The translations under genes were made by a program, and so were the position numbers. From a virus: a stretch of DNA of 29,889 nt. Numbering within the stretch: position 1 is the first letter of the stretch; each line of letters begins with the position of its first letter. Positions 1-29,889 of this stretch are shown here, piece after piece. The notes beneath the pieces are model-generated. The model searched no databases. It had not been told where the DNA came from and worked only from the letters and a program-made list of their open reading frames with translations. The stretch spans positions 1-29,889 of IMG/VR virus record IMGVR_UViG_3300042517_000733, one strand, 5' to 3'.

Positions 1-161
1 TATCATTTGTACAGCAGTTCCCAAAGGAATTAAATCTAATTAAATATGTTGATTATGAACTTCAGTTTGAGAAAGGTTTTATTGATCCTTTGAAAACTAT
101 TCTTCAATGTATTGGATGGGGCATTGAAAAAACAAACACATTAGAATCACTTTTTGCTTAA
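1..161 (+). CDS. 43: DNA polymerase gp43, C-terminal end (partial)
   Basis: The window opens inside a reading frame (first full codon at base 3) that ends in TAA at 159-161, giving 52 residues. The visible tail has a pattern typical of T4-family gp43 C-termini: a YELQFEKGFIDPL segment, then an IGW motif, and a short ending in SLFA. In T4-like phages the last residues of the polymerase form the peptide that docks on the sliding clamp gp45, and a hydrophobic tail such as SLFA suits that role. The location just upstream of uvsX and gp41 matches the usual cyanophage order. The catalytic domains lie outside the window, so the call rests on this tail and on synteny. Confidence 0.75.
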   Translation, partial: SFVQQFPKELNLIKYVDYELQFEKGFIDPLKTILQCIGWGIEKTNTLESLFA

Positions 162-165
162 ACCT

Positions 166-702
166 ATGAAAAAATTAATTTTGCTGTTTAACAGATGGAC
201 AGCTTGGATGAGAAAAGACACTGATGTAATGGTCAGAAACAGTGATGGTTGGGGTGATGATGTCATTTATCAAATTAAAATGGCAACACCTTCTCCAGAA
301 ACAAAGACAATTGTTTATATGGATAAGAATACAAACGTAATGACTCCATATCCAGAGGTTTCTGGATCCACAACAGTTGGTGGAATTAGTATGGATATTG
401 TTTCTGATATTGTTGATGGTATCAGCAATTGGATGAATGATATGGATGCTTATGTTCGCATTCAAAGAGTTACTAGTCGTGGTGATGCAATTGGTAAAGC
501 ACTTCTTATTTGTGTAACTAACCCAACTGTTGGATGTCCTTGGTTCTCTATTCAAAAGAGCGATGATGATTACTATCAAGAGTATTCTCTCTATGAGGGG
601 CATTCTGCTGGTGTATTAGATGCTTTTGATGATGGGACTAGTCTAACTATTACCAGACAAGATGATACTGATGTAAAAAATTGGAAAATTGATATTGGTT
701 GA
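166..702 (+). CDS. Conserved-type phage protein of unknown function between gp43 and uvsX
   Basis: A 178-residue protein. I chose the ATG at 166 over an upstream TTG at 154, because the TTG lies inside the gp43 end and the ATG gives a natural start (MKKLILLF). The N-terminus is basic and hydrophobic. The rest is acidic, rich in Asp and Gly, with DGWGDD and KSDDDYY patches. No catalytic motif or transmembrane segment stands out, and I do not recognise the family. It starts 4 bases after the gp43 stop and ends one base before the uvsX ATG, so it is probably co-transcribed with the replication genes. A replication or recombination role is inferred from position only. Confidence 0.8.
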
Positions 703-703
703 T

Positions 704-1708
704 ATGGATTTCTTAAAAGATATAATTAAAGAAGTTGGTGGAGAATATGCTTCATTAGCATCTGATATAGAGGAAACAGAAAACTATGTTGATACAGGTT
801 CATACATTTTTAATGCACTGGTTTCAGGTAGTGTATTTGGTGGTGTATCTGGGAACAAGATTACTGCTATTGCTGGAGAGTCTTCTACTGGAAAGACTTT
901 TTTCTCTCTCGCAGTGGTTAAGAACTTTCTTGATACTAATCCCGATGGTTACTGTCTCTACTTTGACACTGAGGCTGCTATCAACAAATCATTACTAGTA
1001 TCCAGGGGAATGGATGTTAAACGAATCGTTGTACTGAATGTAGTTACTATTGAGGAGTTTCGATCTAAAGCACTCAAGGCAGTCGATATGTATCTGAAGA
1101 AGAAGGAAGAAGATAGAAGTCCTTGTATGTTTGTTCTTGATTCTCTTGGAATGCTTTCTACTGAAAAGGAAATTACTGACGCACTAAATGAAAAGCAAGT
1201 TAGAGATATGACTAAATCCCAACTTGTCAAAGGTGCCTTCAGGATGCTAACCTTGAAACTGGGTCAAGCAAACATTCCAATGATTGTCACCAATCATACC
1301 TATGATGTTGTTGGTGCCTATGTTCCAACTAAAGAAATGAGTGGTGGTTCTGGACTTAAGTATGCAGCATCTACAATCATCTACCTTTCTAAGAAGAAAG
1401 AAAAGGATGGTAGAGAAGTTGTTGGAAACATTATTAAAGCAACAACTCATAAGTCCAGACTTAGTAAAGAAAACAAAACAGTGGAGGTAAGGTTGTATTA
1501 TGATGATCGTGGTCTTGATAAGTATTATGGTCTTCTTGATTTGGCTGAGAAATATGAAATATTCAAAAAGTCTGGGACTAGGTACGAAACTGCGTTCGGA
1601 TCGCAATATGGGAAAACCATAATGGAAAATCCAGAAAAATACTTCACAGGTGAAGTAATGCAGGCATTGGATGAAGCAGCACAAAAAGAATTCTTATACG
1701 GAGGGTAA
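704..1708 (+). CDS. uvsX: UvsX, RecA-like recombinase
   Basis: A 334-residue RecA/RAD51-family strand-exchange protein, used in T4-like phages for recombination-dependent replication and repair. The Walker A loop GESSTGKT lies at residues 58-65. A Walker B-type strand ([11 protein letters not shown]) lies near residue 145, and the VTNHTYD segment near residue 200 matches the L2 region of phage RecA homologues. The length is a little shorter than T4 UvsX (about 390). I start at ATG 704, one base after the preceding stop, rather than the TTG at 689 that would overlap the upstream gene. The stop overlaps the gp41 start as TAATG, which implies translational coupling. Confidence 0.95.
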
Positions 1709-3087
1709 TGGAAAAGATTGAAACTACAATTCTAAGAAATCTCATTTTCAATGGGGACTATTGTAGAAAGGTTTTGCCTTTTCTTAAAAATGAATATTTT
1801 GATAACACTCATGAACGTGTAGTATTTGAAGAGATTTGTAAGTTCATTCTTAACTATGACAATCTTGCCACCAAAGAAGTTGTATTAATTGAAACTGAAA
1901 AAAGGACAGATATCACAGAGGACACTTATAAAGTCATTTGTGATTATGTAAAGGCACTGGATGATTCTAGTGTTGACGATCAGTGGTTAACTGATACAAC
2001 TGAAAAATGGTGCAGAGATAAAGCAATTTATCTCGCACTGATGGAAAGCATTAAAATTGCTGACGGACAGGACGAAAAGAAAAACCGAGATGCTATTCCA
2101 TCAATTCTTCAGAACGCACTTGCCGTTAGTTTTGATGACCACATCGGACATGATTATTTACAGGACTACCTAGAAAGATATGAATCTTATCACAGAAAAG
2201 AAGATAAAATACCATTCGACCTTGAATACTTCAACAAAATTACAAAAGGTGGTCTACCTAATAAGACTCTCAACGTCGCTCTTGCTGGTACGGGTGTCGG
2301 GAAAAGTCTATTCATGTGCCACATGGCTAGCTCCGTCCTCCTGCAAGGACGCAATGTTCTCTACATTACACTTGAAATGGCAGAGAACAGGATTGCTGAA
2401 AGAATTGACTCGAACCTCTTGAATGTAAATATCAAAGATATTGTTGATCTTTCCAAAAATATGTTTGAGAAGAAGATTGATATTCTTAACAAAAAAACTC
2501 AAGGTAAGTTAATCATTAAAGAATATCCTACTGCTTCGGCACATTCGGGACATTTCAAATCACTACTCAATGAGTTGTCTTTGAAGAAATCATTTAAACC
2601 AGATATTATCTTTATTGATTATCTTAATATCTGTGCTTCTTCTAGATACAAGGCAAATTTCTCTGTGAATTCTTATTCTTATGTAAAGGCAATTGCTGAA
2701 GAACTCCGTGGTCTTGCTGTGGAGTTTAATGTTCCAATCGTCAGTGCCACTCAAACTACTCGTAGTGGATATGGCAACTCTGATGTAGAACTGACGGACA
2801 CTTCTGAATCCTTTGGTCTTCCTGCTACTGCAGACTTTATGTTTGCTTTGATTAGTACTGAAGAACTAGAACAAATGGGTCAGATTATGGTTAAGCAACT
2901 TAAGAATAGGTATAATGATCCTACGGTCAATAAACGATTTGTTGTTGGTATTGATCGTGCGAAGATGAGACTTTATGATTGTGAGCAAAGTGCTCAAGAT
3001 AACATACTTGACTCTGGTAAAGAAGAAGAGTATGATTATGAAGAAGATACTAAAAAAACTAATAAATTTGCTGGATTAAAATTCTAA
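1708..3087 (+). CDS. 41: gp41, replicative DNA helicase (DnaB-like)
   Basis: A 459-residue helicase of the T4 gp41/DnaB family, which unwinds the fork 5'-3' on the lagging strand and works with the primase gp61 encoded at 8473. The N-terminal helical domain (about 1-150) precedes a RecA-type ATPase core. Walker A AGTGVGKS lies at residues 193-200, and the Walker B strand PDIIFIDYLN at about 298-307. The C-terminus is acidic (EEEYDYEED) before a NKFAGLKF tail, plausibly a protein-docking tail. It overlaps uvsX by one base and the next gene by one base (TAATG at both joins), so uvsX-41-mazG form a coupled set. Confidence 0.95.
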   Translation: MEKIETTILRNLIFNGDYCRKVLPFLKNEYFDNTHERVVFEEICKFILNYDNLATKEVVLIETEKRTDITEDTYKVICDYVKALDDSSVDDQWLTDTTEKWCRDKAIYLALMESIKIADGQDEKKNRDAIPSILQNALAVSFDDHIGHDYLQDYLERYESYHRKEDKIPFDLEYFNKITKGGLPNKTLNVALAGTGVGKSLFMCHMASSVLLQGRNVLYITLEMAENRIAERIDSNLLNVNIKDIVDLSKNMFEKKIDILNKKTQGKLIIKEYPTASAHSGHFKSLLNELSLKKSFKPDIIFIDYLNICASSRYKANFSVNSYSYVKAIAEELRGLAVEFNVPIVSATQTTRSGYGNSDVELTDTSESFGLPATADFMFALISTEELEQMGQIMVKQLKNRYNDPTVNKRFVVGIDRAKMRLYDCEQSAQDNILDSGKEEEYDYEEDTKKTNKFAGLKF

Positions 3088-3497
3088 TGACACAAAAAAT
3101 TGATTTTGACAAATACCAAAATTTTGTTGATGCTGTTACTTCTGATGCATCAAAAGATTTTGTAGCACTATCTGATCGAATGGTCGAACTAGATCAGAAA
3201 GGAGCAAATATTGAACGTCTTCTAACTGCTGCTGTTGGTATTAATGCTGAAGGTGGTGAGTTTATGGAAATCGTAAAGAAAATGGTATTCCAGGGTAAAT
3301 CCTGGAATGATGAAACTCGCACTCACCTAATCAAAGAACTTGGTGATACGATGTGGTATGTAGCACAAGCTTGCATTGCTCTTGAGGTTTCTTTCGATCA
3401 AGTTATTCAAACTAATATTGATAAACTGATGAAACGATATCCAGATGGTTTCTTTGATGTTTATTATTCCGAGAACCGAGAAGTAGGAGATATTTAA
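3087..3497 (+). CDS. mazG: MazG-like nucleotide pyrophosphohydrolase
   Basis: A 136-residue all-alpha NTP pyrophosphatase of the MazG family. The metal-binding signature is present as an EGGEFMEIVKK helix followed about 25 residues later by KELGDTMWY (ExxE then ExxD type). Cyanophage MazG was first proposed to lower host (p)ppGpp. Later biochemistry on a related cyanophage enzyme pointed to dGTP/dCTP hydrolysis, which would recycle nucleotides from the GC-richer host for an AT-rich phage. It starts on the last base of gp41 and is the last gene before a strong terminator, so it closes the early replication operon. Confidence 0.88.
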   Translation: MTQKIDFDKYQNFVDAVTSDASKDFVALSDRMVELDQKGANIERLLTAAVGINAEGGEFMEIVKKMVFQGKSWNDETRTHLIKELGDTMWYVAQACIALEVSFDQVIQTNIDKLMKRYPDGFFDVYYSENREVGDI

Positions 3498-3503
3498 TAA
3501 GGT

Positions 3504-3536
3504 CCCGTTTCTAAATAAAGGAAACGGGATTTTTTA
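3504..3536 (+). terminator. Intrinsic terminator with a late-promoter box in its loop
   Basis: A perfect 8-bp stem CCCGTTTC (3504-3511) / GAAACGGG (3521-3528) with a 9-base loop is followed by a T-run (3530-3535). It terminates the uvsX-41-mazG operon. The last stem base plus the loop read CTAAATA, a cyanophage late-promoter box. Confidence 0.9.
3511..3517 (+). promoter_or_regulatory. Putative late promoter CTAAATA
   Basis: CTAAATA sits in the terminator loop, 18 bases upstream of the ATG at 3536. By analogy with T4 late promoters, transcription would start near 3523, inside the right arm of the hairpin, so late transcripts would lack the terminator. The inference rests on motif and spacing. 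Confidence 0.55.
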
Positions 3537-4264
3537 TGGCATTCAATAAGGGGCAACTTTATGAGAGAAAGTTATTCAAAGAATTGAAGAATGCTGGAAA
3601 AATTCCTCTTGATGTTAATGATGTAGAACAAATTCCAGGACAAGATGTTACTGTTGAAAATCGTTTTGGTACTAGTGGATTGGAGATTAAATTAAATTTA
3701 TCTGCTGCCTTTGGTTCTGGAACTTTAAAATTTGATAACTCCCCAAATAAATTGCCTTGGGTATTGACTGAATCCAATGAACTTGATGATGAAAATACCT
3801 CAAAAGAAATAATGAGAAATATTGCTAGAAAATATAAAGTTACAGAGGTGGTTAATAAGAAGTGGTATTTAGATAATGATAAATATTATCCTCTATACTT
3901 AGAAGAGGAGAAAACCCACCCCTTCAAGAATGTTATAAAAATACCTAGGGATAAGAGGGGGAAGCAAGATTTGGAGGCATTGTCGGAAATAAAAATTAAA
4001 TGTAGTTATAGTGATATAGTAGATTACTATACAAGTAAAGAATCTCATTATATCCAAATTGGAGGAAGAGGTTTGTACTGGTTTGGTGTTAAAGATCCTT
4101 TGAATATTTCAAAAGATCTCAAACAATTTACTCCAGAGGAGACCTTTATAAGAGTTAGAGTTCAACCAAAAGGATCTGGAAAATATAATTTTTCTTATGC
4201 ACTTTACACAAAAGGACTTCCCGCATCAAATGAAGATCTAGATAGAAACATTAACATAATATGA
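3536..4264 (+). CDS. Putative PD-(D/E)xK-type nuclease-like protein
   Basis: A 242-residue protein. The N-terminal 60 residues fit a PD-(D/E)xK nuclease core: an opening helix with Glu10/Glu17, then Asp37 in IPGQDVTV, and Glu50-x-Lys52 in GLEIKLN. The spacing of D37 and ExK at 50-52 is what the fold needs for metal-dependent DNA cleavage. The remaining 180 residues are lysine- and tyrosine-rich and match nothing I recognise. It is preceded by the terminator/late-promoter element, so late expression is likely, perhaps with a role in DNA processing. The nuclease call is a motif-level inference; a non-catalytic member of the fold is possible. It overlaps the next ORF as ATGA. Confidence 0.65.
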   Translation: MAFNKGQLYERKLFKELKNAGKIPLDVNDVEQIPGQDVTVENRFGTSGLEIKLNLSAAFGSGTLKFDNSPNKLPWVLTESNELDDENTSKEIMRNIARKYKVTEVVNKKWYLDNDKYYPLYLEEEKTHPFKNVIKIPRDKRGKQDLEALSEIKIKCSYSDIVDYYTSKESHYIQIGGRGLYWFGVKDPLNISKDLKQFTPEETFIRVRVQPKGSGKYNFSYALYTKGLPASNEDLDRNINII

Positions 4265-4485
4265 AGCAATTATTTTTAGAATTAATACAAATATACAAGA
4301 CTAAAGTTCGTATTAAACAATTGAAAAGAAGGACCATAGAAAATTTTTCTAGGTTTTTTATATCTTTTATTGAATCTAATCAAGATACAAAAGATAAGAA
4401 AGATAAATACTTACAATTGAAAAAATCAGGTCTCAACTATATTCTTGATAATCAAGACTTTATATATTCTCAAATTAATAAATGA
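4261..4485 (+). CDS. Small lysine-rich protein, unknown function
   Basis: A 74-residue, strongly basic protein with Lys-rich stretches and predicted helices. It overlaps its upstream neighbour by ATGA at 4261-4264 and its downstream neighbour by ATGA at 4482-4485, which supports real, coupled translation. There is no signal peptide, membrane segment or known motif. The high positive charge would allow nucleic-acid binding, but nothing specific shows it. Confidence 0.7.
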   Translation: MKQLFLELIQIYKTKVRIKQLKRRTIENFSRFFISFIESNQDTKDKKDKYLQLKKSGLNYILDNQDFIYSQINK

Positions 4486-5606
4486 AAACTTTCTTAACCT
4501 TTATCAAAGAAGCAGTAGAAACACAAGCATCCGCTCAAGCGAAAAGGATGGGACTTGTGGGAAACGGTCACGGAGACTGGTATGATTCAAAGGGAAAGTT
4601 AGTAGCAAAAACTGTAAAGGGACAACTTAAAGTCTTTAGTGGAAAGGCATCTCAGAAGAAAGATAAGGATGAGACTGAAAGGCAAGAACCAGCAACCATT
4701 ACTGGTAAAAAACCTTCTGCTTATAAAGGGGGAAAAGTAAGACTTGGCAAAACTCCTCAAGCAGCATCTCAGAGATCTTCTGCTGCTTCAGCAGCATCTT
4801 CTTCAGCATCTGGATACGGTCAATCTCAACAGCAAGTTCGTGATGATATAGTTACAGTTGCCTTCGGTAAGTTTAATCCTCCAACCAAAGGACACGAAGC
4901 ATTGTTTAAAGCAATGTCTCAAGTATCTGCTGGAGGAAACTTTTATATATTCCCAAGTAGAACCCAGGATAAAAAAAGAAATCCATTGGATCCTGAATTA
5001 AAGATCCAATATATGAGGGAAATGTTTCCTGATTATGCTGATCGGATTATTGACAGTGATGAGTTTAACACTGTATTTGATGCACTGACCTTCTTAAATC
5101 AAGAAGGATATACTTCTGCCAATGTAGTCTGTGGAGAGGAAAGAGTTGCTGAACTTGATAGTTTGACTGCAAAGGCAAACGGGCAGTTATATCAGTTCCA
5201 ATCAATTAACGTAGTTTCTGCGGGACCAAAAGACTCTGATTCCGAAACTGGGACATCTTCTGTTGCTAGAAGTTCTGCTGCAGAAGGGGATTATCAGACC
5301 TTTAAAAAAACAATGCCTTCAAATGTTGATGAATCAATAATTAAGCAACTCTTTATGGATTTGAGAGATGCTATGAATATTAAAGAAGGTTATTCTATTT
5401 GGGAAATTTCTCCAGATTTGGATTGGAGAGGTCTTCGTGAAAATTATGTCACTAAAAAAATATTTACTGTTGGGTCTTTAGTGGAGAATTGTAATACAGG
5501 ACTTCGTGGGAATATTATTAGATCTGGGACAAACCATCTAATTTGTGTAACTGATGATGGTATAATGTTTAAATCTTGGATAAAGGATGTTTGTGAAGTT
5601 AACTGA
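4482..5606 (+). CDS. Nucleotidyltransferase-fold protein with T4 internal-protein-like N-terminus
   Basis: A 374-residue multi-part protein. Residues 1-10 (MKTFLTFIKE) closely match the capsid-targeting peptide of T4 internal proteins (MKTYQEFIAE in IPIII), including the I-x-E then Ala junction that the prohead protease gp21 cleaves. Residues 12-55 form a Gly-rich module with a GNGHGDWYDSKG segment. A Ser/Ala-rich linker runs about 85-120. Residues 125-270 look like a cytidylyltransferase/NMN-adenylyltransferase fold, with FGKFNPPTKGHEALF carrying the (T/H)xGH-type motif. The last 50 residues look like a small KOW/SH3-like beta module. The inference is that the enzyme is packaged in the capsid and injected. 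Its substrate is unknown; NMN or a nucleotide is possible. Confidence 0.75.
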   Translation: MKTFLTFIKEAVETQASAQAKRMGLVGNGHGDWYDSKGKLVAKTVKGQLKVFSGKASQKKDKDETERQEPATITGKKPSAYKGGKVRLGKTPQAASQRSSAASAASSSASGYGQSQQQVRDDIVTVAFGKFNPPTKGHEALFKAMSQVSAGGNFYIFPSRTQDKKRNPLDPELKIQYMREMFPDYADRIIDSDEFNTVFDALTFLNQEGYTSANVVCGEERVAELDSLTAKANGQLYQFQSINVVSAGPKDSDSETGTSSVARSSAAEGDYQTFKKTMPSNVDESIIKQLFMDLRDAMNIKEGYSIWEISPDLDWRGLRENYVTKKIFTVGSLVENCNTGLRGNIIRSGTNHLICVTDDGIMFKSWIKDVCEVN

Positions 5607-5608
5607 CA

Positions 5609-5616
5609 AATAAATA
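5609..5616 (+). promoter_or_regulatory. Putative late promoter AATAAATA
   Basis: AATAAATA lies three bases after the upstream stop and 25 bases before the ATG at 5642, the usual late-promoter distance in this window. Confidence 0.6.
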
Positions 5617-5641
5617 AAAGAAGCAAAAGCACAGAAAATCA

Positions 5642-6322
5642 ATGACTAACATTTGGACTGATTCTTTTAAAGAACTTAGAGAACCATTTTTTAATATTGA
5701 AGATCCTTATACCTTAACTGAAGGTAAAAAGGAATCCGAGAAGGAAGATGATGATGAAGATGATGCTGGTGAAGATGAAGAGCATAAGTATAAGAAGACT
5801 GGAAAAAAGTCTAAAGATTATGATGGTGACGGTGAAGTGGAAGATGAAGCAGATGAGTATGCTGGAGTAAAAGATCGTGCCATCAAAAAGGCAATGAGAA
5901 AGGAAGAGGTTGAACCTGGTAAGGTTAAAAAGAATAAAAAAATTGATGTTAGAAATGTAGAAAATAAAATCAATACAAAACCAAGTATTGAAGAAGAAAA
6001 GAAGGAAAAGACTTTAAGAAATACTAATCCTTGCTGGAAAGGATACGAACCAGTAGGAACCAAGAAGAAGGGTGGCAGAACTGTACCTAACTGCGTTCCT
6101 AAAGAGGAGTTTGAATTGGATGAGGCAAACTCAACTGCCATTCCACCTAAAGGTGATGCAGAAACTGTAACTGTAGATTCTTCTGCCAAGAGAAAGGCAG
6201 CTCAGATGCAAGTCAAGAAAGAACTTGCTGATGTTCAACTTGCAAAAGCAAAAGCACAATCTGGATCTACAAATGAATCAGTAATATTATATCTTCAAAA
6301 TAGATATAATATTAATGGGTGA
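5642..6322 (+). CDS. Acidic/basic modular phage protein with calcium-loop-like motif
   Basis: A 226-residue low-complexity protein. Residues 25-50 are very acidic. Residues 59-68 (DYDGDGEVED) resemble a calcium-binding loop, followed by an Ala/Lys helix (about 75-86). Residues 128-155 form a compact Cys-bounded module (C131 in NPCWKGYEPVGTK, C151 in VPNCVPKE). Next comes ELDE|A at 158-162, which fits the T4 gp21 prohead-protease rule (Ile/Leu-x-Glu, then cut). The C-terminal third is a charged helix. A late promoter precedes it. I infer a virion or internal head protein, or a scaffold-like protein, but I do not recognise a family with certainty. Confidence 0.65.
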   Translation: MTNIWTDSFKELREPFFNIEDPYTLTEGKKESEKEDDDEDDAGEDEEHKYKKTGKKSKDYDGDGEVEDEADEYAGVKDRAIKKAMRKEEVEPGKVKKNKKIDVRNVENKINTKPSIEEEKKEKTLRNTNPCWKGYEPVGTKKKGGRTVPNCVPKEEFELDEANSTAIPPKGDAETVTVDSSAKRKAAQMQVKKELADVQLAKAKAQSGSTNESVILYLQNRYNING

Positions 6323-6356
6323 TTTCCTATATAATAGGATAATACAAGAGGTAATC

Positions 6357-6527
6357 ATGGGAGTAGCTGTAAGTTTAGTCAGACCTTTACTTTTTTCTTT
6401 AGCATCTAATAGAAAAACTAAAAAATTAGTTTGTGATTTGATTGATAAGTACGTTCAATCTACAGATAATGATATTGATGATGTAATTGCATCTACGGTA
6501 AGAAAGTCCCTTTTAAAGAAAGGTTGA
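6357..6527 (+). CDS. Small protein with hydrophobic N-terminal stretch, unknown function
   Basis: A 56-residue protein. I start at ATG 6357, because an AGAGGT Shine-Dalgarno lies at 6347-6352 with 4 bases of spacing. An upstream ATG at 6315 would add 14 residues and overlap the previous gene. The N-terminus has a moderately hydrophobic stretch (VAVSLVRPLLFSLA), followed by a basic stretch and an acidic helix (DNDIDDVIAST). There is no recognisable family. It is the last gene before a terminator and so is probably co-transcribed with the preceding modular protein. Confidence 0.65.
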   Translation: MGVAVSLVRPLLFSLASNRKTKKLVCDLIDKYVQSTDNDIDDVIASTVRKSLLKKG

Positions 6528-6554
6528 TAATTACTATTCACACTAAAATTACTG

Positions 6555-6580
6555 GGGGGAGAACTCACTCCCCCATTTTT
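6555..6580 (+). terminator. Intrinsic terminator
   Basis: A G-rich arm (6555-6561) pairs with CTCCCCC (6568-6574), giving 7 bp around a 6-base loop, followed by a T-run at 6576-6580. It separates the preceding operon from the Ig-domain virion gene. Confidence 0.88.
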
Positions 6581-6587
6581 ATAAATA
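6580..6587 (+). promoter_or_regulatory. Late promoter TATAAATA
   Basis: An exact T4 late-promoter box immediately follows the terminator T-run and lies 34 bases before the ATG at 6622. A structural gene is the expected target of a late promoter. Confidence 0.75.
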
Positions 6588-6621
6588 ATTCAAGAATAAA
6601 AAAATTAGTTAGGTAAAACAA

Positions 6622-7458
6622 ATGGCTCTTTGGGGAAAATCAGATAGTCTTTATTCTGTAGGAACAATCGCAGTTAATTATGGAAATAAAACTATCACCG
6701 GAACCGGAACTTCATTCACTGCTGCTGGAATTTCCACTGGCGATGTAATTGTAATTGGAGCTGGTGGAACTTTTGGTTCTGCAGTAATTTCTGCAATTAC
6801 ATCGGATACTTCGATTTCAATTGCTACTACTCAATACTTGTCTGGAGCAGCAATTTCTGGAATTGGATATTCGATTACTGAAAGACCAATCTATACCCTT
6901 GAAGACATAAATTATGCAACAATTATTGGGGCAGGAAATTCATCTTCTACCAATGTTGTGTATGGTGTTGATGTAAATGAGGCAGGAGCAGCAACAACAA
7001 CTAAATATGCTGTAGCACACGCAGGATGGGTTGGGGTTCATACTTATGTTGATATGCACGGCAACTTGAGAGTTAAATCGGAAACTCTTGTTGCTATGTC
7101 GGAAATCACTGGTGGAACTCTTCCAACATATATTGCTGCTGGTGATGCTGCTGACGATTCTGTATATGTTGATGCCGTTATTTCAATTCTCACTCAACCA
7201 CAATCAGTAGGTGTTGGAACTACAGCAACTGCCACGTTTAGTGTAAGTGCATCAATTACTCCTTCTTACGCACCACTTTCTTATCAGTGGCAACAAGATC
7301 CTAATACCGGAACATTTGCTAACCTTGCGGGTCAAACCTCAACTAGTGTAAGCATTGCGAATACTGATGCAAGCAAGAATAATTATAAGTATCGTGTCGT
7401 TCTTACCTCTGGAAATGTGTCTTCGACTTCTGGAATTGCAACAATGACCGTTAGCTGA
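6622..7458 (+). CDS. Virion structural protein with C-terminal Ig-like domain
   Basis: A 278-residue protein, rich in Gly, Ser, Thr and Ala and almost Cys-free, as is usual for phage exterior proteins. The N-terminus (MALWGKSDSLYSVGTI) followed by a beta-rich ITGTGTSFT-type repeat is a pattern seen in cyanophage structural proteins. Residues about 190-278 form an Ig-like beta sandwich: a conserved LSYQWQQD strand, a central SVSIANTDASKNNYKYRVV segment with the Tyr that sits before the last strands, and a terminal ATMTV strand. Phage Ig-like domains often bind cell-surface carbohydrate weakly. It has a perfect late promoter. Which virion part it belongs to (head decoration, neck or fibre) cannot be read from the sequence. 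Confidence 0.8.
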   Translation: MALWGKSDSLYSVGTIAVNYGNKTITGTGTSFTAAGISTGDVIVIGAGGTFGSAVISAITSDTSISIATTQYLSGAAISGIGYSITERPIYTLEDINYATIIGAGNSSSTNVVYGVDVNEAGAATTTKYAVAHAGWVGVHTYVDMHGNLRVKSETLVAMSEITGGTLPTYIAAGDAADDSVYVDAVISILTQPQSVGVGTTATATFSVSASITPSYAPLSYQWQQDPNTGTFANLAGQTSTSVSIANTDASKNNYKYRVVLTSGNVSSTSGIATMTVS

Positions 7459-7464
7459 TAATAT

Positions 7465-7836
7465 ATGAAGTTTGATGAGTTGAACGAAGAGAATTATATA
7501 TTGTTTGCTATTAAATATTATGATAATCCTCAAGCAGTTACGCAAGATGATTTCTTTGAAGACTTAAGTAGATTTAAGTATATAAAGAAACTGCTTCGGA
7601 AATATGTAAGAGGTGGTGAATTGAGAGTTGATCTTTTAATCAACCACTTCATTATCATATTCAATGTCTTTAATGATGCCGCAGTTCCACTTCTCTTTTA
7701 CAAATTAGAGAGGGAACTGTGGTCTTCTATTAAGACATTTTTATTATTTTTGAATAGAATTCCGGAATATCCAAAGTCGATGATCGACGATATACCCATA
7801 GACCATAAATGTTTAGATATCCTAAATTCAATCTAA
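7465..7836 (+). CDS. Conserved-type phage protein, unknown function
   Basis: A 123-residue, mainly helical protein with acidic ends and a hydrophobic central helix (LLINHFIIIFNVF, about residues 55-67). The pattern of Asn/Asp near a KYYDNPQAV segment and a paired LERELW helix resembles small proteins common in T4-like and other marine phages, but I cannot name its role. It starts seven bases after the Ig-domain gene stop, with no promoter between, so it is in the same late unit. The hydrophobic stretches look like a helical core rather than a clear membrane span. Confidence 0.75.
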   Translation: MKFDELNEENYILFAIKYYDNPQAVTQDDFFEDLSRFKYIKKLLRKYVRGGELRVDLLINHFIIIFNVFNDAAVPLLFYKLERELWSSIKTFLLFLNRIPEYPKSMIDDIPIDHKCLDILNSI

Positions 7837-7837
7837 A

Positions 7838-8047
7838 ATGAAATCGGACAAATTAGACGAAATAATAAATATTATTAGAACGAATTTGCGTGAAGATGCT
7901 CCAACAATGAACCTTGGCACTGGTAAGATTGCAGGAACTCCCGAGGCAGATCCTGGAAATCCACCAGTTGATTTACGTAAAAAGAAGCATAGAACTTGGA
8001 ATCCTTTTTTTAAAAATTTAGCAAAGGTACAAAGACGGTCCAAGTAA
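7838..8047 (+). CDS. Small basic conserved-type phage protein, unknown function
   Basis: A 69-residue protein with three parts: an acidic helix (1-20), a Gly/Pro-rich middle (TGKIAGTPEADPGNPPVD, about 29-46) that reads like a flexible linker, and a very basic tail (RKKKHR and KVQRRSK). The Pro/Gly segment is of a kind I associate with a recurrent cyanophage small protein. It begins one base after the previous stop, and its own stop directly abuts the next ATG, so the genes are coupled. The function is unknown; a capsid-internal or DNA-contacting role would suit the basic tail, but that is a guess. Confidence 0.75.
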   Translation: MKSDKLDEIINIIRTNLREDAPTMNLGTGKIAGTPEADPGNPPVDLRKKKHRTWNPFFKNLAKVQRRSK

Positions 8048-8461
8048 ATGTTTAACCAAAATACTTCTGCAGACACCAAAATTGCCGTGCTTGAAGAAAG
8101 ACTTTCATCTTATGAATTGCTATTGAAAAAGATAGATGAAGCAATTCAAATTATGGGAAGGACAAGTCAGAATATCAGTAAGATGTTGGCTGTTCATGAG
8201 GAAAAGATAGAACAGTGCCATAGAGCAGATGATTATGTTGGAAGATTAATTGAAGAATTAAAAATAGAAAATAAAGATCAGCATGAAGTAGTTTCTAAAA
8301 GAATTGATTCATTAGAGACTAAAGTAGAAGACCTTGGAAAATTTCGTTGGATAATCGCAGGAGCAGCAATCCTCTTATCCTTCGCAGTATCACAATCTCA
8401 TATAGTGGTGGATATCTTGACACCAGACCAGCAACCTGCTAGAATAGAATCTAGCAAATAG
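8048..8461 (+). CDS. Coiled-coil protein with C-terminal transmembrane helix
   Basis: A 137-residue protein. Residues 8-110 are heptad-rich and charged, consistent with a long coiled coil. Residues about 113-130 (FRWIIAGAAILLSFAVSQ) form a single membrane helix near the C-terminus, followed by a short polar tail. Similar small coiled-coil plus membrane-anchor proteins occur widely in marine phages and are sometimes suspected as holin or membrane accessory factors, but no role is established here. It directly abuts the preceding gene (TAAATG). There is an 11-base gap before gp61. Confidence 0.75.
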   Translation: MFNQNTSADTKIAVLEERLSSYELLLKKIDEAIQIMGRTSQNISKMLAVHEEKIEQCHRADDYVGRLIEELKIENKDQHEVVSKRIDSLETKVEDLGKFRWIIAGAAILLSFAVSQSHIVVDILTPDQQPARIESSK

Positions 8462-8472
8462 ATTATCTTGTA

Positions 8473-9474
8473 ATGAGTTTTGTTGACTCCAAATACATTG
8501 GACTTATTTCATCTAGGCTTCAAAAATTTAAGCAAGTAAAAAACAATCTTTATAATTTCAGATGCCCTTACTGTGGAGATTCGCAGAGGTATAAAAACAA
8601 AGCAAGGGGGTATATCTACCAGTCAAAGAACGATCACAATTACAAGTGCCATAATTGTGGTGTATCTAGGTCTTTTACAAACTTCTTAAAGGATATGGAT
8701 AATGTCCTTTACGATCAATATGTAATGGAGAGGTATAAAAATGGATTGACTGGAAAAAACTCAAACACTGCTGATCCAAAATTCAATTTTACTGCTCCAA
8801 AATTTTCAAAAAAGTCTTTTGATCTCCCTACTATATTAGAACTTCCGGAAGATCATACCGCAAAAAAGTATTTAAGTAGCAGAAAAATTCCAGAAAAATA
8901 TCTATCGCAATTATATTATTGTGATAGATTTAAAGAATGGACTAATTCTCAAAAGCAAACATTCACTTCCATTGAAAATGATGAACCGAGGATTATTATT
9001 CCTTTAATAAACAAAGGTGAAATCTTTGGATTTCAAGGAAGAAGTTTGAAGAAAAATTCGAAGGTTAAATACATTACAATCATTTTGAATGATTCACATC
9101 CAAAAATTTATGGACTAGATAATGTTGATTGGGACAAGACAGTTTATATTGTTGAAGGTCCTTTTGATAGTATGTTTATAGACAACTCAATTGCTATGGT
9201 TGGTTCTGATATCGATCATATGTTTTTACTTTCGAATTATGAAGTTGATTTTGTAGTTGTTTATGATAATGAAAAACGGAATAAACAGATTGTTGATAAG
9301 ATGACAAAAGCAATTGAATTAAAATTGCCCATCGTCATTTGGCCTAATGATATCCAGCAAAAGGATATTAATGATATGATTTTGTCTGGACTAAACGTTC
9401 AGTCTATGTTAAAATCAAACACTTATTGTGGATTAGAAGCAAAAGCAAAACTTATTGGTTGGAAACGAGTATGA
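8473..9474 (+). CDS. 61: gp61, DNA primase
   Basis: A 333-residue T4-type primase subunit that makes RNA primers and joins the gp41 helicase hexamer to form the primosome. The N-terminal zinc-binding domain has Cys31, Cys34, Cys59 and Cys62 (CPYC and CHNC pairs). A Toprim-like core carries VYIVEGPFDSMF at about residues 224-235, with the conserved Glu228, followed by VVVYDNE with acidic metal-binding residues. The length matches T4 gp61 (about 340). Its stop overlaps the nrdA ATG as ATGA, so primase and ribonucleotide reductase are translationally linked. Confidence 0.92.
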   Translation: MSFVDSKYIGLISSRLQKFKQVKNNLYNFRCPYCGDSQRYKNKARGYIYQSKNDHNYKCHNCGVSRSFTNFLKDMDNVLYDQYVMERYKNGLTGKNSNTADPKFNFTAPKFSKKSFDLPTILELPEDHTAKKYLSSRKIPEKYLSQLYYCDRFKEWTNSQKQTFTSIENDEPRIIIPLINKGEIFGFQGRSLKKNSKVKYITIILNDSHPKIYGLDNVDWDKTVYIVEGPFDSMFIDNSIAMVGSDIDHMFLLSNYEVDFVVVYDNEKRNKQIVDKMTKAIELKLPIVIWPNDIQQKDINDMILSGLNVQSMLKSNTYCGLEAKAKLIGWKRV

Positions 9475-11771
9475 GCAACGGACTAAAAGTTAATAAGAGA
9501 GATGGATCCATCGAACCACTTGATCTAGACAAGATGCATTTGATGGTAGAAGAGGCATGTAAGGGACTTGCAGGGGTTTCTGCAAGTCAAGTTGAGATGC
9601 AATCTGGTATTCAATTCTATGATGGCATTACTACGGCAGAGATTCAAGAAATCTTAATCCGAAGTGCTAGTGATTTGATTGATTTGGATCATCCAAATTA
9701 TCAATTTGTTGCTGCTAGACTTCTTCTGTTCTCTTTGAGAAAAGGTCTTTATGGAGGAATCAAAGAATTCCCCCATCTAGAGCAGCACATTTATTCTTGT
9801 GTTGAGAAAAATATTTACGATAGTGATATCTTTATTAAATATTCAAAGGAAGATATTGATAAGGTCAATGGTTTTATCGACCATGATCGTGACATGCTCT
9901 TCACCTATGCAGGTCTTCGTCAGGTAGTTGACAAGTATCTAGTGCAAGATCGAAGTGCTGGTAAAGTGTATGAAACTCCCCAGTTCATGTATATTATGAT
10001 TGCTCTGACTATTTTTGCAGAGTATCCAAAAGAGAAACGTTTAGACTACGTTCATAGGTATTACAATGCAATCTCAAAGCACAAAATCAACATCCCAACT
10101 CCCATCATGGCAGGAGTTAGAACACCTCTTAGACAATTTGCAAGCTGTGTTCTTGTTGATGTTGATGACACCCTCGACAGCATCTTTAGTAGTGACATGG
10201 CTATTGGCAGGTATGTTGCTCAAAGGGCGGGAATCGGTATCAACGCAGGTCGCATCCGTGGCATCAACAGTAAAATTAGAGGCGGAGAGGTTGCCCATAC
10301 TGGTGTTGTACCGTTTCTCAAAAAATTTGAGGCAACTGTCCGATGCTGCACTCAAAATGGCATCCGAGGTGGATCTGCAACGGTCCATTTTCCAATCTGG
10401 CATCAAGAAATAGAAGACATTCTTGTCCTTAAGAACAATAAAGGAACTGAAGATAACCGTGTTCGTAAGTTAGATTACTCTATTCAAATCAGCAAACTGT
10501 TCTATGAACGATTTATCCAAAACGAAGAGATTTCACTCTTTTCCCCCCACGACGTTCCTGGTTTGTATGATGCTTTTGGCACTGATCGATTTGACGAGTT
10601 ATATGTGGGTTATGAACGAGATCCATCTATTCCAAGAAAAACTATCGGAGGTCAAGAACTCATTCTCAATCTTCTGAAAGAACGTGCAGAAACTGGTCGT
10701 ATTTACATCATGAATATCGATCACTGCAACTCTCACTCATCCTTTAAGGATAAAGTGAATATGAGTAATCTTTGTCAGGAGATCACTCTTCCTACAGATC
10801 CTCTTCAGCATATTGATGATGATATGGGGGAGATTGCTCTTTGCATTCTGTCTGCCATCAATGTTGGTAAGGTAAAGTCCGATGAAGAACTTGAAGAACT
10901 TTGTGATCTTTCTGTTCGTGGATTGGATGAACTGATTGATTATCAGGATTATCCTGTAAAGGCAGCAGAGATTGCTACAAAGGCACGTAGGTCCCTTGGA
11001 ATCGGTTTCATTGGTCTCGCACACTATCTTGCCAAACTTGGGTTCAATTATGACTCTCAAGAGGCATGGGATGCAGTTCATGGTTTAACCGAAGCATTCC
11101 AATATTATCTTCTGAAGGCATCTAATCAACTTGCCAAAGAAAAGGGTTATTGTGAGTACTTTGGAAGAACAAAATATTCTGATGGAATTCTGCCGATTGA
11201 TACATACAAGAGAGATGTAGATGAAATTTCTTCTATCCCATTAGAGCATGATTGGGAAACTTTACGTACCAACATTCAGACATATGGATTACGACATAGC
11301 ACGTTGTCCGCACAAATGCCATCGGAGAGCAGTTCCGTTGTGTCAAATGCCACCAATGGCATCGAGCCTCCTAGGGGATTCCTGTCCGTTAAAAAGTCCA
11401 AAAAAGGACCTCTTAAGCAGATTGTCCCTCAATATCAGAGTCTTAAAAACAATTACACTCTCCTTTGGGATATGGAGTCTAATCGTGGTTATATTAATGT
11501 TGTTGCTGTGATGCAGAAGTTTTTCGACCAAGCAATTTCCGGAAACTGGAGTTATAATCCAGAAAACTATGCAGATAACGAAGTTCCTGTTAGTGTGATG
11601 GCACAAGACTTCTTGACAACTTATAAGTATGGATGGAAGACTTCTTATTATCAAAACACATATGATAATAAGACTGATGAGATCAAAGAACCATCTCAAA
11701 ATATTAATGATTTAATTGACGACATCTTAAGTTCATCTGGAGAAGAAGATTGTGAAAGTTGCAAAATTTAG
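9471..11771 (+). CDS. nrdA: NrdA, class Ia ribonucleotide reductase large subunit
   Basis: A 766-residue alpha subunit that reduces ribonucleoside diphosphates to dNDPs for phage DNA synthesis. I start at ATG 9471, which overlaps the gp61 stop (ATGA), rather than an upstream TTG. An N-terminal ATP-cone-like region (about 1-90) is present. Active-site cysteines are C226 (in ASCVLVD), C435 with Glu437 (NLCQE) and C458 (ALCILSA), equivalent to E. coli C225, C439/E441 and C462. The PSESSSVVSNATNG loop is present near residue 620. The C-terminus ends in DCESCKI, the mobile thiol pair that exchanges with thioredoxin or glutaredoxin. All key residues look intact. Confidence 0.96.
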   Translation: MSNGLKVNKRDGSIEPLDLDKMHLMVEEACKGLAGVSASQVEMQSGIQFYDGITTAEIQEILIRSASDLIDLDHPNYQFVAARLLLFSLRKGLYGGIKEFPHLEQHIYSCVEKNIYDSDIFIKYSKEDIDKVNGFIDHDRDMLFTYAGLRQVVDKYLVQDRSAGKVYETPQFMYIMIALTIFAEYPKEKRLDYVHRYYNAISKHKINIPTPIMAGVRTPLRQFASCVLVDVDDTLDSIFSSDMAIGRYVAQRAGIGINAGRIRGINSKIRGGEVAHTGVVPFLKKFEATVRCCTQNGIRGGSATVHFPIWHQEIEDILVLKNNKGTEDNRVRKLDYSIQISKLFYERFIQNEEISLFSPHDVPGLYDAFGTDRFDELYVGYERDPSIPRKTIGGQELILNLLKERAETGRIYIMNIDHCNSHSSFKDKVNMSNLCQEITLPTDPLQHIDDDMGEIALCILSAINVGKVKSDEELEELCDLSVRGLDELIDYQDYPVKAAEIATKARRSLGIGFIGLAHYLAKLGFNYDSQEAWDAVHGLTEAFQYYLLKASNQLAKEKGYCEYFGRTKYSDGILPIDTYKRDVDEISSIPLEHDWETLRTNIQTYGLRHSTLSAQMPSESSSVVSNATNGIEPPRGFLSVKKSKKGPLKQIVPQYQSLKNNYTLLWDMESNRGYINVVAVMQKFFDQAISGNWSYNPENYADNEVPVSVMAQDFLTTYKYGWKTSYYQNTYDNKTDEIKEPSQNINDLIDDILSSSGEEDCESCKI

Positions 11772-11793
11772 AGTTAATTCGGAAGAGTCTACT

Positions 11794-12930
11794 ATGGGAA
11801 TGACAGTATTCAACACATCACAAGTGGATTCCAAAAAGCAACCAATGTTTTTTGGCAATCCTCTTGGAGTTCAAAGATACGATCAATACAAATATCCAGT
11901 CTTTGATAAATTAACTCAACAACAACTTGGATACTTCTGGAGACCTGAGGAGGTCTCCCTCCAAAAGGATCGTGCCGATTACCATACACTGCGACCAGAA
12001 CAGAAGCACATTTTCACATCTAACTTGAAGTATCAGATTCTTCTAGATTCAGTTCAGGGTCGTGGTCCTGGTATGGCATTTATTCCATACTGCTCCCTTC
12101 CTGAACTGGAAGCATGTATGACTGTATGGGAATTTATGGAGATGATCCATTCTAGATCCTATACTTACATTATCAAGAATGTATATTCAGATCCTTCTGA
12201 AGTGTTTGATACTATTTTGAATAATGAAAGGATTCTAGAAAGAGCATCATCAGTGACAGAATCTTACGATGAATTCATTAACTCTGCACAGGAGTATGGA
12301 ACTTCTAATGCCTGGTTGTATGCACAAGAACGTGCAGGTTCTGCCAGGGAAGATAGAATTGAACTTAAAAGAAAACTTTACAGAGCAATTGCCAATGTCA
12401 ACATTCTCGAAGGTATCAGGTTTTATGTCTCGTTCGCTTGCAGCTTTGCGTTTGGTGAACTCAAACTTATGGAAGGATCCGCTAAAATTATCTCTCTCAT
12501 CGCAAGAGACGAAAATCAGCACCTTGTCATTACTCAAAACATCCTCAATAAGTGGAGTGAAGGGGATGATCCAGAAATGCAGCAAATTGCTAAAGAAGAA
12601 CAAGATTGGGTAATCTCTGCCTTCAGGAATTGCGTAGATCAGGAAAAGGAGTGGGCACAGTATCTATTCAAAGATGGTTCTATGATTGGTTTGAATGATA
12701 AACTACTCAACAATTATGTTGAGTGGATTGCTAATCGAAGAATGAGAGCAATTGGAATCAAACCAATTTATGATATTGCTGCTAAAAATAATCCACTTCC
12801 TTGGACGGAGCATTGGATTAGTTCTAAAGGTCTTCAAGTAGCACCACAAGAAACAGAAGTTGAATCTTATGTTGTTGGTGGCATTAAGCAAGATGTGAAG
12901 ACAGATACTTTTGCAGGATTTAAACTTTGA
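11794..12930 (+). CDS. nrdB: NrdB, class Ia ribonucleotide reductase small subunit
   Basis: A 378-residue beta subunit that holds the diiron-tyrosyl radical for NrdA. I prefer ATG 11794, since GGAAG at 11781 gives good spacing and the family N-terminus is TVFNT...QPMFFG. ATG 11800 is also possible. A GTG at 11752 would add an unmatched leader. Metal ligands are D85, E116, H119, E206, E240 and H243, and the radical Tyr is Y123 (HSRSY). The C-terminal peptide TFAGFKL is the tail that binds the large subunit. It starts 22 bases after nrdA and is followed by a strong terminator, so gp61-nrdA-nrdB form one unit. Confidence 0.95.
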   Translation: MGMTVFNTSQVDSKKQPMFFGNPLGVQRYDQYKYPVFDKLTQQQLGYFWRPEEVSLQKDRADYHTLRPEQKHIFTSNLKYQILLDSVQGRGPGMAFIPYCSLPELEACMTVWEFMEMIHSRSYTYIIKNVYSDPSEVFDTILNNERILERASSVTESYDEFINSAQEYGTSNAWLYAQERAGSAREDRIELKRKLYRAIANVNILEGIRFYVSFACSFAFGELKLMEGSAKIISLIARDENQHLVITQNILNKWSEGDDPEMQQIAKEEQDWVISAFRNCVDQEKEWAQYLFKDGSMIGLNDKLLNNYVEWIANRRMRAIGIKPIYDIAAKNNPLPWTEHWISSKGLQVAPQETEVESYVVGGIKQDVKTDTFAGFKL

Positions 12931-12933
12931 TTT

Positions 12934-12960
12934 AGAGGGTCTTCGGACCCTCTTTTTTTA
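12934..12960 (+). terminator. Intrinsic terminator with UUCG tetraloop
   Basis: AGAGGGTC (12934-12941) pairs perfectly with GACCCTCT (12946-12953) around a TTCG loop, then seven Ts follow. It is the classic stable UUCG form and closes the nrd operon. Confidence 0.95.
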
Positions 12961-12966
12961 TAAATA
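12959..12966 (+). promoter_or_regulatory. Late promoter TATAAATA
   Basis: An exact late-promoter box begins in the last bases of the nrd terminator T-tract and ends 21 bases before ATG 12988. Confidence 0.75.
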
Positions 12967-12987
12967 CTTGTAAAAAGTAAGAGTATT

Positions 12988-14319
12988 ATGTCTGGTCTTA
13001 ATAATATTAGAGAAGCATATAGTAAGGTTTACGAAGCTAAGTCTCCTAGTTTTGAAGTTAGGAAATCTTCTGGTGCAGGAGCCCTCACTCCAAGTGCAGC
13101 AAGACAGTTGGGACCAAAGGCAGTAGAACTCCAAAAGAAAAAGGCAGCAGCAGTGAAACTGCCTAAAGTAAATATTGAAGAAGTTGAACTTGGTGAAGCA
13201 CATTGGGATCCTGTAACTAAAACAATTGGCAGTGTAAAGAGAACTGGTTCAGATCCAGAAATTCAGAAAATGGCAAAAAGAGCAGCAGCATCTGGTCCTA
13301 AAAAGAGAGTTCCATTGGGACAAGGTACTAGAAATAAGGCATCTTCATTTACTCCATCATCAAGAGAGCAGGCAAAACAAGATAAGAAAAAATGGGATTC
13401 ATATTGGGAAACAATGCATAATAAGGAAGAAGTTGAAGCATCTAGAGATAGAATGAGATCTATCCTCCATGAAATGAAAACCAACTATGAAACCGTTTTG
13501 GATCTTGTTACAGAGGAAGAGGTGGAATTGGCAGAGAAGGCACCTCCTGGGGCAAAATCCGAAAGGATGGTGAAGCATATCAAGAAAGGTTACTCCAAAG
13601 ATGGACTGACCGATAGAGAAAGAGCAATTGCTTATGCGACTGCTTGGAAGCAATATAATAAAAAGAAAGTAGATGAAGAATATCTTTTAGAAAAGGCAAG
13701 AGGAACTAGACCTAAGAAAACAGTTCATGCATATGATGTTGACGAAACTCTCTTCGGACATGGTAAAAAGGGTAAACCAAACGTTCAGGTTCACGTTAAT
13801 GATGCATCAGGAAAGAGAGTTAAGAGTCTAAGCAACCAAGAGTTCAATACTCATAAGTTAGAAAAGGGACATTCTTATGATTTTAGTGAGTTCCAAAGTG
13901 CGAAGAAGTTTTCTCAAACTGCTAGTCCAAATAAGAAAGTAATTAAAGATGTTAAGAGAAAGCAGGCAAGAGGACAGAACGTTCACATCATCACTGCTCG
14001 TTCCAAGTTTGATAAACCAAGTGAATTCCAGGGACACCTCAAGAAGCACGGTGTTGATGTAGATAAGTCAAAAATTCACTACACTGGTGGAATGCAAGGT
14101 GGTGATGTTGGTGAGAAGAAAGTGAAGGTTGCTAATGCAGTGGCAAAGCAAAGTGGTGCTAAGAAAATCCATATGTATGATGATGCTGCCAAAGTTCATA
14201 AGGCATTTGAGAAGGAAAAGCAGAACGCACCAGTATCAAAGAAAATCAAAACTCACATGGTAGCACCAGATAAGAAAACTGGTGAATCTAAGGTACGTTC
14301 TTATCAAGCAACAAAGTAA
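12988..14319 (+). CDS. HAD-like phosphatase domain fused to a modular, protease-site-bearing N-terminus
   Basis: A 443-residue protein. The C-terminal part (about 243-425) is a HAD-superfamily domain: motif I DVDET at 250-254, an IITAR strand with the motif II Thr near residue 336, and a MYDDA acidic motif IV near residue 395. The N-terminal 235 residues are basic and modular. Four Ile/Leu-x-Glu junctions fit the T4 gp21 cleavage rule: IRE|A at 7-10, LGE|A at 68-71, LAE|K at 181-184 and LLE|K at 233-236, the last just before the HAD domain. The segment 184-227 (APPGAKSERMVKHIKKGY and onward) looks like a separate small helical module. It has its own late promoter. I infer a head-packaged protein that releases a HAD enzyme; the substrate is unknown. 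Confidence 0.75.
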   Translation: MSGLNNIREAYSKVYEAKSPSFEVRKSSGAGALTPSAARQLGPKAVELQKKKAAAVKLPKVNIEEVELGEAHWDPVTKTIGSVKRTGSDPEIQKMAKRAAASGPKKRVPLGQGTRNKASSFTPSSREQAKQDKKKWDSYWETMHNKEEVEASRDRMRSILHEMKTNYETVLDLVTEEEVELAEKAPPGAKSERMVKHIKKGYSKDGLTDRERAIAYATAWKQYNKKKVDEEYLLEKARGTRPKKTVHAYDVDETLFGHGKKGKPNVQVHVNDASGKRVKSLSNQEFNTHKLEKGHSYDFSEFQSAKKFSQTASPNKKVIKDVKRKQARGQNVHIITARSKFDKPSEFQGHLKKHGVDVDKSKIHYTGGMQGGDVGEKKVKVANAVAKQSGAKKIHMYDDAAKVHKAFEKEKQNAPVSKKIKTHMVAPDKKTGESKVRSYQATK

Positions 14320-14322
14320 TAC

Positions 14323-14351
14323 TTGACATTGTTCTCATAGGTCGTTAGAAT
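14323..14351 (+). promoter_or_regulatory. Host sigma70-type promoter TTGACA-17-TAGAAT
   Basis: TTGACA at 14323-14328, 17 bases, then TAGAAT at 14346-14351. It directs transcription to the GIY-YIG gene at 14401 and is probably an early promoter. Confidence 0.7.
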
Positions 14352-14370
14352 CACTCTGTTAGGGATGAAG

Positions 14371-14378
14371 GATAAATA
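14371..14378 (+). promoter_or_regulatory. Putative late promoter GATAAATA
   Basis: GATAAATA lies 22 bases before ATG 14401, downstream of the sigma70-type promoter, so this gene may be expressed both early and late. Confidence 0.5.
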
Positions 14379-14400
14379 AGGCTTAATTATTAAAGGCTTT

Positions 14401-14829
14401 ATGACCTATGAGAACCCTTGGATATATCAAGGACAGGTGTTTGATTCACCTGACATATTGGATTACTTTGGTTTTGTTTATCGTATTGAATGCACTGAGA
14501 CTTCCAGAATTTATTTGGGGAGAAAGTATTTTTGGTCTTTTAGAAAACCGAAGGGTAAGTCTAGAAAAGTTAAACAGGAAAGTGATTGGAAAAAGTATTA
14601 TGGATCCTGTCCAGAATTAAAAGAAGATGTAAAGAAGTATGGTAAGGATAAGTTTAAAAGATTCATACTATCATTACATAAAACAATAGGTAAAACTAAT
14701 TACGAAGAAACTAAACAGTTGTTTCTGAACAATGTTTTAACTGAATCTCTTGACACTGGAGAGCCTAGGTACTATAATAGCAATATCCTAGGGAGATACT
14801 TCAGGAAAGATTATTATGAATCGACTTGA
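14401..14829 (+). CDS. GIY-YIG-type endonuclease-like protein (SegE-like)
   Basis: A 142-residue protein with the shape of SegE/GIY-YIG proteins of T4-like phages. The GIY motif appears as GFVYRI (24-29) and the YIG motif as IYLGRK (37-42), then aromatic KYFW. A second block, SDWKKYYGSCPELKEDV followed by KYGKDKF, matches the family's conserved helix. GIY-YIG enzymes cut DNA near their own gene to spread it. No recognisable intron is nearby, so it would be free-standing. Activity is not guaranteed, because the catalytic Arg and Glu positions cannot be assigned with certainty. A perfect sigma70 promoter lies inside its 3' end. Confidence 0.75.
   Translation: MTYENPWIYQGQVFDSPDILDYFGFVYRIECTETSRIYLGRKYFWSFRKPKGKSRKVKQESDWKKYYGSCPELKEDVKKYGKDKFKRFILSLHKTIGKTNYEETKQLFLNNVLTESLDTGEPRYYNSNILGRYFRKDYYEST
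14750..14778 (+). promoter_or_regulatory. Perfect-consensus sigma70 promoter inside the GIY-YIG coding region
   Basis: TTGACA (14750-14755), 17 bases, TATAAT (14773-14778). The predicted start is near 14785, about 30 bases before ATG 14816. It would drive the 62-residue gene and possibly the RlpA-like gene. Confidence 0.65.
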
Positions 14830-15004
14830 GTTGAGAGAATTGTGTAGACTTGAAATTGATCGAAGAATTGACAGAATGCACGAATTGTGTTTGAATGGTA
14901 AGTCTAAAGAAGCAACTGCTTTGTATCTTGAAATTCAAGAATGGGTAGTTCAAAATGAGGAACTTGAAGTGGTATCACTAGAGTATATTTCAGACATTCT
15001 TTAG
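14816..15004 (+). CDS. Small acidic helical protein, unknown function
   Basis: A 62-residue protein, nearly all helical by composition, with alternating Glu/Arg/Leu. It starts 14 bases inside the end of the GIY-YIG gene, in another frame, and has its own perfect sigma70-type promoter just upstream. No family motif is visible. The charged helical pattern is typical of small early phage proteins that bind host factors, but that is inference only. Confidence 0.65.
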   Translation: MNRLELRELCRLEIDRRIDRMHELCLNGKSKEATALYLEIQEWVVQNEELEVVSLEYISDIL

Positions 15005-15009
15005 AATTA

Positions 15010-15016
15010 CTAAATA
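15010..15016 (+). promoter_or_regulatory. Possible late promoter CTAAATA
   Basis: CTAAATA lies just after the 62-residue gene stop and upstream of the RlpA-like gene. The distance to its ATG at 15136 is long (119 bases), which would give a leader covering the GC-rich element described below. Confidence 0.35.
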
Positions 15017-15052
15017 ATCACTCATAATGATTTTTAGAATGAGTCTTTGATT

Positions 15053-15130
15053 ATGAAATTAGAGCCCAGGAAGGTGCCTACCGAGAGGTGTGGTGTACCC
15101 CCCTTCTATTGGGATGTAGAATTCAATTAA
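15053..15130 (+). other. GC-rich leader element: possible structured RNA or 25-codon ORF
   Basis: This stretch upstream of the RlpA-like gene is clearly richer in G and C than its surroundings. It can fold: CCC (15065-15067) with GGG (15111-15113), GAAGG (15070-15074) with CCTTC (15102-15106), and an inner ACC-GAGA-GGT hairpin (15080-15089) with a GNRA-type tetraloop. It is also an open ATG-to-TAA frame of 25 codons (15053-15130) with Pro and Cys residues, but without an evident Shine-Dalgarno. I cannot decide between a leader RNA and a peptide; the structured-leader reading seems slightly better. Confidence 0.4.
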
Positions 15131-15135
15131 ATTTA

Positions 15136-15498
15136 ATGCTTTTTAAAACAATTTCAATACTTGCCTTTGGTCTTGTTGGACTGGCACCCATCACAGCAAA
15201 GGCAGCAAGCGGATGTTCCCTTGCATCACATTATGGAGTAGGTGATGGATATCACGGACAAACTACTGCCAATGGAGAAAGATATAATGCATATGGGTTG
15301 TCAACTGCCCATAAATTTCTTCCCTTCGGTACTAAATTAAAAGTTACCAACCAATCAAATGGTCGTTCTGTAATTGTAAAAGTGAATGACAGAGGACCTT
15401 TTGTTGCTGGTAGATCTCTTGATTTGTCCTATGGTGCATTTAGTAAAATCGCATCTCCTGGACAAGGGGTTGCCAATGTATGCTATACTAGGGTATAA
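15136..15498 (+). CDS. Secreted RlpA-like double-psi beta-barrel protein (putative lytic transglycosylase)
   Basis: A 120-residue exported protein. I start at ATG 15136 because it yields a clean signal peptide: basic MLFK, a hydrophobic core (ISILAFGLVGLA), and AKA at 21-23 as the likely cleavage site. The mature part is an RlpA-like double-psi beta barrel. The residues equivalent to the Pseudomonas RlpA catalytic set appear intact: Glu48 (ANGERY), His59 (TAHKFLPFGT) and Asp85 (NDRGPF). RlpA enzymes cleave naked glycan strands of peptidoglycan. No lipobox or SPOR domain is present, so it is a minimal periplasmic form. It is remote from the lysis genes and sits next to host-type promoters, so an envelope-remodelling role before lysis is plausible. 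Confidence 0.85.
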   Translation: MLFKTISILAFGLVGLAPITAKAASGCSLASHYGVGDGYHGQTTANGERYNAYGLSTAHKFLPFGTKLKVTNQSNGRSVIVKVNDRGPFVAGRSLDLSYGAFSKIASPGQGVANVCYTRV

Positions 15499-15507
15499 TA
15501 TACATAC

Positions 15508-15536
15508 TTGACAACTGAATACTAGGGAGTTATAAT
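15508..15536 (+). promoter_or_regulatory. Perfect-consensus sigma70 promoter for tRNA-Gly
   Basis: TTGACA (15508-15513), 17 bases, TATAAT (15531-15536). The predicted start is near 15543, eight bases before the tRNA. The -10 box is the centre of a perfect inverted repeat GGGAGT-TATAAT-ACTCCC (15525-15542). Confidence 0.85.
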
Positions 15537-15550
15537 ACTCCCTTACATAT

Positions 15551-15621
15551 GCGGGTATAGTGTAGTGGTAACATGCCATCCTTCCAAGTTGTAGTCAGGG
15601 GTTCGAATCCCCTTACCCGCT
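15551..15621 (+). tRNA. tRNA-Gly (anticodon TCC)
   Basis: The cloverleaf fits. The acceptor GCGGGTA pairs perfectly with TACCCGC, the D arm is GTGT/ACAT with a GG in its loop, the anticodon loop CTTCCAA gives anticodon TCC (codon GGA), and the T arm is AGGGG-TTCGAAT-CCCCT. No CCA is encoded. The anticodon stem CCATC/GTTGT has two mismatches (27-43 C-U and 30-40 U-U), which is unusual. It has its own consensus promoter. Confidence 0.9.
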
Positions 15622-15623
15622 TC

Positions 15624-15639
15624 CCCAGAAACATCTGGG
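15624..15639 (+). terminator. Hairpin after tRNA-Gly (terminator or processing signal)
   Basis: CCCAGA (15624-15629) pairs with TCTGGG (15634-15639) around AACA. It is followed by AATTATAAATA rather than a true T-run, so it is a weak terminator or a 3' processing hairpin. Confidence 0.5.
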
Positions 15640-15642
15640 AAT

Positions 15643-15650
15643 TATAAATA
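15643..15650 (+). promoter_or_regulatory. Late promoter TATAAATA before the porin gene
   Basis: An exact late-promoter box lies 31 bases upstream of ATG 15682. Confidence 0.7.
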
Positions 15651-15681
15651 AACACTGTAGTTGTAATTCTTAACAAACTAT

Positions 15682-17148
15682 ATGAAATTTTTCAAACAAC
15701 TGATGCTTGCACCTGTTGCTCTGGGGATTGTTGCTCCTGCTGTGAATGCTGCAGAACTCAATATGGGTGGAGTAACCCAATATTCTTCAGAACAGGTTAC
15801 AAGTGTCACTCAATTCTCTGATGTGCAACCAACTGACTGGGCATATCAAGCACTCTCACAACTAGTAGAGCGTTATGGTTGTGTTGCTGGTTATCCCAAT
15901 GGCACCTTTGGTGGTGGTCGTGCTATGACTCGTTATGAGGCAGCAGCACTTCTGAATGCTTGTCTGGATCGTGTAACTGAAGTTACTGATGAACTCAAGC
16001 GTCTTACCAATGAGTTTGCTTCTGAACTTGCAGTTCTTCGTGGTCGTGTTGATAAACTGGAAGCACAAGTGACTACACTTGAAGCACAACAGTTCTCTAC
16101 AACTACTAAACTGCGTGGTGAGGCAAACTTTGTTCTTGGTGGTGTAGATAATTACCAAAGCAAAGATGGTGATATCACTCATACAGCATTTAACTATGAT
16201 CTGCGTCTGAACCTGGATACTTCATTCACTGGTAAGGACCTGCTTCGTACTCGTCTGCGTTCTTCTAACTTTAGTAGCAATCCTTTTGGATCCAGTTCTT
16301 CAATCTTCAAACTGGATAAAGCAGACAACACCACTGGTGAGAATGGCAATAATGTAGTTATTGATCGTCTGTACTATCAGTTCCCTGTGTTCAATGGTAG
16401 CACTACTCTGACTGCTGGTGCTCTGGTTCGTAACACTGAAATCTCCTGGCTCCCTACTGCTTATAGTTCCAAGATCCTTGACTTCTTCCAAGTTGCTGGT
16501 GCTCCTGGAGTTTATAACAAAGCAGTTGGTTCAGGTTTTGGTGTTCAGTATGGAACCAAAGGTCTTATTGCTGGTGTAAACTATGTTGCACAAAATGGTG
16601 CTGATAGTTCTACTGGTGAGTTTGATCGTTCTGGTGCTCTGAATACTCTGGCACAAATTGGTTATCGTGGTGATAACTGGGGTGCTGCATTTGGTTATCG
16701 TTATGGTACTGAAGGCACTCGTGTTCGTACCTATAATGGTTTTGATGGTGCTTCAGGTGCTCTTGCTCCTGGTCAAACCTCTAATGGTTATGCTCTGAAC
16801 GCATACTGGCAACCTACTCAATCTGGTTGGGTTCCCTCCATCTCTGCAGGTTATGGTTGGAACACTGTAAGTGGTACTGAAAGTGCTGCTACCAACAGTC
16901 AGTCCTGGTTTGCTGGTCTTCAGTGGGAAGATGTATTTGTTGATGGTAACGCTGCTGGTGTTGCTATTGGTCAAGCACCTACTGGTGAAAATCTGGAGAA
17001 AGCAACTATGCTTGAGATCTTCTACAAGTATCAAGTATCTGATAACATCAGTGTTATTCCTGCTATCATCTATGGAAGTGACAACCAACGTCTGGTTGGC
17101 AACTCTTCCAACTGGGGTGGTGTAATTCAGACAACATTTAAGTTCTGA
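15682..17148 (+). CDS. Cyanobacterial-type outer-membrane porin (SLH plus OprB-like barrel)
   Basis: A 488-residue, apparently intact porin of the cyanobacterial SomA/OprB type. A signal peptide (1-23, VNA then cut) is followed by an SLH domain (about 45-95: FSDVQPTDWAYQAL, GYPNGTFGGGRAMTRYEAAALL) that anchors to peptidoglycan-linked polymer. Next comes a short coiled coil (98-136), then a beta barrel to the C-terminus, which ends in Phe as outer-membrane barrels do. It uses CTG and CGT codons far more than nearby phage genes such as 12988-14319, where Arg is mostly AGA; psbA shows the same bias. This points to acquisition from a host. It lies between two tRNA genes behind a late promoter. 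It could alter nutrient entry or receptor exposure in the infected cell. Confidence 0.88.
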   Translation: MKFFKQLMLAPVALGIVAPAVNAAELNMGGVTQYSSEQVTSVTQFSDVQPTDWAYQALSQLVERYGCVAGYPNGTFGGGRAMTRYEAAALLNACLDRVTEVTDELKRLTNEFASELAVLRGRVDKLEAQVTTLEAQQFSTTTKLRGEANFVLGGVDNYQSKDGDITHTAFNYDLRLNLDTSFTGKDLLRTRLRSSNFSSNPFGSSSSIFKLDKADNTTGENGNNVVIDRLYYQFPVFNGSTTLTAGALVRNTEISWLPTAYSSKILDFFQVAGAPGVYNKAVGSGFGVQYGTKGLIAGVNYVAQNGADSSTGEFDRSGALNTLAQIGYRGDNWGAAFGYRYGTEGTRVRTYNGFDGASGALAPGQTSNGYALNAYWQPTQSGWVPSISAGYGWNTVSGTESAATNSQSWFAGLQWEDVFVDGNAAGVAIGQAPTGENLEKATMLEIFYKYQVSDNISVIPAIIYGSDNQRLVGNSSNWGGVIQTTFKF

Positions 17149-17156
17149 TAAATATT

Positions 17157-17173
17157 GGAGGCAAAATGCCTCC
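17157..17173 (+). terminator. Hairpin after the porin gene
   Basis: GGAGGCA (17157-17163) pairs with TGCCTCC (17167-17173) around AAA. No T-run follows, so it may be a weak terminator, a transcript-stabilising hairpin or a processing site ahead of the next tRNA. Confidence 0.55.
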
Positions 17174-17177
17174 TCAT

Positions 17178-17248
17178 CGTGGGTGAGTGTAAAGGTAGCA
17201 CAGAAGTCTCATAAGCTTCAGGAGGGGGTTCAATTCCCTCACCCGCCA
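17178..17248 (+). tRNA. tRNA-Met-like (anticodon CAT), atypical acceptor stem
   Basis: The D arm GTGT/GCAC, anticodon stem GAAGT/GCTTC with loop CTCATAA (anticodon CAT), and T arm GGGGG-TTCAATT-CCCTC are all good. The acceptor CGTGGGT/ACCCGCC leaves a C1-C72 mismatch and has G instead of U at position 8. An alternative register (GTGGGTG/CACCCGC) pairs better but shifts the T loop. The anticodon stem lacks the three G-C pairs of initiators, so it is elongator Met or, if the C is modified to lysidine, an Ile tRNA. No CCA is encoded. Confidence 0.75.
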
Positions 17249-17250
17249 TT

Positions 17251-17258
17251 TATAAATA
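17251..17258 (+). promoter_or_regulatory. Late promoter TATAAATA
   Basis: An exact late-promoter box begins two bases after the tRNA-Met-like gene and ends 18 bases before ATG 17277. Confidence 0.65.
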
Positions 17259-17276
17259 TCTAAATTATGTGGAACA

Positions 17277-17528
17277 ATGTTAACAATAAGATGCAAGAGT
17301 TGCAACATAACATTAGAATCACATCCATCAAGAACTAAATGCTGTGGATGTGATAATTTAACTACTGTCAAAGGGGAAACAATTACTGCTTTAGATTTAA
17401 GTTTAGTAGAATTAATTACTACAAATCAAACTAAAAAATCAAAGTCATCTTTCAGCAGAGAAGATCTAGCTTATCAAGAAGAACGAAGAACTCGTAAAGT
17501 TCGAAAGTTAGAATTTGAAATCAAATAA
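17277..17528 (+). CDS. Small zinc-ribbon-like protein, unknown function
   Basis: An 83-residue protein. The N-terminal 25 residues have a CKSC pair (Cys6, Cys9) and a KCCGCDN cluster near residues 21-27, giving a likely four-Cys zinc site. The C-terminal half is a charged helix (REDLAYQEERRTRKVRKLEFEIK). This kind of small zinc-ribbon protein recurs in marine T4-like phages, with no known role. It sits behind a late promoter and is followed by a terminator, so it looks like a single-gene unit. Confidence 0.75.
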   Translation: MLTIRCKSCNITLESHPSRTKCCGCDNLTTVKGETITALDLSLVELITTNQTKKSKSSFSREDLAYQEERRTRKVRKLEFEIK

Positions 17529-17546
17529 GAGTATAAATTGATACCG

Positions 17547-17577
17547 ATGGTAAATAGTAAATCATTTGCCATTTTTA
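17547..17577 (+). terminator. Intrinsic terminator after the zinc-ribbon gene
   Basis: ATGGTAAAT (17547-17555) pairs with ATTTGCCAT (17564-17572), nine pairs including one G-T, around an 8-base loop. A short T-run follows at 17573-17576. It is AT-rich but well formed. Confidence 0.65.
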
Positions 17578-17578
17578 G

Positions 17579-17731
17579 ATGGACAATCATACTCTTAATA
17601 ACTGGATTAAGATAAAGGAAACTTTTGAAAAATCTGGCAACACTAATAATATGTTTTACAAAAGAGCTTGTGAAATCGTTAAAACTGGCAGAGATCCTTT
17701 GGAGAAATTTTTAAATGGTTGGGGTAGTTAA
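17579..17731 (+). CDS. Small conserved-type phage protein, unknown function
   Basis: A 50-residue ORF (MDNHTLNNWIKIKETFEKSG at the start). Helical composition and a FYKRACEIVKTGRDPLEKFL pattern resemble a recurrent short cyanophage protein. It begins within the terminator T-run of the previous gene, without an evident Shine-Dalgarno. It fills most of the otherwise empty interval between 17528 and 17830, which supports its being real. The function is unknown. Confidence 0.6.
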   Translation: MDNHTLNNWIKIKETFEKSGNTNNMFYKRACEIVKTGRDPLEKFLNGWGS

Positions 17732-17777
17732 ATTCATTCTAAATAATCCAGTTACTTTATTTTTGTTGTCATACCTC

Positions 17778-17806
17778 TTGATTATGACACCAATTATAGG
17801 TATAAT
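17778..17806 (+). promoter_or_regulatory. Sigma70-type promoter of the glycan cassette
   Basis: TTGATT (17778-17783), 17 bases, TATAAT (17801-17806). The predicted start is near 17813, giving a 17-base leader to ATG 17830. A GTCAT/ATGAC inverted repeat (17768-17788) overlaps the -35 box and could be an operator. A CTAAATA box at 17739-17745 may add late expression. Confidence 0.75.
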
Positions 17807-17829
17807 GATAATACATAACAAAAAAAATT

Positions 17830-18876
17830 ATGAGTGAGTATATTAAAACAGCACTGGTCCTTGGTGCTGGTGGTTTCATTGGAAGTCATATGGTTAGGAG
17901 ACTTCGTTCTGAGGGATACTGGGTTCGGGGTGTAGACCTGAAACTCCCGGAGTTTTCTGAAACAGAGGCAAATGAGTTTATTCTTGGAGATCTTCGGGAT
18001 GTAAAATTCGTTGCTGCTTGTCTTCAATTCAAAGGTTACTTGGGAAATTTTTATCAATTAGTTCCAGATAATCACATTCAATCATTTGATGAGATCTATC
18101 AGTTTGCTGCTGATATGGGTGGTGCAGGATTTGTCTTCACTGGTGAGAACGATGCAGACATCATGCACAACTCTGCAACGATTAATTTGAATGTTCTGGA
18201 AATGCAAAAGGAACGTAATGAAAGAGACGGTGTAAATAAGACTAAAATTTTCTACTCTGGATCTGCTTGCATGTATCCTGAGCACAATCAACTCGATCCA
18301 AATAACCCAGATTGCCGTGAAGAATCAGCATACCCAGCAGCACCCGATTCTGAATATGGTTGGGAGAAACTGTTCTCAGAGCGGTTGTTTTTCGCTTATT
18401 CTCGTAATTACGGGATCCCTGTTCGGGTTGCTAGGTATCATAATATCTTTGGACCTGAAGGAACTTGGGAAGGTGGAAGAGAGAAAGCACCTGCAGCAAT
18501 CTGCCGTAAAGTTGCCTATCTTCCAGAAGAAGGTGGATCCATCGAGGTGTGGGGAGATGGCCTACAAACTCGTTCCTTCCTGTACATTGATGAATGCATC
18601 GAAGCAACCCGTCGAATGATGGATTCCGATTTCCAAGGTCCCGTCAATATTGGTTCTGAGGAAATGGTTACTATCAATCAACTTGTAGATACTGCTGCTA
18701 AAGTTGCCAACAAAGAAGTAAATAAAGTCCATATTGATGGACCTCTTGGTGTTCGTGGTCGCAATTCTAATAATGATCTGATTCGTAAAAAACTTGGATG
18801 GGATTATTCACAAACTCTAGAAGAGGGAATTCGTGAGACTTATAACTGGATTAAGCAACAAATTGATCTGAAGTGA
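17830..18876 (+). CDS. GDP-mannose 3,5-epimerase-like NAD-dependent epimerase
   Basis: A 348-residue extended short-chain dehydrogenase. The Rossmann motif GAGGFIG lies at 12-18. It matches plant GDP-mannose 3',5'-epimerase closely: GSACMYP with Cys147, YGWEK with Tyr176 and Lys180, and GGREKAPAA with Lys219, corresponding to Arabidopsis C145, Y174, K178 and K217 (a constant offset of two). The later blocks (EVWGDGLQTRSF, IDEC, VNIGSEEMV, GVRGRNS) are also of that family. The reaction converts GDP-D-mannose to GDP-L-galactose or GDP-L-gulose. An insertion of about 25 residues lies near 64-90 relative to the plant enzyme. It is first in the cassette, behind a host-type promoter, and the GT11 that follows can use such a donor. 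Confidence 0.88.
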   Translation: MSEYIKTALVLGAGGFIGSHMVRRLRSEGYWVRGVDLKLPEFSETEANEFILGDLRDVKFVAACLQFKGYLGNFYQLVPDNHIQSFDEIYQFAADMGGAGFVFTGENDADIMHNSATINLNVLEMQKERNERDGVNKTKIFYSGSACMYPEHNQLDPNNPDCREESAYPAAPDSEYGWEKLFSERLFFAYSRNYGIPVRVARYHNIFGPEGTWEGGREKAPAAICRKVAYLPEEGGSIEVWGDGLQTRSFLYIDECIEATRRMMDSDFQGPVNIGSEEMVTINQLVDTAAKVANKEVNKVHIDGPLGVRGRNSNNDLIRKKLGWDYSQTLEEGIRETYNWIKQQIDLK

Positions 18877-18877
18877 T

Positions 18878-19678
18878 ATGATTTCATTTAATTATCTTGG
18901 TAATTTAGGAAGACTTGCCAATCAGATGTTTCAATATGCTTCTTTGATGGGGATTGCAAGTAATCGTGAAATGGAATATTGTATCCCCCCGAAACACGTT
19001 TTTGGTAAATTTGATTCTTTGGTAAAATCTTCCGACACTAATTTATATGAGTGTTTTGATATTAACCCCCAAAATATTGGGATAACTGATTATAAAATCA
19101 GGCAAGAATCAAGTTTTGCTTTTGATAAAAATTTATTTAATTTCTGCGAAGATAGAACAAATATTAATGGATATCTTCAGACAGAAAAATATTTCAAACA
19201 CATTAAGGATGATATAAAAAAACAATTTTCCTTTAAATCTGAAATACTTGAACCATCTAAAAGTAAGTTTGAGGAATTTTTTTCTGGTTCTGAAGTAATC
19301 TCTTTACATATTCGTAGAGGGGATTACATTGTAAATCCAAATCATCCGGTACAATCTTTGGATTATTATAAAAATTCTTTAGATCTACTGGATAAAAATT
19401 TTCCAGTTTTGATAGTTTCTGATGATCCAAAATGGTGCAACCGACAAAGTATTTTTGATGATGATCGATTCTTTGTTTCTGATTTGGGAAACACAAATGT
19501 TGATTTGTGTTTGATGTCACTTTGCAATTATCATATTATAGCCAATTCCTCCTTTTCTTGGTGGGGGTCTTGGTTGGCAAATAGTAAAAAAACAATTGCC
19601 CCCAAAAACTGGTTTGGTGGTGATTGTATAAATCATAATACGGACGATTTGTATTGTTCAGACTGGATTATTCTATAG
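18878..19678 (+). CDS. GT11 alpha-1,2-fucosyltransferase-like glycosyltransferase
   Basis: A 266-residue protein with the GT11 signature blocks: LGRLANQMFQYAS near residues 10-22, HIRRGDY at 144-150 (the Arg-rich GDP-binding motif) and SSFSWWGSWL at 224-233. GT11 enzymes transfer L-fucose from GDP-fucose to the 2-position of a galactose, making H-type structures. No GDP-fucose synthase is in the window, but the preceding gene makes GDP-L-galactose, the 6-hydroxy analogue, which some fucosyltransferases accept. The donor here is therefore uncertain. It starts one base after the epimerase stop. Confidence 0.9.
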   Translation: MISFNYLGNLGRLANQMFQYASLMGIASNREMEYCIPPKHVFGKFDSLVKSSDTNLYECFDINPQNIGITDYKIRQESSFAFDKNLFNFCEDRTNINGYLQTEKYFKHIKDDIKKQFSFKSEILEPSKSKFEEFFSGSEVISLHIRRGDYIVNPNHPVQSLDYYKNSLDLLDKNFPVLIVSDDPKWCNRQSIFDDDRFFVSDLGNTNVDLCLMSLCNYHIIANSSFSWWGSWLANSKKTIAPKNWFGGDCINHNTDDLYCSDWIIL

Positions 19679-19688
19679 GAGAATTAAA

Positions 19689-20291
19689 ATGGTTAACTTA
19701 TTCAAACAAACATGGTGGGACAACAATCTAAGCGACACTCAGAAATTCAATGAGTATCTTGGATGGTTGGGAAATGAAAATGCAGAGTCTAGAGTTTTTA
19801 TTCGAGAAAATATTAAAGATTTGGAAATTAAATCAATTGCTGATTTTGGGTGTGGTCCTTGTGTAGAATATAACGCACTTACTTCTGATGGTTATGAATT
19901 TAATTATCTTGGAATTGATTCATGTGTTCACTTGAAAGAACTAAATGAATCGAGGGGAATTAATTTCCTTCAAGCGCCAGTAGAGAATACTGGTCTTGAT
20001 GACAATTCATATGAACTCTCATATTCTCGTCATGTTTTTGAGCATCTTCCCACATATAAAGATGCTTTAAATGAAATGATTAGAGTTGCAAGTAAATATG
20101 TAGTTCATATCTTTTTTATTAAACCTAATGACGAAGAAAAGATTGATCATTGGGAACAGGAAAATCTTTATCATAACCACTATAAAAAATCTGATCTTGA
20201 AGCATACTTGAAAAGAAATAAAAAGGTAAAATCTTTTGAGTGGATGGATATTAATCAAAATGAAAATGCACTAGTAATTAACGTTAATTGA
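19689..20291 (+). CDS. SAM-dependent methyltransferase (class I)
   Basis: A 200-residue Rossmann methyltransferase. Motif I is ADFGCGP at 51-57, the acidic end of beta 2 is GID near 75-77, and a SRHVFEHLPTYKDALNEM segment near 113-130 matches the methyltransferase-11 pattern. An AGGAG Shine-Dalgarno lies at 19677-19681. It lies between two glycosyltransferases, so O-methylation of a sugar is the likely role, for example capping the chain. The exact acceptor cannot be read from the sequence; many cassettes of this kind methylate the terminal sugar. Confidence 0.85.
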   Translation: MVNLFKQTWWDNNLSDTQKFNEYLGWLGNENAESRVFIRENIKDLEIKSIADFGCGPCVEYNALTSDGYEFNYLGIDSCVHLKELNESRGINFLQAPVENTGLDDNSYELSYSRHVFEHLPTYKDALNEMIRVASKYVVHIFFIKPNDEEKIDHWEQENLYHNHYKKSDLEAYLKRNKKVKSFEWMDINQNENALVINVN

Positions 20292-20292
20292 A

Positions 20293-21003
20293 ATGAAAAT
20301 TTGTATTTTAAACATTGCGACAAATAAATATATTCAATTTGTCGAACAACTTCTAAATTCTGTAGAAGAAAATTTTTTGAACGGGCACGAAATTTCTGCA
20401 TTGGTTTTTACAAATCATGAAATTGAAGAAGTTTCTGATAATGTAAAAATCTCTCAGATTGAGCATGAGCAGTGGCCTATCCCCACATTAAAAAGATATC
20501 ACTACTTCATGAAAGAGAAAGAATATATTTCTCAATTTGATTATTGCTTCTACATGGATGTTGATATGCGAATCGAAGATAAAGTTGGAGATGAAATTCT
20601 TGGTGATTTAGTTGCTACTCAACATCCTGGATTTTGGTTTAAAAGTCCAGATGAATTCTCTTATGAAAGAAGAGAAAGGTCCACTGCATATGTTCCATAT
20701 GGTGAGGGGAAAATGTATTATGCTGGTGGATTTAATGGTGGAAAACCAGGTTATTTTTTAAAGATGGCAGAAACGATTGTTAATAATGTTGAGAAAGATT
20801 TTGAGAATAATCTAATTGCCGTATGGCATGATGAAAGTCATATGAATAGGTATTTGATTAATAATCCTCCAACTGTAGAATTAACTCCCTCTTATTGTTA
20901 TCCCGAAGCAGTTAGATTTAATCCAATGGGATGGAATGTTCCCTTTGAACCAAAAATCATTGCTTTAGAAAAAAATCATGCAGAGGTTAGAAGTGGATCG
21001 TAA
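20293..21003 (+). CDS. GT6 blood-group A/B-type alpha-1,3-Gal/GalNAc transferase
   Basis: A 236-residue enzyme with extended similarity to GT6, the family of human ABO transferases. It has a DVD metal motif at 89-91 (bacterial GT6s usually carry NxN), VGDEIL at 98-103, HPGFWF, YERRERSTAYVP, YYAGGFNGG at 142-150, WHDESHMNRYL at 178-188 with the active-site Glu181, and a C-terminal EKNHAEVR. In human enzymes the L-G-G versus M-G-A tripeptide at 266-268 sets GalNAc versus Gal. Here the tripeptide is A-G-G, so a GalNAc-type donor is suggested. GT6 acts on H-type acceptors made by GT11, which is encoded two genes upstream. A GT6 is already known in at least one cyanophage (P-SSM2). Confidence 0.93.
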   Translation: MKICILNIATNKYIQFVEQLLNSVEENFLNGHEISALVFTNHEIEEVSDNVKISQIEHEQWPIPTLKRYHYFMKEKEYISQFDYCFYMDVDMRIEDKVGDEILGDLVATQHPGFWFKSPDEFSYERRERSTAYVPYGEGKMYYAGGFNGGKPGYFLKMAETIVNNVEKDFENNLIAVWHDESHMNRYLINNPPTVELTPSYCYPEAVRFNPMGWNVPFEPKIIALEKNHAEVRSGS

Positions 21004-21892
21004 AATCGTAATTTGGGGATATCCTGATCATACTCATACTCATTCATATATTCATTATGGGTTTTACAAAGCTTTCAAATTTCTTGGATATGATGTAGTT
21101 TGGGTAGATGACTCTGAAGAAAACTCTGACATTGACTTGGATAATGCAATTGTAATTGGAGAAAAGAATGCAGTTAGTAATTTACAAATTAAAGATACTG
21201 CAACTTATTTTATTCATAATTATAGAGAAGACTTTGAGGAGACTGAATATGATAACGTTCACAACTACCTAGTTTATCACGAAAATTATTCATGGAATAA
21301 TGTAAAAAAAGTAGATGATTATTTCTGGTATTGCGAAAGAACAAAAACTCCAGTTATAATGTGGGCCACAGATTTACTTCCTGACGAAATAGATGATGTA
21401 AGTCCTTGTTTGTATGATGATACAAAAGATGAAGTACTTTTTGTGGGAACAATTCAAGGCAATAATCTAATAGATTTTGCTCACGTATGTGCTAATAATG
21501 GAAAGACCTTTGTTAATTTGGGTGGTTATACTGGATTTGATGATGAAGAACGTGGAATTCCATTCTATGACTATGATAGAAGTATTGATGCTGTGAGAAA
21601 TTCATACATTTCATTTGACATTCGAGAAAAAAATCATTTGGAAAATGGTTATGTCCCATGTAGGATTTTCAAAAATATCAGTTATGGAAAATGGACAGGA
21701 TCTAATTCAACAAAACTTGATAAGTTTTTTGGTGATAGAATTACTATCAATGGCAATTTAGAAAAATTATATAAATCTATTGTTGAGGATTATAAAAAAA
21801 GTGATGAAAATATTCTAAGAGATAACATGAACTATATTAAGAATAATCATACATACGTAAATAGAATTAATTCTTTGTTATCTGTATTATGA
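20978..21892 (+). CDS. Probable glycosyltransferase (GT-B-like), family not assigned
   Basis: Up to 304 residues. ATG 20978 overlaps the GT6 gene by 26 bases. A GTG at 20993 has AGAGG at 20982-20986 and may be the true start. The N-terminal part has a GT-B-like strand-helix pattern (KIVIWGYPDHTHTHSYIHYG, then FKFLGYDVVWVDD). The C-terminal part (DEVLFVGTIQGN, NSYISFDIR, GYVPCRIFKNISYGKW, LDKFFGD) resembles the donor-binding end of phage and bacterial GT-B enzymes, where a PxRxFKNISYG-type motif holds the nucleotide. The position inside the cassette supports this. It is not recognised with certainty. Confidence 0.6.
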   Translation: MQRLEVDRKIVIWGYPDHTHTHSYIHYGFYKAFKFLGYDVVWVDDSEENSDIDLDNAIVIGEKNAVSNLQIKDTATYFIHNYREDFEETEYDNVHNYLVYHENYSWNNVKKVDDYFWYCERTKTPVIMWATDLLPDEIDDVSPCLYDDTKDEVLFVGTIQGNNLIDFAHVCANNGKTFVNLGGYTGFDDEERGIPFYDYDRSIDAVRNSYISFDIREKNHLENGYVPCRIFKNISYGKWTGSNSTKLDKFFGDRITINGNLEKLYKSIVEDYKKSDENILRDNMNYIKNNHTYVNRINSLLSVL

Positions 21893-22728
21893 TTAAAATA
21901 TTTTCAGTTCATGCTAAACGAACCGATTTTTTAAAACTTCATGTAGATCATTTGAGATTTTTTTGTGAAGATGAGTTTCAATATTATTGTATAGATAATT
22001 TTTGCGATTCATCAAAGTCCAAAGAGATTAAAAGAGAATGTTCGAATCTTGGAGTTAACTATGTTAGATTTTCTAATTATGAAATAACAGGAACTGCTTG
22101 GGATCATTCTCCTACTTTAAATTCCATAAAGACAATAACCAATGATATCGATTTTAATGTAATTTTAGAATTTGATGTATTTTTAATTAATAAATTTTCT
22201 TTTATTAATTACCTAAAAGATTATAATATATCTGGAGTCTATCAGCAAAGAGATAATTTTAATATTGAGTATGTTGCTCCTTTTGTTGTTATTGTAAATA
22301 AAAATTCCGATTTTTCTTCACTTGACTTTGGAACTACTCCTGGAGATTCTTGTGATGTTGGGGGAAATACTAGATTTTATATTGAAACTAAGAATGTTAA
22401 GTGGATGAATCATACTTCAGCATTGATTCATCAAACAGATGATCAGTCATTTAATATTGATTATGATCCTTCATTTGGGTGTCAACTTATAGAAAATTCT
22501 TTTCTTCATTATTATAGGGGAACTAATTGGGATCAAAGATCTTCTGATTATGAATTTGTTAAAACTGAGTGGTTAAATAAAGCACTTTCTGAATCAAAAA
22601 TAAAAAATATTATAAACCACAAATACATATCAAAATATAATAAAATTATGTCTCATTCTTTTAGATATTGGAATGGTAATAATGATCTTTTTAATTCTAA
22701 ATTAAATCCGTATTTAAATGAAAATTAA
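21889..22728 (+). CDS. Cassette protein of unknown family, possibly GT-A-like
   Basis: A 279-residue, very AT-rich gene, joined to the previous gene by ATGA. The N-terminus (MIKIFSVHAKRTDFLKLHVD) and an acidic ILEFDVFL strand near residue 95 would fit a GT-A fold with its D-x-D-like site. A C-terminal FLHYYRGTNWD segment, near residue 205, recurs in other phage sugar genes I have seen. The classical DxD is not clear. It overlaps the downstream GT25 by 11 bases. Without a search, a glycosyltransferase or glycan-modifying role is only inferred from context. Confidence 0.5.
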   Translation: MIKIFSVHAKRTDFLKLHVDHLRFFCEDEFQYYCIDNFCDSSKSKEIKRECSNLGVNYVRFSNYEITGTAWDHSPTLNSIKTITNDIDFNVILEFDVFLINKFSFINYLKDYNISGVYQQRDNFNIEYVAPFVVIVNKNSDFSSLDFGTTPGDSCDVGGNTRFYIETKNVKWMNHTSALIHQTDDQSFNIDYDPSFGCQLIENSFLHYYRGTNWDQRSSDYEFVKTEWLNKALSESKIKNIINHKYISKYNKIMSHSFRYWNGNNDLFNSKLNPYLNEN

Positions 22729-23473
22729 TTTGTTAGAAGTTCCTATATACTACATCAATCTAGATGATCAGGATCAAAAAAGAAAACAAACCGAATCTTT
22801 GTTGAAGAAATTGGGGTTCAAATATGTCGAAAGATTTTCTGCTATTAGACATGATGCTGGTAGAATAATTGGTTGTGCTAGATCTCATTGTGAGATTTTA
22901 AGTAAAAAAATTAAACCACCATTTATAATACTTGAAGATGATTGCGATCTAAATCGAGAGTTTGTTTCTGAGATCGATGTGCCAGATAATGCAGATGCTT
23001 TATACTTAGGAATATCACATTGGGGTAGATATTTAAATCATTCCGGTCCTTATGTTCATACAGAAAGAGTTGATGAAAATATTGTAAGAGTTTATAATAT
23101 GCTTGCAACTCATGCAATCATGTATCTAAGTGATGAGTATGTTGATATTTGTAAAAGAATTTCATATCACTTTGGATATGAAATTGAGAATCATTTAGAT
23201 ATTGGATTTGCAGAGATTCATAAATTTTATAATGTTTATTCTTTTGATGAACCTCTATTCAGGCAATATGAATGGAGTGCAGTAACTACGGGTAAAATAA
23301 GTGAAGTTTCAATTGATAAAGGTACATCGGAAAAACTATATAAAAAAATATTGACAGAAGATAGTAATTATTATAAAATAAATGAAACCTTTAAATCTCC
23401 ACTAAAACCTCTCATTGAAATGAGAGATGTTAATGGAATTCCTGGATATTTTTTACCTGCAAAACTGATATGA
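22718..23473 (+). CDS. GT25-family glycosyltransferase
   Basis: A 251-residue protein of the LPS/glycan GT25 type. YYINLDDQDQKR lies at 11-22, GCARSHCEIL at 52-61 and ILEDDCDL at 71-78 (the acidic metal/donor site), in the family order. GT25 enzymes add galactose or glucose to LPS cores and O-chains. Compared with typical members (about 250 residues) the length is normal. It overlaps its upstream neighbour by 11 bases and ends in a four-base overlap (ATGA) with the epimerase gene, so the set is translated as a unit. Confidence 0.85.
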   Translation: MKINLLEVPIYYINLDDQDQKRKQTESLLKKLGFKYVERFSAIRHDAGRIIGCARSHCEILSKKIKPPFIILEDDCDLNREFVSEIDVPDNADALYLGISHWGRYLNHSGPYVHTERVDENIVRVYNMLATHAIMYLSDEYVDICKRISYHFGYEIENHLDIGFAEIHKFYNVYSFDEPLFRQYEWSAVTTGKISEVSIDKGTSEKLYKKILTEDSNYYKINETFKSPLKPLIEMRDVNGIPGYFLPAKLI

Positions 23474-24360
23474 AAAGTTTAGTCACTGGTGGTTGTGGTT
23501 TCATAGGATCACATTTGGTTGATCGTTTAGTTGATATTGGGCATGATGTAATAGTATTGGATAGAGTCCAACCAGTCCACCAAAATCCTAAAGCAAAGTA
23601 TTATATTCAAGATCTTTCGGAGAATTATTTTAAATATCTTCATCACTTTGAAGGTGTTAGTAATGTCTTTCATTTGGCATCGGATGTTTCTATTCCTTTT
23701 TGTGTAGAAAATCCAAATGAGAGTATGGCAAACAATACGTTATCTACGATGAATGCTCTTGAATGTTCTAGAATTCATAATATTGATAGATTTATGTTTT
23801 CCTCAACTTCCGCAGTTTATGGAAATACTTTCTTTATCCCCAGTTTAGAAACAAATCAAATTAATTGTTTAAATACATATTCTATATCTAAATATACTGG
23901 CGAACAATTATGTAAAATGTATTGTGAACTTTATGGATTGAAAACTATAATGTTCAGGTACTTCAATGTATATGGAGAAAGACAACATAAAACAGGTCAA
24001 TATGCTCCTGTTATGTCTATTTTTATGAATCAGAAAAAAAGTGGACAACCATTAACTATTATTGGTGAAGGATATCAGACAAGAGATTTTATTCATGTGT
24101 CTGATGTTGTTTATGCAAACATACTTGCATCTCAAAAAAGTCTTGATAATTATGGAGAAGTTTTTAATGTTGGAACTGGAGAAGGAATAGTCATAAAAGA
24201 TATTGCTGATATTATTTCATCGTATCAAATTTTTATTCCAGAAAGAACTGGTGAAGTTCTTCATTCCAGAGCAAATATTGATAAAATCAAAACACATCTT
24301 CAATGGAATTGCAATGTTCAAGTACTAGATTGGATTAAAGGGCAAATTAAAAATGGATAA
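23470..24360 (+). CDS. UDP-sugar 4-epimerase-like NAD-dependent epimerase (GalE/WbpP type)
   Basis: A 296-residue extended short-chain dehydrogenase with GGCGFIG at 7-13 for NAD binding. STSAVYG lies at 112-118 and the catalytic YxxxK is Tyr137/Lys141 (YSISK). FRYFNVYG and QTRDFIHVSDVV are the usual substrate-side blocks. This subgroup includes UDP-glucose and UDP-GlcNAc 4-epimerases, giving UDP-Gal or UDP-GalNAc. Either would supply the GT6 donor in the same cassette. A UDP-glucuronate-type role cannot be excluded by motif reading. It starts in an ATGA overlap and ends 8 bases inside the next gene. Confidence 0.82.
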   Translation: MKSLVTGGCGFIGSHLVDRLVDIGHDVIVLDRVQPVHQNPKAKYYIQDLSENYFKYLHHFEGVSNVFHLASDVSIPFCVENPNESMANNTLSTMNALECSRIHNIDRFMFSSTSAVYGNTFFIPSLETNQINCLNTYSISKYTGEQLCKMYCELYGLKTIMFRYFNVYGERQHKTGQYAPVMSIFMNQKKSGQPLTIIGEGYQTRDFIHVSDVVYANILASQKSLDNYGEVFNVGTGEGIVIKDIADIISSYQIFIPERTGEVLHSRANIDKIKTHLQWNCNVQVLDWIKGQIKNG

Positions 24361-25132
24361 AAATAAATCAACTTATAAACTCAAAAATCTTCCTCACGTA
24401 TATTATCTAAATCTGGATGGGCAGCCAGAGAGAAAAGAATATATGGAGGATCAATTTAAGTATTGGGAAATTGAAAATTATACTCGAATTTCTGCATACG
24501 ATGGTCGTCAAGATGATTTAAGTGATGTTATTTCTGGAAGATATCCCGAAATGATGACATCTGGTGAAATTGGTTGCACCACTTCTCATCTTAAAGCAAT
24601 TAAACATTGGTATGAGACCACTGATGCTCCTTATGCAATCATTATGGAAGATGATTGTAATTTAGAACCAGTTAAATATTGGAATTTTACTTGGAACGAA
24701 GTGATATCCAAAGTGCCATATGACTTTGATGTAATTCAACTATCTATTATTTGCACTGGAAACATTCACGTAAAACTTCACAAGAGGTTTGTGAATGATT
24801 TTTCCACGGCTGCTTATTTAATTACTCGTCACCATGCAACTAAATTGCTCAAGCATCATGTCAGAAAGGAAAAATATAAACTTGATAACGGAGTTAAACC
24901 TAGGGCAGTTGCAGATGATTTGATTTACAATAGTGGGAATACCTTTAGTATTCCATTGTTACTGTATAAATTAGACCTAGGTTCTTCAATTCATCCAGAA
25001 CATATTGATATGTTTCATAAGCAAAGTTATGAGGGAATATTAAACTTTTGGAAGCAAAATGGACCTGATTTAAGTATAAGTGACATCATGAACTATGATC
25101 CATATCTTGGAAGGATAACAAATCCCTCTTGA
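24353..25132 (+). CDS. Second GT25-family glycosyltransferase
   Basis: A 259-residue GT25 member with the same order of motifs as the earlier copy: HVYYLNLDGQPERKEY near 15-30, GEIGCTTSHLKAI at 71-83 and IIMEDDCNLEP at 96-106. Sequence between the motifs differs much from the first copy, so the pair is not a recent duplication. It overlaps the epimerase by 8 bases and is the last gene of the cassette. Its stop codon overlaps the -35 box of the hli promoter. Confidence 0.87.
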   Translation: MDKNKSTYKLKNLPHVYYLNLDGQPERKEYMEDQFKYWEIENYTRISAYDGRQDDLSDVISGRYPEMMTSGEIGCTTSHLKAIKHWYETTDAPYAIIMEDDCNLEPVKYWNFTWNEVISKVPYDFDVIQLSIICTGNIHVKLHKRFVNDFSTAAYLITRHHATKLLKHHVRKEKYKLDNGVKPRAVADDLIYNSGNTFSIPLLLYKLDLGSSIHPEHIDMFHKQSYEGILNFWKQNGPDLSISDIMNYDPYLGRITNPS

Positions 25133-25157
25133 CAAACCACCAATAGGCATATATACT
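25129..25157 (+). promoter_or_regulatory. Sigma70-type promoter of the hli/ferredoxin operon
   Basis: TTGACA (25129-25134), 17 bases, TATACT (25152-25157). The -35 box overlaps the stop codon of the last glycan gene. The predicted start is near 25164, 21 bases before ATG 25185. Confidence 0.8.
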
Positions 25158-25184
25158 GATGTAACAATTCGTAATAAAACGGAA

Positions 25185-25379
25185 ATGACTGTAACGACTA
25201 ATGATCGTGGACAACAGAATATGTGGGCAAAAGAACCCACTATGTATTATGAAAACTATGGTATGGACACTCCCAATCAAGTAAAGGAGAAGTATAATGG
25301 GCGCTGGGCAATGGTCGGTATTATTTGTGGTGCTATTTCTTATATGGTCACTGGTAATCTATTCTTCGGAATCTTCTAA
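25185..25379 (+). CDS. hli: High-light-inducible protein (Hli)
   Basis: A 64-residue single-helix chlorophyll-a/b-binding-like protein. The signature E-x-x-N-G-R-W-A-M-V-G lies at 35-45, with Glu35, Asn38 and Arg40 as the pigment-binding set. The following hydrophobic helix runs to about 60. Such proteins bind chlorophyll and carotenoid in thylakoid membranes and protect photosystem II. It is the first gene of a photosynthesis/redox operon behind a consensus host promoter, so expression is probably early. A second, shorter hli lies at 25999. Confidence 0.95.
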   Translation: MTVTTNDRGQQNMWAKEPTMYYENYGMDTPNQVKEKYNGRWAMVGIICGAISYMVTGNLFFGIF

Positions 25380-25389
25380 GTAGGAGGTA

Positions 25390-25418
25390 TTGACAATGAC
25401 TTCAATCATCTTTACAAT
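25390..25418 (+). promoter_or_regulatory. Possible internal sigma70 promoter upstream of ferredoxin
   Basis: TTGACA (25390-25395), 17 bases, TACAAT (25413-25418). It overlaps the start of the 28-residue gene and would give ferredoxin its own transcript. Confidence 0.45.
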
Positions 25419-25482
25419 AACATCTGTTGCCTTTTTTGTTTTGTTGGCAGCATCCGTAGAAAAAATTTGTGAGACTTATTAA
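25396..25482 (+). CDS. 28-residue single-span membrane peptide
   Basis: A tiny gene with a perfect AGGAGG Shine-Dalgarno at 25382-25387, 8 bases before the ATG. Its stop overlaps the ferredoxin start (TAATG). It encodes one hydrophobic helix ([13 protein letters not shown]) with a polar end (VEKICETY). The size and shape resemble small photosystem or cytochrome b6f subunits, but the sequence does not match any of PsbI, PsbM, PsbT, PsbX or PetN as I recall them. A role in thylakoid complexes is inferred from its position between hli and ferredoxin. Confidence 0.75.
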
Positions 25483-25775
25483 TGACTACTTTTAATATTA
25501 CTCTTCAAACACCCGATGGAACAGAAACTACAGTCCAGTGTCGAGATGACCAGTACATTCTTGAAGCAGCAGAGGATGCAGGTCTTGACCTTCCTTCATC
25601 GTGTAAAGCAGGTGCTTGTTCTGCTTGTGCAGGAAAACTCATCTCTGGCACCGTAGATAATGAGGAGCAATCGTTCCTTGATGATGAACAAATGGCAGAT
25701 GGTTGGGTCCTCACTTGCGTAGCATATCCCACCAGTGATTGTGTGATCCTTACTGAACAGGAAGAGAACCTGTGA
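25482..25775 (+). CDS. petF: Plant-type [2Fe-2S] ferredoxin
   Basis: A 97-residue ferredoxin with the complete cluster ligand set, Cys41, Cys46, Cys49 and Cys79 ([13 protein letters not shown] and VLTCVAYP). It accepts electrons from photosystem I. In phages it may feed ribonucleotide reductase-linked thioredoxin, bilin reductases or other redox enzymes. The length equals that of host PetF. It starts at the stop of the 28-residue gene (TAATG), and its own stop overlaps a GTG start for the next gene (GTGA). Confidence 0.96.
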
Positions 25776-26002
25776 CGGCAATCAACCCATCATCTGTTGA
25801 TATGTTAGGGCAATTCTCAATTGCTCTTCAAGAATTGGTTGATAGTGGTGCCTGGGATCGAAACGTAGAACTAGAAGTCAAGATTGCTGGCACTCTTAAG
25901 AATGATAAGTTTATTGTTATTAAACCTATCAAAGAAAAATTGGTTTGTAATCCAAACCCAGAATTAAAACAAAAACACCCTTATCAAGGAGAAAACAAAT
26001 GA
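25772..26002 (+). CDS. Small protein of unknown function in the photosynthesis operon
   Basis: A 76-residue protein that starts at GTG 25772, overlapping the ferredoxin stop (GTGA), and ends in an ATGA overlap with hli. This supports the unusual start. The N-terminal half is helical ([14 protein letters not shown]), the middle has beta strands ([22 protein letters not shown]), and the tail is Lys/Pro/Asn-rich. There is no recognised motif. The alternative ATG at 25802 would lose ten residues. A photosynthesis link is from position only. Confidence 0.65.
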
Positions 26003-26118
26003 AATTTGGATGGACTGAAGAAAACGAAAGACTGAATGGAAGACTGGCAATGCTAGGATTTGTAATTGCTGTAGGCACTTATCTCACCACAGGTCAAATT
26101 ATTCCTGGCATTTGGTGA
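25999..26118 (+). CDS. hli: Short high-light-inducible protein (Hli)
   Basis: A 39-residue minimal Hli with E-R-L-N-G-R-L-A-M-L-G at 10-20, then a hydrophobic helix ending GQIIPGIW. The length is that of the short hli genes common in cyanophages. AAGGAG at 25986-25991 supplies a Shine-Dalgarno, and the gene overlaps its upstream neighbour by ATGA. The two hli genes in this operon differ in N-terminal length, so they are not a simple duplication. Confidence 0.93.
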   Translation: MKFGWTEENERLNGRLAMLGFVIAVGTYLTTGQIIPGIW

Positions 26119-26119
26119 G

Positions 26120-26263
26120 ATGAAGTATGAAGTGCAATTGTATGTTGGAGGCACAGTATTTTATGAAACAGTTGAAGCAGTAAACTATCAAGATGCAAAA
26201 CAAACTGCACTTGCAAGAAATCCAAAAGCAAAAATAATTGCTGTAAATATAAAATTTAAATGA
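26120..26263 (+). CDS. Small conserved-type protein, unknown function
   Basis: A 47-residue protein starting one base after the hli stop and ending in an ATGA overlap with the peroxiredoxin gene. The pattern is beta strand (YEVQLYVGGTVFYETV), helix (YQDAKQTALARNP), strand (KIIAVNIKFK), which could be a small beta-alpha-beta fold. There is no known motif. Overlaps at the downstream end support it as a real gene. Confidence 0.65.
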   Translation: MKYEVQLYVGGTVFYETVEAVNYQDAKQTALARNPKAKIIAVNIKFK

Positions 26264-26805
26264 ATATGGAGGTTAAAGTGCGTAAAGAACAATATACTGT
26301 CCCTAATGTTGAATTTATTTTTAGGGAAAATGGTGAGTTTGTAACTAAAACAACAGATGATCTTTTTGCTGCAAAGCGTGTAATCATCTTTTCACTTCCT
26401 GGTGCTTTCACTCCTACCTGCAGTGCTTATCAACTGCCTGGTTTTGAGGAGAGATATGAAGAGTTTGATGCTCTTGGTATTGATGCTATATATTGCATCT
26501 CTGTTAATGATGCATTTGTGATGAATGCTTGGGAGAAAGACCAAGGGATCAAAAATGTAAAACTCATTCCAGATGGCAATGCTTATTTCACTCGCTCTAT
26601 GGGTCAACTCGTTGCCAAGACCAATCTTGGTTTTGGTGAGCGTTCTTGGAGATATGCTGCTGTGGTAGATAATGGTTTGATTGAAAAACTATTTGAAGAA
26701 CCTGGCAAAAGAGATAATGCACCTGAAGACCCTTATGTTGCAACTACTCCGGAAGCAGTTCTAGAGTATGTACAATCTACAATCAAGGTTGGTACTACTG
26801 TTTGA
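26260..26805 (+). CDS. Type II peroxiredoxin (Prx5-like)
   Basis: A 181-residue thiol peroxidase. The peroxidatic cysteine is Cys54 in PGAFTPTCS. A second cysteine (Cys79, in IYCISVNDAFVM) lies 25 residues on, the spacing of the Cys51/Cys76 pair in plant type II peroxiredoxins. The later WEKDQGI and LIPDGNAYFT blocks also fit. It reduces H2O2 and alkyl peroxides with thioredoxin or glutaredoxin. I use ATG 26260; a GTG at 26278 is also possible. It is the last gene of the hli/ferredoxin operon, before a terminator, so a photo-oxidative stress role in the infected cell is likely. Confidence 0.9.
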   Translation: MNMEVKVRKEQYTVPNVEFIFRENGEFVTKTTDDLFAAKRVIIFSLPGAFTPTCSAYQLPGFEERYEEFDALGIDAIYCISVNDAFVMNAWEKDQGIKNVKLIPDGNAYFTRSMGQLVAKTNLGFGERSWRYAAVVDNGLIEKLFEEPGKRDNAPEDPYVATTPEAVLEYVQSTIKVGTTV

Positions 26806-26825
26806 AATAACACTTAATAAATCTT

Positions 26826-26862
26826 AACTCTGTCTCTAAATAAGAGGCAGAGTTTTATTTTT
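26826..26862 (+). terminator. Intrinsic terminator with a late-promoter box at the loop
   Basis: AACTCTGTCTC (26826-26836) pairs with GAGGCAGAGTT (26844-26854), 11 pairs with one G-T, then a T-rich tail. The loop region reads CTAAATA (26836-26842), the same design as the element at 3504. Confidence 0.9.
26836..26842 (+). promoter_or_regulatory. Putative late promoter CTAAATA
   Basis: It lies within the terminator loop, 21 bases before ATG 26864. A start near 26848 would fall in the right arm, leaving an unstructured leader on late mRNA. Confidence 0.55.
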
Positions 26863-26863
26863 T

Positions 26864-27019
26864 ATGCCAAGAGGACAACTTACGAAGGACCAATTGAAGG
26901 TTCTTATCTTACAGCAAAAAAATAAACTTAACTATGAGCATTGTTCTGAAGAATGTAAGTCATTTGCAAATAAACATTTCAATCAGATACTAGATAGATT
27001 AGAAGAATTTAGAATTTAG
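26864..27019 (+). CDS. Small conserved-type phage protein, unknown function
   Basis: A 51-residue, basic and helical protein (MPRGQLTKDQLKVLIL at the N-terminus). It has two Cys (27 and 31) in an HCSEECK segment and a C-terminal amphipathic helix (NQILDRLEEF). Short proteins starting MPRGxLTKDxL are, as far as I can tell, frequent in cyanophages. It follows a terminator/late-promoter element and precedes the cell-wall genes. The function is unknown. Confidence 0.7.
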   Translation: MPRGQLTKDQLKVLILQQKNKLNYEHCSEECKSFANKHFNQILDRLEEFRI

Positions 27020-27028
27020 GAGAAACAA

Positions 27029-27541
27029 ATGATTGGACCTAAAAAGAAACCACAAGATTTTGGATTTAAATCTGGTGATACTCATATCATTGTGAATGAT
27101 ATTTCAGAAACGGCAAAGGCATATGATTTTACTGGAAAACTTTTGTGGGAACTTCCTGCATTGGCAAGAGGACAAGGAAGTGACTTTGAGTTTAAACTAA
27201 CAAATACAGATACTCCTCCTGGTCTTTATAAGATTGGAACCATCTATAAGGACTATGAAAATGTGGGTGCAAATCCTCCATATGATAGAACTTTAATGGC
27301 ATATGGTTGGTATAGTTTTGATCTTGTAGAACTTGAAAGTCAAGAAGCAAAATATGGTCGTGCTGGAATTATGGTTCATGGTGGAGGATCTGCTTGTGGA
27401 TGGCCTGGTGCTTGGGCACCAATGCAGAGACTTTTCTCAACTCATGGTTGTGTTAGAATGCATAACCAACATCTGAAAGATCACCTGCTTCCACTTACTA
27501 AAAAGGGAACTGTTTTTGTTTCTGTTTATCAAGAAGGTTGA
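27029..27541 (+). CDS. L,D-transpeptidase (YkuD)-like protein
   Basis: A 170-residue protein with a YkuD-type active site: His117 in IMVHGGG, then STHGCVRM with His139, Gly140, nucleophile Cys141 and Arg143. YkuD enzymes form 3-3 crosslinks in peptidoglycan or attach proteins to it; phage forms could instead cleave or modify wall peptides. No signal peptide or LysM domain is seen, so access to the wall would need a holin or delivery in the virion. An AGGAG-type Shine-Dalgarno precedes ATG 27029. The gene is followed at once by the lysozyme. Confidence 0.85.
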   Translation: MIGPKKKPQDFGFKSGDTHIIVNDISETAKAYDFTGKLLWELPALARGQGSDFEFKLTNTDTPPGLYKIGTIYKDYENVGANPPYDRTLMAYGWYSFDLVELESQEAKYGRAGIMVHGGGSACGWPGAWAPMQRLFSTHGCVRMHNQHLKDHLLPLTKKGTVFVSVYQEG

Positions 27542-27543
27542 TT

Positions 27544-28158
27544 ATGACTATTAAATTTATTGATGCTGTAAAACATCATCAAGATCTTCCACATCAACTA
27601 GATGCCTGGAATTTTCTTCAAGCATCAGTTCATAAAGAAATTCTAGATGAATTTTCTAGAAGATTTAGAAATCAAAAGATTGAACCAACACTGGAAGGTC
27701 TTCCTGAAAGGGGTGTCGATTTAATTAAGGAATTTGAAGGATGTCATCTTAAGGCATATTATGATCCTCTTACTGGTGGATTACCTATCACAATAGGTTG
27801 GGGAAGTACCAGAAGAAAAGATGGAACTAGATTTATGATTGGTAATACAATCACTCAAGATGAAGCAGATGATCTATTGTATTATCAATTGAGAAGGGAG
27901 TTTCTTCCTTCTCTACAAAAAATACCTTATTGGAGTGAGATGACTGATGGCCAAAGAGGTGCTTTGCTCAGCTTTGCTTATAATCTTGGTGCCGGTTTTT
28001 ACGGTGGTTCTAACTTTAATACTATTACTAAATGCCTAAAGAATAAAGAATGGGACAAAGTTCCTGATGCTTTATATCTTTATAGAAATCCTGGTACTAA
28101 TGTTGAAGCAGGATTAGCAAGAAGAAGAAAAGCAGAAGGTAATCTTTGGAAGTCTTAA
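27544..28158 (+). CDS. GH24 (T4-type) lysozyme, probable endolysin
   Basis: A 204-residue protein that cleaves the N-acetylmuramic acid to GlcNAc bond. The T4 lysozyme catalytic triad is recognisable as Glu65 (EFEGCHLKAY), Asp74 (YYDP) and Thr83 (ITIGWG). The tail (GLARRRKAEGNLW) is the family's C-terminal helix. The N-terminal 55 residues are an extra helical part that T4 lysozyme lacks and may bind the wall. I use ATG 27544, as the TTG at 27538 lies in the preceding stop region. Its stop is four bases into the tail of the convergent minus-strand gene. Confidence 0.92.
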   Translation: MTIKFIDAVKHHQDLPHQLDAWNFLQASVHKEILDEFSRRFRNQKIEPTLEGLPERGVDLIKEFEGCHLKAYYDPLTGGLPITIGWGSTRRKDGTRFMIGNTITQDEADDLLYYQLRREFLPSLQKIPYWSEMTDGQRGALLSFAYNLGAGFYGGSNFNTITKCLKNKEWDKVPDALYLYRNPGTNVEAGLARRRKAEGNLWKS

Positions 28159-28484
28159 TCTTCTTCTACTTTAGTTCTTAATGCAATCACTGTAGTTAAT
28201 ATAGTTAATAAAGTTTCAAATCCTCTTCTTTCAGATTCTTTGCAATCTGTTGGAGGAGGATTTTTTAATCCACCTAAAAGATTTGCATAGTTTGTTGTAC
28301 CTGGGATCATAAAATTGCAGGCAACAAAATTTAAACCAACAAATCCAATAATAGAACAGCAAACAGCAAAGATTAATTTATTCAAGATAGAACTTTGCTT
28401 TTTTCCTACCTCTTTTTGCTGGTCTTCTGATGAATCTGATGATTTCTGGGAACTGTCTTTTTGGTTGCGGTCTCCTATTCTCAT
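28155..28484 (-). CDS. Small membrane protein, possible holin-type lysis factor
   Basis: A 109-residue minus-strand protein. The N-terminal 30 residues are very polar (Ser/Lys/Gln/Asp). A hydrophobic segment (LIFAVCCSIIGFVGLNFVAC, about 37-56) is a likely membrane span, and a second, weaker one (TLLTILTTVIAL) lies near the C-terminus. GGGAG before the start serves as Shine-Dalgarno. It converges on the lysozyme with a 4-base overlap of the ends. A holin role is suggested by topology and by the neighbouring lysozyme, but no family was recognised. Confidence 0.7.
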   Translation of the reverse strand: MRIGDRNQKDSSQKSSDSSEDQQKEVGKKQSSILNKLIFAVCCSIIGFVGLNFVACNFMIPGTTNYANLLGGLKNPPPTDCKESERRGFETLLTILTTVIALRTKVEED

Positions 28485-28548
28485 TGAATACTCCCTCGTT
28501 GGTGATTAATCTCATAGCCAACAATCCAATAAGAAAAATCTTTTTCAT
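28378..28548 (-). CDS. Possible overlapping 56-residue ORF with basic tail
   Basis: A minus-strand frame beginning with MKKIFLIGLLAMRLITNEG, signal-like, then a strongly basic, Pro/Arg-rich tail (RRPQPKRQFP, RRPAKRGRKKAK). Its start overlaps the stop of the upstream 63-residue gene by ATGA. Most of it overlaps the start of the 109-residue membrane protein in another frame. Either this is a true overlapping gene or a chance frame; the coupling argues for it, the overlap against. Confidence 0.4.
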   Translation of the reverse strand: MKKIFLIGLLAMRLITNEGVFNENRRPQPKRQFPEIIRFIRRPAKRGRKKAKFYLE

Positions 28549-28736
28549 CTTCCTTCTGACTTATGTATAAAATCCTTGAGTTCCCTTAAGTATTGTCTCA
28601 ACAGATCTGCTTTTTGTAGATGCCACATATCACCACTCTTGAAGTATTCTTGAGTGTGATTATCTATTGCTTTTAGAATGTTATGTATAGGAGCATTCCA
28701 AGGTTCCCTTTTGGGAGTGTTCCATTCCCTTGGCAT
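28545..28736 (-). CDS. Small conserved-type phage protein, unknown function
   Basis: A 63-residue minus-strand protein (MPREWNTPKREPWNAPIHNI at its start) with Trp/Pro-rich opening and two helices (LQKADLLRQYLRELKDFIH). The opening is of a type that recurs in cyanophages next to psbA, as I recall. The late promoter on the minus strand at 28758-28765 lies 21 bases upstream of its start. It leads the small leftward unit that includes the membrane protein. The function is unknown. Confidence 0.72.
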   Translation of the reverse strand: MPREWNTPKREPWNAPIHNILKAIDNHTQEYFKSGDMWHLQKADLLRQYLRELKDFIHKSEGR

Positions 28737-28757
28737 ACAGGGAGAAGCAGTTTTAAG

Positions 28758-28765
28758 TATTTATC
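28758..28765 (-). promoter_or_regulatory. Late promoter GATAAATA (minus strand)
   Basis: Reads GATAAATA on the minus strand and lies 21 bases upstream of the leftward gene starting at 28736. Confidence 0.6.
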
Positions 28766-28785
28766 CCAGTTCAGAAATTGAACCA

Positions 28786-28814
28786 TTGACAGGATTTCCT
28801 GACAATGCTATGAT
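28786..28814 (+). promoter_or_regulatory. Sigma70-type promoter of psbA
   Basis: TTGACA (28786-28791), 17 bases, TATGAT (28809-28814). It would start a leader of about 160 bases before ATG 28982. Confidence 0.75.
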
Positions 28815-28819
28815 AAATA
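28812..28819 (+). promoter_or_regulatory. Late promoter GATAAATA overlapping the psbA -10 box
   Basis: GATAAATA at 28812-28819 shares its first three bases with the -10 box of the host-type promoter, so psbA can be transcribed early and late from nearly the same start. Confidence 0.6.
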
Positions 28820-28981
28820 CATCAACAGGTTAAGGAATGTTACAGTTCTTTAATCTTTGTAACTCCCATTAACCGAGACCTATGGGGAGTATAAATCAAG
28901 TCTCTCATATCCTAGAATAAGGGTGTCTAGGAAATAAGTAACTCCACCATGTCCCTGATGGATCTACTTACTCTTTTAAAA
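28820..28981 (+). ncRNA. Structured psbA 5' leader with a likely pseudoknot
   Basis: Three consecutive helices are visible: ACTCCCAT (28862-28869) with ATGGGGAGT (28882-28890, one bulge); CCTAGA (28911-28916) with TCTAGG (28926-28931); and TAAGTA (28935-28940) with TACTTA (28965-28970) enclosing CCAT/ATGG (28947-28950 / 28958-28961). The loop of the first helix holds GAGAC (28875-28879), complementary to GTCTC at 28900-28904, giving a possible H-type pseudoknot. Published comparative work describes conserved RNAs upstream of psbA in cyanophage and marine sequences (PhotoRC motifs); membership here is not proven. No strong Shine-Dalgarno is seen before the ATG. Confidence 0.6.
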
Positions 28982-29889
28982 ATGACTGCTACAATTTCAC
29001 AACAAAGACAATCTAATACTTGGGAACAATTCTGCAACTGGGTTACTTCAACTGACAACAGACTTTATGTTGGGTGGTTTGGAACCCTGATGATTCCAAC
29101 ATTGCTTGCAGCAACTATCTGCTTCATTGTTGCTTTCATTGCAGCTCCCCCTGTTGACATTGATGGAATTCGTGAACCAGTTGCTGGTTCTCTGATGTAT
29201 GGAAACAACATTATCTCTGGTGCTGTTGTTCCTTCGTCCAATGCTATTGGACTGCACTTTTACCCCATCTGGGAAGCTGCTTCCCTAGATGAATGGCTCT
29301 ACAATGGTGGACCTTTCCAACTTGTAGTGTTCCACTTCCTGATTGGTATCTATGCCTATATGGGTCGTGAGTGGGAACTTTCTTACCGTCTAGGTATGCG
29401 TCCCTGGATCTGTGTTGCATACTCTGCACCTGTTGCTGCTGCTTCTGCAGTATTCCTGGTCTATCCTTTTGGTCAAGGTTCTTTCTCTGATGCTATGCCT
29501 CTTGGCATTTCTGGTACTTTCAACTATATGCTTGTGTTCCAGGCAGAACATAACATCCTGATGCACCCCTTCCATATGCTTGGAGTTGCTGGTGTCTTTG
29601 GTGGTTCACTGTTCTCTGCTATGCATGGTTCTCTGGTTACTTCTTCACTGGTTCGTGAAACCACTGAAAATGAGTCACAGAACTATGGTTATAAGTTTGG
29701 TCAAGAAGAAGAGACTTATAACATTGTTGCTGCCCATGGTTACTTTGGTCGTTTGATTTTCCAATATGCGTCCTTCAACAACTCTCGCTCTCTACATTTC
29801 TTTTTGGCTGCTTGGCCTGTTGTTGGTATTTGGTTCACTGCTCTTGGAGTTAGCACGATGGCATTCAACCTGAATGGTTTCAACTTCAA
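28982..29889 (+). CDS. psbA: Photosystem II D1 protein (5' 302 codons; truncated by the window)
   Basis: The first 302 residues of D1, open to the window edge with no intron seen; the full protein is about 360 residues. Residue numbering matches cyanobacterial D1 exactly. Tyr161 (tyrosine Z), Asp170 (manganese ligand) and His198 (P680 chlorophyll ligand) are present. Residue 130 is Glu, the high-light-type form, not Gln. Phage D1 replaces the fast-turning host protein so that photosynthesis continues during infection. Codon use favours CTG and CGT like the porin gene, a sign of host origin. It has overlapping early-type and late promoters. Confidence 0.98.

Follow-up and report, generated by a model that had tools for sequence, protein, structure and literature searches.

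Several genes of bacteriophage T4 are controlled by a hairpin in their early RNA. For e, soc, 49 and I-TevI, such a structure conceals the ribosome site of the early RNA, and at e and I-TevI the late promoter is set in such a way that the late RNA lacks its 5′ part (PMC3014915 and PMC2988022, in the excerpts available). The same excerpts give segB and Aeh1 mobE as further hairpin-hidden cases (PMC3014915; PMC2988022), and present homing endonucleases of T4-like phages as hairpin-controlled late genes (PMC2988022). According to the accessible part of PMC1524935, T4 late motifs are located at -13 to -6, and the late promoter of Aeh1 is CTAAATA. In the sequence of T4 soc, the late motif TTAAATAAAGGAG is found in the loop between two arms that end at the ATG.

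A different composite element of T4-like phages is the PeSL (promoter-early stem-loop), reportedly described by Arbiol in 2010 and Comeau in 2014. PeSLs have early promoters beside a stem-loop and mediate gene shuffling. They are treated in the available part of PMC4503421, and cyanophage terminators and late promoters are both predicted in PMC3037559, likewise an excerpt. A late promoter nested within the loop of a terminator was not found described in these excerpts or elsewhere in the literature searched, in which subscription journals are thinly covered; its novelty is unproven.

The hairpin between the peroxiredoxin and phrog_566 genes

The window, i.e., the whole stretch of DNA that was analyzed, is a linear IMG/VR record of 29,889 bases and, by gene content, a fragment of a T4-like cyanophage. 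It encodes UvsX, a gp41-type helicase, MazG and ribonucleotide reductase. In addition, it encodes a high-light-inducible protein, ferredoxin, peroxiredoxin and psbA, the latter with a PhotoRC-II RNA (Rfam RF01717) at 28850-28945, immediately 5′ of the gene (28949). Other features of the window include a second tRNA at 17178-17248 (50.7 bits in Rfam; by eye, its anticodon is CAT), which is absent from the ARAGORN output, and a phage-encoded protein of the iron-uptake porin family (15682-17148; NF033921, E = 5e-88), whose gene adjoins an RlpA-like ORF (15088-15498). A SegE-type GIY-YIG endonuclease (PF19835) at 14401-14829 carries the label NAD synthetase in PHROGs.

The peroxiredoxin gene (Redoxin/AhpC-TSA) spans 26260-26805 on the plus strand, the strand that also carries the two nested hairpins and their flanking genes described below, and was rightly named in the initial annotation (phrog_2281, E = 9e-75; Redoxin PF08534, E = 2e-25). 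It is followed by an ORF of 51 amino acids starting with MPRGQL (26864-27019; phrog_566, E = 4e-11), a YkuD protein with L,D-transpeptidase fold (27029-27541; PF03734, E = 8e-9) and a phage lysozyme (27538-28158; PF00959, E = 1e-21; endolysin PHROGs). The phrog_566 product matched no Pfam family, and a sequence search that admitted E values up to 1 gave no solved relative. The earlier designation of these genes as a late-type unit holds by gene content alone (phrog_566, YkuD, Phage_lysozyme).

Between peroxiredoxin and phrog_566, a hairpin is predicted with a pyrimidine-rich 5′ arm AACTCTGTCTCT (26826-26837), the loop AAATA (26838-26842) and a purine-rich 3′ arm AGAGGCAGAGTT (26843-26854). The stem counts 12 pairs, one G-T included, which is the highest number among the 16 terminator-like sites in 15000-29889, and its folding energy of -17.2 kcal/mol (MFE; z -5.2) was equaled by none of 200 shuffles. 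A T-run interrupted by one A, TTATTTTTT, follows at 26855-26863, for which we propose roles as terminator tail and late leader, and the ATG of the phrog_566 ORF comes directly thereafter at 26864. The site thus has the stable stem and U-run on the same strand that characterize intrinsic terminators in sequence. At 26836-26842, it also contains CTAAATA, with CT in the stem and the remainder forming the loop, in agreement with the T4-type late motif (TATAAATA-like, with a variable first place). No Rfam family was found at the hairpin, and none of the best 60 of 64 sigma-70-like sites is located at 26800-26870, the remaining four being weaker.

T4-type late transcription starts 6 nt downstream of the motif and depends on gp55, gp33 and gp45. 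The late start at this locus is predicted at approximately 26848, inside the 3′ arm and about 16 nt 5′ of the ATG. According to sequence and folding, the late motif is located inside the hairpin and the late RNA would lack the 5′ arm: the hairpin forms in read-through RNA but not in RNA that begins at the predicted start, which keeps CAGAGUUUUAUUUUUU 5′ of the AUG. In the read-through RNA the 3′ arm is paired, although its match to a ribosome site is weak (GAG, 11 nt from the ATG).

The window contains a second element of this kind (copy 1, the one described above being copy 2). Copy 1 is a 14-bp hairpin at 3499-3533 (arms 3499-3512 and 3520-3533) followed by a T-run, between a gene for a MazG-like pyrophosphatase (3087-3497; phrog_22758, E = 3e-57) and a phrog_26930 gene (3536-4264; E = 3e-15). 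Its loop is AAATAAA, with CTAAATA at 3511-3517 and the ATG at 3536. Coordinates and folds of both copies bear out the initial annotation, which had noticed the same CTAAATA placement in a different stem. As a string, CTAAATA is present in the window at chance frequency (7 occurrences against 7.2 expected), and enrichment of the motif as such was rejected; the signal is its position within the hairpin. With one anchored criterion (at least nine pairs, at least four G-C, and a T-run), the window has two nested sites, whereas 300 dinucleotide shuffles of it have none. A tandem form, in which an ordinary hairpin is followed by ATAAATA, is seen elsewhere in the window at 6555-6587, 12934-12966 and 15622-15650.

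The boundary in related phages

The region downstream of peroxiredoxin was compared in 55 IMG/VR loci encoding this protein. By script, seven have the nested form, all with a phrog_566 ORF next, and 36 have a terminator followed by TAAATA. For the remaining 12, the script gave neither form or a terminator alone. Among these, at least seven of the eight C39-type loci scored as neither are plainly tandem by eye. The finder overlooked stems lengthened by G-T pairs beside the T-run; the counts given are those of the script. At the loci checked, the tandem form is followed by genes for a C39-peptidase-like protein (L019, L029) or a phage lysozyme (L006, L038). It consists of the same parts at the same boundary, but the promoter motif is outside the loop and after the T-run, the leader is longer and the 3′ arm is C-rich. 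Since terminator and TAAATA occur together at this boundary in either arrangement, the combination of a terminator and a putative late promoter appears to be the kept feature, marking the peroxiredoxin boundary in two architectures. In the isolate S-SRM01, the peroxiredoxin and phrog_566 genes are separated by the nested element, which is located at approximately 206932-206963 of MW015081, 5′ of QPX48283.

A scan with phrog_566, in which the downstream ORF instead of the motif decided which loci were taken, kept the best 80 of 407 relatives. Within these best 80, CTAAATA is in the hairpin loop at all 15 loci where the ORF starts with MPRGQL, representing eight distinct upstream sequences; three of the 15 (one distinct sequence, L106) have a stem with one mismatch that the first finder left unscored. 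One locus with an MPRNH start (L058) has the motif in the loop as well. The other 64 of the best 80, mostly MPKNQL paralogs, do not. The initial annotation had named a loop varying freely in relatives as the outcome that would speak against the design. Such variation is absent from the MPRGQL loci and present in the distant MPKNQL paralogs, which keep a hairpin with freely varying loops that lack TAAATA. Most MPKNQL paralogs (L057-L136) have TATAGATA immediately 5′ of a hairpin that is G-rich and is followed by a T-run and ATG, which is possibly a second geometry with the late start inside the 5′ arm. In the isolate Bellamy (L217), TTAAATA is located just 5′ of a hairpin upstream of the phrog_566 gene.

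The initial annotation had also proposed a comparison of stems, expecting covariation with constant loops, and both were found. The stems were compared in ten aligned elements (120 cells), with L004, which is in another register, and three elements of a second stem type set aside. Paired cells amount to 98.3% of the 120, and structures slid along the alignment pair 35-56%. Two-sided changes were found in eight cells against 2.8 in shuffles, a number reached by none of 500, and the covariation score is 0.291 compared to 0.182 in shuffles. These changes concern three of the 12 pairs, in the inner stem, which is not unusual as a pair count (76 of 500 shuffles); seven of the 12 pairs never vary and are hence uninformative. 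In the second stem type (L110, L124, L125), the stem is wholly different (ATCCTTCTCTCT...) and only the motif and the T-run are kept. At other gene junctions, where sites were chosen by motif, TAAATA is found in unrelated stems.

Occurrence of the nested arrangement in cyanophage DNA

To determine how frequently the arrangement occurs, 4.05 Mb of cyanophage loci were searched on both strands for strong hairpins with a given hexamer in the loop, the window itself (L001) being dropped. As controls served 14 permutations of TAAATA, and control sites near a TAAATA were left out. A stricter hairpin criterion was used because a loose one gave a high background for all hexamers. Over all loci, TAAATA was found in 37 hairpins, of which 32 have a T-run, 33 an ORF that starts no more than about 20 nt away and 29 both, compared to 93 hairpins for the summed permutations, with 27, 28 and 4, respectively. 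Three hairpins with no downstream ORF (L020, L160, L194) are included in these counts and are left out of the leader statistics.

The phrog_566, peroxiredoxin and gp41 scans that supplied part of these loci had been chosen for their nearness to the two copies, and the census was therefore repeated without them, using the isolates and the loci of the nrdA and gp48 scans (163 loci in total, 2.59 Mb). In this unanchored set, TAAATA gave 8 hairpins, of which 5 have a T-run, 7 an ORF start and 5 both; the permuted hexamers gave 66, 19, 16 and 2. The excess of ORF starts is significant (P = 0.0009) and that of T-runs is not (5/8 versus 19/66, P = 0.10), with both P values overstating independence because many elements are related by descent. 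S-SRM01 and Bellamy had entered this set through phrog_566. Subtracting the S-SRM01 element leaves TAAATA counts of 7, 4, 6 and 4, with P not recomputed.

The 33 elements with an ORF fall into 14 downstream protein groups, or about ten without single hits that lack a T-run. The groups include phrog_566, phrog_26930, phrog_22045, phrog_1462, phrog_13937 and phrog_8438, as well as a GIY-YIG homing endonuclease and, for S-PM2, a head-tail adaptor (phrog_211). Seven isolate cyanophages were scanned. One clear site was found in S-SRM01 and another in S-PM2, the latter at about 66.8 kb of AJ630128, 5′ of the gp14-like gene; Syn9, S-CRM01 and Bellamy have none (in Bellamy, 193,991 of 204,930 bases were scanned). 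Single weak matches in S-SM1 and P-SSM4 are probably due to chance. With strict criteria, neither T4 nor Aeh1 yielded a site. TAAATA directly 5′ of terminator hairpins was found 17 times, not clearly above the controls (3-29 for other hexamers). From the census and the isolate genomes together, the nested element is real but uncommon.

Nested elements also have a distinct 3′ arm. Its mean purine fraction is 0.67 in 31 nested elements, whereas 783 other terminators have 0.375; for 175 other terminators that are directly followed by an ORF start, the value is 33%. Judged by composition, nested elements, unlike ordinary terminators, place purines at the position expected for a ribosome site. Clear sites of this type (AAGGA, GGAGGT) are present in the arm of other nested elements, 6-8 nt before the ATG, and the predicted late leaders measure 13-23 nt across 28 elements with an ORF.

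Predicted working mechanism and alternatives

From the hairpin, T-run, loop motif and adjacent start codon, and from their conservation and covariation, we infer promoter use, start site, termination, masking and timing as follows. A polymerase coming from peroxiredoxin would transcribe the hairpin and T-run, causing intrinsic termination. In RNA that reads through, the purine-rich 3′ arm, likely the ribosome-binding stretch, would stay paired, and the next gene would be poorly translated. Late in infection, a gp55-type phage sigma factor would use the CTAAATA of the loop. The resulting RNA, starting at about 26848 without the 5′ arm, would form no hairpin, would escape termination and would have an unmasked leader. 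The phrog_566-YkuD-lysozyme unit is thus proposed to be expressed late only, because upstream RNA would be stopped or masked and RNA from the nested promoter would escape. We regard such a composite late switch, combining a terminator, ribosome-site hiding and a nested late promoter, as the probable function of the element.

The design extends the well-known T4 arrangement, in which, as far as the excerpts describe it, a late promoter is likewise present within a hairpin and upstream RNA folds and is masked. T4 e encodes lysozyme, and the presence of a Phage_lysozyme gene in the unit downstream of copy 2 makes for a close functional parallel. The T4 hairpins are not called terminators in these excerpts, whereas copy 2 has a stronger stem followed by a T-run. 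PeSLs resemble the element in being small intergenic composites of a promoter and a terminator stem-loop, but they have an early promoter beside the stem-loop instead of a late one inside the loop. On sequence grounds, the element is best filed as a variant of the T4 late-promoter hairpin that would work like one with an added terminator. Neither this addition nor the use at about ten gene junctions was found described in the literature searched.

Alternatively, the element could be a purely translational switch of the T4 e/soc/I-TevI type, with the T-run serving as a U-rich leader and no termination occurring. Its T4 precedents, as presented in the excerpts, need no terminator, purine-rich 3′ arms adjoin the start codon, and the excess of T-runs is not significant in the unanchored set. 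We nevertheless hold it to be rather unlikely, given the T-run excess over all loci, the strong stems of nested elements, and the ordinary terminator that un-nested relatives keep at the peroxiredoxin boundary. Still less probable is a pure transcription insulator, joining terminator and late promoter in one site for economy and without masking. The weak ribosome-site match of copy 2 and the tandem version at the peroxiredoxin boundary in relatives would fit such an insulator; the purine bias of the 3′ arm and the short, near-constant leaders of nested elements argue against it. A protein-binding signal in RNA or DNA, or an inverted repeat acting as DNA, with the likeness to a promoter being incidental, would account for the highly constant loop, yet it is very improbable, as the constant string is a T4-type late motif in coding orientation with promoter-like spacing to the ATG. 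Lastly, that an A+T-rich genome places TAAATA in some terminator loops by chance agrees with the frequency of CTAAATA alone and is hardly credible in view of the window shuffles, the permuted-hexamer census and a motif that stays constant as stems change, so that selection rather than chance, as originally suggested, holds.

For the composite late switch, we lean slightly towards considering terminator, late promoter and 3′-arm ribosome site as an undescribed three-in-one class of cyanophage element that was re-invented at, or moved between, about ten unrelated junctions, the stem being rebuilt and the loop kept. If the proposed mechanism is true, one stretch of 40 bases would halt early RNA, mask the start site and give rise to late RNA, and compact T4-like cyanophages would in this way silence late genes, here the lysozyme unit, that are located downstream of earlier genes. 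The signature, i.e., a free stem with TAAATA in the loop, a T-run and an ATG within about 15 nt, would then point to the likely starts of late genes in uncultured phages, with start sites predicted to within 1-2 bases.
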